DNA from: Alteromonadaceae bacterium Bs31
GTDB lineage: Bacteria > Pseudomonadota > Gammaproteobacteria > Pseudomonadales > Cellvibrionaceae
Reading direction: 5' to 3'
Length of the DNA stretch: 64,000 nucleotides
Assembly (NCBI GenBank): GCA_900177435.1
Contig: FXAI01000001.1
Coordinates: 319,982-383,981 of the forward strand
Every line of letters starts with the position of its first letter. The first letter of the stretch is position 1. The notes beneath the pieces are model-generated. The model was not told the DNA's origin. It saw only the letters and a program-made list of their open reading frames with translations, and made no database searches. Both the position numbers and the translations under genes were made by a program. Below are positions 1 through 64,000 of the stretch, piece after piece.

Positions 1-3000
1 GTGAAAGACGACAATCTGGTGTCCTATGAACTTTACGTTTCCCCTAAAGACCAGGCCAACTGGCAGCTAATGGCCTCTGGCAATAGCGAAGTGGAAAACG
101 CTGAGCTGGGAGTGTTCGACCCCACCATGTTGTTAAACGGCACCTACGCCGTTGTGCTTCTTGCTACCGATGTGAATGGTCAAACAGCGCAAGATTCCAC
201 AACAGTCATTGTGGATGGTGATATGAAGGTAGGGCACTATTCCATCACTTTCGAAGATGTGAGTGTTGATCTTGCGGGCATTCCGGTGCGGGTCACCCGT
301 ACCTACGATACTCGCCGCAAGTCAGAGAAACTGGATTTCGGCTACGGCTGGAGTGTGGATTACCAAAATGTTCGCATCCAAGAATCTCGCACACTGGGTT
401 TCAGTTGGCAGCTTAACTATTACCGCAACGGTTTCTTTGGCGACTACTGTGTAGAGCCCAATGGTAACCCCATCGTTACCATAACCTTGCCCGATGGCAG
501 CATTGAGAAGTTTAAAACAGTAGCCTCCCCGGATTGCTCCTACCTGGTACCCACTATTGATGTGCAAGTGAGCTTCGAGCCGCTTGCGGGAACCTACTCC
601 AGCCTGGAGCAAACGGACTACGGCTTACTGCGCCTGGCTAACGGCAATATTATCGATATGGGGGATATCGATACCCAACAGTATGGTGTAGACCCTGATG
701 CCTACAAACTAACCACCAAAGACGGCATGGTGTACTACCTGGATCAAAGCTTTGGTATTCGCAGGGTAGAAGAGCCCGGTGGGCAATATGTTACCTACAG
801 TGATAGCGGTATTGTTCATAGCCTGGGTTATGCCATCGATTTTGAACGCGATTCACAAAACCGCATTGTCGCTCTGGTACTGCCCGATGGCCGCCGTATT
901 GATTACAGCTACACCCTCGAAGGTGACTTGGCGCAACTGGCCGACTTCTCTGGTGATGTGACAGAATTTGAATACCTGTCCCGTATTCCGCACTACCTCG
1001 ATGAAATTATCGATCCGAACGGCGTATCTGCCACACGCATGGAATACGACGATGATGGCCGCTTAACGGCTATTATCGATGCCGAAGGTAACCGCATCGA
1101 ATACGATCACAATATCGAAGGTCGTACATCCATCGTTGCAGACGCGCGTGGTAATCAAACCATCTACATCTACGACGATAACGGTCGCGTATTAAGCGAA
1201 ACCAACGAACTCGGTGAAACCACCACCCGAACCTATAACCACGTGGGTGATGTGCTAAGTGAAACTAACGACCTGGGTGAAACACGCAGTTGGACCTACG
1301 ATGAGCGTGGCAATACCCTCACAGAAACTGACGCGTTGGGTAATGTAACAAGCTACACCTATACCGAACAGGAACTGGAAGAGAGCGCCACAAACGCCCT
1401 CGGAATCGTGGAATACCAAAATACCTACGATACCCGTTCGCGCAAGCTCACCAGCCTTACGGATGCAATGGGGAACGTGACCAAATTGCACTGGGATATT
1501 GGCGTAGGTGGAAATGAGTCCTGTTCAACCGGTGCAAGCAAAGGCTTTACCGACGCATTGAACAATGTTCAAAAAAATCATATTGCCTGCTTTGGCCCCT
1601 TGGCGGGAACCCAAACAGGTATGACCGATGCCAATGGCGTGCATACGTCCTATGGTTTGGACTCATCGGGCCGCAGAGTTAGCGAAACCACCACCCGCAC
1701 AGACCTGCAAGGCAATGTTATCTCGCTAGTTACCCGTTACGAGTACGACGCAGAAGACCGTGTAATTCGCACCGTGCACCCAGACGGCACAGAGAGCACC
1801 ACAGAATACAACGCCGTGGATCAAGTGTTAGCAGAAGTGAATGCCTTGGGCCAGAGAACGGAGTATGAATATGATGTGCGTGGCAAGCAGATACTGGTGC
1901 GCTACGCCGATGGCAGTGAGGAAAGCAAAGCTTACGATGCTGCGGGTAACCTAACGGAACAAACGGACCGGGAAGGCAATGTAACTCTCTTTGAATACGA
2001 TGCGGCAAACCGGCAGATAAAAGTTACCCAGCCAGACGGCGCCAGCTCACACAGTGAGTACAACGCTGCAGGCCGAATGGTGGCGAGTATAGATGCGCTG
2101 GGCAATCGAACCGAGTACGAATACGACGCAGCCGGTCGACGTACATTGGTACGGGATGCGCTTGGAAATGAAACACGCTACGAGTACGATGCTGCCGGTC
2201 GCATGACGGCCATGATCGATGCCCTGGACCGTCGTGTTGAATACAGCTACAACAAACTTGATCAGCGTATCGCAACCACCTATGCCGATGGTACGGATTC
2301 CGGAAGCGAGTACGATGCACTGTCTCGCCGTACGGCAGAAATAGACCAAGCCGATGTCGCTACGCAGTTTGAATTCGACAACATGGGCCGCTTGCTGAAA
2401 GTGATCGATGCGCTAAACCAGGAAACGCTCTACGGCTACGACGAGCAAGGGAATAAAGTTTCGCAAACCGATGCGATGGGCCGCACTACCTACTGGGAAT
2501 ACGATACTCAGGGGCGCGTAAGCAAGCGTATTCTGCCCATGGGGCAAGAAGAAAGCTTTGTTTATGATGAACTCGGCCGCGTAATCACTAGCACCGACTT
2601 TAATGGCGACCTTACCACTTACCAGTACAACAATATTGGCCAAACCATTGCCATTTACTATGCAGACCTGAGCGAAGAGCACTTCACCTACAACGTGCTT
2701 GGCCAGCGCTCGTCGGCAACGCAAATAGCCAGTGACGGTTCATCACGAACAAGCAGCTACGCTTACGATTCAACTGGTCGTCTCACCTTGGAAACACAGC
2801 CAGACGGCAGCACACTAGCTTACGAGTACGACTTGAATGGTAATAAAACTAGCCTTGTGGTTACGCCAGTGGGTGCCAGCGCAATAAGCACAGCGTATAG
2901 CTACGACGAACTAAACCGCCTACAAACCGTAAGCAGTGCCGAAGGTATAACCAGTTATGCTTACGACGCTGTAGGAAACCGCAGTAGCATCAGCTATCCA

Positions 3001-4539
3001 AACGGTAGCAGTCAGGTTTATCGTTACAACCCGCTCAACCGTTTAACAAGTATCGAAACCTACGACGGCAGTGGCGCCTTGGTTGAACAATACGATTACA
3101 CCCTGCACGTAACTGGTCGACGTACCGCCATTGCGGAATTGGACGGACGTGAAACCAACTACACTTACGACCAGCTTTATCGTCTCACCGCAGAAAATAT
3201 TACCGACATAAATGCCGGTGACTACAGTGCCAGTTATGTGTACGACAAGGTGGGTAACCACAGTAGTGAAACAGTAAATGGCGTACTCACTGCCTATAGC
3301 TACGACGCTAACGATAGAATTACCCAGCAAGGTGCAAATACATTCACTTACGATGCCAACGGCAATACGCTTAGCGCTACAGCAGAGGGTGTTACCACGT
3401 ACTACACCTACAACAGTAAAAATAAACTTGTAGAAGCCGAAACCGCTGAAGGCCTGTTGAGCTTTAGCTACAACATTGCGGGCATACGCACCTCCAAAGC
3501 CGTGGACGGTGCAGCAACCAATTTTGTTGTAGACAGTAATCAGGCTTACGCACAGGTTGTTGTTGAGTCAGACGGAAGCAAGGCAGTTGTCTACACCTAT
3601 GGGGACGACCTGCTCAGCCAAACCCGTGATAGTGAAGTGTTTTTCTATCTTTACGATGGGCTCGGCAGTACCCGTTTGCTGAGTGATACCGCCGGTAATG
3701 TTACGGATAGCTATGATTATAAGGCCTTTGGTGAGCTGTTAAACCAGAGCGGTTCTGCAGAGAATAGTTATTTGTTTACCGGGGAGCAGTTTGATGCTTC
3801 GCTGGATCAGTATTACTTAAGGGCGAGGTATTACGATCAGGGAATTGGGCGATTTACCCAAATGGATACGTGGGGTGGGAATAATTTTGATCCAGTCACT
3901 CTACACAAATACCTTTATGCTAACGCCAGTCCGGCGAATTATGTAGACCCGACGGGTAACTTTAGTTTGGGCTCAGTGATGTCCGCAGTCAACATTACAG
4001 CTACGTTGGCTACTGTAGGGATTACTTCTTATCGAGCCACAGGATCTGCTTTAGAGGGTGATTTTTATGGGGCTGGGAAAGAAGTTGCGATCGGTGCAAT
4101 TTCTTTAGCGGTCGTCTTGAAAGGGCCCCAAATGTTCAAAGCATTATTCGGATCGTGTGCACGATGGTGCACACTTTTTTACCGGTTCTCACAAGCTGAG
4201 CGTGCAGTAATTGCCGAAGCAAAAGCGTTCCAAGCTGCCGGTGCGTATGAAAAGGCTAGGCTTGCTGTAGCGGCTGGAACACAAGTCGAGATTGTTGTAG
4301 GTACAAAAACAGTAATTGTTGCTCCTCAATTAGCGGCTTCCGGAATGACTTTTGGCGATGATGTATTCTTGCTCGGTAGAGAAGCCATCGTTAGTGAGGC
4401 CGAATTTGCAAAAACATTACTCCATGAATTATATCGTTTGCAGTTTCAGCGTGGAATTCAAGCGGGTGCAGTTGGGGCCTCCGCTGAACCAACGGCAGCA
4501 GCTTTTAATTTTGCCGAAGAGGCAGTAAAGCTATTTTAA
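1..4539 (+). CDS. RHS/YD-repeat protein with variable C-terminal tip, 5' partial
   Basis: The reading frame is open from the first base, so the true start lies upstream. About 1,320 residues are built of YD repeats of the type YDAAGR.T...DALGN, the hallmark of RHS/YD proteins, which form a hollow beta-cocoon around their C-terminal end. The RHS core closes at about residues 1255-1321 with YLRARYYD, GRFTQMD, YLYANASPANYVDPTGN. The last ~190 residues are unrelated to the repeats, as expected for a polymorphic toxin tip; they hold hydrophobic stretches (about 1325-1375) and a LLHELYR motif near residue 1467 that recalls an HExxH-type metal site without its second His. I do not recognise the tip domain. 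Polymorphic-toxin function is inferred from architecture and the small gene that follows. Confidence 0.9.
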   Translation: MKDDNLVSYELYVSPKDQANWQLMASGNSEVENAELGVFDPTMLLNGTYAVVLLATDVNGQTAQDSTTVIVDGDMKVGHYSITFEDVSVDLAGIPVRVTRTYDTRRKSEKLDFGYGWSVDYQNVRIQESRTLGFSWQLNYYRNGFFGDYCVEPNGNPIVTITLPDGSIEKFKTVASPDCSYLVPTIDVQVSFEPLAGTYSSLEQTDYGLLRLANGNIIDMGDIDTQQYGVDPDAYKLTTKDGMVYYLDQSFGIRRVEEPGGQYVTYSDSGIVHSLGYAIDFERDSQNRIVALVLPDGRRIDYSYTLEGDLAQLADFSGDVTEFEYLSRIPHYLDEIIDPNGVSATRMEYDDDGRLTAIIDAEGNRIEYDHNIEGRTSIVADARGNQTIYIYDDNGRVLSETNELGETTTRTYNHVGDVLSETNDLGETRSWTYDERGNTLTETDALGNVTSYTYTEQELEESATNALGIVEYQNTYDTRSRKLTSLTDAMGNVTKLHWDIGVGGNESCSTGASKGFTDALNNVQKNHIACFGPLAGTQTGMTDANGVHTSYGLDSSGRRVSETTTRTDLQGNVISLVTRYEYDAEDRVIRTVHPDGTESTTEYNAVDQVLAEVNALGQRTEYEYDVRGKQILVRYADGSEESKAYDAAGNLTEQTDREGNVTLFEYDAANRQIKVTQPDGASSHSEYNAAGRMVASIDALGNRTEYEYDAAGRRTLVRDALGNETRYEYDAAGRMTAMIDALDRRVEYSYNKLDQRIATTYADGTDSGSEYDALSRRTAEIDQADVATQFEFDNMGRLLKVIDALNQETLYGYDEQGNKVSQTDAMGRTTYWEYDTQGRVSKRILPMGQEESFVYDELGRVITSTDFNGDLTTYQYNNIGQTIAIYYADLSEEHFTYNVLGQRSSATQIASDGSSRTSSYAYDSTGRLTLETQPDGSTLAYEYDLNGNKTSLVVTPVGASAISTAYSYDELNRLQTVSSAEGITSYAYDAVGNRSSISYPNGSSQVYRYNPLNRLTSIETYDGSGALVEQYDYTLHVTGRRTAIAELDGRETNYTYDQLYRLTAENITDINAGDYSASYVYDKVGNHSSETVNGVLTAYSYDANDRITQQGANTFTYDANGNTLSATAEGVTTYYTYNSKNKLVEAETAEGLLSFSYNIAGIRTSKAVDGAATNFVVDSNQAYAQVVVESDGSKAVVYTYGDDLLSQTRDSEVFFYLYDGLGSTRLLSDTAGNVTDSYDYKAFGELLNQSGSAENSYLFTGEQFDASLDQYYLRARYYDQGIGRFTQMDTWGGNNFDPVTLHKYLYANASPANYVDPTGNFSLGSVMSAVNITATLATVGITSYRATGSALEGDFYGAGKEVAIGAISLAVVLKGPQMFKALFGSCARWCTLFYRFSQAERAVIAEAKAFQAAGAYEKARLAVAAGTQVEIVVGTKTVIVAPQLAASGMTFGDDVFLLGREAIVSEAEFAKTLLHELYRLQFQRGIQAGAVGASAEPTAAAFNFAEEAVKLF

Positions 4540-4582
4540 GTTGGAATAGTTAATGTGAGTATTTTTGATGTTGGAGGATTTT

Positions 4583-4774
4583 ATGAAAAAATCTGTCAAT
4601 GATTGGGTTGAAATTGCAAATCAATTTATTTCAGATAGTAGTGCTAAGATTAGTTGTCCTGGCTGTAAAGCAGAATTTATTAAATGCCAGAATGTTGTTG
4701 ATTCAGACAATAGAGTAATAGAGAAGAGAATATATTGCGAAAGCTGTAAAATTGAACATTACATACGACTCTGA
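4583..4774 (+). CDS. Small zinc-ribbon protein behind the RHS gene
   Basis: A 63-residue protein 43 bp after the RHS stop. The start at 4583 is chosen for GGAGG at 4573-4577; an ATG at 4568 lies too close to it. Two cysteine pairs, CPGC near residue 25 and CESC near residue 52, give a four-Cys zinc-ribbon-like pattern. A short gene directly after the variable RHS tip is the usual place for the cognate immunity protein, but nothing in the sequence proves that role. No family recognised. Confidence 0.6.
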   Translation: MKKSVNDWVEIANQFISDSSAKISCPGCKAEFIKCQNVVDSDNRVIEKRIYCESCKIEHYIRL

Positions 4775-4820
4775 ATTTTTAATTCAAAATCAATAAATAA
4801 CAATTTTGGCTAAAGAGCAT

Positions 4821-4885
4821 TAGCTCAGATCTAAACTGACAGTACCTTCTAAAAAGCGGGTAACTGTCAGATCAAGTCTGAGCTA
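4821..4885. repeat. 65-bp imperfect inverted repeat
   Basis: The left arm begins TAGCTCAGATCT and ends CTGACAGT (4821-4843). The right arm begins ACTGTCAGATC and ends CTGAGCTA (4863-4885). The arms pair over about 23 bp with a few mismatches around a 19-bp loop. Its position 400 bp from a Y1-type transposase suggests a REPIN/MITE-like substrate, which is inference. Confidence 0.6.
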
Positions 4886-5010
4886 CTACATACTTATCAT
4901 TGAAAATTGAAAGCCAGCAATGGCAAAGGAAAGGTTGTTATACAGTTTTTCTGCAGGCTCTTCAATTTTTTAATTAGTTTCTTACGCTTAAGCTGTCGGA
5001 GCATTGATAG

Positions 5011-5037
5011 TGCATCCGGCGTAAGCGCCATCCGGCA
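5011..5037. repeat. REP-like hairpin
   Basis: Contains two CATCCGG motifs around a GGCG-TAAG-CGCC stem-loop. The reverse complement resembles the head of enterobacterial REP elements (GCCGGATG...). It lies between the RHS locus and the RAYT gene. Confidence 0.45.
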
Positions 5038-5284
5038 CAAACTGGTTCGGTTACCGCTAGGTCAATATGCCGATCGAAAAAAGACCTTTCCGAATAAATT
5101 GGACAGTCACTTTAAAAAGAGCTGTAAAAACTACCGGTACTTTTCCGGCAACGGCTGACGAAAATCAGCAGTGTTTAGCTGGTGAGTCAAAAAATACTCA
5201 AAGAGGGGTGGTTTTCAAGATTTCACGCGAGCGAACCCCCGCGCTTGTGGAACGATTAAAGAGGAAAGATGGTTTAGGTGAAAG

Positions 5285-6262
5285 TTAATGCAAAAGCGCT
5301 TCGCAATTGCCGTAAGCCGGCCTGCGTTTTAGGCCCAAAGCGCTGGCAGCCTGCAGCAGCTTTGCTTTACAGCCCACCAGGCTTTTGAATTTGGATTCAA
5401 ACTGTGTGGTGAGCACCAGCCATTCGCGCGAGCTGATGTTAAGTCGGTCGAGAATAGGCGGTAACTGGTCGTCAATATAACCCCGTTTGTTCTCCCGAAT
5501 CGCCCTACCGGTAAGGTCCACCAGTTCGATATAGCCTTTTAAGTGAAAGGGCAAACCCTGCGGCATGGGTTCTCTAGGGTTGCCCACAAACTCAGCTAAT
5601 TTAAGGGTCTCAGGTTTCCCGGTTTTTACATGTTCGACCCGCCGTTTAATCGAAGTATGTTCAGAATCTTCGGGAGTGCGCGCCATTTTGGCTCGTACAG
5701 GGTTTAAATCCACATACGCCATGCAAGCCGCCAGCGCTTTTTCATCCAACAAGGCCTGTGATCTAAAGCGGCTCTCCCAGAAACGGCCGGTGCATTGATC
5801 TTCGGCGTTGGCCATTCTTGCAATCGGTTCGTTTAAACAGGACATCAAGCGGCTGATATTAGCCAGCTCAAGGCGCCAGTGTTCCAGTTTCGCCTTAACC
5901 GCCTGCCATTGGGCTTCATCCAGTGATTCGCCTTTTAAAAACTTCTGGGTGAGGAGGGTGCCCTTGTACAGTTTGTGCCAGCGTTCACATACCTCCAGGT
6001 CACTCAGGCTGTGGGCTTCAGGCATATTGATATGCAGCACAAGGTGGTGATGGTTACTCATAACGGCGTAGGCGCAGACATCAATGCAGAAAACCTCACC
6101 CAAAAATAAAATACGATCTTCCACCCATTGGCGGCGGTGTTCGTAATCTTTACCACTAAAGGGGTCTAGCCCACACAGAAAAGCCCGCCGCACACAGCGG
6201 GAGGTGCAATGGTAGTAGGGTGTGGCATCGAGGGATATTTGGTGTTTGCGAGGGGTGGGCAT
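5285..6262 (-). CDS. REP-associated Y1 transposase (RAYT), IS200-like family
   Basis: A protein of 325 residues when started at the ATG at 6262, which has AAGGA about 9 nt upstream; a further ATG at 6322 lacks such a site. The Y1_Tnp signature is clear: YYHCTSRCVRRAF near the N-terminus, the HUH metal motif in SNHHHLVLH (about residue 70), and the presumed catalytic Tyr in AYVDLNPVRA (about residue 185). A C-terminal extension of ~130 residues is typical of the longer members in marine gammaproteobacteria. RAYTs are single-copy domesticated transposases thought to process REP hairpins by single-strand transfer. REP-like hairpins occur on both sides (5011-5037, 7116-7141). The gene opposes its neighbours and its 5' end overlaps the open frame of the next gene, as if it inserted there. 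Confidence 0.9.
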   Translation of the reverse strand: MPTPRKHQISLDATPYYHCTSRCVRRAFLCGLDPFSGKDYEHRRQWVEDRILFLGEVFCIDVCAYAVMSNHHHLVLHINMPEAHSLSDLEVCERWHKLYKGTLLTQKFLKGESLDEAQWQAVKAKLEHWRLELANISRLMSCLNEPIARMANAEDQCTGRFWESRFRSQALLDEKALAACMAYVDLNPVRAKMARTPEDSEHTSIKRRVEHVKTGKPETLKLAEFVGNPREPMPQGLPFHLKGYIELVDLTGRAIRENKRGYIDDQLPPILDRLNISSREWLVLTTQFESKFKSLVGCKAKLLQAASALGLKRRPAYGNCEALLH

Positions 6263-6322
6263 AGATCGGTCCTTGATCGCTTTGTGGTGTATAAAAATAC
6301 AGTATTGGTAAGTGGTGGTCAA

Positions 6323-6856
6323 GTGTTAGTGTGGGTGTCCATTTTTTTCTATCCTGGATTGAAGCTACCGGAAGCTTTAACAGAGGTGTTCGCCTGGAGC
6401 GATGTCATCGATCTCGATGCTGCTGGTTATTTTGGGGCAGAATTAAGTGGAATCAGTATTGGTGGTCATGAAGAGATTCTGGATGGCATTGAAGATGGGA
6501 TTTACCCTCAGGAGTTTGCTTGCTTTCTCGCTTTGGGTGATTATGGGAAATGCAAGATCCTGGGTGTTTTTTTAAACGAAAAGATGCAAGAGGATTCGCC
6601 TGTTTTTATTATGGATATCATTGATAGAGCTTTATACAAAGTCTCTAATAGTGTGGAAAAATTTTTCTTGCGAGCGCTTGAATGTGCCAAGCTCGGGGAG
6701 GTTCAAGACTATTTTGACCCTTCTGAAAAAGTAAAAAAAGTGATTGTATCCATAGATGGTGATGGGGTTTTGCCTGCGATAGAGAATTCAGTCTCAGAAT
6801 ATCCATTTGATTCTGATGGCTGGCGGGTATTTCTGGAGTCTAAAGATTTCGATTAA
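6323..6856 (+). CDS. Hypothetical protein, probably 5'-truncated
   Basis: An open frame continues upstream into the transposase gene on the other strand, and no ATG with a ribosome site exists; GTG codons at 6323, 6329 and 6335 are only nominal starts. About 178 residues, acidic, with no signal peptide. The order of a YPQEFACFL segment and a DSPVFIMDIID segment is loosely reminiscent of SUKH/SMI1-type immunity proteins, but I would not assign it. The likely history is a gene whose 5' end was lost when the RAYT arrived. It could also be an immunity relic of the RHS locus. Confidence 0.4.
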   Translation: MLVWVSIFFYPGLKLPEALTEVFAWSDVIDLDAAGYFGAELSGISIGGHEEILDGIEDGIYPQEFACFLALGDYGKCKILGVFLNEKMQEDSPVFIMDIIDRALYKVSNSVEKFFLRALECAKLGEVQDYFDPSEKVKKVIVSIDGDGVLPAIENSVSEYPFDSDGWRVFLESKDFD

Positions 6857-6994
6857 GCGACAGTTCTACTGGGCCATCGTATTTTTTTATAAAAGAGACA
6901 TTCATGCGAGACCACTAAGGATTAACGGATAGTCACTATTAAAATAGAGTAAATAAGACGACCGTACACCGGATAATAAACCACAGGGAGTAGG

Positions 6995-7020
6995 GTGGGT
7001 GAGCCGAAGGCGACTCCCAC
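6995..7020. repeat. Short intergenic hairpin
   Basis: GTGGG and CCCAC outer arms with an inner GCC-GAA-GGC stem-loop. It sits in the gene-free stretch 6857-7141, which otherwise shows no gene. No U-tract follows on either strand, so a REP-like element is more likely than a terminator. Confidence 0.4.
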
Positions 7021-7115
7021 GCGGGTTGGAGGTGGTAGTTGTGGCTTTGTTGTTCGTGGAGATAATCGTTTTTTGGCTTTAAATAAATTCTGCTACTTAT
7101 GAGGGGCTGTGTCTT

Positions 7116-7141
7116 GCCGGGAGGCGCTTTGCTTACCCGGC
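7116..7141. repeat. REP-like 26-bp hairpin, copy 1
   Basis: Starts GCCGGGAGG and ends TTACCCGGC, with GCCGGG/CCCGGC arms. A copy differing at two positions occurs at 49517-49542. The shape resembles REP sequences (GCCGG...TTATCCGGC), and a RAYT gene lies 0.9 kb away. Confidence 0.55.
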
Positions 7142-7558
7142 TTACGGTCCTTCGCTTGGCTGTTTCCGGGGTTTTTTACTCAGGTTCTGCTGCCAATTTT
7201 TATCAATTACACCCATAAGCTCTCGTTGCATTCGGTAGATGGGTGAATTAAAGCTGTAATTATTGTTCGGAGTGCCCAATTCATCCGTTTTTTTCGCCGC
7301 ATAGTAATACGTAAGCTTAATCGCTAGGAACTCAAGCAATATATCAAGGTCTTTAAATTCCTCGTTTCTGTATTCGCGCCCTCGCTAAAAATAGTCAACA
7401 ACATAGCTACCATTTTCGAACTCCACATTATAATGTTGATCATTCCGAGAGACGTTGTTACGTCCGATGGATACTAAATCAAAGTAGGCACTATCGTAGC
7501 CTAGCTTTTCAAGCATACTTAAAAAACGAGCGTGTACAGGGGCCAACTATTTTTTCAT
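7142..7558 (-). pseudogene. Decayed immunity-type gene (Imm63-like pattern)
   Basis: Two minus-strand frames must be joined to read one protein. The upstream part (about 7388-7545) encodes RARFLSMLEKLGYDSAYFDL and further on NGSYVVDYF, then a stop. The downstream part in another frame continues REYRNEEFKDLDILLEFLAI and ends in NWQQNLSKKPRKQPSEGP. From memory, the order VVxERGxEYR...DLDxLLxxL...A...E...R.Q.ELM..I...W is that of Imm63-type immunity proteins. A frameshift and stop near 7385 and an early stop after the only upstream ATG mean it is not functional. It fits an orphan immunity relic of the neighbouring RHS system. Confidence 0.45.
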
Positions 7559-8036
7559 ATGCTACCTTATCCTCACTATAAACGTAGGCGCGACTCTAAA
7601 ATTACTGGGTTTTTACTTTATCGGAGGTGCAGGTTTAATCCCAGTTGAACCGCAACATTAACAGATTAAGTCAATATCCTCGCGTTCGCGCTATCAGTTG
7701 CTATGGCGGCTAGCAGGTTCTCATGGAGAGTAATGATTAAGCGGTAATCGATGGGGGCAGCGTGCAGCTAAGCCTGCGTATTTATTTTTGTGGGCAATAG
7801 TGGTTTTATTGGGTTTATGCAGGCAGCTTCTTGAAAAAAAAACCTTCAAAACTAGCAAGCTTACCCTAGCCTGGGGTAGTGTTATCAAGGGCTATTACTA
7901 AGGGGAGGTCTAAAGGTTCGTGCTGTGCTCGTTGGAGTGTAAGGAACGCTGGGCAGCCTGCCCCAAAGTGGCTTAACAGAGGCGTGTGCTTATCGCCTCT
8001 GTCATTGTCTGTGTGCAAATGAACGAATCTGTTTGT
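7559..8036. other. Gene-free stretch
   Basis: No convincing coding frame, RNA gene or repeat family was seen here apart from the hairpin at its right end (7976-8002). Confidence 0.5.
7976..8002 (-). terminator. Candidate terminator of the porin gene
   Basis: ACAGAGGCG and CGCCTCTGT form a perfect 9-bp stem with a 9-nt loop, 35 bp after the porin stop on the minus strand. The following U-run is weak, so termination may be inefficient. Confidence 0.4.
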
Positions 8037-8969
8037 TTAAAAACCTTTATTAAATTTGTGCTCAAAACCAAAGGCGAAATAGCTTTGTTCCTCTTGTTCT
8101 CGTTTGTCCAAACCGTGGAACCACACAAAGAACTTGGTGAGCTTGGATAAGCGGTAATCGACACCGAGATTAACCGATCTATCTTCGTCCATTGTCTGGT
8201 ATTGCAGGCGGTAGTCGAATTTTCCCAGCAGCAAAGAATAGCTCACGAAGGCACCTTGCTCACTTTCGCTTTCGGGTACGTCTGTGGGCTCCTGCTGTTG
8301 CAACATAAACCCGACTTTATGAATGTTGTGTTTATATTGAAATGCCAGCCGCGTTACGTCATTGCCCTTAACGTCAAAGTCGTGTGCCAGTGAAGCATAA
8401 AAAGGTGAGTGTTTAAATTGTTTGTCGCCGTAAAAAAGCGCGGCCGATGTGGCAGATTTTCCTTCCTCTTCCTTTTCTGCCTGATAGGTAACTACCGCGG
8501 AGAAATTATTGAATTTTGGGCTGGTATAGGTGGCCACATCGGTAAGTCGGTTTTCACCACGCCAGATTCGGGCGATGTCTCCTTGATAGTGGTTGTAAAG
8601 GTCTAGCCCGCCTTGTGCCATCCACAGAGCGGTGAAATTTCTGCCCATGGTGAGTTCACCGGCTTTGCCTCCTATGCCAAGGTACTGTGGACGCTCTGTA
8701 ATACTGTCCTGCCCGCTTTCAGCGGTGGTATCCACTTTCCATTCCAGTCGGTAAATGGCGTATAAGCCTTCTTCGAAGTCTACTTTTCCTTTAACGCCCA
8801 GCCAGGAGTTATTGCCTCGTATCTCCGTGAAACTACCTTCACCCTTGTCACTCAGCTGTGCGTTTACGTTCAGGCGTGCATAGGCAGAATTGTTTTTTTT
8901 ATCGTCAGCCCAAGTATGCAAACTGGCGCTGATTAAAACCAATCCTACTATCACTCTGCTGCTTAGCAT
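8037..8969 (-). CDS. Gram-negative general porin
   Basis: A 310-residue outer-membrane protein with an N-terminal signal peptide (residues 1-21, cleavage after TWA). The body has alternating beta-strand character: YARLNVNAQLSD, WLGVKGKVDFEEGLYAIYRL, PQYLGIGGKAGELTMGRNF. This order (an early strand, then WLGxKG...YxxE/EWKVD, then G.GeltmGR.) is that of the Gram-negative porin family (Porin_4). It ends in Phe, as outer-membrane beta-barrels do. The start is preceded by AAGGG about 8 nt upstream. It would form a diffusion channel; the substrate cannot be told from sequence. It stands alone. Confidence 0.85.
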   Translation of the reverse strand: MLSSRVIVGLVLISASLHTWADDKKNNSAYARLNVNAQLSDKGEGSFTEIRGNNSWLGVKGKVDFEEGLYAIYRLEWKVDTTAESGQDSITERPQYLGIGGKAGELTMGRNFTALWMAQGGLDLYNHYQGDIARIWRGENRLTDVATYTSPKFNNFSAVVTYQAEKEEEGKSATSAALFYGDKQFKHSPFYASLAHDFDVKGNDVTRLAFQYKHNIHKVGFMLQQQEPTDVPESESEQGAFVSYSLLLGKFDYRLQYQTMDEDRSVNLGVDYRLSKLTKFFVWFHGLDKREQEEQSYFAFGFEHKFNKGF

Positions 8970-9391
8970 GTTTTTTCCCTTTGAGTGGCTTGTTGTTTAA
9001 AAGGTATAGGCATGATCTGCGGAAAATCAACTTTTAAAACACGATCCAGCTGGCGCAGCCTTCCCCTAAAAAAGACAAGCGTTTAGCGGGGCGCGAGGAC
9101 GGAATTGGATACGGGGAGAGATTGGATATGGGCCTGGCTGCTAGCAGGAGGGCACAGTTGTTAAAGCTCGAGTGTAAGGCTTGGCGCGATGTGTTTGTTA
9201 GCAACTAAGGCAGACGTACTAATTATAGTTATAAAAAGTGTGGAGGCTATAACTTTTGTTTAGCCTGTCGGCTATTGCAGGGCATGTATTCATTATATCC
9301 ACGCACTTTTCTGCCAAAAACTCCTTATTCCTTGCCTATACTCACCAGACTACCCTCTTATTTAGCATAGTTGGACGTGAAGGCCTTACTG
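8970..9391. other. Divergent intergenic region between porin and chemoreceptor
   Basis: About 420 bp that must hold the promoters of both divergent genes. I see no clear sigma-28 box or operator. Confidence 0.4.
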
Positions 9392-10996
9392 ATGAAAAAC
9401 CTGAGTATTCGAATTAAATACGCGATACCTATGGCTGTGACCATTGTTGCTATTGTGGTAATTTTATTGGCTAATTCGATATTGATCGCCAAGTTGGAAA
9501 ACGATGTAGAAACCTTTACAGATAGATTTCTTCCCGCAGTGACCAACGTACTCAATGCCGACCGGGATTTGTATCAGGCACGGCTGGCAGAGCTGCAATA
9601 CCTTACTTTTAGCGAAGGTAAAGAGGCTTATCTTTCTGATCTTAAGGAGAATGCGGAGCAGGCGCAAGAGCGGTTTTTAAGTTACAGTCAGTTGCTTGAG
9701 CAGTACCCGGAGATTGCTGGAAAGCTGAAAAGTTTTGATGCCGCGTACTCCCATTGGATGAGCAGTGTCAACGCTAATCTTCAGCGCTCAGACGCAAGCT
9801 CTGCACTCATGGCTACAGAGCAGAGTTTTGAAAGTTTACGCGAAATCTACGATACCGCCGGTGAACTGGCTATTACTAAAGCGCATCAGCTGCGCAGTGA
9901 AGCATCGGCGAAGGTCGCGCAGCAGAAAAAGCTGGTGTGGACACTTAGCCTGGCCGCGATTGCCGTGGCTGTTATATTTACGGTCATCAGTCAAAACAAA
10001 CTGATTGCTCGCATCGATGAAATTACAGACAACATTAAGGATATAACTTCCGGTGGTGGTGATCTTACTCACGAAATCGATGTGGTACAGAAAGACGAGC
10101 TTGGCACCCTGGGCCTGGCTTTTAATGATTTTGTTAGAAGCTTGCGGGAACTGGTTTCTCAGGTGGGCTCAGATGTAAATGAGCTGCAAAATTATTGTGG
10201 TGTTTTGGATAGTTCGTCAACCAAATCTTCAGATGTTGTTTTACAGCAGAGTAAATCGGTGGAGATGATAGTGAGTGCGGTGCATCAGATGAGTATTGCC
10301 ACACGTGAGATGTCGGAAATCGCGCAGAATACTGCCTCGGAAACAGAGGTCGCCATGACCCAGTCGGAAGAAGGTGTTGAGACTATAAAAAAATCGGTGG
10401 AGCAAATTCAGGCGGTTTATCACACCATTGAGTCGGCGTCCAATGGTGCCAAACAGCTGGTAGAGGAATCCAATAATATATCCAGCGTACTGGACGTGAT
10501 TCGCGGTATTGCAGAGCAAACCAACCTGTTAGCCTTGAATGCCGCCATCGAAGCAGCGAGGGCCGGTGAACAGGGTAGAGGTTTTGCTGTAGTCGCTGAT
10601 GAGGTACGCACGCTGGCGAGTAAAACCCAGGAATCTACAGACAGTATCCAAAAAATGATCGAAGCGGTTCAGCATGGCGTGAGTAATGTGGTTAGCCAGA
10701 TTGAGGATGGCTTTGAAAAAGTAAGCAGCTCAGTAGACCTGGCGTCGAGTATAGAAACCAGGCTTTCCGAAACACAGGTGTTAATTGGCAAAGTGAGGGA
10801 CATGTCTACCCAAACTGCCACTGCCACAGAGGAGCAGTCTTCGGTGAGTGAAGAGATAAATACTAATTTGCACGAGTTGAGTACTCAAACCAGTATTACC
10901 AATGAGATTGCCACTGAGACCCATGAAAGCGCCCAACAGGTACGTAAAGTATCGAGCAGTATTTACGAGGGCGTTAAGCGCTTTAAAACGGCCTAA
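9392..10996 (+). CDS. Methyl-accepting chemotaxis protein
   Basis: Start at ATG 9392 with AAGG 8 nt upstream; an in-frame TTG at 9371 is less likely. The 534 residues hold TM1 (about 8-28), a ~150-residue periplasmic sensing region that is largely helical (four-helix-bundle type), TM2 (about 181-200), a HAMP domain (about 201-255, with GGGDLTHEI and [13 protein letters not shown]) and the signalling coiled coil. The conserved hairpin [20 protein letters not shown], then [14 protein letters not shown], identifies a CheA/CheW-coupled receptor. The last residues lack an NWETF-type CheR/CheB tether. The ligand is unknown. Monocistronic, with a strong terminator behind. Confidence 0.95.
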
Positions 10997-11061
10997 GCAG
11001 GCAGCAGAAGGCAAAAATACAAATTAGGTGAATGCCGCTTACGCAAAGCGTTTTTTAAAAT

Positions 11062-11094
11062 AAAACCAGCGCCTAGCATGCGCTGGTTTTTTTT
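11062..11094 (+). terminator. Rho-independent terminator after the chemoreceptor
   Basis: AAAACCAGCGC (11062-11072) pairs with GCGCTGGTTTT (11080-11090), with a 7-nt loop and eight T in all. The A-run on the other side makes it potentially bidirectional, also serving the convergent mscS gene. Confidence 0.85.
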
Positions 11095-11192
11095 AGTACA
11101 GGTTCAAATCTGGCTAAATATTACTATTGCCGCGTATTGTAGGGCCAATAGATTTCCGTTTAGCCTGTTAGACTGCTTGTTCTTTTTATTTT

Positions 11193-12026
11193 TTACTCTT
11201 TACTCTCATTTACAACAATTACTTTTCTGTGAGGAAAGGGTATTTCAATATCGGCTGCATCCAGCGCACGCTTTATTTGCTCGGGAACGGAGTACAAAAT
11301 ATTGAAATAATTTTCGCCGTTGCAAAAGGGGCGAACCAGAAAATCCACCGAACTGTCGTTTAAGGTTTCAACCTCAATAAAGGGGGCCGGCTCCTTTAAA
11401 ATGTGAGGGTGTTCAGCGATCACAGCCTCTATTGTTTGTCGGGTTTTATCCAGGTCCGCACTATAGGCAACGCCAAAGTGCATATCTACACCGCGAATAT
11501 CATAGTGTGAGTGATTGACTATCTGTTGGCCCCAGATTTGGCTGTTGGGGATGATAATTTGCTGTTTATCGAAAGTTTGCAATATGGTTGTGAACATGTC
11601 GATTTCTGTGACATTACCAAATTGTCCCGCTGCGTTTATAAAATCTCCCACCTTGTAAGGACGAAAGATCAATAACATTACACCGGCAGCGAGATTGGAC
11701 ATGGCGCCCTGCAGGGCCAAACCTATAGCCAGACCCGCCGCACCCAGCAATGCGACGATTGAAGCTGTTTGTACGCCAAAACGGTTGAGCACCGCAATGC
11801 CAATAAACGCCAGAACGGCATAGCGGGCCATACTGCCAAAGAAGCGAAAAAGGGTGTCATCCAGGTTTTCGTATTTGCGTCCAATGTTATTGATCAGGCG
11901 GTATACGCGGTTGGCGATCCAGATACCAATAATAATAATGATAATGGCCAATAAGATATTGGTCGCCCACGCGACAACTGCAGGTATATATTCAGATACT
12001 TCTACCTCTTTCAAGTAGTCTTCCAT
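11193..12026 (-). CDS. mscS: MscS-family small-conductance mechanosensitive channel
   Basis: 277 residues, close to E. coli MscS (286). Three membrane segments lie at about 18-40, 66-85 and 90-115. TM3 has the Gly/Ala-packed pore helix LLGAAGLAIGLALQGAMSNL followed by AAGVMLLIFRPYKVGDFI, the most diagnostic stretch of the family. The beta domain carries VTEIDMFTT and IIIPNSQIWGQQIVNHS. The protein releases solutes at the inner membrane on hypo-osmotic shock. Start with GAGGAGAAC just upstream. It is convergent with the chemoreceptor and apparently transcribed alone. Confidence 0.93.
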   Translation of the reverse strand: MEDYLKEVEVSEYIPAVVAWATNILLAIIIIIIGIWIANRVYRLINNIGRKYENLDDTLFRFFGSMARYAVLAFIGIAVLNRFGVQTASIVALLGAAGLAIGLALQGAMSNLAAGVMLLIFRPYKVGDFINAAGQFGNVTEIDMFTTILQTFDKQQIIIPNSQIWGQQIVNHSHYDIRGVDMHFGVAYSADLDKTRQTIEAVIAEHPHILKEPAPFIEVETLNDSSVDFLVRPFCNGENYFNILYSVPEQIKRALDAADIEIPFPHRKVIVVNESKE

Positions 12027-12489
12027 TTCGTTCTCCTCGCTACTATTTGCTAAGCAAGCTGTAAGCTCAATAACCCCATTGGCATTAAAGCTTAAGCGGC
12101 GCTTCCTTAATTTTTTCTTACCTGAAATTCCACGTAAGAGCCGACAACTATAAAGTGGTGTCAGCTGTTCCTCAACGGCAATTGTTTGAATAGTATGCGC
12201 AGGTTTGTAAAACCGTGTAAAAATTGCCTGAGCATTCCTAATGGGGCCTGTTAACTATGCCTGTGCCCATGAGTACTGGCTATAAACGTAAAACAAGTAT
12301 GGGAAGCTTTAGGTGCCATAGTGGCCGGGTAAACTAAGCAAAGGTTTATTCTGCATAAGCTGTTTGTTAAAGGGGATATACTTTGCCGTCGGCTTCAATA
12401 GGGCCATTTTAGCCGGGGCCACGCTGTTGATTAAGTTGGGGCTGTTTGAACAGTGCTAGCTATTTGCTGGAGGGAGAGTCGTCGTTCGT
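12027..12489. other. Gene-free divergent region
   Basis: About 460 bp between divergent mscS and the lipoprotein hydrolase. No conserved open frame or RNA recognised. Promoters for both genes must lie here. Confidence 0.4.
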
Positions 12490-13365
12490 ATGCTGTGCTT
12501 TAAGGCTTTGCTGCCTGATAATATTCCGCTAGTTCACAGAAGGTCTCGAAGGCTTCTTCTGGTTTGCTTGAGCTGTTTGGTATTGTTGCTTGCCGGCTGC
12601 GCACGGGGCCCAAGCGTTATTCCCCAGCTTGTGGATCATTATCGCTTACAGGAACAGCTTATCACTGGCGATAATTTTGATCACAAGTTGTATCTAAACC
12701 CGGCCGCTGAAAGCTCGTATATACATGTTTATGTCGGAGGCGATGGCGTGCCCTGGCGATATCGTGTCTTTGTTTCCTCCGATCCCACACCCAATAATTC
12801 ACTGGCCTTGCACTTGCTTGGCGATGATAAAACCGCGTCCATCTTCCTCGGCCGTCCCTGTTACTATGGTTTGTATAATAGCCACAATTGCAATGCAGAT
12901 TTATGGACGTCGGCACGTTATTCAGAGCGGGTGGTTGGCAGCATGGTGCAAGCCTTGAGTACCTTACTGCAGGATCAGCCAGATAAAAAAGTGATTTTAT
13001 TTGGGTTTAGCGGTGGTGGTACCCTGGTTACCCTAATGGCGCCGCGTTTGCAAAATGTTGTGGCCATTGTCACCGTTGCAGGTAACCTGAATACCCGCAT
13101 GTGGACTAAGCACCACCACTACCTCCCTATGAAGGAATCGCTCAACCCCTTTGAAATGGACAGTTTTCCAAGGCATATTCGCCAATTTCATATTATTGGT
13201 GGCCAGGATTCCAATGTAATAAACGAAATTACGCAGTCTTACGTGGATAAGCACGGCGGTGAAATCTGGGTGTACCCCGGCTATAGCCATAATTGTTGTT
13301 GGCATGATGTGTGGCCCGGGATATTACAGGGGGTTCACAAAAGGCTGCAGCAGGGCCAGCATTAG
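12490..13365 (+). CDS. Lipoprotein with alpha/beta-hydrolase fold
   Basis: 291 residues. A hydrophobic N-terminal segment ends in the lipobox LLAGC (Cys about residue 37), predicting a membrane-anchored lipoprotein. Downstream come the nucleophile elbow GFSGGG (about residue 177), a late Asp in GGQDSN (about 239) and a His in YSHNCCW (about 265), giving a plausible Ser-Asp-His triad. The spacing fits an alpha/beta-hydrolase of the esterase/lipase type, though the substrate is unknown. Several Cys (NSHNC, NCC) may form disulfides in the periplasm. GGAGGGAG upstream supports the start. It is monocistronic. Confidence 0.75.
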   Translation: MLCFKALLPDNIPLVHRRSRRLLLVCLSCLVLLLAGCARGPSVIPQLVDHYRLQEQLITGDNFDHKLYLNPAAESSYIHVYVGGDGVPWRYRVFVSSDPTPNNSLALHLLGDDKTASIFLGRPCYYGLYNSHNCNADLWTSARYSERVVGSMVQALSTLLQDQPDKKVILFGFSGGGTLVTLMAPRLQNVVAIVTVAGNLNTRMWTKHHHYLPMKESLNPFEMDSFPRHIRQFHIIGGQDSNVINEITQSYVDKHGGEIWVYPGYSHNCCWHDVWPGILQGVHKRLQQGQH

Positions 13366-13671
13366 ATTCCTGCAAAGATAAACGCGTGATAGTGGCGGTG
13401 TTAATTACAGCTGAAGCAAGGCTTAATGAATGGAAGGCAATAAATAGTTGCTGGTAACGCCCAAGGGCTGTTCCGTTAGCTGGCATGATGGATGCCTGGT
13501 ATAGGGCAACAGTTATTTGTCGCTGGGGTAGGTAACAATTGAACATTAGTGTACAGTTTGTTTCCATTACTTAAAGGGCCTATTCCTGTAGTTCCTTAGC
13601 TCTCAGCCCTGGCACTGTGAGCAGTGCTTAAAAAAGTTGAAATATAGCCAAAACTCAATGTGGAGAAAAGC
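13366..13671. other. Short gene-free stretch
   Basis: About 300 bp before the cupredoxin lipoprotein. No gene or structure recognised beyond the presumed promoter of the following operon. Confidence 0.35.
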
Positions 13672-14646
13672 ATGTCCAGTTGCTCCGATAAAGTCTTTGC
13701 CTCTTGTTCCCGTTTGGTCGTCAAGCTTGTTTGCTGTACCGTATTTTGCGCTACGTTAAGTGCTTGTGGTAATACCTGGCAGAATATAAAGCGCATCATC
13801 ACACCCAACAGTACCGCTGAGGTTAGTGAGGAAATACGTAAGACAGACGCCTTGACCCCTCAGGAAAAAAGCGCTGTCGAGTTACAAGGTGTAAAGCAAC
13901 AAGAGCAGCCTGTGGCTATTGCAGCACAGAGTGTAAAGCAAGCACCCGTCGCTGTAGCCAAGCAAAGTAAGCCGGTTAAGCCAGTCAAACATCAGGGCAG
14001 TATCAGCGGTAACATTCGTTTACTGGGAAAGGACCAGACACAGATTAGCGCAGAAGGGCTTATCCTTCGCTTAAGCCGCGTGGATGGAGAAAGTATTCGT
14101 TCGGTAGGTGAGGGGTCCCAAAATCACACCGTGGATATGAAAAATAAACAGTACCTGCCGCGCTACCTCTCTATAAATAGCGGCGACACGCTTTCTTTTG
14201 TTAACAAAGATACGATTAAGCACAATGTCTTTTCGTCAACCGGCGACAACGCTTTCGATTTAGGCACCTATGATGGCGGGCTTGAACGGGATGTTACCTT
14301 GTATGAAGACGGACTGGTGAAAGTGTACTGTAATATCCACAGAAACATGGCGCTGTTCGTATCCGTTGACGATACCAGCCGTACGGCTATGGCAACAGCC
14401 GAAGGTGATTTCAGCTTTGATGCTTTGCCTGCGGGTGATTATGAACTAAATATTTGGCATATTCGCGGTCAAAAAACATTGGCAGTACGCGTTGAGAACA
14501 ACAAAGAACTAACTCTTACTGAAGTGCTGGATACCACCCGTTTTAAGTACACGCCGCACAGTAATAAATTTGGTGAAAAATACTCAGTGAAGAAAAACCG
14601 CTACGGTAGTTCCAGTAGAGGTGGAATTGATGATGAATTCTTCTAA
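13672..14646 (+). CDS. Cupredoxin-domain lipoprotein
   Basis: Start at ATG 13672 (GGAG 6 nt upstream) rather than the GTG at 13660. The 324 residues carry a signal peptide with lipobox LSAC (Cys about 32), a low-complexity Lys/Pro/Gln/Ala region (about 55-110), then a plastocyanin-like domain. The type-1 copper ligands can be seen in order: His in IKHNVFS (about 185), then Cys, His and Met in YCNIHRNM (about 222-229). The last part has beta-sandwich character (FDALPAGDYELNIWHIRG), like carboxypeptidase-regulatory folds that often accompany such cupredoxins. It is probably a periplasmic electron carrier or copper-binding sensor input. It precedes a membrane Ser/Thr kinase by 39 bp, so the pair is likely an operon. 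Confidence 0.8.
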   Translation: MSSCSDKVFASCSRLVVKLVCCTVFCATLSACGNTWQNIKRIITPNSTAEVSEEIRKTDALTPQEKSAVELQGVKQQEQPVAIAAQSVKQAPVAVAKQSKPVKPVKHQGSISGNIRLLGKDQTQISAEGLILRLSRVDGESIRSVGEGSQNHTVDMKNKQYLPRYLSINSGDTLSFVNKDTIKHNVFSSTGDNAFDLGTYDGGLERDVTLYEDGLVKVYCNIHRNMALFVSVDDTSRTAMATAEGDFSFDALPAGDYELNIWHIRGQKTLAVRVENNKELTLTEVLDTTRFKYTPHSNKFGEKYSVKKNRYGSSSRGGIDDEFF

Positions 14647-14685
14647 ACACAAGCTAGCTACAAATTTATAAAAGGTCTTTTGTGT

Positions 14686-16779
14686 ATGCGCTTTAGTATT
14701 AAAACCAAACTGTTTTTACTGGTTTTTATTGCTTTCTCTACCTTAACCGCTGTTACGCTTTGGCGCATTGACGTGCAAGCAGACAAGGCAGCCATGGAAA
14801 GCATCAATCGCTCGTTAATGCAGTCGAGTGTTATTCTAGAAACAAAGCTCAGTAGCCGCATCGCGGCGATCGAAGAAACCGCTAATGGAATTGCGCGCGA
14901 TGGTCGCATACTGCCGTTGGTATTCGACGGCCAAAGCGACACATTGCAGGATCTAGGTGGCGAGTTTAAGCAGATTCTGGAGTTCGACATCTTATTTTTT
15001 ATTGATGCCGAAGGTACGGTTATTGCGCGCCCGGATCGCCCCGAAGCTATCGGCCAAAGTGTTGCCGGTAAAAGTGCGATGTTTGACAGCGCCCTGGCAG
15101 GTAAGGCTTCCAGCGGTGTTATTGCTAGCCGCGGTAAATTACTGCAGCTTGTGGTGGTTCCTATTTTCGATAATGTTGCCATTGATGTTGTGCGCGGAGC
15201 AGTAGCTCTGGGCTATGAATTTTCTGAAGATATGGCCAGCGAAATCTATGCCCTTACCACCAGCCACGTAGGTTTCTTTGTGCTACAGAATAAACCTGGG
15301 GGCACAGTAGGCACAGTTAAATCCAGCTATGTTACCGATGAATTACTACAGCAGCGTTTAGATCAGTATTTTTCCGACAACCAGCAGGCCGGTGAAGAAC
15401 TGCTGTCTCAAGAGACAATCGATTCACCGATCACCATTAATGGCGAAGAGTATTTTTACGTGATCCACCCTCTGAGTAACGATGGGGTGAAAATCCTGGG
15501 CTTTATTATGGCCTTGCACTCCAAAACCGCACTTCGTAAGCCCTTTGCGCAAATACAAAGTAACGTGCTGGTGGTTGGTGTGATCTGTTTGATTGGAGCA
15601 TTGGGCTTTGCCCTGGTATTCGCCCAGAGAATCAGCCGGCCCATTATTGATATGGTTGGCATCACTAAAAAAATCGAAGAGGGTAGTTTTCAGAAAGAAG
15701 AACGCATACGTGCGGGGAAAGACGAGATAGGCGATTTGTACCGCGCAATTTCAGCCATGGGTAAGGCCTTGGGGGAGAAGGCGGAGCTGGAAAATTATCT
15801 TGCCAATATTGGTGAAGACCTGGATGCCGACAGCAGCATCTCGGTTCTCACCGAGGGTGCAGCTCTTTTTGAGGAAGAAGAGGCGGAGATCGATAGCGAC
15901 GCTACAAGAATACGCCCGCGTTCAAAAGTACCGCAAAAAGGTAGCAGTAACATGGCCAGCTCTATAATTGACCGTCGCTATGAAATAATCCGCCCGGTGG
16001 GAGCGGGGGCTATAGGAAAGGTCTATTTGGCTCGGGATTTAGAACTGAGAGAAAACCTGGCCATTAAGGTAATGGAAAAAAGTTTTTTCAGTGAACAGGA
16101 GAGTATCGATTTTCGCGAAGAAATTCGCCTTGCACGAAAAATTACTCACCGAAATATTCTTCGTACTTATGATTACGGTGCGTGGAGTAAGTACTATTAC
16201 ATCACAATGGAATATGTGCAGGGCTTTGATCTGCAAAAGCTCTTACAAACAAAAGGCGCGTTTAATGTGCACGTGGGCGTGCTTATGGCCCGACAAATTT
16301 GCTCTGCGATGATTGCGGCGCACGAGCAGGGAATTATCCACCGAGATATTAAACCCGCCAATATACTGATTAACCGGCAGGGGATCCTAAAAATAATGGA
16401 TTTTGGCCTGGCTATGCGTGTGGATAAAAACCCCGGAGAAAGTGACAAAGTACAAGAGTATATTGCAGGCACGCCGCGTTTTATGGCACCAGAGCAATTT
16501 GTTGGCGATGGTCAGCTGGACGAGCGCACGGATATCTATGCTATGGGTGCGATATTCTTTACCCTGTTTAACGGCAGCCCTCCATTTGCCTCCGGCAGTT
16601 TCGAAGAGCTGCGCGAGCTGCATACCTCCGCGCCTGTTCCGGACATAAGCCATAAAAGTGGCCGCTTTCCTCGAGCGTTACAGAAAATAGTGGAAAAAGC
16701 CATGGCGAAAGACCCTGCCCAGCGTTACCAAAAGGTAGGTGATATCCTGGAAGCCTTGAATAAAGTGAATAGAATTTAG
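14686..16779 (+). CDS. Transmembrane sensor Ser/Thr protein kinase
   Basis: 697 residues, start ATG 14686 with AAAGGT about 10 nt upstream. The layout is the reverse of PknB-type kinases: TM1 (about 6-25), a ~260-residue extracytoplasmic sensor of dCache-like length, TM2 (about 288-310), a HAMP-like linker (about 311-362), an acidic linker, then a C-terminal Hanks kinase (about 431-692). Kinase motifs are complete: glycine loop GAGAIGKV, Lys in AIKVME, HRDIKPAN, DFG, and GTPRFMAPEQ. An active Ser/Thr kinase is therefore expected, responding to a periplasmic signal. The cupredoxin lipoprotein upstream is the obvious candidate for input or target. Confidence 0.92.
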   Translation: MRFSIKTKLFLLVFIAFSTLTAVTLWRIDVQADKAAMESINRSLMQSSVILETKLSSRIAAIEETANGIARDGRILPLVFDGQSDTLQDLGGEFKQILEFDILFFIDAEGTVIARPDRPEAIGQSVAGKSAMFDSALAGKASSGVIASRGKLLQLVVVPIFDNVAIDVVRGAVALGYEFSEDMASEIYALTTSHVGFFVLQNKPGGTVGTVKSSYVTDELLQQRLDQYFSDNQQAGEELLSQETIDSPITINGEEYFYVIHPLSNDGVKILGFIMALHSKTALRKPFAQIQSNVLVVGVICLIGALGFALVFAQRISRPIIDMVGITKKIEEGSFQKEERIRAGKDEIGDLYRAISAMGKALGEKAELENYLANIGEDLDADSSISVLTEGAALFEEEEAEIDSDATRIRPRSKVPQKGSSNMASSIIDRRYEIIRPVGAGAIGKVYLARDLELRENLAIKVMEKSFFSEQESIDFREEIRLARKITHRNILRTYDYGAWSKYYYITMEYVQGFDLQKLLQTKGAFNVHVGVLMARQICSAMIAAHEQGIIHRDIKPANILINRQGILKIMDFGLAMRVDKNPGESDKVQEYIAGTPRFMAPEQFVGDGQLDERTDIYAMGAIFFTLFNGSPPFASGSFEELRELHTSAPVPDISHKSGRFPRALQKIVEKAMAKDPAQRYQKVGDILEALNKVNRI

Positions 16780-16806
16780 TACGCCGCTAGCAGCAGGAAT
16801 CCTTTC

Positions 16807-17595
16807 TTATTGGATAATTTGAATGTTGATCAGCGTGTTATTTTGTTCGTTCACGGAGATGGTGTGTTTTTTAGCCTCTCCACTTACGGACTTATTTATA
16901 AAATCGCTCAGGTTGTTGCAGTAAAATTCACTGCATATATTCGCCCGCAAGTTACCCGGTAAGGCACAGCCGGATGCCGTGTGATAAAGGCAACTATCTG
17001 TAATGCTCTCTTCCGGAATATGTGACAGGTAGGTTTCTACAATACTTTCTGGGTTTGGTTCGTTCAATTCGTTGGCAATGCTAAAGTGAGGGTTTTCTTG
17101 AATGGCCTTTAGCAGTGTGTGTCGTTGAAGAAATGAATGGTATTGCCTGCCCTTGTGGCAGCATTTTCCCTGGCAGCTTGCACAAAACTCTAGCGTCTTT
17201 AGCGCTGTCGCTGAGTGTTCCAGGGTTTTGTTGGGGGAGCGAATCAGCGTTTCATCTTCAACTTCATCCAGTGTTTGCAGTAATTTATGTAGAAATTCTC
17301 TGAAGTCACTTAAGCGCTCTTCTGGGGGGGCGCTCGATTGAGTGTCGACGTAGGGAAGCTCAACAAGGTTAATATCACTGGCCTCCAGATTATTGGCCAC
17401 TAAAAAGTGTTGAACGCGTTTATCTCTGGCGCTCTCGTATAAGGCCTTTTGCTGGGAGCGATGCTGGTGAATTTTGTTGTGCTGGTTGCGTTGCCAGCTG
17501 AGCTTGCATTCAATTTTCTGGCAATAGCTTTGTTGCGTCAGTGTTAGGGCTTGGGGGAGCGTGGTGCCACATATGCTGCAATTTTGAATGGGCAT
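16807..17595 (-). CDS. Cysteine-rich protein with YkgJ-like cluster
   Basis: 262 residues, with 15 or more Cys and no signal peptide. The N-terminus has a zinc-knuckle pattern (CSICGTTL ... YCQKIECKLSW) followed by a His/Gln/Arg-rich helix. The C-terminal half carries CASCQGKCCHKG, then DSCLYHTASGCALPGNLRANIC and a final SEFYCNN; the C-x2-C-x3-CC spacing resembles YkgJ-family metal/iron-sulfur proteins. Function unknown. Convergent with the kinase and transcribed alone. Confidence 0.7.
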   Translation of the reverse strand: MPIQNCSICGTTLPQALTLTQQSYCQKIECKLSWQRNQHNKIHQHRSQQKALYESARDKRVQHFLVANNLEASDINLVELPYVDTQSSAPPEERLSDFREFLHKLLQTLDEVEDETLIRSPNKTLEHSATALKTLEFCASCQGKCCHKGRQYHSFLQRHTLLKAIQENPHFSIANELNEPNPESIVETYLSHIPEESITDSCLYHTASGCALPGNLRANICSEFYCNNLSDFINKSVSGEAKKHTISVNEQNNTLINIQIIQ

Positions 17596-17630
17596 TGGTT
17601 TAAGCGGCGCCTCCCTCAGTTAGTTTTTAC

Positions 17631-17666
17631 TTTTCTAAATGCTGTAGTTTTCTAAATGCTGTAGTT
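17631..17666. repeat. Short tandem duplication
   Basis: The motif TTTCTAAATGCTGTAG occurs twice in direct succession upstream of the cysteine-rich gene. It looks like a recent slippage duplication. Confidence 0.6.
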
Positions 17667-17802
17667 TGGCTAAATTGTTGAGTGCCAACACTTTTACCCC
17701 ATACCTGAACGTTACCAGTATAGGCGATAGAAGCAAAGGCTCATGCAGGGATGGAGAGCGTCGGTGGGAGCTGCGTTCAGGTTTAAGGAATAATGGGCAT
17801 AA

Positions 17803-17831
17803 AAAAACCTCCGCCGAAGCGGAGGTTTTTA
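17803..17831. terminator. Bidirectional-type terminator after the pectate lyase
   Basis: AAAAACCTCCGC and GCGGAGGTTTTT pair perfectly around a CGAA loop, with A- and T-runs on the two flanks. It lies 38 bp beyond the stop of the minus-strand pectate lyase. Confidence 0.85.
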
Positions 17832-17868
17832 AGGCTTTACTTTAAGTGTTACTAATACAGTGTGTTAA

Positions 17869-19656
17869 TTAAAAAGACGAGATGTCGCTCTTGTCTACGT
17901 TACAAACGTCTGTATTCCACTGTTGGCCAATCTTTTCGGAGTCTCCGCCTTTGCTCTTGTCGATACCCTTATATTCAACACATACCGAGGGTTTATCGCT
18001 GTCGTAGTCTTTAATGGCTAAGTTAGTGATGGTCACTGTATCGCCATAGTTGCCGTTCGCGCCGGCTACACTGCCGATTTCTGCATCGATAATCACATGG
18101 TCAACGATAAGGTCACGTGGGCCGCCGTTGCCGGTGCAGTTACCGCAGGAGCGCCAGAGCTTGCCGTGTACACCGGTGAGAGTGAAGCCACCTTCAACGA
18201 TTACGGTACTGTTTTTGGAGTTGTGCTGGAATACCTTGTCTGGTTTTCCGCCAGGGCCATCTTTAGTGTTGTGCGCAGAGCCGCCAATAATGGTCATAGT
18301 GCGGCCGCTGGACTTCAGCGTTGCTGCGTCTTCGCAGATTTCTTCCCACACAACGTTTTCAAGTACACAGTCGCCGGACGAGCAATGGATACCGTCACCA
18401 CCGGCAGCGCCGTCGATAACCAGGTTCTTAACGGTTGCGTTTTTCAGTGTAATTACCGGGTCCTGACCTTCTGCGTCGCTGGTACATTGTTCTTTAGCGC
18501 TAAGCGTGATGCCGGCGCAGTCAAACACACCGTTTTCAAGCACTGCTCCAGTTTTACAGGCTGGGTCTGGGCTGCCGCTGCTGCCACTGGAGGATGAAGA
18601 GCTGGAAGAACTGCTACTGGAGGAACTGCTGGAGCTAGTGGATGAGCCACCTGAAGAGGAGCTGGAACCACTCACTGTGCCGTTGGCATTGTACACTTCG
18701 AATTCAGCGATCATTGGTGCTGAGTAAGCGCTGTCGATCATAAGGTTCAGTTTTACACCCACTTGAGTAGCGAACTGCACAACCAGGCCGTTGCCGATTG
18801 AGCTGCCTGCAGCCACTTCCTGACCGGTGTCGTTGTTAACCAGACGCCATGCACTTATTTCATTACCCATCTCGTAGATGATAGCGGTGTTATAGCTAAC
18901 ATCGCTGCCAAACTTGGCAGAAAGCCTTTCTCCACTGGAGGAAGGAGCCATCCAGTAGGAACTGTAATTGCCATCGTAAGACCGGCTGTAGCTGGTGCCG
19001 CCACCTTTACCTGAGCCGTCTGCGTTAACAGTCAGGTTCGAGCCGAGGTCACCGCTTGGCTCAGAAGTAGGCGCTGGTGTTGGGTTTGGCGTTGGTGCTG
19101 CTGTTGGAGCTGGAGTCGGTGCCGCTGTTGGAGCCGGAGTCGGCGCTGCAGTGGGGGCTGGCGTAGGTGCCGCTGTGGGCGCAGCCGTTGGAGCCGGTGT
19201 GGGCGCAGGCTGAGTGCTGCCGGAAGACTTATAGACTTCGAACTCCGTGATCAGTGGCGCAGCGCTGGCTGAATCGATCATGAAATTAACTTTGCTACCG
19301 GTTTGGGTGGCGAAGTTAAGTTCGAGTAAGCCGTTGCTGAAGTCAGAACCGGAGCCCGATGCGATTTGTGCTCCGGTGCTGTGGTTTACCAGTCGCCAGC
19401 TAGAAACGTAATCGCCAGCCTGATAGACACGTACCATGTTGTAGCTGGTGGTAGAAAATTTTGCGGAAATACGCTCATCACTGCTAGATGGTGGCATCCA
19501 GTAAGAGCTGAAGTCTCCGTCCCTTACGTCACCATAGCTGGTGCCGCCTCCTTTACCAGATCCATCTGACCCGGTAACCAAGTTCGGGCCCGTATCTGCG
19601 AGGGCACCACTTGCGAGGCTACTTATAGCAATTGCTAGCATAAACTTACGAACCAT
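17869..19656 (-). CDS. Secreted multidomain pectate lyase, PL3-type
   Basis: 595 residues: signal peptide (1-20), a ~125-residue beta-sandwich module (GSGKGGGTSYGDVRDGDFSS, ending TEFEVY), a Thr/Pro/Ala linker (about 150-198), a second copy of the same module (about 200-325), a poly-Ser/Gly linker (about 328-365), then the catalytic domain. The duplicated modules look like discoidin/CBM-type carbohydrate-binding domains. The catalytic part has the PL3 signatures GDGIHC, NVVWEEICEDAATLK, DKVFQHN and GKLWRSCGNC, the parallel beta-helix fold that cleaves polygalacturonate by beta-elimination in a calcium-dependent way. Poly-Ser linkers are characteristic of Cellvibrio, Saccharophagus and Teredinibacter plant-wall enzymes. 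Six or more Cys suggest disulfides. Terminated at 17803-17831. Confidence 0.92.
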   Translation of the reverse strand: MVRKFMLAIAISSLASGALADTGPNLVTGSDGSGKGGGTSYGDVRDGDFSSYWMPPSSSDERISAKFSTTSYNMVRVYQAGDYVSSWRLVNHSTGAQIASGSGSDFSNGLLELNFATQTGSKVNFMIDSASAAPLITEFEVYKSSGSTQPAPTPAPTAAPTAAPTPAPTAAPTPAPTAAPTPAPTAAPTPNPTPAPTSEPSGDLGSNLTVNADGSGKGGGTSYSRSYDGNYSSYWMAPSSSGERLSAKFGSDVSYNTAIIYEMGNEISAWRLVNNDTGQEVAAGSSIGNGLVVQFATQVGVKLNLMIDSAYSAPMIAEFEVYNANGTVSGSSSSSGGSSTSSSSSSSSSSSSSSSSSGSSGSPDPACKTGAVLENGVFDCAGITLSAKEQCTSDAEGQDPVITLKNATVKNLVIDGAAGGDGIHCSSGDCVLENVVWEEICEDAATLKSSGRTMTIIGGSAHNTKDGPGGKPDKVFQHNSKNSTVIVEGGFTLTGVHGKLWRSCGNCTGNGGPRDLIVDHVIIDAEIGSVAGANGNYGDTVTITNLAIKDYDSDKPSVCVEYKGIDKSKGGDSEKIGQQWNTDVCNVDKSDISSF

Positions 19657-20018
19657 ATTAATTCTCCGACTTCGTATTATCAGTATTTATTGAATGAAGG
19701 TTGATCAAATGTTGTCTAAGACGACAGATGAATAGAATTTATAGGTCTTTGAGTGGCGCGTGAAATATCAAAATCGTATGGAAAGCCTGTTATCTAGCTC
19801 TTTTTGTGAGGTGCGTCATATAAAAAACGATTTGTTTAGATCAAAAAGTTTTAATGCTTTATTGACGCTTTTTTGTACACAGAGAAGTATTTGCTCACTC
19901 CATTGATAATTAAGCGATTTATTGAATAAAAAACCTGCAGCTATAGAACCAAACCTTACGGATCCTCCACGCTAATTGGCAAATACCGATATATCGTTAT
20001 AACTACAGGCTAGGCAAA
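19657..20018. other. Upstream region of the pectate lyase
   Basis: About 360 AT-rich bp between two divergent genes. No further coding frame. It presumably contains the promoter of the pectate lyase gene; no operator is recognisable by eye. Confidence 0.4.
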
Positions 20019-20224
20019 ATGAAAATAATCGCAAAAAAAAGTCTTAAAAATAAAGCCTTAAAATCGGTCGTTATGAAACCGTTGGGGTTTACAACCCTTG
20101 GTGATCACAATTATCAGGTAGTGGGGGGGAAGTGACAGGTTTTTGTACACCAACGTGGGTCTACACCCCGTTCGAATGGCTAGCCGGTATTGGTGTAACT
20201 GCCTGTGCCCACAAAACGCTTTAG
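20019..20224 (+). pseudogene. Double-glycine-leader peptide (RiPP/bacteriocin-like), split at a G7 tract
   Basis: Frame 1 (20019-20135) encodes a basic 38-residue peptide starting MKIIAKKSLKNKALKS and ending DHNYQVVGGK, then TGA. Seven G (20123-20129) form a G-GGG-GGG slippery heptamer. A -1 shift (or one extra G) makes the reading continue ...QVVGG-EVTGFCTPTWVYTPFEWL and end ACAHKTL at 20224. The joined product would be a ~68-residue precursor with a double-glycine leader and a ~31-residue aromatic core with two Cys, the form of class II bacteriocin-like peptides exported by C39-peptidase transporters. No transporter or modification gene is adjacent. It could be a broken gene, a phase-variable G tract, programmed frameshifting, or a base-call error. 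Confidence 0.45.
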
Positions 20225-21561
20225 CGCTGCTCGTGGGCGAGCGTTAAGGCCTGGGTAAACTGGGGGCGATGCTGCCGCTGAATAGCGTTTATCTCTTTGG
20301 CGATTATCGCTAGCTCTTGCTCGCTATGTTCAAGCAAATGGCTCGCAGCAGCGAGGGGCTCCTCAGCCATAAGCTCATCAGAGTATTGGAAAAAACAGCG
20401 TTGTTGCCCCAGCTTTTTCATCAGCTCTCTGGTTTTTTTTGTTCTGCTAATGGCTACTACAGGAACCCCTTTCTTATGGGCCGCGAGTGTAGCGTAATAT
20501 TTGGAACTTATGAGTAGCGCAAACTGCGCAGTCACTTTTTCCAGTTCGAAAGCGTTCAGTCTCGCCTCAATGAGCTCGATATTACTTGCCCTTCTAAAAC
20601 GGCTTTTCAGTGTTGTGCACAAACGCAGATCATCAGAGCTAGCCGTGTAGGGAATAATGTATATGAAGGGGTTCAAGGCACTTAGCCCTGAAATCAGCTC
20701 ACTGTAAAATTCAAGTAATTGATCGAAACTGGAATAGTCCAACAGCTGACTCCCAGGAATAACGGCAATTGCGCCTTGCTTTATGTTAAGTGGGCTAAGA
20801 GAAGACGGGTTTTTGTAAATGGCATTGTCTTCCAGCTCGTGGCCAGCAAGAATAAAATCGCAACTCTGCTCCAGGTTACTTTCTGTGTGTTTGCTCAGGT
20901 GTTTTTTAGAGTCGGGATCGAGGAAAAATATTTTTTTCGGAACGGGTAAGGCCAGTTTTAAAAATAGCCAAAAATTAAAGCGCATTTTTATGGGGTAGTT
21001 GAACGGACCAAAATATTGCGGGAAAAAGTAGTAAGGCAAGTTGAACCTTTTGGAGAAGGCCACGTTTGACAGACAGTTTGCAGACCAGCCTGTGCCTCTC
21101 TTGGAACTTAATTGAAAATTTCCCAGGTCGAGCATGCACAGCGTCTGTTCGGCGATGTGTCTAATCTCCTGTTCCTGGGGGAGCTTTCTGAAAAACAGCC
21201 TGTTGCCTCGTGAAATCAGCCTGGCCCTGCTGTGAAAAACCCAGTGAATGATTTTGAAGTTGTAACTGTTTTTTTCTTCCTTACTTGCTGGATAGTTCAG
21301 CATTGAGAAAACCACAGGCTTAAGCTGTGGGTGTACTTGTTTAATCAGCGCTATGGCGGAAAATATCATCGCCGAGGATCTGGGGCTATTTAGCTCCGCC
21401 CCGCAGAGGATGATGTATTTTTTTTCTCTATCGCTATGCTTCGGCTTAAAGAGTTTCATCTTTAGAAGCATCAAACAGTGGTTTAGTGTGTAAAACTGAC
21501 GGAACAAATAATACGAGCTAGCCTGATAAATGCGCGTAAATTTTTTGAATAGTGATTTCAT
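20221..21561 (-). CDS. Polysaccharide pyruvyl transferase family protein
   Basis: 446 residues with no signal peptide. The N-terminus has a basic patch, then a Rossmann-like start (KYIILCGAELNSPRSSAM). The middle carries FNLPYYFFPQYFGPFNYP, the region where CsaB/WcaK proteins read PQ.xGPF. The C-terminal half has IAVIPGSQLLDY, then ISSKYYATLAAHKKGVPVVAIS, matching the SxRxHa...GvPvv segment of the PS_pyruv_trans family. The expected role is transfer of pyruvate from PEP to a glycan hydroxyl pair, or a glycosyltransferase-like relative. Its stop overlaps the end of the small peptide gene. It belongs by context to the surface-glycan block that follows. Confidence 0.75.
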   Translation of the reverse strand: MKSLFKKFTRIYQASSYYLFRQFYTLNHCLMLLKMKLFKPKHSDREKKYIILCGAELNSPRSSAMIFSAIALIKQVHPQLKPVVFSMLNYPASKEEKNSYNFKIIHWVFHSRARLISRGNRLFFRKLPQEQEIRHIAEQTLCMLDLGNFQLSSKRGTGWSANCLSNVAFSKRFNLPYYFFPQYFGPFNYPIKMRFNFWLFLKLALPVPKKIFFLDPDSKKHLSKHTESNLEQSCDFILAGHELEDNAIYKNPSSLSPLNIKQGAIAVIPGSQLLDYSSFDQLLEFYSELISGLSALNPFIYIIPYTASSDDLRLCTTLKSRFRRASNIELIEARLNAFELEKVTAQFALLISSKYYATLAAHKKGVPVVAISRTKKTRELMKKLGQQRCFFQYSDELMAEEPLAAASHLLEHSEQELAIIAKEINAIQRQHRPQFTQALTLAHEQR

Positions 21562-21749
21562 ACAGCGAATGACTTACAACTAGTTTTTACAAGGTTATAC
21601 CTGTGTTCGGCGCTTTAGCTTGGTGCCTTGTTTCGCGCTGCAAGGCTGAGTGCGTTAAAAGCAGCGCTTAGCGAACATACAGTTGTAGTATTGTTTATAG
21701 CGGCCACTATGCTGCTTGATGTAGAACATACAATGGTGAGAATACCGCT

Positions 21750-22730
21750 CTACCAGTTTGTCGACTGGTATATCTGGGATATCAAGGCTGTTGTCTGTCT
21801 GGCGCTCTGCGCGTTGGCCAGTGGTGCTCTGCCTTGTGCGATCGCGTCCTCAAAATCCAGCAGAATACTTTTGTGCGCGCTGCAGTCGTCAACGGCGGCG
21901 CTGGTTGCTCCGTCGTGGTTATAGTTAAAATTACTGTCACTGGGGTTGGGGATATCCTCGAAGTGCCACTGGCTAATCACGTCGTCGGTCATGGTAAAGC
22001 TTCCTTTGTCCGAGTGTACTTCCAAGCGTGCAGCGAAGCCCGGCCAAGTGGCGGTGGAGGCGACTACGCTTCCAATCATGCCATTGTCATACTTCAGCAA
22101 AGCGGCGCCGTGGTCTTCAGCCTGTATGTTGTGGGCAAAGGTTCCCATGGTGCTTACCACCTTTGTTGGCAGACCAAAAAACCAAGTGTATAAATCCAGA
22201 TTGTGACAGGCTTGCTGCATAAAGGGGCCGCCACCGTCGATGTCGTAACCACCGCGATAAGCGGCACTGTCGTAGTAGTCCTGCCCCCGGTAAAATTTGG
22301 CACTGAGATCCGCCGAGAATATTCGGCCCAGGGCATTTTTACTCAACAGTTCTTTAATGGCCTGGTTATCCGGGGAGGTGCGTCGCTGAAAGCATACGGC
22401 AAGGGTAAGCCCTGCCTGCTCGCAGGCGGCTATGGCTTGATCCACTTGCTCGATGGTAATGCCAAGCGGCTTTTCCGTCAGTACATGCTTACCCAGCTTT
22501 GCTGCTTCTATCGCTCCCTGGCAATGTAATCCATTGGGGGTGGTGACAATGACTGCGTCAAAATCAGCCTTAACAGCCGCCAGGCTTGGCCAGCAAGGAG
22601 CTTCGGCGTTGGCTGGGAGGTGTTTGCCGGAGCGACTAATACAGCCAACAAGCTCGCTGTGCTCAAGCTCAGAAATGGCCTTAACGTAGGTGTTGCTGAT
22701 ATTGCCAGTACCGACGATGACATACTTCAT
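21750..22730 (-). CDS. Gfo/Idh/MocA-family NAD(P)-dependent oxidoreductase
   Basis: 326 residues from the ATG at 22730, chosen for GGAG 6 nt upstream; an in-frame ATG at 22757 would add nine residues. The N-terminal Rossmann domain opens MKYVIVGTGNISNTYVKA. The conserved TPNGLHCQGAIEAAKLGKHVLTEKPLG segment contains the EKP lysine used for catalysis. The C-terminal alpha/beta domain has GGPFMQQACHNLDLYTWFFG, where the His of HNLD is the usual active-site residue. Such enzymes oxidise or reduce sugar positions, often on nucleotide sugars. Adjacent to glycan genes. Confidence 0.88.
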   Translation of the reverse strand: MKYVIVGTGNISNTYVKAISELEHSELVGCISRSGKHLPANAEAPCWPSLAAVKADFDAVIVTTPNGLHCQGAIEAAKLGKHVLTEKPLGITIEQVDQAIAACEQAGLTLAVCFQRRTSPDNQAIKELLSKNALGRIFSADLSAKFYRGQDYYDSAAYRGGYDIDGGGPFMQQACHNLDLYTWFFGLPTKVVSTMGTFAHNIQAEDHGAALLKYDNGMIGSVVASTATWPGFAARLEVHSDKGSFTMTDDVISQWHFEDIPNPSDSNFNYNHDGATSAAVDDCSAHKSILLDFEDAIAQGRAPLANAQSARQTTALISQIYQSTNW

Positions 22731-22982
22731 ATTCAACTCCGTGGGCTGTAAAGCCATTCACTTCAGGTTCAAATAGGTGCTTAAGCGTCTGGGGTGCTCA
22801 CTTGCCAGGCACATAATCGGCCAATTTTAGTACACAAACCGATGGAAATGCGCGCTTTTGGGAAATGGCTTAGGATATGACAGCGCTCACGCGGTTCGCT
22901 TTGCCTGTGACGAGTAGTTGCTTGATGATAAAAGCGAAAAAAACAATAATGGCCGTCCTTTTTACCACTCGAGAATAATGCT

Positions 22983-24287
22983 GTGCCCGCTCGAACCAAC
23001 TCGCCGACAAATGCTTCCACAAGCCAGGCCATTTCACCGCAGTTGCTGTTTTGGCTGATGATATTTGCCGCGCTCTTGCTGGGTTTTAATATCATGGCCC
23101 ATCTTGAGCACAAAATCGGTGATGAGGCAGTACATCAGTTTCAGATAAACTGGTTCAAAGACGGTCGTTTTGAGGTGTTTAAATACACCACCATGATCCC
23201 GCTCTATCACGCGGTTATAGCGGGGCTTAGTAAGCTGTTGGGCTTGGGGTCTCTGAATGGCTTGCGCTTTACCAACATGCTGTACGCGGCGGGTTTGGTA
23301 CCCGCCATGTTTTATCTGGTGCGTTGTTTTTACCCTCAGGAAAGCATTTCGCGAACCCTTCTGCTGGTTTTTACGCCTTTTCTTTTTCCACTCTTTTTCA
23401 TCACCTATACCGATTTGCCTTCCTTGATGTTTGTGCTGTTTATGGTAGAGAGGGCGTGGAAAAAACACTATTTCTGGGCAGCGGTATTGGCATTGTTTGC
23501 GGTCTTAATGCGCCAGCCAAATATCATGTGGGTTGCTTTCACTACCTGCCTGATTGCCCTGAATGCAGCGCAGGAAATGTCTGTTGGATTGAGCTTGAAA
23601 GGCCAGGGAGATAGGCGAGGCATACTGGATAAAAACTATTTGCTAACGGTACTGGAGCGCATACAGTATTTTTTGGTGGTGTTTTTGTTGTTTGTGGGTT
23701 TTGTGCTTTGGAATGGCGGTGTTGCCCTGGGGGATGCCGAACATCATCCCATATCGTTTAATCTTTCAAACCTCTATTTTTTCTTGCTGGTGGCCTTTGT
23801 GGTATTTTTACCCTTCAACATAGAGCAGCTTGGCAATATTAAAGCGCTGATCTTCAAGCATTGGTGGATTGTTGTTATTTTGGCGGTATGTTTTGTTATC
23901 TATTTTTATACCTACGAGCATCCGCACAAGTATAACCGCACTTCCCTCAAGTTTTATCGCCACAACCTCTTTATACATTACACCTGCGATATTTTACCCT
24001 TGCGCATAGCCAGCTTTATTCCTATGGCGTGGATGTCTCTCAGCTTCGTTAGCGCTGTTAGAACCAGTGCATACGGCGCGCAGCTGCTGCTGTTATTACC
24101 TTTTGCGCTCTTGTCTTTTGTGCCCTTGCCGCTCATCGAACAGCGTTATTATTTTGTGGCCTTAACGCTCTTTCTTGCCATGCGGCCGTCAATAACAGCG
24201 TGGAGCACGGCTATAAACTTGTTTGTTTTCGTGGCCTTGTGCGCATATATTTTATTTAATATTTCAAGGCAGATATTTTTCCTCTAG
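22983..24287 (+). CDS. ALG10/DIE2-like membrane glucosyltransferase
   Basis: 434 residues, GTG start at 22983. About ten or eleven membrane spans. The first extracytoplasmic loop has the family signature DEAVHQFQINWFKDGRF followed by TTMIPLYH; YTDLPSLMFVLFM and LMRQPNIMWVAF complete the pattern known from eukaryotic ALG10/DIE2 alpha-1,2-glucosyltransferases (GT59). Those transfer glucose from a polyprenyl-phosphate-glucose donor to lipid-linked glycans. In this window a GT2 polyprenyl-phosphate glycosyltransferase and a GtrA protein follow, which would supply and flip such a donor. Function inferred from family plus context. Confidence 0.75.
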   Translation: MPARTNSPTNASTSQAISPQLLFWLMIFAALLLGFNIMAHLEHKIGDEAVHQFQINWFKDGRFEVFKYTTMIPLYHAVIAGLSKLLGLGSLNGLRFTNMLYAAGLVPAMFYLVRCFYPQESISRTLLLVFTPFLFPLFFITYTDLPSLMFVLFMVERAWKKHYFWAAVLALFAVLMRQPNIMWVAFTTCLIALNAAQEMSVGLSLKGQGDRRGILDKNYLLTVLERIQYFLVVFLLFVGFVLWNGGVALGDAEHHPISFNLSNLYFFLLVAFVVFLPFNIEQLGNIKALIFKHWWIVVILAVCFVIYFYTYEHPHKYNRTSLKFYRHNLFIHYTCDILPLRIASFIPMAWMSLSFVSAVRTSAYGAQLLLLLPFALLSFVPLPLIEQRYYFVALTLFLAMRPSITAWSTAINLFVFVALCAYILFNISRQIFFL

Positions 24288-24303
24288 GGGGGAGCAAATA
24301 CCG

Positions 24304-26427
24304 ATGTATGGCATTTACCTGATTTTTACACTTATATTTATCTGGTTTGGAGTAGCAGGGGCTACCCTTGCGAGCTACCGTTTTTGCCCTCATTTTGCCA
24401 TTGCCCGCAGTCTCGGTATTCTGGCTTTTGTGTTAATCATGTTTTTTATCGAACACTTCGTAGGGCTGGGCAGCCTTATGTGGTTGCTGCCAGTGTTACT
24501 GCTAATTTCGGGGATTTTGTTTTGGCAGAATGCTGATGTGATTAAGAGCCGGGCCTTTGTGGTATCTGAACTCATTTTTCTGGCGGCGTTTTTGTACGCT
24601 TTTATGTGGCGCTTTTCCTTTCCGTCTATAACGCCCTCATCGGAACGCATGACGGATTTATTCTTTATCACCAATTACCTTTCCGGGGTGAGCTTGCCGC
24701 CAGTTGATAACTGGAACCCCCCCCACCTGTTTGACTACTACTACGCTTTTCAGCATTACGGTGCAGCCTTGCTGGGACGTATGTTTAACCTGGGGCCTGG
24801 TGAAACCTATAACTTTGCCTTTGGCTTATTAGCGGCTTTGCCAATCACCTTGCTTGTTTTTGCTGCTCAACGGCTGATTGGCGCAGCACAATTGCCGCGT
24901 TTGCAGGCTAACTTACTCCTTGCTTTACTCACGGCCTCTATTGTTTTTGGTGGTACAGGCTTTACCCCTTTGCTGAAACTGGTATACGACGCCCCCGCCA
25001 AAGAAACGTATGTAAAACCCAATATGAGCGCTAATGGCAAAGAGGCAGCGCTTAAACGCTATAGAAGTGCCCTGGCGAGCCAAAGTCGAGATCATATTAT
25101 TGGCGCTGTACGTTATATCGGTAGTGACCGGGATAAAAATCTGGACGGCGCAAAAAATGTTAATCAAAGCCTGGCAAAGGTGTTTTTCCCCAATACCACC
25201 ACTTTAGTAAAAGGCAAGAAAATGACATTGCCTTCGGAGAATCTGGGCTATCAGTATTTTCTGGGGGACTACCATCCAACCGTAGGCGGGTTCTTCCTGT
25301 TGACGCTGGTACTCGGCATTATGCTCTCCCTGCTTCCCGGCGCTGCCGTGCCAGCTTCGGCTGCGGTGGAGAAAGAACTCTGGCCGAAACTGGCCCAAGG
25401 CGCATTATCCCTGTGTGTGCCCTTGATGATGATCACCAACACTTGGACCATGCCTCTGCTGGTGCTGCTTATTGTTGCGTGGATGATCTATCGCCTGCTC
25501 AGTAAACTGCCCATATTCTGGCCCTGGATGATAGGCGGTGGGGTGGCGGGAACCTTTCTTATCTACCCCTTTATGACGGGCTTTTTAACCAGCACCTTGT
25601 CTACCCCCATAGCCTTTGTTCCCGAGGAGATGCATACGCCGCTTTCCCGTTTTATTGCCTTGCAATGGCCGGTGATTGTTCTCATCGCCATGGGGTTCTG
25701 GGAAGGTCGGTACAGAAAAATAGCCTGGATGTTCAGCGGCTTGTGGTTATTTCTACTGATATTGTCTGAGGTCATATATATCGATGACCCTACTGGCGAT
25801 TATTACAGCCGAACCAATACCGTGATGAAATGGTGGGGATGGATACAGGTAGGGGTATTTATCTCTCTCGGGGCGCTGCTACTAAGCTCCTCGATAAAAT
25901 GGCTGCGCTGGGCCTGTGCAGGGGTGCTGTTTATTATTGCTTTTAGTGCATCTGTGGATATACAGCGCTACTGGCTCTACACCGGCAAGCACTACGCGGG
26001 TTACATGGAGGGGCATCGCTGGTATACCAATAACGCAACTAACCGACAGATGTTTGAATACTTACAGGCGGCTCCCCACGGCGTGGTGTTGGAGCCAATA
26101 TTGGATAATGCTTACAGTAATACCAGTATTTACGGTATCTTTAACGGCAAACCGGTATTGTTGGGCTGGCCCTCCCATTTGCGCACGTGGCACGGCTCGG
26201 TGCCTCGTATCTGGATAATGAAGGACGAGATAGGTAAATTTTATAAAGGTGAGAAGGAGGACGCGCTAATCTGGTTGCAGGGCAATAAAGTCGAATATAT
26301 TGTATTTGGCCCTAAGAGTAGTAACAAAGCCTTTGATAAAATACATGAGCAGATTAAGACAGATTATGCCTGGTTAGAATTCGAGCACTCAAAACGGCGA
26401 CACACGGGTATATGGGTTCGCAAATAA
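24304..26427 (+). CDS. DUF2298-like multispanning membrane protein
   Basis: 707 residues from the ATG at 24304 (GGGGAG about 10 nt upstream), 16 bp after the ALG10-like gene and clearly co-transcribed. About 14 membrane spans. The first large loop contains MTDLFFITNYLSGVSLPPVD followed by NPPHLFDYYYAFQHYGAALL, matching the DUF2298 (Chlor_Arch_YYY) pattern MDfafln...FPPpDPW..g..inYYYfG. The C-terminus is a soluble domain with VEYIVFGP. The family looks like GT-C-fold glycosyltransferases (PMT/ArnT type) acting on polyprenyl-linked sugars in the periplasm; the acceptor is unknown. Confidence 0.75.
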   Translation: MYGIYLIFTLIFIWFGVAGATLASYRFCPHFAIARSLGILAFVLIMFFIEHFVGLGSLMWLLPVLLLISGILFWQNADVIKSRAFVVSELIFLAAFLYAFMWRFSFPSITPSSERMTDLFFITNYLSGVSLPPVDNWNPPHLFDYYYAFQHYGAALLGRMFNLGPGETYNFAFGLLAALPITLLVFAAQRLIGAAQLPRLQANLLLALLTASIVFGGTGFTPLLKLVYDAPAKETYVKPNMSANGKEAALKRYRSALASQSRDHIIGAVRYIGSDRDKNLDGAKNVNQSLAKVFFPNTTTLVKGKKMTLPSENLGYQYFLGDYHPTVGGFFLLTLVLGIMLSLLPGAAVPASAAVEKELWPKLAQGALSLCVPLMMITNTWTMPLLVLLIVAWMIYRLLSKLPIFWPWMIGGGVAGTFLIYPFMTGFLTSTLSTPIAFVPEEMHTPLSRFIALQWPVIVLIAMGFWEGRYRKIAWMFSGLWLFLLILSEVIYIDDPTGDYYSRTNTVMKWWGWIQVGVFISLGALLLSSSIKWLRWACAGVLFIIAFSASVDIQRYWLYTGKHYAGYMEGHRWYTNNATNRQMFEYLQAAPHGVVLEPILDNAYSNTSIYGIFNGKPVLLGWPSHLRTWHGSVPRIWIMKDEIGKFYKGEKEDALIWLQGNKVEYIVFGPKSSNKAFDKIHEQIKTDYAWLEFEHSKRRHTGIWVRK

Positions 26428-26624
26428 TTAACTATTAAGCCGGCAATCAAATAAGTACTTCTTCTCCTATTTGATTGTCGCCCTTGAAATACAGGAGAAA
26501 CGGGCAGGGTTACTGGCATTTCAAGGCTTCGCGCCGGTTTGTAAGCGGCGGCACACCCTTGTGCCGTATTCAGCCGACCGTATCGTGTGTTGCAGGGTTA
26601 ATATTGGCTACGAAGCTAATGGCT

Positions 26625-26699
26625 ACGACATTAGTAACTAGGATATTAGTAACTACGACATTAGTAACCACGCCATTAATAACTACACCATTAATAGCT
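26625..26699. repeat. Five tandem 15-bp units
   Basis: Units begin at 26625, 26640, 26655, 26670 and 26685, close to ACGACATTAGTAACT with drift (ACGCCATTAATAACT, ACACCATTAATAGCT). They lie in the 323-bp gap before the GT2 gene. The 15-bp length keeps frame, but neither strand reads as a believable protein. Confidence 0.85.
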
Positions 26700-26750
26700 G
26701 CGAAAAAATAGCAGCTTAAAAAAATATTAGTGCAATAACAATAAGAATTA

Positions 26751-27722
26751 ATGAGAGAGAATATTGTGAATAGTGCAGTAAATAATACCGATAAAAAACG
26801 CCTGTCCTTACTGGTGCCCATGTATAACGAATCCAGCGTTATTCCAATATTCTTCGAAACAGTGCTGAAAGTACTTGAGGATATTAACTACGAGTTGGAA
26901 GTGGTGTGTGTTAACGACGGCTCCCGAGACAACACCCTGGAGCTTCTCAAGGAATATGCCGCTAAGGATGCGCGTATCAAAGTGGTGTCGTTTTCACGCA
27001 ACTTCGGCAAAGAGCCCGCTATGACAGCAGCCCTGGACTACGCCACCGGTGATGCCATTATTCCCATCGATGCAGACCTGCAAGACCCACCAGAATTAAT
27101 ACTGGAGATGCTGGCAAAGTGGGAGGAAGGCTACGACGTGGTATTTGCCCGCCGTTCCTCTCGGGATACCGACAGCCGCCTTAAGCGGAACACCGCACTG
27201 TGGTTTTACACCCTGTTTAATAAAATGAGTGATACCTACATTCCTTCCAATGTGGGTGACTACCGTTTGATGGACAAAAAAGTAATCGATGTAATAAGAG
27301 AATTACCCGAAAAAGATCGTTTTATGAAAGGGCTTTTCTGCTGGCCAGGCTTTAAAGACACCACCGTTGAATATGCCCGGCCCGAGCGCGCCGAAGGCGA
27401 AACAAAATTCAATATGTGGAAGCTGTGGAATTTTGCCATCAGCGGTATAGCTTCCTTCAGCACAATGCCTATTCGCGCGGGTATTTACCTTGGTTTGTTG
27501 ATTTCCGCCGCCAGTTTTGTTTACGCCATTTTTATTATTACCAAAACCATTTTTTTTGGGGTGGACGTTCCCGGTTACGCATCTATCATGGTTGCTGTGT
27601 TGTTTCTGGGCGGTATCCAGATGTTCTTCCTGGGGTTGCTGGGTGAGTACATTGGCCGAATATATAAGGAAGTCAAAAATCGCCCCTTGTATGTAGTGGC
27701 CGAAAAATTTGGCTTTGAGTAG
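26751..27722 (+). CDS. GT2 polyprenyl-phosphate glycosyltransferase (GtrB/DPM1-like)
   Basis: 323 residues. The GT-A domain opens LSLLVPMYNESSVIP, then VVCVNDGSRDNTLELL, the DADLQDPPELI metal/donor motif (about residue 109) and SRNFGKEPAM. Two C-terminal membrane spans (about 237-260 and 275-297) end in GEYIGRIYKEVKNRPLY, typical of GtrB/ArnC-type enzymes. These link a sugar from a nucleotide donor to undecaprenyl phosphate on the cytoplasmic face. GtrA follows 6 bp later. By context it should feed the ALG10-like and DUF2298-like enzymes upstream. Confidence 0.93.
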   Translation: MRENIVNSAVNNTDKKRLSLLVPMYNESSVIPIFFETVLKVLEDINYELEVVCVNDGSRDNTLELLKEYAAKDARIKVVSFSRNFGKEPAMTAALDYATGDAIIPIDADLQDPPELILEMLAKWEEGYDVVFARRSSRDTDSRLKRNTALWFYTLFNKMSDTYIPSNVGDYRLMDKKVIDVIRELPEKDRFMKGLFCWPGFKDTTVEYARPERAEGETKFNMWKLWNFAISGIASFSTMPIRAGIYLGLLISAASFVYAIFIITKTIFFGVDVPGYASIMVAVLFLGGIQMFFLGLLGEYIGRIYKEVKNRPLYVVAEKFGFE

Positions 27723-27728
27723 CTTATT

Positions 27729-28166
27729 TTGCCAGTAGCCTTTGTTAAGCGGCATCTTAGCCGAGAACTGATTGTTCAATTGATGATATTTGGCGTGGTG
27801 GGAGTCACCGCCACGCTCACCCATTATTTTACGGCTTTATTGAGCCACGAGCTTGGCGGTATTGATTTGTATCTGGCCAATCTATTTGGCTATGTGGCAG
27901 CGGTGATGGTGTCTTTCTTTGGCCACGGGCGTTTCACGTTTAAGCAGGAATTAAATTGGGGGGTATTTGTTCGCTTCTCAATTGTTTCTGTGTCCACTTT
28001 CTTTTGCAGTGAACTTATCTTACTGGGCCTGGAAAAGGGTTTAGACTTGCCCCACAGAATATCTTTGGCTGTTGTCGTGAGCACAATACCTCTAATTACT
28101 TTCGTGCTGAGTAAATTATGGGTGTTTCGCCCGCCGGCTCAAAGAGAAAATCCAAAAAACCAATAA
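27729..28166 (+). CDS. GtrA-family membrane protein
   Basis: 145 residues, four membrane spans. It has the GtrA pattern FGVVGVTATLTHYFTALL, then NLFGYVAAVMVSFFGHGRFTF and a C-terminal SKLWVFR. GtrA proteins are thought to flip undecaprenyl-phosphate sugars outward for periplasmic glycosyltransferases. Its start is a TTG, 6 bp after the GT2 stop, so the two are probably translationally linked. The 3' end overlaps the convergent membrane gene by 28 bp. Confidence 0.88.
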   Translation: MPVAFVKRHLSRELIVQLMIFGVVGVTATLTHYFTALLSHELGGIDLYLANLFGYVAAVMVSFFGHGRFTFKQELNWGVFVRFSIVSVSTFFCSELILLGLEKGLDLPHRISLAVVVSTIPLITFVLSKLWVFRPPAQRENPKNQ

Positions 28167-28483
28167 GTTAGCCCAGCGACCAGCGCTGTTAATACAGAAA
28201 CAATTAAGCCAGGCACAAATATTTTGCGCGCATACCGGGTTTGTTCGGGGTATTGGTAGAAATAAACCAGCACCAGGGGAATAACAAAAACGGTTGCTGC
28301 CCCCAGCCAGTGGTATTGCCTTGCCAGAAAGAGCGGCACCATTAAAAACAAAAACAGCAGAGCGCCAAAAATGTGGTGACGATTACCCAGAGATACCAGC
28401 AGGGTGATGAGTGAGCCTACAAATAACAAGGCAATGCCAGTCGCAGCAAAAATGGTAAAGAGGATGAGTAACTCAGGGTTCAC
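28139..28483 (-). CDS. Small hypothetical membrane protein
   Basis: 114 residues with four predicted hydrophobic spans (about 5-30, 38-55, 60-78, 90-112). No recognised family. The start overlaps the rnt stop by 11 bp, so it is likely the last gene of a pyrC-rnt-orf operon. Confidence 0.6.
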
Positions 28484-29135
28484 TGGGTTCTACTCCCTGC
28501 AGTGGCCAGCCACCCAAATCTTTCCATCTGTTCACTATCATACAAAATAAATCGGCTGTTTTTTCTGCGTCATACGCTGCGGAGTGTGCGTCTCTATTGG
28601 AAAACTCAAGGCCAGCCAGTTTACAGGCTACCGCGAGCACGGTATGACCATAGGCAAGGCCAGAAAGGCTCGCGGTGTCCATACAGGAAAAGGGGTGGAA
28701 GGGGTTGCGCTTAACTTCACAGCGAGCGGCGGCGGCATTGAGAAAATTAAGATCAAAATGCGCGTTGTGGCCAACTAATACGGCGCGATTACAGCCGTCA
28801 CTTTTTACAGCTTTGCGGATGGCCTGAAAAATTTCACTGATGGCAATTTGCTCCGGTACCGACTGCCTGTCTTCGCACTCGAGATTAATACCGGTAAAAT
28901 CCAGGGCGGTTTGTTCAATGTTGGCGCCGGGGAAGGGTTCAACATGGAAGTCATAGGTTTGATCTCTCAGCAAGACACCGTGCTCATCCATACGCACCGT
29001 TACCGCAGCAATTTCCAGCAGGGCATCAGTGGCTGCGTTAAAACCACCGGTTTCTACATCGATAATAACCGGCAGAAAGCCCCGGAAGCGTTTTGCCATC
29101 AAAGAGCTGGCGTTTTCGTTATTGTTTTCTTCCAC
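28473..29135 (-). CDS. rnt: Ribonuclease T
   Basis: 220 residues from the GTG at 29135, chosen for TAAGGG about 7 nt upstream; ATGs at 29171 and 29099 are alternatives, the first overlapping pyrC. The DEDDh exonuclease signatures are complete: [13 protein letters not shown] (Exo I), [12 protein letters not shown] (Exo II) and [14 protein letters not shown] (Exo III). RNase T trims the 3' ends of tRNA and other stable RNAs as a homodimer. The order pyrC then rnt with motY divergent matches that in Pseudomonas, which supports the assignment. Confidence 0.95.
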
Positions 29136-29152
29136 AAAAAATCCCTTACCTA

Positions 29153-30187
29153 TTATCTTTGTAGTTTCCATTGGAGAGCTTCGCCGGCCATCATGGGAAC
29201 AATGTCCTCGCCAAGATAAGAAAAACTGTCGGGCACTTGCCACTCGGTTTTTTCCAGCCTTACTGTGTGAGTGTTTCTTGGTAAACCATAGAAATCGGGG
29301 CCATTAAAGCTGGCAAATGCTTCCAGCTTATCCAAGGCTGAGTTTCGCTCGAAGGCCGTTGCATAGAGCTCCAAGGCGGTAAACGCGGTATAGCTGCCAG
29401 CACATCCGCAGGCGGCTTCTTTTTTTGCTTTTGTGTGTGGTGCGGAATCGGTGCCCAGAAAAAACTTTGCACTGCCACTGCATGCGGCTTTATTTAATGC
29501 GGCCTGGTGACTATCTCTTTTGAGAATGGGCAAGCAGAAATAGTGTGGGCGAATGCCGCCCGCCAGCATATGGTTGCGGTTAAACAGCAAGTGGTGAGCG
29601 GTTATAGTTGCCGCGAGGTTGGCTGGCCCATCGCTGACAAATTCCGCCGCTTGTTGGGTGGTGATATGTTCCAGTACGACCTTCAGCTCCGGGAAGTCAG
29701 CTACAATTTTTTGCAGTGTGCGTTCTATGAATACCGCTTCCCGGTCAAAAATATCAATAGCCGCATCGGTAACTTCCCCGTGGATGAGCAAGAGCAGCCC
29801 CTGCTCTTGCATGGCTTGCAGCACCGGGTAGATGTTGCCGATGCTGGTCACGCCAGAGTCAGAGTTTGTTGTTGCCCCGGCGGGGTAAAGCTTACAGGCC
29901 ACAACGCCGGCTGCTTTTGCTTCTGTTATTTCTGCGGGGGTGGTTTTGTCTGTGAGGTATAAGACCATCAGAGGGTCAAAGCGCGCTTGGCCGGGCACTT
30001 CCGCGAGAATACGCTGCTTATAGGCCAAAGCCTGAGCGGCATTCGTCACGGGTGGCACTAGATTGGGCATGATAATGGCGCGGGCAAAGCTTTGTGCGGC
30101 ATGGGCTACGGTGGTTTTCAGGGCATCTCCGTCGCGTAGATGGATATGCCAGTCGTCAGGTGCAGTAATGGTGATGCTGTTGGTCAT
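29153..30187 (-). CDS. pyrC: Dihydroorotase
   Basis: 344 residues, the normal length of class II dihydroorotase. Visible active-site elements: metal-binding DWHIHLRDG near the N-terminus, the carbamylated-lysine segment [12 protein letters not shown] (about residue 98), [12 protein letters not shown] and GTDSAPH (about residue 250). The enzyme closes carbamoyl aspartate to dihydroorotate in pyrimidine synthesis. Followed closely by rnt, divergent from motY. Confidence 0.96.
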
Positions 30188-30254
30188 GGAATCAGGGCTA
30201 TGCTTTGTAAAAGGGCAGGGGCATGCTACCGGAAAATGCAGTGCTCTGCATTGC

Positions 30255-30281
30255 TCAAGACTCTTGCATTTTGGTCGATAA
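30255..30281 (+). promoter_or_regulatory. Sigma-28 (FliA) type promoter of motY
   Basis: TCAAGACT, an 11-bp spacer, then GTCGATAA closely fits the FliA consensus TAAAGTTT-N11-GCCGATAA (with TCAAG as in many pseudomonads). It ends 35 bp before the motY ATG. Confidence 0.7.
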
Positions 30282-30316
30282 CAGAAAGAAGTGTGATCAG
30301 GTTTACGAGGTTGGCA

Positions 30317-31231
30317 ATGGCAACAAGAGCAGTGGCGCTACTATTGATGGTATTTGGCGGCAGCATGAGCGTGTATGCCACCAGCTATACCAACGCCATT
30401 AACCAGAGCAGTTGGCGCTCGGTTTCCACTGTTTTCGAATGTCGACTGGAGCAGAGCGTGCCATTCTTCGGTGAAGCGGTGTTTCGTACCCGAGCGGGAG
30501 AGGCCTCCGGCTTTTACTTGCGCTCCCGTTCCCCCAGGTTCCAGGCGGGTGAAGCGCAGTTACTGGCTCGCTCTCCCGTATGGATGCCCCAGCCAGTGGA
30601 GATAGAGCTCGGCGTTGTGCCGGTCAAGCGCGGCAATCGCCCACTCTGGCTTGGCAGTGAAACCACTGAGCTTATGCTTGCCCAGCTTGGCAAAGGGCTT
30701 GAAGTGGAGCTGGTGAAGGACAGCTGGTATCTGCCCGCACCCAGCCAGCCCCTGCGCCTGTCAATGAACAGCATAGGTTTTCGGCCGGAATATCGAAAAT
30801 ACCTCAATTGCCTTAGCGGCCTATTACCAGCAAATTTTGATCAGATGAGGCGTTCCGCCCTTTACTTTCCCGGCGGAGAAACCGAGGAGCTGGGCCGAAA
30901 AATGACCAGCAAGCTTGATCGCATGTTAAAGCTGGTGAAGCACGACAAGCGAATTCGCAACTTTTATATTGATGGTCATACGGATTCGGCGGGTGACCGT
31001 GCCGACAACCTTGAGCTGTCCAAGCAACGCGCCGAGCTGGTTAAACAATACCTCACCCGACGCGGTATTCCCGAAGACTGGATTACCATGCGCTGGCACG
31101 GCGAGCGCTACCCTGTGGCCTCCAATGGCACCGCCGGTGGGCGTGCAAAAAATCGCCGTGTGACGGTGCGCATGGAGCGCTTCGAGGAGATCGAAGTACT
31201 GCCTCTTGCTGCTGCCGTTAACGACAACTAG
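30317..31231 (+). CDS. motY: Sodium-type flagellar protein MotY
   Basis: 304 residues from the ATG at 30317 (GAGG 6 nt upstream). Signal peptide 1-23 (after VYA). The N-terminal domain ([20 protein letters not shown], then [11 protein letters not shown]) is characteristic of MotY. The C-terminal OmpA-like peptidoglycan-binding domain has [20 protein letters not shown] and [12 protein letters not shown]. MotY forms the T ring around the basal body and helps keep stators in place. The predicted sigma-28 promoter fits late flagellar expression; no other flagellar gene is in the window, and a lone motY beside pyrC-rnt is the arrangement in Pseudomonas. Confidence 0.95.
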
Positions 31232-31234
31232 CGT

Positions 31235-33871
31235 TTAGTTCTCCAAAGCCTTATTTATTCGATACAGAATGTGTTCTCTGTGCGCCTTGGTGGCCAGGCT
31301 GCCACGCAGGTTTTTCTTCATGGCTTTTTCTACCCAGTGCAGGCGGTTGAGCGCCATGGATTGCGCCACGCTTGAGTGATCTTTGCCTTTGACTATGTTG
31401 ATTAGCCGCTGGGTGAAATCCAACTGCAGGTTCTGCCGGTAGCTGTTTACCTCGCCTTTCATATCGTCCTTAAAAATCGCATCCGTAAGGCTGACAAACA
31501 GCTCTTCAAGGGTGAATTGATTGCCGTACTGGGCACTGTCCACCAGCCGCGCCACAACTCTGGGGTGCGTCAGCTGATCCAGAATCAGGCGCTGAATACT
31601 CAAGGCTGTTTCGTGCAGCTTGGGGTCCAGGGTGTATTCGAAATGATTAAAGCCGCGACGCTGCTCAAGCAAAAAAGCCGCATTGCTATCAAAGCTGTTA
31701 AACGCGAACGGAGAAAACAATTCGTTGCTAAGGATAGCCAGGGCACGGCGTTGATCTTCCACCGCCACCGGGGTAAAGGGCGTTTCAGCGGCACCTTTTT
31801 GACCCACCAGCGCCCGGTCTACATAAATACCGCCAATAAAACGGGATACTACCTCCAAGTGTCGCTGGAATTGTTTCAGTGAGAGCTGGTAGCCCACCAG
31901 CAGGGGCTGGTAGGAATCGTTTTCTGTGCTAAGCGTGTGCCGCAGCTTGCCTTGCATCTGGCGAATATAGGAGAGCTGGTGCTGGGCAAAGCGAATAGGG
32001 TCCGAGCTCTGGTCGAAGATGAGTGCCCTGGGGTCGATTCCCTTGCCGGGGCTGCGCATATCATCCGCATCGTTGGCAAAGGCCAGCTGGGCCTCGGTTG
32101 AGCGGGCCAGCAGTTGCTCTTGCCGCTGCTTTTCTGCGGCGGGGTCTGCCAGGGCTGGGCGGTAACCAAATTCCACCGCCCACTTGTCATAGGGGCCGGG
32201 GCGGGTGGAGTAGTACTGGTTTTTTAGCTTGGGGTCCGCCTGGAAGGGCACCGCCGGGTAATCCATGATAGAGCCTTGCATGCCCTTGGCGTAGGTAATA
32301 TCTGGATTAAACACCTCTTCAAAGCTGAGCATATGGGTGGAGTGGAAGTTGTGGTTGAGCCCTAGCGTGTGGCCAATTTCGTGAATCGTTAAATAGTAAA
32401 CGAACTCCTCCATTAAGCGCTGTTGCTCTTCTTTTTCTGCGCCGAAGGCTTTTAAGGCCGCCAGGTTGAACAGGTACTGTTCGTGAGCATAACGGGAGGC
32501 TGAGCACTGCTGCTGCGGGGCTTGCCCATGTTCGTGCCCATCTTCGGAGCCCTTATCACCCAGCACCGCGCCAAGCTGGGCCTGGTAACCCAAAGCGGCG
32601 TATTCCAGCATGATATCCGCACCCAGTACTTGCCCCGTGCGCGGGTCGCGAAAACTGGGGCCGTAGCCACTGTAAAAGCGGCTGGGTGAGGCCACCCAGC
32701 GAATAACGTTGTAGCGCAGGTCGCCAGCATCCCAGGGGGCATCGTCTGGCTGGATTTTTATGGCCAGCGCGTTTTTAAAACCGGCCTGCTCAAAGGCTTC
32801 ATTCCAGCGCAAAGCCGCCTTGGTGATAATGGGGCGCAATTCTTCCGGGGTGGTGTTTTCCAGCCAGAAGGTAATGGGCGTGAGCGGTTCGGAGAGCTCG
32901 GCTTGCGGGTTCTTCTTTTCCAGTTTAAAGCGGCTGATAACATCTCTGTAGGGCGTTATCTCGCTGGAGGTGAGATCGGTAATCTGGTGGCTAAAATAGC
33001 CCACTCGGGCATCGTCATAACGGGGTTCCATGGCTTGCTCGGGCGCTTTAAGGATAGAATGCTGGCTGACGATGCTTACATAGCGAGGGTCGGTAACTTC
33101 TGGCCCGCCGTTAACATGGGGCTTATCGTTCTGGTAAACATATTCAACAATAATATCGGTGTTTTCCGGGTAATTGCGAATGCTGCTAATTTTGCTTTTT
33201 TCTTCACTGAGGTTGCCCAGCGAGAACACTTCCTGTGGTTTCTTATCCGGAATCGGCAGGGGCTTTATGGGAAAGAAAGCTTCTGTAAGGAAAAGCTTGT
33301 TCGCTTGAATAAGAATGTCGCCATTGGCCTCATCTTCCGCTTCAATTTTTTGTGTGAAAATAACCGCAGGGCTTATATTGGCTCCAGCGGCACGGCTGAT
33401 AGGCTTATTGGGGTCAAAATAAAAGCGGGTGTTTTGTTCGATAAAATCAATGCGGTTGTAGTGGCGTACTAAACGAAACAGCTTCGCCTGTTGAAGGTTG
33501 TATGTACCCCGGGTTCTGCCCCAGCCTGCAGCAGCTACGCCGTTTTCCACATAGGTGAAGTACAGAAAATCTGCATCCAGCTGTTGCTTGCGTATCAGCA
33601 TACGCAGCTCGCCATTTTTGTTGTCCCGGAACAAGGTAAACAGGCCATCAATGCGCTCACTGTTTTCCGTTATCTTGTTAATGGATTCTTCTTCGTCTTT
33701 ATCCTCTTCCTTATCGTTTTGTTTTTCTTCATTTTGTTTCTCTTGCTCCTTCTTCTCCTCATTTGCCTGTTCCGCGTAGCCCAGCGAAGAATAGGAAAAA
33801 AAGCAAAGCAAAAAAGGCAGCAGTGCCACCCTTACATTAATCGACGAAAAAAGCTTCATCCCAAGCAGCAT
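31235..33871 (-). CDS. Zinc-dependent metalloprotease of the DUF4953/DUF5117 type
   Basis: 878 residues from the ATG at 33871 (GGAGAG just upstream); the open frame continues further but lacks a start signal. Signal peptide (about 1-33) then a highly charged Glu/Lys/Asp/Gln stretch (about 35-70). The middle carries AAGWGRTRG and the long beta-rich domain of this family, and the zinc site HEIGHTLGLNHNFHST (about residue 500) is an HExxHxxGxxH metzincin motif. The C-terminal part is helical. These large periplasmic or secreted proteases are common in Bacteroidetes and marine gammaproteobacteria; the substrate is unknown. Confidence 0.88.
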   Translation of the reverse strand: MLLGMKLFSSINVRVALLPFLLCFFSYSSLGYAEQANEEKKEQEKQNEEKQNDKEEDKDEEESINKITENSERIDGLFTLFRDNKNGELRMLIRKQQLDADFLYFTYVENGVAAAGWGRTRGTYNLQQAKLFRLVRHYNRIDFIEQNTRFYFDPNKPISRAAGANISPAVIFTQKIEAEDEANGDILIQANKLFLTEAFFPIKPLPIPDKKPQEVFSLGNLSEEKSKISSIRNYPENTDIIVEYVYQNDKPHVNGGPEVTDPRYVSIVSQHSILKAPEQAMEPRYDDARVGYFSHQITDLTSSEITPYRDVISRFKLEKKNPQAELSEPLTPITFWLENTTPEELRPIITKAALRWNEAFEQAGFKNALAIKIQPDDAPWDAGDLRYNVIRWVASPSRFYSGYGPSFRDPRTGQVLGADIMLEYAALGYQAQLGAVLGDKGSEDGHEHGQAPQQQCSASRYAHEQYLFNLAALKAFGAEKEEQQRLMEEFVYYLTIHEIGHTLGLNHNFHSTHMLSFEEVFNPDITYAKGMQGSIMDYPAVPFQADPKLKNQYYSTRPGPYDKWAVEFGYRPALADPAAEKQRQEQLLARSTEAQLAFANDADDMRSPGKGIDPRALIFDQSSDPIRFAQHQLSYIRQMQGKLRHTLSTENDSYQPLLVGYQLSLKQFQRHLEVVSRFIGGIYVDRALVGQKGAAETPFTPVAVEDQRRALAILSNELFSPFAFNSFDSNAAFLLEQRRGFNHFEYTLDPKLHETALSIQRLILDQLTHPRVVARLVDSAQYGNQFTLEELFVSLTDAIFKDDMKGEVNSYRQNLQLDFTQRLINIVKGKDHSSVAQSMALNRLHWVEKAMKKNLRGSLATKAHREHILYRINKALEN

Positions 33872-34033
33872 ATTTCTCTCCAGTGACGGTTTTATATTTA
33901 GAGGGTAATAATACCTGCCCTCATGGTCGTGCCCAAGCTTTGTCATGATCCAGATAAAAAGAGTTCCACAAAATTTTGCGTGTGCTGCACTTTTGGGTAA
34001 AACTGCTGGTAAATAGCGAACTAAGGGGGAGCT

Positions 34034-35068
34034 ATGAGCATAAAGTTGACCGAGTACAGCCACGGCGCGGGCTGTGGCTGCAAAATCGCTCCGGGGGTAC
34101 TGGAAAAAATCGTCGCAACACACTCCTTGTTCGACGATCCCAAGCTGGTGGTGGGCAACAGCACCAAGGACGATGCAGCGGCCTACGACCTTGGTAACGG
34201 GGAATTGATTTTAAGCACCACCGACTTCTTTATGCCCATCGTCGATGAGCCCTTCGACTTTGGTCGCATTGCCGCCACCAACGCCATCAGTGATATTTAC
34301 GCCATGGGCGGTACGCCGATTATGGCCATTGCCATACTCGGTTGGCCGCTGGATAAACTTGGCCCCGAAGTGGCCGCCCAGGTGATAGAAGGCGGCAGGG
34401 CGGTGTGTGCAGAGGCGGGTATGCAACTGGCAGGCGGCCACAGTATCGACGCCCCCGAACCGATATTTGGCCTGGCCGTAACCGGCCGCGTAAAAAAATC
34501 GCAGCTTAAAACAAATGCCTCTGCCAAGGCTGGATCTTTGCTTTATCTCAGCAAGCCGCTGGGCGTTGGCATTCTCAGTACCGCGCAAAAACAAAAGAAA
34601 CTAGCAGAAGAACACCAGTTTATCGCCAGAGATTGCATGTGCCAGCTAAATTCCGTGGGGGCTGTATTGGCAAAAGAAGCGGGTGTAAACGCCATTACCG
34701 ATGTTACCGGCTTCGGCCTTGCTGGCCATTTACTGGAAATGTGCCAAGGCAGTGGGTTGGCGGCAAGGCTTAATTTCTCCACCTTGCCCATACTGCCTTG
34801 GGTTATGGAGTACATGCAGCAGGGCTGTATCCCTGGTGGTACTGGCAGAAACTTCGCCAGTTACACAGACAATATTTCACCCTTGCAGGAACACCAAAAA
34901 AACCTTTTGTGTGACCCTCAAACCAGTGGCGGACTGCTGGTGGCGGTAGAGCCCGCTGCGAGTGAGCGCGTAGAGGCCATACTCGAACAAGGCAAATGCG
35001 AATTCGCAAAAATTGGCGTGCTTCGACAACAAGAACAAGGTGTAAAAACGCTCCATGTGCTCCCTTGA
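34034..35068 (+). CDS. selD: Selenide, water dikinase (selenophosphate synthetase)
   Basis: 344 residues, start with AAGGGGGAG upstream. The catalytic Cys/Lys pair is in [13 protein letters not shown] (about residues 12-24); it is the Cys rather than the selenocysteine form. [13 protein letters not shown] and [12 protein letters not shown] are the ATP/metal-binding AIR-synthase-fold segments, and [15 protein letters not shown] lies in the second half. The product is selenophosphate. It overlaps selU by 14 bp. No selA or selB is in the window, so the local use of selenium is tRNA modification. Confidence 0.97.
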
Positions 35069-36155
35069 TATAACAGACTACGCAGCACTGTTTTTAAATG
35101 ATATTGCCATGATGGATACCCGCTCGCCCGGCGAATTTGCGCGTGGCAGCTTCCCTGCGGCAAGCAGCCTGCCACTTATGAGCGACCAAGAGCGAGCACA
35201 GGTGGGTACCTGCTACAAACAACAGGGCCAGCAGGCCGCCATAGCCCTTGGCCATAAGCTGGTGAGTGGCGAAATAAAACAACAGCGTGTAGATGCCTGG
35301 CTGCAATTTACCGCGCGCCAGCCAAACGGAGCGCTCTATTGCTGGCGTGGCGGCCTGCGTTCCAAAACCTGTCAGCAGTGGCTGCGAGAGGCCGGTTGCG
35401 AGTACCCAAGGGTGGCCGGCGGTTACAAAGCCATGCGCCGATTTTTAATAGAAACCCTGGAAAAAACCTGTGCCGAACAAAAAATTATCATACTGGCCGG
35501 TCACACCGGCTCGGCGAAAACAGAACTCTTACAGCAACTGCCAAACAACATCGACCTGGAAGCGCTGGCCCAGCACCGGGGCAGCGCCTTCGGCAAACGT
35601 ATCACACCCCAACCGGCGCAAATCGATTTTGAAAACGCGCTGGCCGTTCAACTCTTAAAATGCGCACACCAAAACCCCCATCAGCCCATCGTACTGGAAG
35701 ACGAAAGCCACCTGATAGGTAAATGTTTTCTGCCACCTGCCCTGCAAATTGCCATGGCCAAGGCGCCGCTCATTGTTGTGGAGAGCGAGCTGGCGGAGCG
35801 CACCGACCACTCGTTTAACAAATATATTCTGCACAATTTATACGAATTACAGCAGCGGCACGGAGAAGGGCGCGGCTTTGAATTATTTGCCGCAGAACTC
35901 CGTGCGTCCCTGCATAACATACGCCGACGCCTCGGGGGTAAACGCTACGACGAATTGCTTGCTGTTTTAGAGCGGGCAATTGATGCCCATGCCGCCGGGG
36001 ATTGCACCTTACACCGGGAGTGGGTGGAGATTTTGTTGCGGGATTATTATGCGCCGATGTATGAGTATCAGTTGGACAAGAAGCGGGACAGGGTTGTTTT
36101 TCGGGGTGCTCGAAAGGCGGTTTTGGATTGGGTTTTGGCTGGTGTTGAATTGTGA
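35055..36155 (+). CDS. selU: tRNA 2-selenouridine synthase
   Basis: 366 residues. An N-terminal rhodanese domain opens with [18 protein letters not shown] and carries the catalytic Cys in YCWRGGLRS (about residue 97). A C-terminal nucleotide-binding domain has the P-loop GHTGSAKT (about residue 150), in which the Gly before Lys is Ala. SelU uses selenophosphate from SelD to convert 2-thiouridine to 2-selenouridine at the tRNA wobble base (Lys, Glu, Gln tRNAs). It is translationally coupled to selD. It marks the left boundary of the accessory region. Confidence 0.95.
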
Positions 36156-36733
36156 GTGTTTTTTCTATGCTAGTGTTCTGAAGCGCCGGGGTAGTTAGCG
36201 AGCGCTTGTTATATGGTTTTGGTTTTGTGTTTCATAGCCTTTGTGCACGCCGCACGGGCGTCACTTTTACAAAGTGCTTCTGCACTATGCCCCTCGGGAG
36301 GCCTGTAAAAATAGAGCCCAAAGCTGCTCCTGCAACTACGGCATTAGTGCAGCCATGCACGTTAACGCACACTCCAAGTTGGGTGCGCAAGCGCTTCCCT
36401 GGTTCCGGCGCTTCTGCATTGCACAAATGTGCCACAGCCATGTGGCGATGTGGGCTAAAGCCCAAAAATACCACCTCCACTTGGCGCTCGGAGGGGCGAT
36501 GGAAGTGTCGCCGTAGGTATTCGCGCTATTTGTTGCCAGCCTTTGGCGCCATATTCCTTGCTTTATTGGATTTAGGGCAAGAGGTGATATGTGGTGATTT
36601 GTGATTATTACTGTCTATGGGATTGTGTAAGGTTGGGAATCGAGCCTAAGCGGACGCTTGCAGTGTGGGTAATACGTGATTGTCACATGTAAGGTCTAAC
36701 GCCATTTACCCTTCAGGAGGCGGCACTCATTGA

Positions 36734-36928
36734 GAGTGTTTTATCAAACAAATAAATATCGGCCTCTATGCCGACTATTTCGATAATGATGTAAAGTTGC
36801 AGGCTACATTGGGTAATATCGTCGATAAACGTATAACACCCAAAAGCTTGAGTAATAGTCGGCTCGATGACTTACTATTTTGGGATATACGTCAATCTGA
36901 CGTATATTTATCGCCCATCTGCAAGTAA
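36734..36928 (+). pseudogene. Possible transposase-tail remnant
   Basis: An open segment without a start reads NIGLYADYFDNDVKL, then GNIVDKRITPKSL and SRLDDLLFWD. The RLDDLL-F/P-W pattern recalls the C-terminal end of IS66-type TnpC proteins (RIDELLPW). Only about 65 codons remain, so this is a weak call. Confidence 0.2.
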
Positions 36929-37066
36929 AGCCCGGTTGGCGGGGGTTGTGGGGTGGGGTATTTTTTTAAATGGGGAATATGTGTCATTGCGACTGACTAT
37001 TCCGGTATATGTGTCATCGCGACGTAGTATTCGGGTATATACGTCGTTTTGACGTAGATTCAATTG
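36885..37066. repeat. 30-bp palindromic direct repeats upstream of the first cassette
   Basis: Copies start at 36977, 37007 and 37037 (exactly 30 bp apart), with a fourth at 36885. Each begins ATATGTGTCA or ATATACGTC and continues, after 3 nt, to YGAC...TATTC; the first copy is a perfect inverted repeat (ATATACGTCA-ATC-TGACGTATAT when split at the centre). They end about 20 bp before the first cassette ATG. Iteron, operator or decayed element ends are all possible. Confidence 0.65.
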
Positions 37067-37085
37067 TTATATTTAGGGAGGCGCA

Positions 37086-37481
37086 ATGAAGTTAATCGTG
37101 ATGATTTTAATATTTATGCTTCTCAGCAATTCGGTTCATGCAGATGTGTATAGATGCATCGCTAACGTAGAAGAATTTTCGAACGACATTGAGTTTATTT
37201 ATCTGGATACAGAAAAGCGCTCAGTTAAGTTAAAAAATCGTGGGGGAACATTTAGCGGAAAAATAACCTCAATTCGCCAGCATAACCAAGGGCAAGTAAT
37301 GAATCTGTATTTAGAAAATACCGATCCATTTGAAGAAGGTCAAGATTCCGAATATATACTATTTACTTGGAAGAATAAATATCGGGTCGCAGGAGTTAAC
37401 TATATCATTGACAACGGTGAGAAAATACTTGATACGCTAGCAGGAAATAATGAAATCGAATGTAAAAAAGAAAAAATATAA
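37086..37481 (+). CDS. Cassette 1: secreted hypothetical protein
   Basis: 131 residues, RBS AGGGAGG 6 nt upstream. A clear signal peptide (1-19, ending VHA) precedes a small beta-rich domain beginning DVYRC; the two Cys (near the N- and C-termini of the mature form) could form a disulfide. No known family. Its stop codon lies inside the following attC, as is normal for gene cassettes. Confidence 0.75.
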   Translation: MKLIVMILIFMLLSNSVHADVYRCIANVEEFSNDIEFIYLDTEKRSVKLKNRGGTFSGKITSIRQHNQGQVMNLYLENTDPFEEGQDSEYILFTWKNKYRVAGVNYIIDNGEKILDTLAGNNEIECKKEKI

Positions 37482-37604
37482 CAAGGTTATCAACCATCGC
37501 CAGCAAACTGGCTGGACCTACACTGCGTTGCTTCGTTTACGGTTTAACGCTACGCTACCGTAAACAAATCAACTCCGTTCCGGCCGGTTATAACGGCGTT
37601 AGGC
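37479..37604. repeat. attC site 1
   Basis: Begins TAACAAGG and ends GGCGTTAGGC. Inside, AAGGTTATCAACC pairs with GGTTATAACGG, and the centre has CGTTTACGG...CCGTAAAC. About 126 bp. This is the integron cassette recombination site pattern. Confidence 0.9.
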
Positions 37605-37730
37605 TTGCACATGATCAACCGAATTACTATTTTCATAATAATTTTATTGTTGAGTGGAATAACGATGGCAGGTAACTGGTTTCCAGAAGACTATAAAACA
37701 TTTCCTGTGAACCAAAGCAGTCTAATATGA
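37594..37730 (+). pseudogene. Duplicated head of cassette 3, truncated
   Basis: Positions 37594-37706 repeat 38280-38392 with one mismatch: the attC end plus the signal peptide and first residues of the cassette 3 protein. The copied frame (ATG 37611) then runs into unrelated sequence and stops at 37730, its TGA overlapping the ATG of the next gene. Confidence 0.9.
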
Positions 37731-38185
37731 GCGAGAACAATTTTAAAAATTCTATTGGTAAGCCCCTAGCAGGAACTGGTTTAGTCGCTCTGTGGCTTTC
37801 AGCTTTCTTTGTGCCAATAGTTGAGATAAGCACCTGCACTCAGGGTAGTGAAGATGCCTGGCTGGGATCACTATTTGTATTTTTTCCAGTTTCATTGGTT
37901 GCTGTTGGTTTGGCTTTCCTTGGAACCGGTGCGCCAACTCGTATCAAATGGCTGTCCTTGCCATTATTTGGTTTACTTCCTTGGGCGGCATATATTGCAG
38001 GTAAATATATTTTGGGTACAACTCTAGGTGGCAATCATTTGTGTGCTCTCTCAACCGGTGAACTAGGTTTTAATTCATATCCTAGCTCATGGTGGGCTCC
38101 GTTCTGGGGTCCAATGCAGTTAATTTTTGTAGCGGTAACTGCATGGTGTTTAATTAGGTATTGGTGGCCAAGTTCCAACTGCTAA
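37727..38185 (+). CDS. Cassette 2: hypothetical four-span membrane protein
   Basis: 152 residues with four hydrophobic segments (about 17-35, 45-65, 72-92, 118-142). No recognised family. The start ATG overlaps the stop of the truncated cassette 3 copy (ATGA), so translation may be coupled to that leader-like fragment. The stop TAA forms the start of attC 2. Confidence 0.7.
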   Translation: MSENNFKNSIGKPLAGTGLVALWLSAFFVPIVEISTCTQGSEDAWLGSLFVFFPVSLVAVGLAFLGTGAPTRIKWLSLPLFGLLPWAAYIAGKYILGTTLGGNHLCALSTGELGFNSYPSSWWAPFWGPMQLIFVAVTAWCLIRYWWPSSNC

Positions 38186-38290
38186 CAAAGCCATCAAATT
38201 GACGTTTTTTCCGTTGCTCGTTTTGTGTCTTAACGCTACGCTATCACAAAACAACCAACTACAAATCCGCAATTTATGGCGGCGTTAGGC
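38183..38290. repeat. attC site 2
   Basis: Begins TAACAAAGCC and ends GGCGTTAGGC, with the inner pair GTTTTGTG...CACAAAAC shared with several other sites here. About 108 bp. Confidence 0.9.
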
Positions 38291-38296
38291 TTGCAC

Positions 38297-38773
38297 ATGA
38301 TCAACCGAATTACTATTTTCATAATAATTATATTGTTGAGTGGAATAACGATGGCAGGTAACTGGTTTCCAGAAGACTATAAAACATTTCCTTTCCAAGA
38401 GGGAGATGTATTAGCAAGTCAAAAAGAAGATGAGAAGTATGGGCTAAATAAAGTATTGCGAATTGATAAGGTAATGTTGAAGGAAGGTGATTCAATCAAT
38501 ATACAAGGTCAAATATTTACCGCTCCAGAAGATGATTTTCTTCTAATTATTAGCATGTCGTATGGCGAAGCCGACTTTGCTACATTAGATGATGCAATAC
38601 TAGCGGCAAAGGCCGGTGAGTGGAATGTTAAAATGGGGCACGCGCCAAATAGAAGTCCTGGTGCAGCAGCGGGCCAAGTTTTGGTCGGCCATCAGCCTGT
38701 AAGTGATTCAGAGCTTACTGGATACAACCAATGGAAAGAATTATTTGAAACAGGTAAAGCAGGTGTTTTCTAA
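38297..38773 (+). CDS. Cassette 3: secreted hypothetical protein
   Basis: 158 residues from the ATG at 38297. Signal peptide (1-18, ending TMA), then NWFPEDYKTFPFQEGDVL, a compact acidic domain with no Cys. Family not recognised. It lies 7 bp after attC 2. Its head is duplicated in front of cassette 2. Confidence 0.7.
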   Translation: MINRITIFIIIILLSGITMAGNWFPEDYKTFPFQEGDVLASQKEDEKYGLNKVLRIDKVMLKEGDSINIQGQIFTAPEDDFLLIISMSYGEADFATLDDAILAAKAGEWNVKMGHAPNRSPGAAAGQVLVGHQPVSDSELTGYNQWKELFETGKAGVF

Positions 38774-38782
38774 TCCTCAGCC

Positions 38783-38899
38783 TAACAAATTGCTGCACGC
38801 GGACACATACTGCTACGCTCGTTTTTGTGTATGTCGCTGCGCTCCATTTTCACACAAAAACGCTCTCCGCAGTATGTTCCGGTGAGCAAGGCGTTAGAT
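38783..38899. repeat. attC site 3
   Basis: Begins TAACAAATTGC and ends AAGGCGTTAGAT; inner CGTTTTTGTGTA pairs with ACACAAAAACG. About 117 bp. Confidence 0.88.
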
Positions 38900-38910
38900 G
38901 CAGTCAAAAT

Positions 38911-39429
38911 ATGAAAATATACTTCTACCTACTTTTATTTTTCTTTTCTGGCTGTACCTTTAATGGCCAGGAACCGATTTTTAACAAAAGTGAAAGCGCA
39001 CTTTTTTGCCCTGAAAAAATGGGGTTTACAAAAGAAAATGGAGAAGGGTTCAGTAGTTTAGAAGAGTCACGCGCTTATATTTCTCGCTTACTTCAAAAAC
39101 GTAAAGAGCATGCCGAGTCATTTGGGTATGACGAAGATGCTATTCTAAAACCCTTGTTGGAGCGTATAAATGCAGATATTTGTGTTAGCTTTTTCGGCTC
39201 ACCAGCGTCTCCTACTCTTGTTGACGAGTACCGTTCAAAAGGAATCAATATTCGGCAGTGTGAAATGGAGCCAAAAAGATTTGTAAATATATACGACCTC
39301 AAAGAAGCTAAGTCGAATGGCTCTTACTTGTTGTACGTAAATTGGCCACTCTCGGCATCGGCATATCTACTTGAGTGTTCGAATGGTGTATGTAGTATTG
39401 TAGAAGAAAGCATGTGCTGGATTAGATAA
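38911..39429 (+). CDS. Cassette 4: hypothetical lipoprotein
   Basis: 172 residues from the ATG at 38911, 11 bp after attC 3. The short signal peptide ends in the lipobox FFSGC (Cys 14), so a lipid-anchored envelope protein is predicted. Five further Cys in the mature part. Family not recognised. Translation could also begin upstream inside the attC, but that would not give a signal peptide. Confidence 0.7.
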   Translation: MKIYFYLLLFFFSGCTFNGQEPIFNKSESALFCPEKMGFTKENGEGFSSLEESRAYISRLLQKRKEHAESFGYDEDAILKPLLERINADICVSFFGSPASPTLVDEYRSKGINIRQCEMEPKRFVNIYDLKEAKSNGSYLLYVNWPLSASAYLLECSNGVCSIVEESMCWIR

Positions 39430-39437
39430 TAGGTGCA

Positions 39438-39550
39438 TAACAAAGTTATCAACCTGGTGCCTCATGCTCCGCGCCTTTTTGGGGTGGCTTCGCCACTTTA
39501 CCCCAAAAAAGTCACACCCACATGTGGCACAGGTTATAACGGCGTTACAT
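39438..39550. repeat. attC site 4
   Basis: Begins TAACAAAGTTATCAACC and ends GGTTATAACGGCGTTACAT; the centre has TTTTTGGGGT...ACCCCAAAAA. About 113 bp. Confidence 0.9.
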
Positions 39551-39576
39551 GTGTGAAGGATTAATTACCTCAAGAT

Positions 39577-40527
39577 ATGAAACGATACATTAATTTAATC
39601 GGCCTCCTTGCTCTCGCCTCTACTTTGATACTAGGTGTCTTAGGCCTTTTTAGTCATGTACACTTAATATTTGATCTTGCGTCACATTTCAGAGTTCATT
39701 ACGCTATTACGGCTTGTGTTGCCTCAATTATATTTTTGTTTTATCGGGCTCATTGGTTAGCTCTTCTAAGTATAGTTTCGCTGGCATTTAATCTTGCGTT
39801 CGTAGTTCCTTGGTATTTCGGAAGCAAGGAAACGGCTTCAAAAGAAGACATAAAAATATTTTTGAGTAATGTGTTAACAAACAATAGTGACCATGGAAGA
39901 CTTGTCTCTCTTATACAAAACGTAAGCCCCGATATTATTGTCGTTATGGAGATCAACAATAGTTGGGTGAATGCTCTAAATGTATTAGAAAACGAGTATT
40001 CGTATAGTAAATTGGCTCCGAGAGAGGATAACTTTGGAATTGGTGTCTATAGTAAGCTACCTATTATCATGGGATCAGTTAAGTATTTCGGATCTTCCGG
40101 TGTCCCAAGTATAGTGTTATCTCTGGAGGCTGCTAAAGGTACTCTAACATTAGTAGCTACTCACCCAGTACCTCCGATCGGCGATGACTATTTTAAATCG
40201 AGAAACAAGCAGCTGTCTCACGTCGCAAAAGAAGCCGAAAAAATTAGTGGGCCATTTATACTGGCAGGTGACCTGAATACTACAATGTGGTCATCTCACT
40301 ATAGTCAGCTTGAAAAAAACGGGAAGTTACGGAATGTTAGACGTGGTTTTGGTATTAATGCTACCTGGCCGTCTGGGCTTGGTATTTTAGGTATTCCCAT
40401 TGATCATGTGTTAATTTCCGACGAAATTCGAGTGGTAGATGTGAGGGTTGGCGCTAGCGTGGGCTCCGACCACTTACCCCTAATAATTGAACTAAGTATT
40501 ATTGGTAGCGTTTCAGCAGGCACATAA
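39577..40527 (+). CDS. Cassette 5: membrane-anchored endonuclease/exonuclease/phosphatase-family protein
   Basis: 316 residues. Three N-terminal membrane spans (about 7-27, 43-58, 61-82) precede a soluble EEP domain. Catalytic motifs are visible in order: VVMEINNSW (metal-binding Glu, about residue 128), ATHPVPP, AGDLNTTMWS (Asp-Asn), IDHVLIS and SDHLPL (catalytic His). This is the layout of the membrane-anchored EEP proteins found beside many bacterial envelope genes. The fold hydrolyses phosphodiesters or phosphomonoesters; the active site faces the periplasm if the third span exits outward. An unusually large cassette for this array. Confidence 0.85.
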   Translation: MKRYINLIGLLALASTLILGVLGLFSHVHLIFDLASHFRVHYAITACVASIIFLFYRAHWLALLSIVSLAFNLAFVVPWYFGSKETASKEDIKIFLSNVLTNNSDHGRLVSLIQNVSPDIIVVMEINNSWVNALNVLENEYSYSKLAPREDNFGIGVYSKLPIIMGSVKYFGSSGVPSIVLSLEAAKGTLTLVATHPVPPIGDDYFKSRNKQLSHVAKEAEKISGPFILAGDLNTTMWSSHYSQLEKNGKLRNVRRGFGINATWPSGLGILGIPIDHVLISDEIRVVDVRVGASVGSDHLPLIIELSIIGSVSAGT

Positions 40528-40633
40528 CAAAGCTGTAACCTGCCCAAACTATTACGCGTTTTTGTGCAATACGCTGCGCGCATTTTCGCACAAAACTGCT
40601 CCATAATTTGGGCAGGTTACAGCGGCGTTATGC
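40525..40633. repeat. attC site 5
   Basis: Begins TAACAAAGCTGTAACCTGCCC and ends GGGCAGGTTACAGCGGCGTTATGC; the outer arms match over about 14 bp. About 109 bp. Confidence 0.92.
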
Positions 40634-40649
40634 AAAGACGAGGAAACTA

Positions 40650-41120
40650 ATGACCTATAAAGTTCTTTGGAAAGAATTGTGGCTGAGCCTATCAAAGTAC
40701 ATGGCCATCGCAATCACTATCCCTGTTCTAATTGTTTTCGTCATTCGCTATGTAAAGTATGGGTATGACTTCGGTGCAGCATTTCCTCATTTGAATTTAA
40801 TCAACTCCTTAGTAATAGGTTCCGGAATTGCCATATTTTGCATTGCATTCGCGTGGCTTATAGCTCTTTGGGCCGGAATGGCCAAAATAAGTATTAGCAA
40901 TGGCATAATTCAGGGGCGAAACTATTGGGGCTTTAAAAATAGCTTCCCATTATCCGAGTCAGTTTCATCGTATAACTTCAGCAATAATGGAATTAATGCC
41001 ATTGTTCTTGTTAGCAGAAATAGTGGGAAAATTTATATCTCACTTCAAACTGAGAAATTAAATGAGCTGCTTGACTTAATTGAGCCATATATACTTAAAA
41101 ACAATGAAAAAAATGCATAA
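40650..41120 (+). CDS. Cassette 6: hypothetical two-span membrane protein
   Basis: 156 residues from the ATG at 40650 with GAGGAA 5 nt upstream. Two strong membrane spans (about 17-35 and 50-75) followed by a ~75-residue soluble part rich in Ser and Asn (PLSESVSSYNFSNNGINAIV), of the kind seen in PH-like domains. No family assigned. The stop lies in attC 6. Confidence 0.7.
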   Translation: MTYKVLWKELWLSLSKYMAIAITIPVLIVFVIRYVKYGYDFGAAFPHLNLINSLVIGSGIAIFCIAFAWLIALWAGMAKISISNGIIQGRNYWGFKNSFPLSESVSSYNFSNNGINAIVLVSRNSGKIYISLQTEKLNELLDLIEPYILKNNEKNA

Positions 41121-41221
41121 CAGCTCAAACCGACCTCCACTGCGTTGCTCGTTTTGTGCTTTTCCGCTACGCTCGCACAAAACAATCAACTCCGTTGCGG
41201 TGGCTTAGCTGGGCGTTAACT
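41118..41221. repeat. attC site 6
   Basis: Begins TAACAGCTCAAACCG and ends CGGTGGCTTAGCTGGGCGTTAAC; centre CGTTTTGTGC...GCACAAAACAA. About 104 bp. Confidence 0.9.
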
Positions 41222-41239
41222 TAAAAAGGAGAGTTCACA

Positions 41240-41563
41240 TTGAAAATATTTATAACGCTAATTATTTTTTCGCTATCCGCATTATCCCACGGTGAGGCAG
41301 TATGGAAAGAGGGGGAAGTTAGCTGGGTTTATCCGCAGGCGAATGGGAGTTTTGCTGTGACATTTAAAGATCCTTCTCCTGACTGTACTCACTCAAGTGG
41401 GTACCATTACGCAAAGGTTGGTGAAAATAGTGTTACGCAAGAGGGGCTAAATAATATGTATTCTCTTGCACTTGTGGCTGCTACGACGGGAAAAAAATTA
41501 AAAGTCAATTTTAAATCTGAAAGCTCAGCGTGTTTTGTTAATCGTATGTATATAGTTTTTTAG
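41240..41563 (+). CDS. Cassette 7: small secreted hypothetical protein
   Basis: 107 residues, TTG start with AAGGAGAG 7 nt upstream. Signal peptide (1-18), then VWKEGEVSWVYPQANGSFAV, and two Cys in the mature chain. Similar small secreted proteins are common in marine cassette arrays, but no family is assigned. The attC that should follow is truncated. Confidence 0.7.
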   Translation: MKIFITLIIFSLSALSHGEAVWKEGEVSWVYPQANGSFAVTFKDPSPDCTHSSGYHYAKVGENSVTQEGLNNMYSLALVAATTGKKLKVNFKSESSACFVNRMYIVF

Positions 41564-41566
41564 GTC

Positions 41567-41628
41567 TTAACGCTTACGCTACACAAAACGGCCCATTACA
41601 ATTTTTCCGCAAATGAGCGGCGTTATGT
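41567..41628. repeat. attC site 7, left half missing
   Basis: Only the right part remains: TTAACGCTTACGCTACACAAAACG, seen here in pieces as the usual centre, then the terminal GAGCGGCGTTATGT. The expected TAACAA and CGTTTTGTG arm are absent, and the gene's 3' end abuts the remnant directly. Likely unable to recombine. Confidence 0.75.
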
Positions 41629-41657
41629 GCACGTACTAAACTAGTAAGGAGTTTACA

Positions 41658-42146
41658 TTGGGGTTAATAGAAGCTGTAGCAATTTTTGGAGTTCTCTTGT
41701 CACTGTTTGGGGTAGTGAATGTTGTCAAAATACAGGCTCGAAAGAAGTGGCCAACAACCATATGTAAAGTGGGTGACTCCGATGTGGAAGTAAGCGAGGT
41801 GGTAGTTCATAACTTGTTATCAAAACAGAGAAATATGAATAGCTACCGATCCAAGTCATATAGTTTTAAACTGAACTACCTCTATAATATTTCAGGTAAA
41901 AATTACTTGGGAACTACTATATTTTCAGGTTCAATACTCGGTCAGACACACAACGATATGCTTCCTTATACAAATGGGTCTACGCATACGGTTTGGTATA
42001 ACCCGGCCAAGCCAACATCCGTATTTCTAAAGCATTCGAGCGTAATTCCATCGATAGTGCTCATTGTCTTAGGGTTGCTTATTGTGGTTGGTGGTCTGTG
42101 GCCAGAGTTGTATGCAGAGTTGTATTCGCATGCAGTTAGCACATAA
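41658..42146 (+). CDS. Cassette 8: DUF3592-type membrane protein
   Basis: 162 residues, TTG start with AAGGAG 8 nt upstream. One N-terminal and one C-terminal membrane span (about 5-25 and 135-155) enclose an extracytoplasmic domain with WPTTICKV, YLYNISGKNYLGTTI and VWYNPAKPTSVFL. The W-P-t...Y.Y.v.G....g........YNP.nP..a.L order is that of DUF3592 proteins, a widespread family of unknown function. Because attC 7 is broken, cassettes 7 and 8 would move as one unit. Confidence 0.75.
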   Translation: MGLIEAVAIFGVLLSLFGVVNVVKIQARKKWPTTICKVGDSDVEVSEVVVHNLLSKQRNMNSYRSKSYSFKLNYLYNISGKNYLGTTIFSGSILGQTHNDMLPYTNGSTHTVWYNPAKPTSVFLKHSSVIPSIVLIVLGLLIVVGGLWPELYAELYSHAVST

Positions 42147-42198
42147 CAATCTCAGCCAGCAGGACCGCTAACGCTCGCCGGAAATTGAGGCGTTAGCA
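42144..42198. repeat. attC site 8, short form
   Basis: Begins TAACAATCTCAGCC and ends GAGGCGTTAGCA, only 55 bp. The inner CGCTAACGCTCG centre is retained, so it keeps the essentials in minimal form. Confidence 0.8.
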
Positions 42199-42235
42199 TC
42201 AGTACCGAAGTTCAGTTTTACGAGGAGAAAAATAG

Positions 42236-43111
42236 TTGTTGTTAGAAATAGGAATAGGTGATGCTTACGGGGCTGGCTTTGAGTTTTCTGCTAGAGAAAA
42301 AGTTGAAGCTTACAATAACCTGACAAATTACTGTGAGCATGAATTAGGAATTGCTGCCGGTTGCTATACAGACGATACTCAGATGTCTCTCGCGATAGCT
42401 GAATTGATCATTAGTAACGTAGCATGGACTAAGGAGAACTTGGCGGATAAATTTGTTGAGTGTTTTAAACGTGATGAACGTTTAGGGTATTCAAAAGGTT
42501 TTTATTTGTTTTTACAGTCAGTTCAGAGTGGTGCGGAGTTTCTAAATAAAATGAAACCAAACAGCACTAGAAACGGTGCTGCTATGAGATCGGCACCGTT
42601 GGGGTATGTTAGTGACGTCAATAGACTACTAAAAATGGCCGAGTTGCAAGCGTCTATTACTCATGATACTGAAATTGGCCGTAGATCTTCACAAGCGGTC
42701 GCTTTAGCATCGCACTATGCCATATATAACTTGGGTGCTAAAGAAAATCTAACAGAATATGTGTCGCAACATACCAAATTCAATTGGCAGGATAATTGGT
42801 CTTCTCCTGTCGCGTGCTGTGGAGAGGAAACCGTCAACGCACTTTTAACTGTGTTGAAATCTTCTGAAACTCTAAAAGAGATTCTTTTAGCCAGCGTTGC
42901 CTTTGGTGGAGATGTGGATACAGTGGCAGCTGTTGGTTTGGGTATTGGAAGCGTTAGCAACGATTATAGTTCAGGGTTGCCAACATTCCTATACGAACAG
43001 CTGGAAAACGGAAGGTACGGGAAGACCTACCTCCTAGAAATGGGAATGAAGCTAAGTGAAACTAAAAATATTGCTGATAAATCTGTTAGCAATATCAATG
43101 AGATGAAATAG
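42236..43111 (+). CDS. Cassette 9a: ADP-ribosylglycohydrolase-family protein
   Basis: 291 residues, TTG start with GAGGAG about 9 nt upstream. It has the DraG/ARH landmarks: GDAYGAGFEFS at the N-terminus, YTDDTQMSLAIAELI (about residue 44, the TDDT metal site), HDTEIGRRSSQAVAL (about 141), and GGDVDTVAAVGLGI near residue 224 (usually GGDTDT). The metal ligands are preserved, so an active enzyme removing ADP-ribose or a related group is plausible. The first residues start directly at the GDxxG segment, so the protein is slightly short at the N-terminus. It shares its cassette with the next gene. Confidence 0.88.
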   Translation: MLLEIGIGDAYGAGFEFSAREKVEAYNNLTNYCEHELGIAAGCYTDDTQMSLAIAELIISNVAWTKENLADKFVECFKRDERLGYSKGFYLFLQSVQSGAEFLNKMKPNSTRNGAAMRSAPLGYVSDVNRLLKMAELQASITHDTEIGRRSSQAVALASHYAIYNLGAKENLTEYVSQHTKFNWQDNWSSPVACCGEETVNALLTVLKSSETLKEILLASVAFGGDVDTVAAVGLGIGSVSNDYSSGLPTFLYEQLENGRYGKTYLLEMGMKLSETKNIADKSVSNINEMK

Positions 43112-43113
43112 TT

Positions 43114-43488
43114 TTGGATAATATTATTCGAAAAAAAATAGAAATAATTATCGAATTACACGATGCTATTTTTCCAATAGCTCAAGAAGATTTGTACGAG
43201 AGCGAAGATGCTAAGATGTGGGATGGCTATGTTGAGCCCGTATTGAAACTACACGAAGCTATCGACTCGGCTTTTCGATTCAATAAAAATATTCAACCGG
43301 TTGACGTAAGCAAATCGTACGAAGCTGGCGGTGTAGAGAAACTCAATGCCAATGAAGTTGGGTTTGTTTTTCGAGATATCTTGATGAATGAAAAGTGTAA
43401 TCTGGGGCTATTTGCTGATGTTATAGCCGATGGCCGCGTTACGCGCTTGGTAAACAGGTTAAAAGAGATTGTGCTAAACCAATGCTAA
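43114..43488 (+). CDS. Cassette 9b: hypothetical partner of the ADP-ribosylglycohydrolase
   Basis: 124 residues, beginning with a TTG 2 bp after the previous stop, inside the same cassette; GAGATGA just upstream could serve as ribosome site. Predicted all-helical and acidic (IIIELHDAIFPIAQEDLYES), with no signal peptide or Cys until the end. Family not recognised. The tight spacing implies co-translation and possibly joint function. Confidence 0.65.
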   Translation: MDNIIRKKIEIIIELHDAIFPIAQEDLYESEDAKMWDGYVEPVLKLHEAIDSAFRFNKNIQPVDVSKSYEAGGVEKLNANEVGFVFRDILMNEKCNLGLFADVIADGRVTRLVNRLKEIVLNQC

Positions 43489-43601
43489 CAAGGTTTTCAA
43501 CAAAGACGTGCTGGACAATGCTTGCTTTTGTGCATGCCGCTTTGCGTCATTCTTGCACAAAACAAGCTCCACTTTAGCCGCTTGTTATAGCGGCGTTAGC
43601 C
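43486..43601. repeat. attC site 9
   Basis: Begins TAACAAGGTTTTCAAC and ends TTGTTATAGCGGCGTTAGCC; centre CTTTTGTGCATG...TTGCACAAAAC. About 116 bp. Confidence 0.9.
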
Positions 43602-43616
43602 AATTCGGAACCCCAC

Positions 43617-44462
43617 ATGAATAGAGTTATAGTTTTTGCCGCCTTATTAATTACGATAAAGGCGATGGCGAGCGCAGGTGCTCCAGAAATGAAGAGCGAG
43701 AATGGTTATATTGAACCTTTCAGAATGTTTGACAACGTTTACTACGTTGGAGATAAGTGGGTGTCCTCGTATGCTGTTGAAACACCATCCGGCCTGGTAA
43801 TCATCGATACTCTTGATTTTCCGTATAGCAGGTGGATACCTATTAACCTAGAAAAACTAGCTTTAAATGATAAGAAAGTAACTCACATTATTGTGACTCA
43901 TGGACATTCCGACCATGTCGGTGGTGCAGAGTTTCTTCAGTCGCTGTATGGCGCTAAAGTAATAATGTCGAAAAAAGCATTCAGGTTGAGTAAAGAACAA
44001 GCGCTGAAAAGCGAAGGTAAAAGTAGATTTTCGCCCCCAGTGGTAGAATCCTTCGCTGAGGACAGGTCAAATATGCTTGTTGGTGATACAGAATTCAAAT
44101 TTTACATAACGCCTGGTCATACAGAAGGTGATATGTCAATTGATTTTAGGGTTAAAGATAAGGGCAAGCTATATCGTGCTTTTGTCGTAGGTGGACATAG
44201 TGTAAATCTTCAAAATCCCGGTCTTGCACAGCAATTTGTAGATAGTATGGATCGTATAGAGAGCTTGGCCTTACAAGGTACACCGGTATCCGTTAATTTA
44301 TCTAACCACCCACATAAAAATAATTTGTTTGAAAATCTAGAAGAAAGCGTAAAAGAGGGGTCAAGTAAGCCATTTATAAGTAAAGAGGAATTCTTCATGT
44401 TTATAGAGCAGCAGAGGGACTTGGCGAAAGCTAAAAATATCAATAATTATTCAAAGAAGTAA
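43617..44462 (+). CDS. Cassette 10: secreted metallo-beta-lactamase-fold hydrolase (subclass B3-like)
   Basis: 281 residues, ATG 16 bp after attC 9. Signal peptide about 1-19. The zinc site is complete: THGHSDHVGG (about residue 94; HxHxDH), the third His in TPGHTEGDMS (about 167) and a late His in LSNHPHKN (about 230). The use of HxHxDH with a late SxH and no Cys ligand is the subclass B3 pattern, where the enzymes hydrolyse beta-lactams with two zinc ions. The middle GGHSVNLQNPG also resembles B3 enzymes. It may equally be another periplasmic MBL-fold hydrolase; carriage on a cassette makes it worth testing. Confidence 0.85.
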   Translation: MNRVIVFAALLITIKAMASAGAPEMKSENGYIEPFRMFDNVYYVGDKWVSSYAVETPSGLVIIDTLDFPYSRWIPINLEKLALNDKKVTHIIVTHGHSDHVGGAEFLQSLYGAKVIMSKKAFRLSKEQALKSEGKSRFSPPVVESFAEDRSNMLVGDTEFKFYITPGHTEGDMSIDFRVKDKGKLYRAFVVGGHSVNLQNPGLAQQFVDSMDRIESLALQGTPVSVNLSNHPHKNNLFENLEESVKEGSSKPFISKEEFFMFIEQQRDLAKAKNINNYSKK

Positions 44463-44472
44463 GAAACACATT

Positions 44473-44584
44473 TAACAAGTGCAGCTTACGGATAGTCGCT
44501 ACCTACGGCTTTTTTTGTGCTTGGTTTAGCCACTATCGCACAAAATTCCCTGCTCCGTTCCTGCCGCAACTACGGGCGTTAAGT
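44473..44584. repeat. attC site 10
   Basis: Begins TAACAAGTGCAGC and ends CGGGCGTTAAGT; centre TTTTTTGTGC...GCACAAAATT. About 112 bp. Confidence 0.88.
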
Positions 44585-44599
44585 GTCACGGGTGACGAG

Positions 44600-44848
44600 A
44601 TGAGAGAAGTAACTAAGTCAGAATTTAAAGACGCTTATATAAGATATGGCGGCCTTAAAGAAGGATATGACCTGGAATATTGGGATCAGCAAATTAACAC
44701 TGCCAAAAAAACAGGGTTCAAATATTTGTTGAAGGAGCCAGAGCCAGAAAATGCGCATAGAATGATGCTGGTCGATGATTATTCAAGTAAAGAAATTAGA
44801 ATGTTCTTTGTTTCGATAGGGCAGGAAGAAAGCATATTTAATAGTTAG
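44600..44848 (+). CDS. Cassette 11: small hypothetical protein
   Basis: 82 residues, 15 bp after attC 10, with GTGACGAG upstream. Cytoplasmic and acidic, with no Cys (EVTKSEFKDAYIRYGGLKEG). Family not recognised. The attC expected after it is not recognisable. Confidence 0.65.
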   Translation: MREVTKSEFKDAYIRYGGLKEGYDLEYWDQQINTAKKTGFKYLLKEPEPENAHRMMLVDDYSSKEIRMFFVSIGQEESIFNS

Positions 44849-45330
44849 TTGAGCTAACATAAACGGCTGTACAAGAATGGTACTTAATCGATTGTTAAGC
44901 ATCACACGAAACTATTGCCGTATATAGTAATACCTAAAGCTTTATTCTTTGTTGGCTGCTCATATGAAATAAGTCTCTCGGCAGAAGTCAACGAAGATTG
45001 CAGTGTAGATGTAGCATTTGATAATAAGAGCCCTCAAATAAGATGCTTTCTTAATAACGCACCCTTCTGGAACTGATTACCAATCAAAAACTGACGGGAA
45101 AAACTGGCTAGGGCTTAGAGGGGAACTGGTGCCTTAGGTTGGAGAGCGTGAATAATATTTGAATTGCGCTAGTATGGTGCGAACATTTTCTGCAATACAT
45201 GCAATATTCTTTTATATGGCGTGCAGGATTCTTGGTTGTAATCCATTTATAAGGTTTAACCTAAAAGTAACGGAACGTTTTGTTATTATTGTGGGTCGGT
45301 GGTAATGCAGAACGCCGCTAGTGAGGCTCG
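44849..45330. other. Decayed cassette region
   Basis: About 480 bp that lack a clean attC at either side. It includes a possible 53-residue lipoprotein frame (44915-45076). The segment near 45300 (GGTAATGCAGAACGCCGCTAG) is at best a degenerate attC end. The spacing suggests one lost cassette. Confidence 0.5.
44915..45076 (+). CDS. Possible small lipoprotein or remnant
   Basis: A 53-codon frame from a TTG reads ALFFVGCSYEISLSAEVNED and ends NNAPFWN. FVGC would be a lipobox, and two further Cys follow. There is no ribosome site, so it may be the surviving part of a lost cassette gene. Confidence 0.3.
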   Translation: MPYIVIPKALFFVGCSYEISLSAEVNEDCSVDVAFDNKSPQIRCFLNNAPFWN

Positions 45331-45618
45331 ATGGATCGTAATGTAAGAGAAAATGTAGATGGGTGGGATATTTATTTCCAGAGAAATGTACATATGTACA
45401 CCCACGCCTTGTCTAAAAAAATGGGGGGCTTCAAGTTCAGCATTAGTTCTGAAGACCTGCCTGTTAAGGAAAAAACTATTGGTGTATGGCTATATACCTC
45501 ATCTATCCCGGAAAGCATGCTAGAAAATATACAGGCCGTTCTAATAAAGTGGGCGAAAAGATACGAGATAAAGTTTCAATTATATGCGAGTAAAGAAGAG
45601 TCCGTTGATAGTCGCTAA
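45331..45618 (+). CDS. Cassette 12: small hypothetical protein
   Basis: 95 residues. GTGAGG lies 4 nt before the ATG. A mixed alpha/beta soluble protein with WDIYFQRNVHMYTHALSKKM near its start and PESMLENIQAVLIKWAKRYE near its end. No signal peptide or Cys. Family not recognised. Confidence 0.65.
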   Translation: MDRNVRENVDGWDIYFQRNVHMYTHALSKKMGGFKFSISSEDLPVKEKTIGVWLYTSSIPESMLENIQAVLIKWAKRYEIKFQLYASKEESVDSR

Positions 45619-45624
45619 ATCGCA

Positions 45625-45735
45625 TAACGCCGCTAAAACCTTACACCGCAGGCTACACTTATTTTTGGTGTGGCTGCGCCAAAATACACTCAATAATCTG
45701 CTCTGCACGCAGTGGAGGTTCTAGCGTCGTTATGT
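45625..45735. repeat. attC site 12
   Basis: Begins TAACGCCGCTAAAACC and ends GGTTCTAGCGTCGTTATGT. The left core is TAACGCC instead of TAACAA, and the arms still pair. About 111 bp. Confidence 0.8.
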
Positions 45736-45753
45736 TTTATTCAAGGAATGTAC

Positions 45754-46287
45754 ATGGAATCAATTAAAGAAGCACAGAAGGATATGAACGAAGGCTATTA
45801 CTATGGTGTACCTGGTATCGTGTCTTCAGGAACTGTATGGCTGTTAGCAGGTATTCTTGCGCTCCTAGTGGAGCCTAGAATAGGTGTCGCTACACTGGTT
45901 TTTGGTGGTACTTTAATCTTTCCTGTTTCCGTGTTGCTATGTAAAGCATTGGGGCGTACTGGCAAGCATAGCAAGGGAAATCCCCTGGCACCGCTTGCTA
46001 TTGAGGGCACGATTTGGATGCTTCTGTCTATTCCGATAGCAATAGGAGCGGCCTTTACTAGTCTGAATTGGTTTTTTCCCGCTATGTTGCTGGTTGTCGG
46101 TGGACGCTATCTAACCTTTAATACCATCTATGGTTCTCGTGTATATTGGGCATTCGGTGTTGTCTTGGCTGTTTCTGCCGTTTCAATTATTGCACTACGA
46201 GCACCAGTTTATATTGGCGGCCTGTTGGGCGGAATTATCGAGTACGTTTTCGCAGTTATTGTATTAGTGCAAACCAAGAAAAACTAA
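45754..46287 (+). CDS. Cassette 13: six-span membrane protein (DUF7010-like?)
   Basis: 177 residues from the ATG at 45754 (AAGGA 6 nt upstream; ATG 45748 is too near). About six membrane spans between residues 25 and 170. The start SIKEAQKDMNEGYYYGVPGI and the central TGKHSKGNPLAPLAIEGTIW form a pattern shared by a family of small bacterial membrane proteins, possibly DUF7010; I am not certain. Function unknown. Confidence 0.7.
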   Translation: MESIKEAQKDMNEGYYYGVPGIVSSGTVWLLAGILALLVEPRIGVATLVFGGTLIFPVSVLLCKALGRTGKHSKGNPLAPLAIEGTIWMLLSIPIAIGAAFTSLNWFFPAMLLVVGGRYLTFNTIYGSRVYWAFGVVLAVSAVSIIALRAPVYIGGLLGGIIEYVFAVIVLVQTKKN

Positions 46288-46395
46288 CAAGCCGCTGCAC
46301 CTCACAAATATTGCTGCGCTCGTTTTGCGTATGTCGCGTAGCTTCATGTTACACATAGCACTCTGGACCTGCACCACTTGGCCTAGCGTTATCTT
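46285..46395. repeat. attC site 13
   Basis: Begins TAACAAGCCGCTGCACC and ends CACTTGGCCTAGCGTTATCT; centre CGTTTTGCGTATG...TACACATAGC. About 111 bp, with more mismatches than the others. Confidence 0.82.
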
Positions 46396-46488
46396 CCTTG
46401 ATGATTCTCATTGCTAATGCAATTCCTGACCACCTTTTTCTGGCTGCTTTTGAACACTAGCGAGTTGCGTTAATTATAAAATTACGCT

Positions 46489-46517
46489 TTACATATTCCC
46501 ATATGGGAATGTATAGT
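46489..46517 (+). promoter_or_regulatory. Promoter with operator palindrome of the arsR-type operon
   Basis: TTTACA (46489-46494) and TATAGT (46512-46517) are separated by 17 bp. The spacer contains the perfect 16-bp palindrome ATTCCCATATGGGAAT (46495-46510), a likely operator of the ArsR-type repressor encoded just behind. Transcription would start near the ATG at 46524. Confidence 0.6.
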
Positions 46518-46523
46518 GAAGGT

Positions 46524-46871
46524 ATGTCCAGAGTAAAAACCACTTACGATGTATTTAGCGCTATTGGCGACCCCAAACGTAGGGTGTTAATAGAGCACCT
46601 TGCGCTTAAAGAAATGACTGTGAACGAGCTGGTTACAGCGGTGAAATGGTCTCAACCTACAGTGTCAAAGCACTTGAGTGTACTAAAAAAGGTGGGCGTC
46701 GTTTCCGAAGTGAAAGAGGGTCGTTATAGACGCTACAGAGTCCAGCCAGAGGAGCTTCGTCCAATCCAGGAGTGGATGCATCAATTCGAAAAATACTGGG
46801 GCAACACATTGGACCAATTAGATAGCTATTTGAATCAGATCCAATTAAAAGGAGATGGCAATGAGCACTAG
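46524..46871 (+). CDS. ArsR-family transcriptional regulator
   Basis: 115 residues from the ATG at 46524; the open frame starts earlier at 46503, but that lies inside the operator. Winged helix-turn-helix of the ArsR type: YDVFSAIGDPKRRVLIEHLA, MTVNELVTAVKWSQPTVSKH, LSVLKKVGVVSEVKEGRYRR. No metal-binding Cys, as in the ArsR members paired with SRPBCC proteins. It overlaps the next gene by 11 bp. Likely autoregulated through the palindrome at 46495-46510. Confidence 0.9.
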   Translation: MSRVKTTYDVFSAIGDPKRRVLIEHLALKEMTVNELVTAVKWSQPTVSKHLSVLKKVGVVSEVKEGRYRRYRVQPEELRPIQEWMHQFEKYWGNTLDQLDSYLNQIQLKGDGNEH

Positions 46872-47367
46872 TAAAATTATCCCATCCGAAATTGTTCGGG
46901 AGTTTAACGCGCCAAGGAAGCTGGTCTTTGATGCATGGGTCGAAGTAAGGCACCTCAATAATTGGATGTTTCCAATGCCGGGCTGTAGTTGTGAATTTGT
47001 CTCAGCTGATATCCGTGATGGCGGTTCGTCACTGCATAAGGTCACGATGCCAAACGGACATCAAATGTGGCTTTACACAAAGTATGAAGTAGTAAAATCA
47101 CCTGAAAAACTTGTGTTTTTGCAATACTTTTCAAATGAAAACGGGGACATTGTTCCAATGCCTCATATGCCTAATTGGCCAAAAGACATGCTGGCAACAC
47201 TATGGTTCGAAGAACTCTCTGAGGTTAGAACTAAACTAACATTTCTTTGGGAACCGAGAAATCCAAGCCCTGAAGAACTTGAAGTTTTTGAATCTAGTCG
47301 CTCTGAGCATGGCAATGGCTGGGGTGCGGGTATGGAACAGCTCCACAGATATTTGGAATCGCTTTAA
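46861..47367 (+). CDS. SRPBCC/AHSA1-domain protein
   Basis: 168 residues from the ATG at 46861 (AAGGAG about 7 nt upstream). The START-like fold pattern is visible in IVREFNAPRKLVFDAWVEVR, then GCSCEFVSADIRDGGSS, and TKLTFLWEPRNPSPEELEVF with a final GWGAGMEQLHRYLES. Such proteins bind hydrophobic ligands and are commonly encoded with ArsR-type regulators, as here. The natural ligand is unknown. Confidence 0.88.
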   Translation: MSTSKIIPSEIVREFNAPRKLVFDAWVEVRHLNNWMFPMPGCSCEFVSADIRDGGSSLHKVTMPNGHQMWLYTKYEVVKSPEKLVFLQYFSNENGDIVPMPHMPNWPKDMLATLWFEELSEVRTKLTFLWEPRNPSPEELEVFESSRSEHGNGWGAGMEQLHRYLESL

Positions 47368-47407
47368 ATCGGGTACTGGTTAAAGGGTGTCAAACAGAGG
47401 GATGAAA

Positions 47408-47857
47408 ATGAGTAACCCAAAAAATACCCATAATAAAGTGTCGGTCCCAAAATGGTTCTGGATCATTTCTGTTTTAGCATTAGTGTGGTTTTTGATGGAT
47501 ATGTCTGCATTTATAATGAGAGTATTTATGCTAGAGGAAACACTCAAGGGCATGCCTCTGGCGCATCAAAATATCTATCTGAATATGCCTTCCTGGGTTA
47601 ATATTGTTTTTGCTTTCGAAGTATTTGGGGGTGTTGCTGGTAGTATTAGCTTGCTGCTGAGGAAAAAGCTGGTTTTGATTGGGTTTTTAATTTCACTGGT
47701 AGGCACATTAAGCCAAACAGGGTATGTTTATTTTCTGTCTGACGCCTTTAATGTGATCGGGTTGGCTGCAGTTATCATGCCGCTTGTGGGTATCACTATC
47801 TGCGTAGCTCTTATTATCTTCACCAAATCAGCAGTTTCTAAAGGCTGGATTCATTAA
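47408..47857 (+). CDS. Four-span membrane protein of the ArsR-SRPBCC operon
   Basis: 149 residues from the ATG at 47408 (AGAGGG 7 nt upstream). Four membrane spans (about 17-38, 65-85, 88-108, 115-138). VPKWFWIISVLALVWFLMDM and FEVFGGVAGSISLLLRKKL match a small family often labelled 'sugar transporter' without evidence. It is the third gene of the regulator-SRPBCC operon. Confidence 0.75.
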   Translation: MSNPKNTHNKVSVPKWFWIISVLALVWFLMDMSAFIMRVFMLEETLKGMPLAHQNIYLNMPSWVNIVFAFEVFGGVAGSISLLLRKKLVLIGFLISLVGTLSQTGYVYFLSDAFNVIGLAAVIMPLVGITICVALIIFTKSAVSKGWIH

Positions 47858-47881
47858 GCTGAGGCTTAACACATTAAGAGA

Positions 47882-47933
47882 TAACAAAAACAGGCAAGAC
47901 GGATGCTAAAAAGCAGCGCGCTTGCTGTTAGCT
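47882..47933. repeat. Candidate short attC site
   Basis: Begins TAACAAAAACAGGCAAG and ends CTTGCTGTTAGCT. The arms AACAG-GCAAG and CTTGCTGTT pair with one unpaired base, as attC arms do. About 52 bp, comparable to site 8. This would close the three-gene operon as a cassette. Confidence 0.4.
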
Positions 47934-48006
47934 GGTTAGCTGGGGGCTCAGTAATTGATACAGGTACTGAAGACGCTAGCTCTTTAAGCAGGACGCAGGT
48001 AAAGTA

Positions 48007-48813
48007 ATGGCAAACCACTTTATTCACTACATCAAGCGGGATGTTATTCTCAATGCTCCGGACGACCCGGATTCTCCTTTTTATGCAGAGTTGCAAGCCT
48101 ATGATTCGGGCTTCGATGTACCTGCGTTCCATGTAACAAGATCGACGTCTTGGCCAGTTAAAGAGATACACGAAGACGATGTTATCTGGCTGGTTGGTCA
48201 GTTGTCAGCCGGCTGGGGGACGCTTCCGCCAGCAATAGACGGAAAGGTTGTTGTCGGTAAGATAGAAGAGCTTGAGTTGGAAGAAGGAAAGTCGAAAACA
48301 AGATTTACAGCAAAGGAAGGGTCTAGGTGGTTTCCTTTGGCCGATGCAAGTGACGTTTTATCTAACTTAGAAGTGATTCTAAAAAATGGGGAAATCAAGC
48401 AGCTTTACGATCCCAAAAGTGATAATTTAGGGCAAGCTTTTCAAAGCCTAAAAAAAATAGTTAACCCCAGTACTATCGAAATGTGGGCCTCAGAACTGCT
48501 AAAGAAAGAGTTTGAGTTTATTAGCTATAGAATTGCTGATGGAACTAAGGGGGCTTTTTTTAAGGCACAACAACAAATTAAACAGGGAAGCTGTGTGTTT
48601 TGGGATCGTTGGTCTCTGCCTAGGCGGCTTGCCGAACGGAGAGAACTCGTATCTGATGAAGCGCTTGACAATCTCTTAATGAAAAAAATCAAGGAATCAT
48701 CATTGGTGTGGGGGATAGAGTCACCAAGATATGATGAAGAAGGTAGTTATTCGCGAAGAGAGAAACAATTGGCTTTGGAGATGAAAAAGTACAATGGTTC
48801 CTCAATTGCTTGA
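48007..48813 (+). CDS. Cassette 15: hypothetical protein
   Basis: 268 residues, no signal peptide. The middle reads GWGTLPPAIDGKVVVGKIEE, then GSRWFPLADASDVLSNLE, giving a beta-rich domain that might be PUA/EVE-like; the C-terminal third is helical and charged (SLPRRLAERRELVSDEAL). I cannot name a family. Placed between a candidate short attC and a degenerate one. Confidence 0.6.
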   Translation: MANHFIHYIKRDVILNAPDDPDSPFYAELQAYDSGFDVPAFHVTRSTSWPVKEIHEDDVIWLVGQLSAGWGTLPPAIDGKVVVGKIEELELEEGKSKTRFTAKEGSRWFPLADASDVLSNLEVILKNGEIKQLYDPKSDNLGQAFQSLKKIVNPSTIEMWASELLKKEFEFISYRIADGTKGAFFKAQQQIKQGSCVFWDRWSLPRRLAERRELVSDEALDNLLMKKIKESSLVWGIESPRYDEEGSYSRREKQLALEMKKYNGSSIA

Positions 48814-48815
48814 GC

Positions 48816-48975
48816 TAACACGTCTATTTAATACGCTGAGCCCATTAGTTAAAACCATTCCGGCCCCAAGTGGCCTCCATGGGACGCCCAATTCGATGAA
48901 TGGCTTTGCATAGGCTGTTGCCAATTGACAAAGGCCAATCACCAAGTCTTGCGCCCTATTAGCAAGGTGTTATGT
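48816..48975. repeat. Degenerate attC-like region
   Basis: Begins TAACACG and ends AAGGTGTTATGT, about 160 bp. The outer cores fit, but the inner arms pair poorly. It may be a decayed site. Confidence 0.35.
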
Positions 48976-49007
48976 GTCCAACAAGCAGAAAGAAAAAGGA
49001 GATTTAA

Positions 49008-49388
49008 TTGAACATTATCGTTACATTTATATTGTTTTTGTCTGTGTCAGCTCTTGCAATCGAAAAGCCTGCCAACCCCTTAGGGTTTGAGTTGATAGAA
49101 GGGTATAAAAAATACGATGGAAATAAGTCTTACTATTGCCATTTGAATTCGGTCTATATCGGTTTTTCCTCTCGATACTATGAAGACTATCCTAGAAATA
49201 CCGACGCGGTGGGTGGTGAGTCGTCAAAGGCAATTGTTTGGAATCATGAGGCGAATCGGCCTTATCGATGCAAAGAATTCATTGAGCTAAGAGAAAAGCT
49301 TATGTCCAAATACGCTTTGGAGCATGATGAATATGAAAGACTAAAACCGAAGTCTAAACCTATTGGGCCTCGCAAAGACATAAGGTAA
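49008..49388 (+). CDS. Last cassette: secreted hypothetical protein
   Basis: 126 residues, TTG start with AAAGGAG 7 nt upstream. Signal peptide about 1-17, then a Lys/Tyr-rich mature protein with two Cys (YYCHLNS, YRCKE). Family not recognised. No attC follows it before the chromosomal genes resume, so it marks the right edge of the array. Confidence 0.65.
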   Translation: MNIIVTFILFLSVSALAIEKPANPLGFELIEGYKKYDGNKSYYCHLNSVYIGFSSRYYEDYPRNTDAVGGESSKAIVWNHEANRPYRCKEFIELREKLMSKYALEHDEYERLKPKSKPIGPRKDIR

Positions 49389-49426
49389 TGGCAAGCGTAC
49401 ATCACCGCAATACTATAAAGGTTTAA

Positions 49427-49454
49427 GGCCTTACATTTGAGGCCTTACATTTGA
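49427..49454. repeat. 14-bp tandem duplication
   Basis: GGCCTTACATTTGA occurs twice back to back, just after the last cassette gene. Confidence 0.85.
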
Positions 49455-49516
49455 TGCTGATGTAAATGGGTGCCCGCTTTTAGCCGAAAATAGACTTTAA
49501 TGTGATTCGGAGCCCC

Positions 49517-49542
49517 GCCGGGAGGTGCTTCGCTTACCCGGC
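49517..49542. repeat. REP-like 26-bp hairpin, copy 2
   Basis: Starts GCCGGGAGG and ends TTACCCGGC, matching 7116-7141 with two changes. It lies at the right junction of the cassette array. Confidence 0.55.
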
Positions 49543-49606
49543 CAAGGCCCAAACAGACAAGTATCGCGCCGGCCCACAAAATTATTTGGCCAAAGCCGCA
49601 AACACG

Positions 49607-50302
49607 CTAAATTTTCTTCCCCTCAAAATAAAAATACAAACCCAAACAAACCGCCGAAGCCCCGGCAACCATACTCATTACCATTATCTGATAACGCACA
49701 GCCTCCAGTGGCGAGACCCCGGACAAGATCTGCCCGGTCATCATGCCGGGCAAGGACACCAAACCTACCGCCAGTAAGGCATTAACCTGAGGAATCATCG
49801 CTGCATTAAAAGCATTTTTGGCAGCCTCTGCTCTTTCCACGTGCTTGCGTTCAGATTCAAAACGCTCGGCTCCCAGGCTGAGGGCATTCATGCCGTTGGC
49901 GAATACCATGCCGGCGAGGGGGATAACAAACTGGGGCTGGTACCATGGTGAAAGTTTGAGCACCACTACCAGTATCCAGGCCAGATGGAGGCTGCCGCCC
50001 AAAAAAAGTGACAGCAGGGCAGCGTTGAATGTGGCCCAGGACTTTTGTTTAAGAGGCCGAATGGCGATAATGGCGGAAACAATCGTCATAAAGCTGAGAA
50101 TAAGCAGCCCCAGCCAGGGCCACTCATACTCAAACAGGAAGGCGAGTATGTAGCCCACACCGATAAGTTGCAGCACCATTCGAGCACCTGCGATGCCGAT
50201 ATCTCTGCAACTGCCCAGGCGCCATTGCATTATCGCCATGGCCAGCAGCAGTGGAAGGGTGGACAGGAGTGTGTCGCTTATAGATAGACTGATCATAATC
50301 AA
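49607..50302 (-). CDS. FetB/YbbM-type ABC transporter permease (UPF0014)
   Basis: 231 residues, slightly shorter than E. coli FetB (259). About seven membrane spans. The family segments are clear: GIAGARMVLQLIGVGYIL at the N-terminus, PLAGMVFANGMNALSLGAER in the middle and PQVNALLAVGLVSLPGMMTG followed by GVSPLEAVRYQI. FetB works with the ATPase FetA, normally its neighbour, in iron/metal export and resistance to oxidative stress. No ATPase gene adjoins here, since the cassette array begins directly behind; the array may have separated or replaced it. Confidence 0.88.
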   Translation of the reverse strand: MIMISLSISDTLLSTLPLLLAMAIMQWRLGSCRDIGIAGARMVLQLIGVGYILAFLFEYEWPWLGLLILSFMTIVSAIIAIRPLKQKSWATFNAALLSLFLGGSLHLAWILVVVLKLSPWYQPQFVIPLAGMVFANGMNALSLGAERFESERKHVERAEAAKNAFNAAMIPQVNALLAVGLVSLPGMMTGQILSGVSPLEAVRYQIMVMSMVAGASAVCLGLYFYFEGKKI

Positions 50303-50428
50303 ACTCTTTTACAGCAGGTTTGACAGAATGCTGTTGTATTTTGGGGTGAGATTGTGCTGGAAGTTAGCTGTTCTTTGCATATAAAATTCGCGCCCTCACA
50401 TCTTATGTTATTCCTTGGTGGAGTTTCC

Positions 50429-51661
50429 ATGTCACACGATAAATCTTCAATAAACAAAGTAGTACTGGCTTATTCCGGCGGTTTGGATACCTCGGTAATT
50501 GTTCGCTGGCTGCAAGACACTTACGACTGCGAAGTGGTCACCTTCACTGCCGATATTGGCCAGGGGGAGGAGGTGGAGCCTGCTCGCGCTAAAGCAGAGG
50601 CGCTGGGTATTAAGGAAATCTACATTGAAGATTTGCGTGAAGAGTTTGTGCGGGACTATGTGTTTCCCATGTTTCGCGCCAATGCCATTTACGAGGGCGA
50701 GTATCTTCTGGGTACCTCCATTGCGCGCCCCTTAATCGCCAAGCGCATGATCGAAATTGCTAATGAAACGGGTGCGGATGCTATTTCTCACGGCGCTACC
50801 GGTAAGGGCAACGATCAGGTCCGTTTTGAGTTGGGTGCCTACGCCCTTAAGCCCGGTGTCAAGGTGATTGCCCCCTGGCGTGAGTGGGACCTTACTTCCC
50901 GCGAGACCCTCATGGCGTATTGTAAAGAGCGCGATATTCCAGTGGATTTCTCTAAGGCGACTAAAAAGTCACCTTATTCGATGGATGCCAACTTACTGCA
51001 TATTTCCTATGAAGGGGACATTCTTGAAGACCCCTGGAATGAAGCAGAAACGGATATGTGGCGCTGGACTGTCTCGCCGGAAGAGGCTCCAGACACGCCG
51101 GAATATATTGAGCTGAGCTTCGAAAAGGGCGATGTTGTCGCCATTAACGGTGAGGCCATGTCCCCAGCTACAGTTATGGAGACGCTCAATAAAAAAGGCG
51201 GCGAGCACGGCATCGGTCGTTTGGATATTGTGGAAAACCGCTATGTGGGTATGAAATCTCGCGGTTGCTATGAAACCCCTGGTGGCACCATTCTGCTGCC
51301 TGCTCACCGGGCTATTGAATCTATTACTCTCGATCGCGAAGTGGCACATTTTAAAGATTCGCTTATGCCTAAATACGCCGAGTTGGTGTACAACGGTTAC
51401 TGGTGGAGCCCAGAGCGCAGCATGATGCAGTCGGCGATTGATGAAAGCCAGCAGTGTGTAAATGGTGATGTTCGACTGAAACTCTACAAAGGTTCGGTGA
51501 CAGTGGTTGGCCGCCGATCGCCAGACAGCCTGTTTGACGAAAGTATCGCCACCTTCGAGGACGACGCCGGAGCCTACGATCAAAAAGATGCCGGAGGCTT
51601 TATTAAGTTAAATGCCTTGCGCATGCGTATTGCAGCTCAGAAGGGCCGTAAGCTGGATTAG
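50429..51661 (+). CDS. argG: Argininosuccinate synthase
   Basis: 410 residues from the ATG at 50429 (GGTGGAG about 6 nt upstream). The PP-loop ATP-binding motif [11 protein letters not shown] is at the N-terminus (about residues 14-24). Further family segments are [35 protein letters not shown] and [16 protein letters not shown]. It condenses citrulline and aspartate with ATP in arginine synthesis. Transcribed alone. Confidence 0.97.
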
Positions 51662-52017
51662 CCTGCTTAGGCTTTTCCATGGCCGCTACAGTGATCTATG
51701 CTTTAAACTGGTTGTTGTAGAAAAACACTGGTTGTTTTTGCCGCCACTTGATAATAATCAAGTGGCGGCAATTTAATGCGCTTATAATCCTCCGTAATTG
51801 CAGCCCGCGTTTTTTGTATTTACAAGAATTATTAATAGCATCAGCAAGATCATCTAACCTGATAATGGTCCGATGATATTCCCCTCCGTGTATGAGGGGT
51901 GTCTGTCGCCAGTTTACCGGGGGCAAGCGCGGCTGCCAGCAAGGTATAAAAAAACGGCTACTTTGCCCGATTCACTAACAGCTTTTTCCGTTCCAATAAA
52001 ATAGACAGGACTTGACT
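51662..52017. other. Intergenic region before ccoN
   Basis: 356 bp between argG and the cbb3 operon. The long palindrome at 51738-51771 contains an FNR/Anr-type box. No gene is seen in the remainder. Confidence 0.6.
51738..51771. promoter_or_regulatory. FNR/Anr box inside a perfect 15-bp palindrome
   Basis: TTGCCGCCACTTGAT and ATCAAGTGGCGGCAA pair perfectly around AATA. At the centre, TTGAT-AATA-ATCAA (51748-51761) is an exact FNR/Anr consensus site. cbb3 oxidase operons are classically controlled this way. The same hairpin might terminate argG, although only TTTAA follows. The centre lies about 260 bp before ccoN, so the promoter would be upstream of a long leader. Confidence 0.7.
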
Positions 52018-53463
52018 ATGAGCGATGCCTTGGCAACACAGCAGCCGGCATACAACTACAAGGTCGTGCGTCAGTTTGCGATTATGACCATTGTATGGGG
52101 TATTGTCGGGATGGCCGTGGGGGTGCTGCTGGCAGCACAACTTATGTGGCCCGAATTAAATGATATCTTTCAGCCATTCAGCCACTTTGGGCGCCTGCGT
52201 CCCTTGCACACAAATGCGGTAATTTTTGCCTTTGGTGGATGTGCCTTGTTTGCGTCTTCATATTACATCGTGCAACGTACCTGTCAGGTTAAGCTGTTTG
52301 GCGGGTTTTTAATTCCCTTCACTTTTTGGGGCTGGCAAATCATTATTCTTGCCGCCGCTATTACCTTGCCGCTGGGTATGACGTCTGCGAAAGAGTATGC
52401 CGAGCTGGAGTGGCCCATCGATATTGCCATTACGCTCGTTTGGGTTGCCTACGGGGTGGTGTTCTTCGGTACTCTGGTTACTCGCAAAACGTCGCACATT
52501 TATGTGGCTAACTGGTTTTTCGGCGCCTTTATTCTTACTGTTGCGCTGCTGCATGTGGTTAACAGCATGGCGGTGCCTGTAAGTATGTTTAAATCTTACT
52601 CTGCTTATGCCGGAGCCATGGATGCCATGATCCAGTGGTGGTATGGCCATAACGCGGTGGGCTTTTTCCTCACGGCGGGCTTTTTGGGCATGATGTACTA
52701 CTTTGTACCCAAGCAGGCCGGACGCCCTGTTTATTCCTACCAGTTGTCTATTGTTCATTTCTGGGCTTTGGTTGCCATTTACATCTGGGCGGGCCCGCAC
52801 CACCTGCATTATTCTGCGCTGCCAGACTGGGCTCAGTCTTTGGGTATGGTGATGTCTCTGGTGCTGTTGGCGCCTTCCTGGGGCGGTATGATCAACGGCA
52901 TTATGACGCTCTCCGGTGCCTGGGATAAATTGCGTACCGACCCAACTCTTCGCTTCCTGGTGGTTTCTCTTTCCTTTTATGGTATGTCCACGTTTGAAGG
53001 GCCAATGATGTCCATCAAGACGGTAAACGCGCTGTCGCATAATACTGACTGGACCATTGGGCACGTGCATTCCGGCGCACTGGGCTGGGTGGCGATGATC
53101 TCCATTGGTGCTTTGTACCACCTGATACCGGTACTGTTTAACCGCGCGCAAATGTGGAGTGTGAAGCTGGTTAATATTCATTTTTGGCTTTCCACGATTG
53201 GCACGGTGTTATACATCGCCTCCATGTGGGTAAACGGCATAATGCAGGGTTTGATGTGGCGTGCATTTAATGCCGACGGCACTCTCACTTACAGCTTTGC
53301 CGAGTCGGTAGAGGCCAGTTATCCAGGCTATTTTGTGCGCTTCCTCGGTGGTTTTATCTTCCTGGTGGGCATGTTGATCATGGCCTACAACACCTATAAA
53401 ACGGTGGCTGAAGAAAAACCGGCGGAAGAAGACTCAACTGCCGCCGACGCGCAGCCAGCTTAA
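52018..53463 (+). CDS. ccoN: Cytochrome cbb3 oxidase subunit I
   Basis: 481 residues, about 12 membrane spans. Haem and CuB ligands are visible: [10 protein letters not shown] (low-spin haem His), [11 protein letters not shown] (CuB His), [13 protein letters not shown] (two CuB His), and [17 protein letters not shown] (both haem-ligand His). The short divergent copper/haem core with GHNAV, and no Glu of the aa3 type, identifies the cbb3 class. Catalytic subunit reducing oxygen at low tension in the inner membrane. First gene of ccoNOQP; AGGA before the ATG. Confidence 0.97.
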
Positions 53464-53475
53464 GGAGATAGCCGA

Positions 53476-54087
53476 ATGAAAAATCATGACATAGTAGAAA
53501 AGAACGTCGGCTTAATGGTGCTCTTTGTTGCCGTGGCCATCAGTTTTGGCGGTTTGGTGCAGTTGGTACCCCAGTTTTTTATTGAGGAAACCACTGAGCC
53601 GGTAGAGGGCTTAATGCCTCTCGCTGCCGTTGAGCTTGAGGGCCGTGATATCTACATCAGAGAGGGCTGTCATGTTTGCCATACGCAAATGGTGCGCCCG
53701 CTGCGTGCAGAAGTAGAGCGCTACGGTCACTACTCTATCGCTGGTGAATCCGTTTATGAGCACCCCTTCCTTTGGGGCTCCAAGCGTACCGGTCCCGACC
53801 TTGCCCGAGTGGGCAAGCGCTACAGTGATACCTGGCACAAAGCGCATTTATACAACCCGCGCAATGTTGTTCCTGAATCCAATATGCCTGCCTTTCCCTG
53901 GTTATTTGATGCGGTTTTGGACGGCGAGAAAACGGGTTTGAAAATGGAGCGCTTGCGCATGGTTGGCGTACCTTATACCGACGAAGATATCGAAGGTGCT
54001 GAGGCAGCAGTAGCCGGTACATCGGAAGTTGATGCGCTGGTGGCTTACCTGCAGCAGTTGGGTACTTTGATCACTTATAAGCGATAA
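53476..54087 (+). CDS. ccoO: Cytochrome cbb3 oxidase subunit II (monohaem c)
   Basis: 203 residues. One N-terminal membrane anchor (about 11-30), then a periplasmic cytochrome c domain with the haem-binding GCHVCHTQM (about residue 62) and the axial Met region in [11 protein letters not shown] (about 137). Transfers electrons from CcoP to CcoN. It follows ccoN by 12 bp. Confidence 0.97.
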
Positions 54088-54093
54088 GCCGTA

Positions 54094-54330
54094 ATGGATA
54101 TTAATACGCTGAGAAGTTTCGCCGTGGTGCTGGTGGCTGTCGCCTTTGTCGTTGTTTGCTGGTGGGCATTTTCCCCCAAACGCAAACGGCAATTTGAGGA
54201 GGCCGCACAGCTGCCCTTTGCCGATGAGCCGGCAGACGAGCAAAAAACCGAACAGAACGAAACAAACGAACAAAAAGAAACTGAAGGTGACAACCTTCAG
54301 TCAGCTGACCACAAAAGAGGGCAGGGCTGA
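54094..54330 (+). CDS. ccoQ: Cbb3 oxidase subunit CcoQ
   Basis: 78 residues: one membrane span (about 8-27) followed by SPKRKRQFEEAAQLPFADE, the usual CcoQ motif, and a Glu/Gln/Lys-rich tail. It stabilises the complex. Located as expected between ccoO and ccoP. Confidence 0.9.
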   Translation: MDINTLRSFAVVLVAVAFVVVCWWAFSPKRKRQFEEAAQLPFADEPADEQKTEQNETNEQKETEGDNLQSADHKRGQG

Positions 54331-54332
54331 TT

Positions 54333-55235
54333 ATGAGTACATTTTGGAGTCTTTGGATTATCGTGTTGACACTGGTGTGCCTGGCATTAACCTGCTGGGT
54401 GCTGTTCGCCAACCGCAAAGTGGCGGTGAGAGACGACGAAGATCCTGAAAACAAAACCACGGGCCATGTTTACGATGGCATTGAAGAATATGACAACCCG
54501 CTGCCACGCTGGTGGTTTTACCTTTTTGTTGCAACCCTGATATTCGCCGCCGTTTATCTGGTGGCGTTTCCCGGTATGGGTAGTTTCAAAGGTGTTCTGG
54601 GTTGGACGTCCGCTGGCGAATTAACAATGGACCAGAAAAAGGCTGAAGCTATTCATGCGGAATCCTTTGGTGTTTATTCAAAGATGCCCATTGAGGAGTT
54701 AATCGACCAGCCTCGTGCCATGAAAATGGGTGTGCGCATGTTTGCCAACAACTGCGCTGTTTGTCACGGTGCAGATGGCGGGGGCAACTTTAGCTTCCCC
54801 AACCTGACCGATAGCGACTGGCTGTACGGTGGCTCGCCAGAGCAGATCAAACACAGTATTGCCGAAGGCCGCAGCGGCCAAATGCCGGCCTGGGGCCCTC
54901 TTCTTGGCGAGGCAAATGTTGCTTCCGTCAGTGAGTATGTTCTTAAGTTGTCCGGGCAGGACGGTGATAGCGCGCTTGCCGAGCAGGGCGCTGCTGTATT
55001 TCAGCAGAATTGTGCCGCTTGTCACGGTGCCGATGGCGCAGGTAATATTTTGTTAGGTGCGCCAAACCTGACAGACGATATTTGGTTGTATGATGGCTCT
55101 CGAGAGGGGATTCAACACGTCGTACGAAACGGGCTCAACAACAACATGCCTGCGCAAAAAGATATGCTGAGGGAAGATAAAATCCACTTGTTGGCCGCGT
55201 ACGTCTACTATTTGTCGTACAACGAAGAGGAATAA
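54333..55235 (+). CDS. ccoP: Cytochrome cbb3 oxidase subunit III (dihaem c)
   Basis: 300 residues. Two N-terminal membrane helices (about 5-27 and 55-75), with GHVYDGIEEYDNPLPRWW between them, the family's signature. Two haem-binding motifs follow: NCAVCHGADGGG (about residue 145) and NCAACHGADGAG (about 228), each with its Met ligand (GQMPAW; NNMPAQ). Accepts electrons from soluble cytochrome c. Last gene of the structural operon before a terminator. Confidence 0.97.
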   Translation: MSTFWSLWIIVLTLVCLALTCWVLFANRKVAVRDDEDPENKTTGHVYDGIEEYDNPLPRWWFYLFVATLIFAAVYLVAFPGMGSFKGVLGWTSAGELTMDQKKAEAIHAESFGVYSKMPIEELIDQPRAMKMGVRMFANNCAVCHGADGGGNFSFPNLTDSDWLYGGSPEQIKHSIAEGRSGQMPAWGPLLGEANVASVSEYVLKLSGQDGDSALAEQGAAVFQQNCAACHGADGAGNILLGAPNLTDDIWLYDGSREGIQHVVRNGLNNNMPAQKDMLREDKIHLLAAYVYYLSYNEEE

Positions 55236-55270
55236 GTTAGCCAGCGCTCACTTATTCCGAGGTGTTGCTG

Positions 55271-55296
55271 GCGGGAGCTTTTAAGCTCCCGCTTTT
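55271..55296 (+). terminator. Terminator after ccoP
   Basis: GCGGGAGCTT and AAGCTCCCGC pair around a TT loop, with TTTT following. It separates the structural and assembly operons of the oxidase. Confidence 0.82.
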
Positions 55297-55377
55297 ACTT
55301 TTGCCCGAGACACCTCTTTTCCCAGAAATGCAGTATAATTATATTAGGTGATGCTAATTAATATTGGGAGCTAAATT

Positions 55378-56808
55378 GTGTCCGAGCAGTCTTCTGGTGG
55401 CGATAATATTCGTTATCGCAATCTTTATGAGTCGCAGGGGAAGATATACACCCGAAAAATTAGCGGCTTTTATCAGAGTGTTCGCCGTTATACCGGTTTG
55501 CCACTTATTGCTGCCTTCCTGCTGTTACCCTGGCTCCTGATAGATGGGCGCCCAGCCATACACTTCGATTTGCCCGCCCGACAGTTTCACGTGCTCTGGC
55601 TAACCTTCTGGCCACAGGATTTTATGCTGCTGGCCTGGCTGCTTATTATTTCTGCTTTTTCCCTTTTTACTGTAACCACCTTATTGGGTCGGGTGTACTG
55701 TGGTTTTACCTGTCCCCAGACCGTTTGGACTTTAATGTTCATTTCTGTGGAACATTTTTTTGAGGGCGACAGAAACAAGCAGATAAAACTGGCGCAACAA
55801 CCCTGGAGTTTTAACAAGCTTTGGCGGCGCAGTGCCAAGCACTCAGTATGGGTACTTATCGCTTTTATTACCGGGGTGACTTTTGTCGGGTATTTTGTGC
55901 CCATCCGCGAGCTACTTAGTGGTCTGTTCCCCAGCCCGGACCCGGATACAGGCATTCTGTCTATGGCTGTACATCCGGTAGCGGCATTTTGGACATTATT
56001 TTTCACTGCAGCAACATATGTAAATGCGGGTTGGATGCGAGAGCAGGTGTGCAAATTTATGTGCCCTTACGCGCGTTTTCAATCGGTTATGTACGATAAA
56101 GACACGCTGGCAGTGCAGTACGACGCAAAGCGTGGAGAGAACCGCGGGCCGCGAAAAGCCAAAGACGACTACAAAGCCGACGGCCTGGGGGATTGTATTG
56201 ACTGCTCCTGGTGTGTTCAGGTGTGCCCGGTGGACATCGATATTCGCGATGGTATGCAGTATGAGTGTATTAACTGCGGCTTGTGTGTTGATGCCTGTAA
56301 TGCGGTAATGGACAAGATGAAGTATGAGCGCGGCCTTATTCGTTTTACCTCCGTGGATGAACTTACCACAGGTAAAACCAACTTCTTTAGGCCCAGGCTA
56401 TTTGGCTACTCCTTTGCCGTTTTGGCGATGATCAGTGCTTTTATGTATACCATCGTAACGCGCACGCCGCTTTCGGTGGATGTAATAAGAGACAGAGGGG
56501 TTCGGCTCTATCGTGTTTCTGGTAGCCAGATTCAAAATGTTTATACGCTGAAAATAAATAATATGGATAGTGCCCCCCATACTTATAACATTACTGTCTC
56601 CGGCGATTATCCATTCCAGTTAAAAAACTACCGGCCCGTTGAAATTGAAGCTGGTGAGGTGTTTACTATACCGCTGCGGGTGTCTGTTGCAAAAAGTGAA
56701 CTGGATAAGGAAAAAACGCCCATACAGTTCACCGTTGTGTCTGCGAGCGATGCCTCACTTAGTGCAATAGAGGAAAGTAACTTTATTGGCCCAATGCCAC
56801 GAAAATAA
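55378..56808 (+). CDS. ccoG: Cbb3 oxidase assembly ferredoxin CcoG
   Basis: 476 residues, GTG start with GGGAG about 8 nt upstream. Five membrane spans, with CGFTCPQTVWT (about residue 110) and two ferredoxin clusters in CIDCSWCVQVCPVDIDIRDG then CINCGLCVDACNAVM (about 275-310). The C-terminal Ig-like domain has NMDSAPHTYNITVSG. CcoG reduces copper for insertion into the oxidase. First gene of the ccoGHIS operon. Confidence 0.95.
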   Translation: MSEQSSGGDNIRYRNLYESQGKIYTRKISGFYQSVRRYTGLPLIAAFLLLPWLLIDGRPAIHFDLPARQFHVLWLTFWPQDFMLLAWLLIISAFSLFTVTTLLGRVYCGFTCPQTVWTLMFISVEHFFEGDRNKQIKLAQQPWSFNKLWRRSAKHSVWVLIAFITGVTFVGYFVPIRELLSGLFPSPDPDTGILSMAVHPVAAFWTLFFTAATYVNAGWMREQVCKFMCPYARFQSVMYDKDTLAVQYDAKRGENRGPRKAKDDYKADGLGDCIDCSWCVQVCPVDIDIRDGMQYECINCGLCVDACNAVMDKMKYERGLIRFTSVDELTTGKTNFFRPRLFGYSFAVLAMISAFMYTIVTRTPLSVDVIRDRGVRLYRVSGSQIQNVYTLKINNMDSAPHTYNITVSGDYPFQLKNYRPVEIEAGEVFTIPLRVSVAKSELDKEKTPIQFTVVSASDASLSAIEESNFIGPMPRK

Positions 56809-56850
56809 GCCCAATGCCCGGGCATTAGCTGGTTTTATTGAGAAAGCAAT

Positions 56851-57375
56851 TTGAATAAGCATAAGGTAAATAGCAAGCCCTGGTACAGAGAGCCCTGGGG
56901 GTGGTTTGTGGCCGCGCCACTTATTGTGATTTTTTTCGTGTGTGCCATTTTGGTGGGTTCGGCCATAATATTTGGTGACGACGTGGTTACCGATGATTAT
57001 TACAAAGAGGGAAGGCTGGTTAACAACCGTTTTACGGTTGAGAAAAATGCACGTGATAGGGGTATTGTTGCCACCTTTTCATATGATGAGCAACAAGCTC
57101 GATATGAATTGCTTTTTGCTAAGCCGCTTAAGCCCGACACCATTATTCGTTTACAACTTTCTCATCCTCTGCAGGCCGAGTTAGATCAAAATTTTGATTT
57201 ACAAGGGGCCAGTACGACGCACTATTTCTTCGAAACGGATAGCCCCCTGAACGAGCGCTGGTATCTTCGTGTAGAAGGTTTTGTTTCCGACACCACTTCC
57301 GAGGCCAACGCGGTGGAGTGGCGTATCAGCGGGGAAATTAATTTTTCATCTGAAGACTCTGTGATCCTGCAGTAA
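56851..57375 (+). CDS. ccoH: FixH/CcoH-family oxidase assembly protein
   Basis: 174 residues from a TTG. It begins with a short cytoplasmic part (KPWYREPWGWFVAAPLI), one membrane span (about 20-42), then DDVVTDDYYKEGRLVN, the FixH signature, and an extracytoplasmic beta domain. CcoH is needed for cbb3 assembly. It lies between ccoG and ccoI as usual. Confidence 0.92.
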   Translation: MNKHKVNSKPWYREPWGWFVAAPLIVIFFVCAILVGSAIIFGDDVVTDDYYKEGRLVNNRFTVEKNARDRGIVATFSYDEQQARYELLFAKPLKPDTIIRLQLSHPLQAELDQNFDLQGASTTHYFFETDSPLNERWYLRVEGFVSDTTSEANAVEWRISGEINFSSEDSVILQ

Positions 57376-57378
57376 GCC

Positions 57379-59769
57379 ATGCACAGCTGTTTTCATTGTG
57401 GCTTACCCGCTCAAGCATCTATTTCCTGCGAGATAGCATCCGAACAAAAATATTTTTGTTGCCACGGTTGTATGTCGGTTGCCCAGTTGATTCATGAAGG
57501 TGGCCTGGACGGCTACTATCGATTTCGCGATGAGGCGGGAAACAAGCCAGACGAAGCTCAACATGATTTCCATGCTTATGATTTACCAGAAGTTCAGGCT
57601 CAATTTGTCAGCGAAGAAGGCGAGGGTATAAAGACGGCTCGTCTCTCGGTGCAAGGTATACACTGTGCGGCTTGTGCATGGCTTATTGAACAATTTCTGG
57701 AAAAGCATCCTGCCGTAAAAAGTGTGCGAGTGAATGCCAGTAATCGCAGTTGTATACTGCGCTGGGACTCGCAGCAGTCGCGTTTAAGTGACTTGATGGC
57801 CCAGGTGCAACGCATCGGCTACAAGCCTCAGCCGGAACAGCAGCAGCAAAGGCAGGCCCAGCAGCGCAAAGAAACACACCTGGCCATGATGCGCCTCGGT
57901 GTTGCCGGTATCGGCATGATGCAAGTTGGTATGGTAGCGGTTGCCTTGTATGCCGGGGGTATACAGGGTATTGACGATTACTGGCAGGTTTTTCTCCGTT
58001 GGGTGAGCCTGGTGATCGCAACACCGGTGGTATTGTTTTCGGCTCGTCCCTTTTTCCATAATGCCTTTCGCGCATTAAAAATGGGGCGCCTCAATATGGA
58101 CGTTCCCGTTTCTCTGGCGATAAGCCTGGCCTATGGGGCAAGTGCCTGGGCCACGTTTACCCGCAGTGGTGAAGTGTATTTTGATTCCGTGTCCATGTTT
58201 ACATTTTTTCTTTTGCTGGGGCGCTTTCTTGAAATGCGCGCGCGCAACTCCAGCAGTTTCGCCAGCGAGAATTTACAGCAGCTATTGCCGCTTTCAGCAA
58301 GTCGAATTCACAAAAATGAAAAGCAGGCGGTGCCGCTGGCTGCGCTAAAAGCAGGAGATAGAGTGTGGGTCGCCTCTGGTGAAACCATTCCTGCAGATGG
58401 CAAATTGTGCTCAGCTTTTGCCCGCGTAGACGAATCGTTATTAACCGGTGAATCAAAGCCGCAAAGAAAAAATGCTGGTGATTCGCTGGCCGCTGGTACT
58501 CAGGTTACAGACCAAGCCTTGGAAATGCTGGTTGAAGCTACAGGTAGCAGCACGAAATTATCCGCAATAGAAAACCTGGTGCGGCAGGCTGGCCTGGAGA
58601 AGCCTCGTCAGGCAGCTTTGGCGGATCGTATCGCTGCCCACTTTGTGGCTGCAGTGCTGACGGTTTCCGTGATCACAGGAATATGCTGGTGGTTTATCGA
58701 TGCGGAAAAAGCTTTTTGGGTGGTGCTGTCTGTTTTGGTTGTTACCTGCCCTTGTGCGCTTTCTTTGGCAACCCCAGCCGCTTTGACGGCGGGTGTAAAT
58801 CGCGCGCGTGCGCTGGGGATATTAATTACCGGCCCGCAAGCAATGGAGGTTCTGCATAAAATCGATACCGTTGCGTTTGATAAAACCGGTACCTTAACGG
58901 AAGGAAAAATTCATATACAGTCGCTGATTTTCGCTGAGCCCGAGCATTCATTCAATGAATCTGAACAAGAACACTTGCTTGATATTATTGCAGCCTTGGA
59001 AAAGCCTTCCAGCCACCCCATTGCGGCTGCATTTGCACAGCGTGAGCAGACAGTGCTCTCTGAATCCACAGAAGTGATTGCCGGCCAAGGTGTAAAAGGT
59101 ATTGTTGGCGGTGTGGAATATCGTTTTGGTAAGCCAGATTTCGCTGTGCCAGGGCGCAGGCTTGATTGCCCCGTAAAGCCTGCCATGTGGCAGTTACTTG
59201 CAAGAAAAGAGGGTGACGAATACTTAGCTCTGGTCTGGCTGGGGCTCAATGATAATTTACGTGCGGATGCGCTTAACAGCGTAGATACCCTGCGCAGTTC
59301 CCGCTATTCAATTGCCTTGTTAAGTGGTGATAGAGCAAGCGTGGTAAGCGAAATAGCCAGTCAATTGGCGTTGCCTGATGCCCTCGCCGAGCTTCAGCCC
59401 GAGCAGAAATTGCAATGGTTACAGGCACAGCAACAGCAAGGGCACAAGGTATTGATGGTTGGCGATGGTATTAACGACGTGCCTGTACTGAGTGCCGCAG
59501 ATGTTTCTATGGCCATGGGTGAGGCTACCCAGCTGGCTCAATCAAAAGCGGATAGTATTTTACTTAACGGCAGGCTCTCCACCATTCCGCTGCTTATTGA
59601 GCTTGCCCACCGCGTACAGAGAATTGTTCGTCAGAATCTGGCCTGGGCCCTGTTGTATAATTTGCTGGCCCTGCCGGCGGCGGCAATGGGCTTGTTGCCA
59701 CCCTACCTGGCAGCTATAGGGATGTCTTTTAGCTCTCTACTCGTTGTGCTCAATGCCACTAGACTGTAA
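57379..59769 (+). CDS. ccoI: Copper-exporting P1B-type ATPase for cbb3 assembly
   Basis: 796 residues. N-terminal Cys motifs CFHCGLP and FCCHGCMS are typical of CcoI/FixI. Then a heavy-metal-associated domain with GIHCAACAWLI (about residue 94), eight membrane spans, the transmembrane CPCALS metal site (about 457), the phosphorylation motif DKTGTLTEG (about 500) and GDGINDVPVL. It exports copper to the periplasm for the oxidase active site. It starts 3 bp after ccoH. Confidence 0.96.
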   Translation: MHSCFHCGLPAQASISCEIASEQKYFCCHGCMSVAQLIHEGGLDGYYRFRDEAGNKPDEAQHDFHAYDLPEVQAQFVSEEGEGIKTARLSVQGIHCAACAWLIEQFLEKHPAVKSVRVNASNRSCILRWDSQQSRLSDLMAQVQRIGYKPQPEQQQQRQAQQRKETHLAMMRLGVAGIGMMQVGMVAVALYAGGIQGIDDYWQVFLRWVSLVIATPVVLFSARPFFHNAFRALKMGRLNMDVPVSLAISLAYGASAWATFTRSGEVYFDSVSMFTFFLLLGRFLEMRARNSSSFASENLQQLLPLSASRIHKNEKQAVPLAALKAGDRVWVASGETIPADGKLCSAFARVDESLLTGESKPQRKNAGDSLAAGTQVTDQALEMLVEATGSSTKLSAIENLVRQAGLEKPRQAALADRIAAHFVAAVLTVSVITGICWWFIDAEKAFWVVLSVLVVTCPCALSLATPAALTAGVNRARALGILITGPQAMEVLHKIDTVAFDKTGTLTEGKIHIQSLIFAEPEHSFNESEQEHLLDIIAALEKPSSHPIAAAFAQREQTVLSESTEVIAGQGVKGIVGGVEYRFGKPDFAVPGRRLDCPVKPAMWQLLARKEGDEYLALVWLGLNDNLRADALNSVDTLRSSRYSIALLSGDRASVVSEIASQLALPDALAELQPEQKLQWLQAQQQQGHKVLMVGDGINDVPVLSAADVSMAMGEATQLAQSKADSILLNGRLSTIPLLIELAHRVQRIVRQNLAWALLYNLLALPAAAMGLLPPYLAAIGMSFSSLLVVLNATRL

Positions 59770-59782
59770 GAATTAATATTAT

Positions 59783-59983
59783 ATGCAAAGCTTGCTTATC
59801 CTTATTCCCCTGGCATTAATCATTGTGGCCATTGCCGTGGCTATTTTTTTATGGGCGGTGAAATCTGGTCAGTACGACGACCTTGATACCGAAGCACGCA
59901 GAATTCTGTTTGATGAACAAAAGCCTCAAGCAGAAAAGCAAAAAAACAAAGCAAAAAACAAAGTGAAAAATGATGGTGAGTGA
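59783..59983 (+). CDS. ccoS: Cbb3 oxidase assembly protein CcoS
   Basis: 66 residues: one membrane span (about 4-26), then the family signature [20 protein letters not shown] and a Lys-rich tail. It overlaps the next gene by 14 bp. Last classical member of the assembly operon. Confidence 0.93.
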
Positions 59984-60695
59984 AACGCTAGTGGCTGCTC
60001 TGCTGCTAGGGCTGATGGGGGCGGGTCATTGTATTGGAATGTGTGGCGGACTTGCCGCAGGGCTGGCATTTGCCAATGGCGGCAAGAGCGCGTTTTTTCG
60101 CTTTGGCATACTTTTAAGCTACAACATAGGGCGGGTATTTAGCTACGCGCTTATCGGTGCTCTTTTTGCCTTTGTGTTTGGTGGGGTTGATCAGCTTAGC
60201 CCTCTGCCGGTACTTCGCCTTATTTCGGGTATCCTCTTGATAGGCATGGGCCTCTACCTTGCTGATTGGTGGAGAGGTTTGACACGCCTCGAGGCCCTGG
60301 GTGGGCATGTTTGGAAATATCTTGCGCCGCTTGGCAAAAAACTGATGCCGGTTACTCGTTTGGATACTGCGCTCCTGCTTGGCGCAATATGGGGCTGGTT
60401 ACCGTGTGGCCTGGTCTATTCTGTGTTGGCCCTGGCTGCGGTTCAAACCGACCCTGTCTCTGGGGCGATGGTAATGGCCGCCTTTGGTTTAGGTACCTTG
60501 CCCGCAATTCTGTTTGGCGGTTTGGCCAGCGCTTGGGTTAAGCGGTACTTACAGAATAAAATATTGAGAGTCGGCTTTGGCATCGTATTTATCGCTTATG
60601 GCGTATACACTCTAGCGCCGGTTGTAACAATGTTCTTAATTGCTCTGGGTGTTATGGAGCCTGCGTCAGACCACTCAATGCATCACCACCACTAA
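59970..60695 (+). CDS. TauE/SafE-like (DsbD_2-type) membrane protein
   Basis: 241 residues, six membrane spans. The N-terminal [19 protein letters not shown] and the later [17 protein letters not shown] carry Cys motifs within membrane segments, as in DsbD-related proteins found downstream of ccoS in many gammaproteobacteria. These proteins are thought to help metal or thiol handling during oxidase assembly. The natural C-terminus SDHSMHHHH ends in four His, which may bind metal. It overlaps ccoS, so it is part of the operon. Confidence 0.88.
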
Positions 60696-60728
60696 TCAGG
60701 CATCGTTCTGAATAGTGCGGAGAAAACT

Positions 60729-61289
60729 ATGATTTCTGTACTTGTGCCAATAGCAGATGGTACCGAAGAGCTTGAAGCAGTAACGGTTATTGACGTGCTC
60801 AGAAGAGCTGGGGCTGAGGTGAGTATTGCCTCTGTGATGCCCAGCAAAAATATCCTGGCATCACGCGGGGTGAAGATAGAAGCTGACTGCCTGATAGACG
60901 CCTGTGCGGTGCAAACCTGGGATGTTATTGTGCTGCCTGGCGGTATGCCCGGGGCTGAGCATTTTCAGAACTGTAAAGCACTGATCACTTTGCTTAAATC
61001 TCAGATTGCTGCGGATCGCTGGATAGCGGCAATTTGCTCTGCTCCGGCTGTAGTGCTGGGGCGGCACGACCTGATTGGCGATAAAAACGCTACGTGTTAT
61101 CCCGCTTTTCAGCAGGAACTACAAGCCAAGGTTGCCCACCTTGCTCACAAGAAAGTTGTGGTGGACCACAAGTTAATAACCAGCCAGGGCCCAGGCACTG
61201 CCACTGAATTTGCTCTCACAATTGTTAATGAAGTGTTTGGCGATGATAAAGCCGCGCAGGTGGCTGCAGGCATGCTGAGCAACTATTAA
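60729..61289 (+). CDS. DJ-1/YajL-family protein
   Basis: 186 residues. The ThiJ/DJ-1 fold is shown by PIADGTEELEAVTVIDVLRR (the conserved Glu), VLPGGMPGAEH, and the nucleophilic Cys in AAICSAPAVVLG (about residue 104). TSQGPGTATEFAL is the other family landmark. YajL-type proteins act against oxidative and carbonyl stress. It follows the oxidase block by 33 bp and may be read from it. Confidence 0.9.
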   Translation: MISVLVPIADGTEELEAVTVIDVLRRAGAEVSIASVMPSKNILASRGVKIEADCLIDACAVQTWDVIVLPGGMPGAEHFQNCKALITLLKSQIAADRWIAAICSAPAVVLGRHDLIGDKNATCYPAFQQELQAKVAHLAHKKVVVDHKLITSQGPGTATEFALTIVNEVFGDDKAAQVAAGMLSNY

Positions 61290-61388
61290 AGATGTAACTT
61301 GTAAAGATGTAACTTGGCTGTGTTGTTTTCAGCAAGGCACACGGCTCTTCTATAAGGCCGTTGAGTAAGCAGGCTGTTACTTTTATAG

Positions 61389-61465
61389 TGGTCGGAGCGA
61401 AAGGATTTGAACCTTCGACCCCCGCCTCCCGAAGGCGGTGCTCTACCAGGCTGAGCTACGCTCCG
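61389..61465 (-). tRNA. tRNA-Pro(CGG)
   Basis: On the minus strand the 77-nt sequence folds as a cloverleaf. The acceptor CGGAGCG pairs with CGCTCCG, the D arm has AGCTCAG...GGTAGAGC, the anticodon stem CCGCC/GGCGG holds the loop TTCGGGA (anticodon CGG), and the T loop is GGTTCAAATCC. The CCA end is encoded. Confidence 0.97.
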
Positions 61466-61767
61466 CACTTGAATAATTCTTCTCGATAATTCTATCAACT
61501 ATCTGCCAGTTCTCAACACTGGCTGTATCCTGTGGCGCTCATTAGAGTAGTACTCCAGGCGGGGTGTTACTGGGGATTCTTGCTCGATAACTCACATTGT
61601 GGGCCACAGGCTATCGCGTCGGCCCCTGCGCTTGTGCCTCAAACCTTGTACACCGGTTGCCTTGGCTGCGTGCTGCGGAGTATTCTTCGCCCTTCCTTGT
61701 TCGTAATTATTATTTACGAGCCATTACAACCCATTACTTTCCGTAGCTATCACTGGGGTGAAAAATC
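61466..61767. other. Gene-free stretch between tRNA-Pro and gloA
   Basis: About 300 bp. A 79-codon open frame here lacks a ribosome site and protein-like composition. No other structure was recognised. Confidence 0.4.
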
Positions 61768-62154
61768 ATGAAATTGTTACACACTATGATACGTGTTGGT
61801 GACCTTGATAAGTCTTTGGCTTTTTATACTGAGATCCTGGGTATGAAGCTTTTGCGTAAAAAAGACTACCCGGAGGGCAAGTTCACTAATGTCTTTGTGG
61901 GTTATGGTGACGAATCGGAAAACACGGTGGTAGAGCTGACCCACAATTGGGATACCTCTAGCTACAGCATGGGTGATGGTTTCGGCCATTTGGCCATAGG
62001 CGTGGAAGACGTTTACGCGGCTTGTGAAAAAATCAAAGCCGCCGGTGGCAAGGTTGTTCGGGAAGCGGGCCCCATGAAACATGGCAGTACAATATTGGCC
62101 TTCGTTGAAGACCCGGATGGCTATAAAATTGAGCTGCTCTCCCTAAATCGATAA
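61768..62154 (+). CDS. gloA: Lactoylglutathione lyase (glyoxalase I)
   Basis: 128 residues, the size of proteobacterial GloA. Metal ligands are visible: His in LLHTMIRVGDLDKS (residue 5), Glu in TVVELTHNW (about 56), His in FGHLAIGVED (about 74) and Glu in GYKIELL (about 122). The set matches the nickel-dependent class. The enzyme turns the methylglyoxal-glutathione adduct into lactoylglutathione. Confidence 0.95.
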   Translation: MKLLHTMIRVGDLDKSLAFYTEILGMKLLRKKDYPEGKFTNVFVGYGDESENTVVELTHNWDTSSYSMGDGFGHLAIGVEDVYAACEKIKAAGGKVVREAGPMKHGSTILAFVEDPDGYKIELLSLNR

Positions 62155-62267
62155 ACCTTTTTATAAACCGTGGTAGACATGTGATGCATCTCCTCCGGGT
62201 GAGTGGAGGGGGGGTGTTGCAAGACGGTTTTATTCCCGAATTAATTGCCAGGTTAATACTTAGAAAA

Positions 62268-64000
62268 TTGAAAACACTTTTAATCGACAACTTCGATTCA
62301 TTTACTTACAACCTCTATCAACTCATTGCCGGAGTGAATCGCCTGGCGCCTGTGGTCATCAAAAATAACGAATTCAGCTGGCGTGAACTAAGTCGATACA
62401 GCTTCGATAATATCGTTATCAGCCCCGGCCCCGGCAGGCCTGATAGAGCTGCGGACTTTGGTGTATGTAGCGATGTTATTCGCAATGCAAATGTACCCAT
62501 ACTCGGGGTTTGTCTTGGGCACCAGGGTATTTGTTTATCTCAGGGGGGGGAAATCGATTATGCCGCAACGGTGATGCATGGGCGTATCAGCCGCGTGCAT
62601 CATGAGGCAACAGGCTTGTTCGAGGGAATTCGCTCGCCCTTTGATGTGGTGCGTTATCACTCTCTTCTAGTGTCCCAGGTGCCTGAGGACATGGAGGTAA
62701 CAGCCTATACTGATGACCAGATTGTTATGGCTCTTGCCCATAAATATCGCCCCTTGTGGGGCCTGCAGTTTCATCCGGAATCTATCTGCACCGAGTTTGG
62801 TGAGCAAATACTTAAAAATTTTCGCGACCTGAGTGTAAAGTACAACCGGGAAGAGAAAACGCTGGATAGCAGTGGCAGGGCTCATTTTAAGCCTTCGGAA
62901 ACAAATAAAGATAGTGTAAAAACTCGGCAGGATTCCCGCAGGAAATTAGAAATATTTTATAAAAAGCTTACGCTTTTTCCCGATGCCGAGTCTGTTTTTA
63001 AAGATCTGTTTTCCAGCTCGGAAAATGCCTTTTGGTTGGACTCCTGCTTGCTGAATGATTCCTCCCGTTTTTCATTTATGGGCGACGACAGTGGTCCACT
63101 GTCGGAGTTTATAAGTTCTGACCAGCTGGCTACTGAGCATTCAGATATTTTCGCCGTACTGGAACAGCGCATTCAAGCTTTAGATGTCCAGCAGGAAGAT
63201 CTTCCTTTCGATTTCCAGTTGGGCTATGTGGGTTATTTTGGCTACGAGCTAAAGTCGGTGTGTGGCTATAGCGCTAAACACCGGGCCCAAGACCCGGATG
63301 CGATGTTTCTTTTCGCCGATCGCTTAATTGCTTTTGATCATGTCGAAAATTGCCTTTATCTACTCTGTGTTGATGAGCCCGATTCTCGAGAGGCAGCAGA
63401 ACAATGGTTGGCGACTACCGAGAATACCTTGCTTAAGCTGGAAAACTCGCCGCGCATGAGTGAGAAAAAGCAGCGAGGAAACGAACGTGAGCTTGATGAC
63501 AGCACATTACTGGATGGCGTTACGTTCGCACAAGATAAACCTGCGTACCTCAAAGCGATTGCTGCGGCGAAAGCGGCTATTAAGGCGGGTGAAAGTTACG
63601 AATTGTGTTTGACTAATATGTTGAGCAAAGAGACACAGGTAGACCCTTTGACCCTCTATGCCATATTACGTGAGGACAACCCGGCACCCTACGCCTGCTT
63701 TTTGAAGTATAGAGGGCTGCATATTCTCTCCTGCTCACCGGAGCGCTTCCTAACGATTAACCCCCAGGGGGTAGTGGAGACCAAGCCTATTAAAGGCACC
63801 CGCAAGCGAGGTGCCTCGGCTCTTGAGGATGAAGCGCTTATCTCTGACCTTTGTAATAATGAGAAGGACAGAGCAGAAAATTTGATGATTGTCGATTTAT
63901 TGCGCAACGATCTTGGTCAGGTTTCCGATATAGGCAGTGTGCAGGTAGATAAATTGTTCGACGTGGAAAGCTACGCCACGGTTCATCAGCTGGTCAGCAC
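62268..64000 (+). CDS. pabAB: Aminodeoxychorismate synthase, PabA-PabB fusion, 3' partial
   Basis: The frame runs off the window. The start is placed at the TTG at 62268 because the encoded KTLLIDNFDSFTYNLYQLIA is the usual first segment of PabA. A TTG at 62217 has GGAGG 8 nt upstream and an ATG at 62184 is in frame, so the start could be earlier by 17 to 28 residues. Residues 1-195 form the glutamine amidotransferase (ISPGPGRPD, nucleophile in GVCLGHQGI, and QFHPES). From about 420 the chorismate-binding domain is seen: ESYELCLTNML, SCSPERFL, KPIKGTRKRG, and ENLMIVDLLRNDLGQV. The fused enzyme makes aminodeoxychorismate for folate synthesis. Confidence 0.93.
   Translation, partial: MKTLLIDNFDSFTYNLYQLIAGVNRLAPVVIKNNEFSWRELSRYSFDNIVISPGPGRPDRAADFGVCSDVIRNANVPILGVCLGHQGICLSQGGEIDYAATVMHGRISRVHHEATGLFEGIRSPFDVVRYHSLLVSQVPEDMEVTAYTDDQIVMALAHKYRPLWGLQFHPESICTEFGEQILKNFRDLSVKYNREEKTLDSSGRAHFKPSETNKDSVKTRQDSRRKLEIFYKKLTLFPDAESVFKDLFSSSENAFWLDSCLLNDSSRFSFMGDDSGPLSEFISSDQLATEHSDIFAVLEQRIQALDVQQEDLPFDFQLGYVGYFGYELKSVCGYSAKHRAQDPDAMFLFADRLIAFDHVENCLYLLCVDEPDSREAAEQWLATTENTLLKLENSPRMSEKKQRGNERELDDSTLLDGVTFAQDKPAYLKAIAAAKAAIKAGESYELCLTNMLSKETQVDPLTLYAILREDNPAPYACFLKYRGLHILSCSPERFLTINPQGVVETKPIKGTRKRGASALEDEALISDLCNNEKDRAENLMIVDLLRNDLGQVSDIGSVQVDKLFDVESYATVHQLVS

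Follow-up and report, generated by a model that had tools for sequence, protein, structure and literature searches.

A cassette array headed by a predicted attI and lacking an adjacent integrase in Alteromonadaceae bacterium Bs31, a probable satellite of a distributed chromosomal integron

Integrons are described as having a single integrase, a single attI site and a single cassette array; an array that has no integrase is usually regarded as degraded. In the class 2 integron of Tn7, a single mobile platform, attI is retained beside a defective intI2. The species Saccharophagus degradans belongs to the same family as Bs31. In its strain 2-40, a single core integron is accompanied by five satellite sites, all with the same repeat (PMC2386152). 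In Xanthomonas, clusters of attC sites lacking an integrase (CALINs) occur outside the ilvD locus at several loci away from intI, and are reported to be mobilisable in trans (PMC12444791). The Delta-attI-type gene cassettes of mobile integrons carry additional attI sites outside the normal position, and these recombine with IntI1 (PMC12901181), while a CALIN with its own attI is described as a single case in Shewanella prophage M16-3 (PMC9892861). According to its own description, IntegronFinder 2.0 does not detect attI sites outside class 1 (PMC9024848), and arrays that are headed by an attI but lack intI would therefore be counted as plain CALINs.

The locus described here lies in a 64-kb window (the whole stretch of DNA that was analysed), and its array is inside an 851-kb contig with chromosomal genes flanking both sides. 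With a probability of roughly three in four, it belongs, as a satellite array with an attI of its own, to a distributed chromosomal integron, while the orphan heads would be copies of the platform that lack intI and are served in trans. The observed part of this explanation consists of the attC sites, the single intact intI of this genome and the repeated leaders with a common junction, to which sister species add recent events of recombination at orphan attI sites, and one orphan head with a truncated intI. Nine heads are present in this one genome, and 47 over seven genomes of the genus, as opposed to the one prophage case in the available account of Shewanella M16-3. S. degradans 2-40 resembles Bs31 in having a core integron and satellites; the comparison is by description, in which the terms attI and attC are absent and no leaders are reported at the satellites (PMC2386152). 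Unlike the window's array, the Xanthomonas CALINs have no attI described at their loci in the part of the report available (PMC12444791). The Delta-attI cassettes, as far as their description goes, carry attI pieces inside single cassettes of mobile integrons, whereas in Bs31 attI heads chromosomal arrays. The likeness to Tn7 is that attI is kept without a working adjacent integrase.

With the covariance model R1, ten full-length attC sites are found on the + strand between 37479 and 46391 (49.8-94.2 bits, E 8.7e-11 to 6.5e-23; Table 1). R1 was trained on 15 sequences that include these ten, and its matches to them thus hold by construction. Independent support comes from covariation: both sides have changed in 60 cells, none of 500 shuffles was as high, and the control with slid partners gave 10-20 cells. 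R1 also finds many attC sites outside its training set, both in further arrays of Bs31 and in arrays of relatives. The sequence-only reading of these repeats as attC sites is thereby borne out, and so is its count of at least 12 sites or remnants (ten full-length, one short, one partial and one doubtful). It had extended them to 49400, but the secure array covers 37067-46391, and the stretch 46392-49400 is doubtful. The short and partial sites are visible by eye and gave no R1 match at E<=1, and the final candidate scores at chance level. At gathering thresholds, Rfam yields one tRNA for the window and nothing else.

Table 1. Features of the window array (window positions; a slash marks the crossover)
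Feature	Positions	Strand	Remarks
Leader of the array	36526..37066	+	core ~36751-37066; homologous to 8 other leaders, clear junction
Leader palindrome TATACGTC-N4-TGACGTA	36886..36904 (C40:356867-356885)	+	pattern search
Two repeat units, 30-bp spacing, inverted repeat, adjoining the crossover	36991..37060	+	repeat family D7
Predicted attI core GACGTAGATTCAATTG/TTA	37051..37069	+	crossover 37066/37067; same junction at 9 heads of the genome; C35 copy beside intI
Cassette 1 gene, 131 aa, no Pfam family	37086..37481	+	
attC 1	37479..37601	+	79.2 bits
Cassette 2 gene, 152 aa, no Pfam family	37727..38185	+	
attC 2	38183..38287	+	88.9 bits
Cassette 3 gene, 158 aa, no Pfam family	38297..38773	+	
attC 3	38783..38896	+	94.2 bits
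Cassette 4 gene, no Pfam family	38911..39429	+	
attC 4	39438..39547	+	85.7 bits
Cassette 5 gene, endonuclease/exonuclease/phosphatase family	39577..40527	+	PF03372, E 4.3e-27
attC 5	40525..40630	+	70.5 bits
Cassette 6 gene, no Pfam family	40650..41120	+	
attC 6	41118..41218	+	75.6 bits
Truncated attC, without 5' half	41563..41625	+	by eye; below R1 reporting, E<=1
Short attC candidate, 52 nt	42144..42195	+	by eye; below R1 reporting, E<=1
Cassette gene, ADP-ribosylglycohydrolase family	42236..43111	+	PF03747, E 3.8e-34
attC 7, full-length	43486..43598	+	89 bits
Cassette gene, metallo-beta-lactamase fold	43617..44462	+	PF00753, E 6.4e-21
attC 8	44473..44581	+	77.2 bits
attC 9	45625..45732	+	53.7 bits
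Cassette gene, DUF7010 membrane protein	45754..46287	+	PF22765, E 1.4e-39
attC 10, last secure site	46285..46391	+	49.8 bits
Doubtful last attC candidate	48816..48972	+	13.8 bits, E 0.63

The array, which the sequence-only reading rightly recognised but started at 37086, has directly upstream a leader that was overlooked. This leader ends at an attI-type crossover, GATTCAATTG/TTA, and judged by sequence an attI heads the array. The leader is homologous to the intI-attI spacer of contig C35 (identical at 59/70 and 104/158 positions), and its attI core differs from the copy beside the C35 intI by one base in 19. Its copies occur at nine further places in the genome, eight of them with the same junction (one has CTA for TTA), so that the window's head and eight more make nine attI-type heads, each preceding different cassettes. 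Pairwise identity of the heads is 86% over the 20 nt before G/TTA and 30% over the 20 nt after TTA; the corresponding means for genome G004 exclude the divergent row L116. The part of the window leader upstream of its core is common to the C21, C40b and C45a copies only; the left edges differ between leader subfamilies, and the number of D7-type repeat units varies from leader to leader. The junctions were gathered with motifs preset from aligned leaders, and the motif alone is therefore no proof of homology; leader homology is based on blastn, separate from this collection. A consensus promoter scan of the leader, for a cassette promoter Pc directed into the array, found three candidates against 1.9 expected, near chance; the leader may contain a promoter.

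No intI or intI remnant lies beside the window's leader (blastn, tblastn), and the array is not a complete integron, as intI does not adjoin its attI. When IntI was compared with the window by tblastn, the lowest E among the twelve matches listed was 0.82. An attC cluster without an IntI relative in the window is a CALIN by definition; on this point the sequence-only reading holds. Its alternative, that the array is the distal part of a large chromosomal integron, does not, since on the left the array begins with a head that has an attI of its own. It had also directed attention to intI and attI elsewhere, and the genome does contain both: besides the further heads, it has one intact intI above the TIGR02249 cut-off, on contig C35 and not on the window's contig. 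The C35 IntI scores 410.6 bits (cut-off 265). It contains GSGLR, HTFRHSF, GHTDLSTTQIYTH and AWQYMFPA, which we take to be tyrosine-recombinase catalytic motifs and the IntI-type region, and appears to be a full-length integron integrase. As for LexA-type boxes, finding one CTGT-N8-ACAG match in 20 kb is in itself unremarkable (0.35 expected).

A mechanism can be proposed from these elements. The integrase able to act on the window's attI would be encoded by the single gene on C35, which lies downstream of a LexA-type box and may be under SOS control. Once made, IntI would recombine the attC of circular cassettes with any attI among the roughly nine scattered over the genome, and several arrays could thus be renewed. 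Orphan heads most likely arose when the intI-attI platform was copied and intI was lost, with attI retained because it can be served in trans; such copying would be the route by which leaders spread through the genome.

Across the seven genomes (this one and six others), seven of the 47 attI-type heads are beside intI and 40 are without an intact intI. The first cassettes of 11 of these 40 orphan heads recur elsewhere behind an attC, with a match that starts from G/TTA. Seven of the 11 are 99-100% identical, two of them (L118 and L125) being one duplicated segment. Such identity starting at the junction shows that orphan attI sites of sister species have recombined recently; for the window this is not demonstrable. 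Among the loci examined, the only exact-junction cassette copy of this genome is at C15 (92% identity), and the window's first cassette has none. A LexA-type box is present at 6/7 intI heads versus 1/40 orphan heads. In genome G007, the orphan head L148 retains a LexA-type box together with some 98 codons of intI, and intI DNA remnants of 62-68% identity are found at L075 and L113; beside the other orphan heads, the search of 55 head positions found none (three of these positions, L115, L128 and L131, were placed next to intI instead of at an attC).

Several results weigh against a satellite array served in trans. That 55-head search left the window's leader and the other orphan heads without an intI remnant, and 12 of the 55 positions have no shared leader. 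The nine orphan leaders of G004 have no blastn match to the attI of either of its intI genes. The near-chance promoter scan, the unremarkable nature of a lone CTGT-N8-ACAG match and the restriction of exact-junction copies to C15 point the same way. A rival reading is a dead relic, an old integron copy without an integrase whose attI and cassettes are functionless fossils: no intI is near the array, one short and one truncated attC lie within it, and its first cassette has no copy at an exact junction in the loci examined. This is unlikely, given the intact intI elsewhere in the genome, an attI core so close to the intI-adjacent copy, and the nearly or fully identical cassettes placed exactly at sister-species orphan junctions. 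There is scarcely any chance that the arrays are parts of one large integron divided over contigs. The assembly has 46 contigs, and several arrays reach contig ends, but this idea is already largely refuted by the position of the window array between chromosomal genes and by the single-contig genomes G001, G003 and G005, which have several leader-headed arrays in distant places.

Insertion by IntI at a chromosomal site other than attI (attG), from which cassette clusters apart from intI are expected in the available account (PMC12444791), has a very slight probability here. It involves no attI at the insertion point, and there the window's head carries a leader with homology to the attI region next to intI; if this homology is accepted, attG is already refuted there, although it may apply to heads without a leader. 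A minority possibility is that another mobile element, and not copying of the whole platform, spread the leaders, with the same attI function. The leaders of G004 are up to 97-98% identical, with abrupt common left edges and different surroundings, and in Bs31 the left edges vary between subfamilies. Examination of the G004 edges for a transposon end was suggestive only; terminal repeats or target duplications are not established, and one orphan head has intI codons and two have intI-like DNA. This alternative touches the origin of the leaders only, and not how the system works.

Live orphan attI sites would make some CALINs active satellites and would give a cell not one but several leading cassettes that can be expressed. 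A broader proposal has about an even chance of being right: a polycentric integron, in which one SOS-induced integrase places cassettes at numerous attI sites of the chromosome, every one of them at the head of an array that it expresses, with several leading cassettes per cell and movement of cassettes between arrays, as the normal layout of the genus and recurring in other genera of the family. Within the open-licence PMC literature, attI-headed arrays without intI appear to be new as a regular genus-wide layout, the one published case being the Shewanella prophage (PMC9892861). A genome like that of Bs31, with orphan and intI-adjacent attI sites together, offers material for testing attI requirements.

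The sequence-only reading had placed the array between selU and fetB/argG and suggested a comparison with relatives. In the selU-region stretches of seven relatives, no attC is found near selU; fetB and argG are outside these stretches, and no clean empty site was seen. Its view that the cassette genes mostly lack known families agrees with the Pfam results, in which 12 of the 19 window proteins tested matched no family at E<=0.01. PADLOC gave no match for ten window proteins. The protein with a metallo-beta-lactamase fold is distant from the NCBIfam subclass B3 models and scores below their cut-offs. For the leader palindrome, a search at two mismatches gave 31 matches in all, against 16 for the reversed-pattern control, which is high. 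A genome-wide regulon marked by these palindromes is unsupported, because all 19 of the 19 matches with at most one mismatch fall within leaders.

The window covers positions 319982-383981 of contig C40, in a genome of 5.02 Mb in 46 contigs. Its forward-gene array lies between genes we take to be selU and fetB/argG, names assigned on reading rather than by a family search. Ten window sites were aligned together with five taken from a second array in this genome, the structure being set with TAAC/GTTA ends. Pairing occupies 89.8% of the cells, with both-side changes in 15 of the 23 pairs. None of 500 shuffles reaches this covariation, and pairing drops to 33-44% once the partners are shifted by 1-3 columns. 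The covariance model built from these 15 sites recovers ten in the window, all among those used to build it, and the covariation supports the attC sites proposed by the sequence-only reading. Beyond these, one short and one truncated attC can be seen by eye, and a last candidate, 48816-48972, scores at chance level. The array fits the definition of a CALIN (a cluster of attC sites lacking an integron-integrase), as had been proposed.

That reading had also pointed to the rest of the genome for intI and attI, and both are there. A single intI, on contig C35, exceeds the TIGR02249 cut-off, scoring 410 bits, and carries tyrosine-recombinase motifs; the remaining three matches are short, at 20-34 bits. 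The C35 array extends leftwards from this gene. The box CTGTATATACGAACAG stands 14 nt upstream of its ATG at 5388. With 0.35 such boxes expected by chance in 20 kb a single match is not rare, and the box draws its weight from LexA-type boxes standing at six of the seven intI heads in the genus, versus one of the 40 orphan heads (heads without intact intI; a head is a leader ending at an attI-type junction where an array begins). That intI genes come under SOS control is well established (PMC3108266). At least 147 attC matches at E<=0.1 occur on 17 contigs, 150 of 1334 candidates having been scored.

The window leader is homologous to the C35 intI-attI spacer (59 of 70 positions identical near the junction, 104 of 158 further up). 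Querying the whole genome with window 36740-37090 revealed nine further places at E<=1.6e-9, eight of which end like the window's, ...TTCAA(A/T)TG↓TTA (the arrow marks the junction), one reading CTA. The arrays beyond differ: mean pairwise identity is 86% over the 20 nt before G↓TTA versus 30% over the 20 nt after TTA, the picture that would be expected for an attI with different inserted cassettes. The leader end is built of 30-bp units, variable in number, with the inverted repeat TACGTC-N4-GACGTA. Like the direct repeats in other attI sites, these units may bind IntI.

Features of the window and of other contigs (C) and fetched loci (L) of the same genome
Location	Coordinates	Strand	Feature
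Window	35055-36155		selU (presumed)
Window	36206-36701	minus	TAACAA- and GGCGTTA-like ends in reverse orientation, left of the leader; may be left over from a reversed cassette; no covariance-model match reported at E<=1
Window	36740-37076		Leader
Window	37526-37706, 38212-38392		181 nt repeat, 86%: an attC end plus the beginning (5') of the cassette-3 gene recur at the cassette 2 start, joined to another gene, so that cassette 2 looks hybrid
Window	43617-44462		Cassette gene, metallo-beta-lactamase fold; the best-scoring NCBIfam model is CAR subclass B3, with 160.6 bits against a cut-off of 500; the general B3 model gives 123.8 bits against 240
Window	46503-47857		Beyond the last secure attC: ArsR-type regulator, AHSA1-domain protein and protein without Pfam family, consecutive; may be chromosomal, not a cassette
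C35	5340-6410		intI ORF
C35 (L005)	about 2511-4138		Cassette of ~400 bp without long reading frame, several tandem copies
C15 (L024)	3655-3871		Shortened leader within an array, flanked by attC sites of like orientation, so that two arrays seem fused
C27	22743		Ninth further leader place, without clear junction

The window leader was matched in one of 58 genomes searched, its own, and intI at E<=1e-30 in 41 of them. For ten relatives, attC sites were located among the matches listed; array heads were fetched from six genomes of the genus. Of the 55 head positions tested in seven genomes, 42 have a leader or junction motif in common with some other head in their genome (own genome 9, G001 5, G003 3, G004 9, G005 3, G006 6, G007 7), and L116, beside intI in G004, is one more head with a related junction of its own. 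The other twelve share neither: L035, L036, L037 and one position in L117 run into a contig or fetch end, L085, L115 and L131 lie beside intI of another type, and L034, L133, L134, L084 and the other position in L117 have no leader. Four later finds raise the total in these seven genomes, G002 of the genus left out, to 47 heads, of which 7 lie next to an intact intI and 40 do not. Searched in eight genomes, the G007 leader occurs in five places and the G006 leader in seven, each in its own genome only; one leader type is common to G003 and G005. G004 has two intI, and by blastn none of its nine orphan leaders matches the attI next to either one. Heads and first cassettes of L118 and L125 in G004 are duplicated over at least 859 nt (98.6%).

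In the family Cellvibrionaceae, which includes Marinimicrobium, an attI-core pattern with one mismatch allowed matches in 18 of 120 genomes (reversed control, at most 2 hits per genome); G001 and G004, with different cores, escape it. Of the genomes from other genera, G082 has six matches; four of the five fetched share a leader and have attC behind. G066 and G019 each pair a head next to intI with one lacking it, the two having 236 nt in common in G066 and 48 nt in G019; a further G066 match has no shared leader. G031 carries two leaders away from the contig of its intI; attC sites follow one of them, and a contig end cuts the other.

Copies of first cassettes were searched for all 47 heads in fetched loci of the same genome, matching from the junction over at least 90 nt at 90% identity or more. 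Exact-junction copies were found for 11 of 40 orphan and 2 of 7 intI heads, and all 13 stand behind an attC-type end. Within these loci, copies reach 99-100% for seven of the 11 orphan heads: L130 in G001 (97 nt), L118, L121, L124 and L125 in G004, and L071 and L113 in G007. These represent six events at most, since a single duplicated segment accounts for both L118 and L125. The L121 copy sits in the array beside intI. Whether by insertion at the orphan attI or by deletion up to it, either route would use the orphan attI. In the own genome, the fetched loci hold such a copy for C15 only, at 92%, and none for the window head.

How orphan heads arose is suggested by L148 in G007, the one with a LexA-type box: on the other side from its attI head come about 98 intI codons (56% identity to G007 IntI), the box, and then a broken frame. 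The frame adjoining this remnant is presumably mutS. DNA resembling the intI interior is also present at L075 (68% identical) and L113 (62%) in G007; tblastn with ten IntI proteins gave no match at orphan heads among the 55 positions, a set outside which L147-L149 lie. Together with the distribution of LexA-type boxes, these remnants fit copying of the platform, after which intI would have decayed and attI stayed. The abrupt left edges that G004 leaders have in common leave room for another vehicle.

One Shewanella prophage is described as carrying a CALIN that has an attI of its own (PMC9892861), and IntI1 recombines extra attI sites within cassettes (PMC12901181). In Saccharophagus degradans, a core integron alongside five satellite sites is described, without attI in the accessible part of PMC2386152. 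Among open-licence PMC papers, our searches gave none describing a chromosome that combines many attI-headed arrays with few integrases.

Cassettes similar to the frame-less C35 one (90-92% identity) occur on C12, C15 and C25-type array contigs, for example at L025, L028, L031 and L032. The C35 cassette may have a regulatory or RNA function; Vibrio is known to carry promoter cassettes devoid of genes (PMC11014356).
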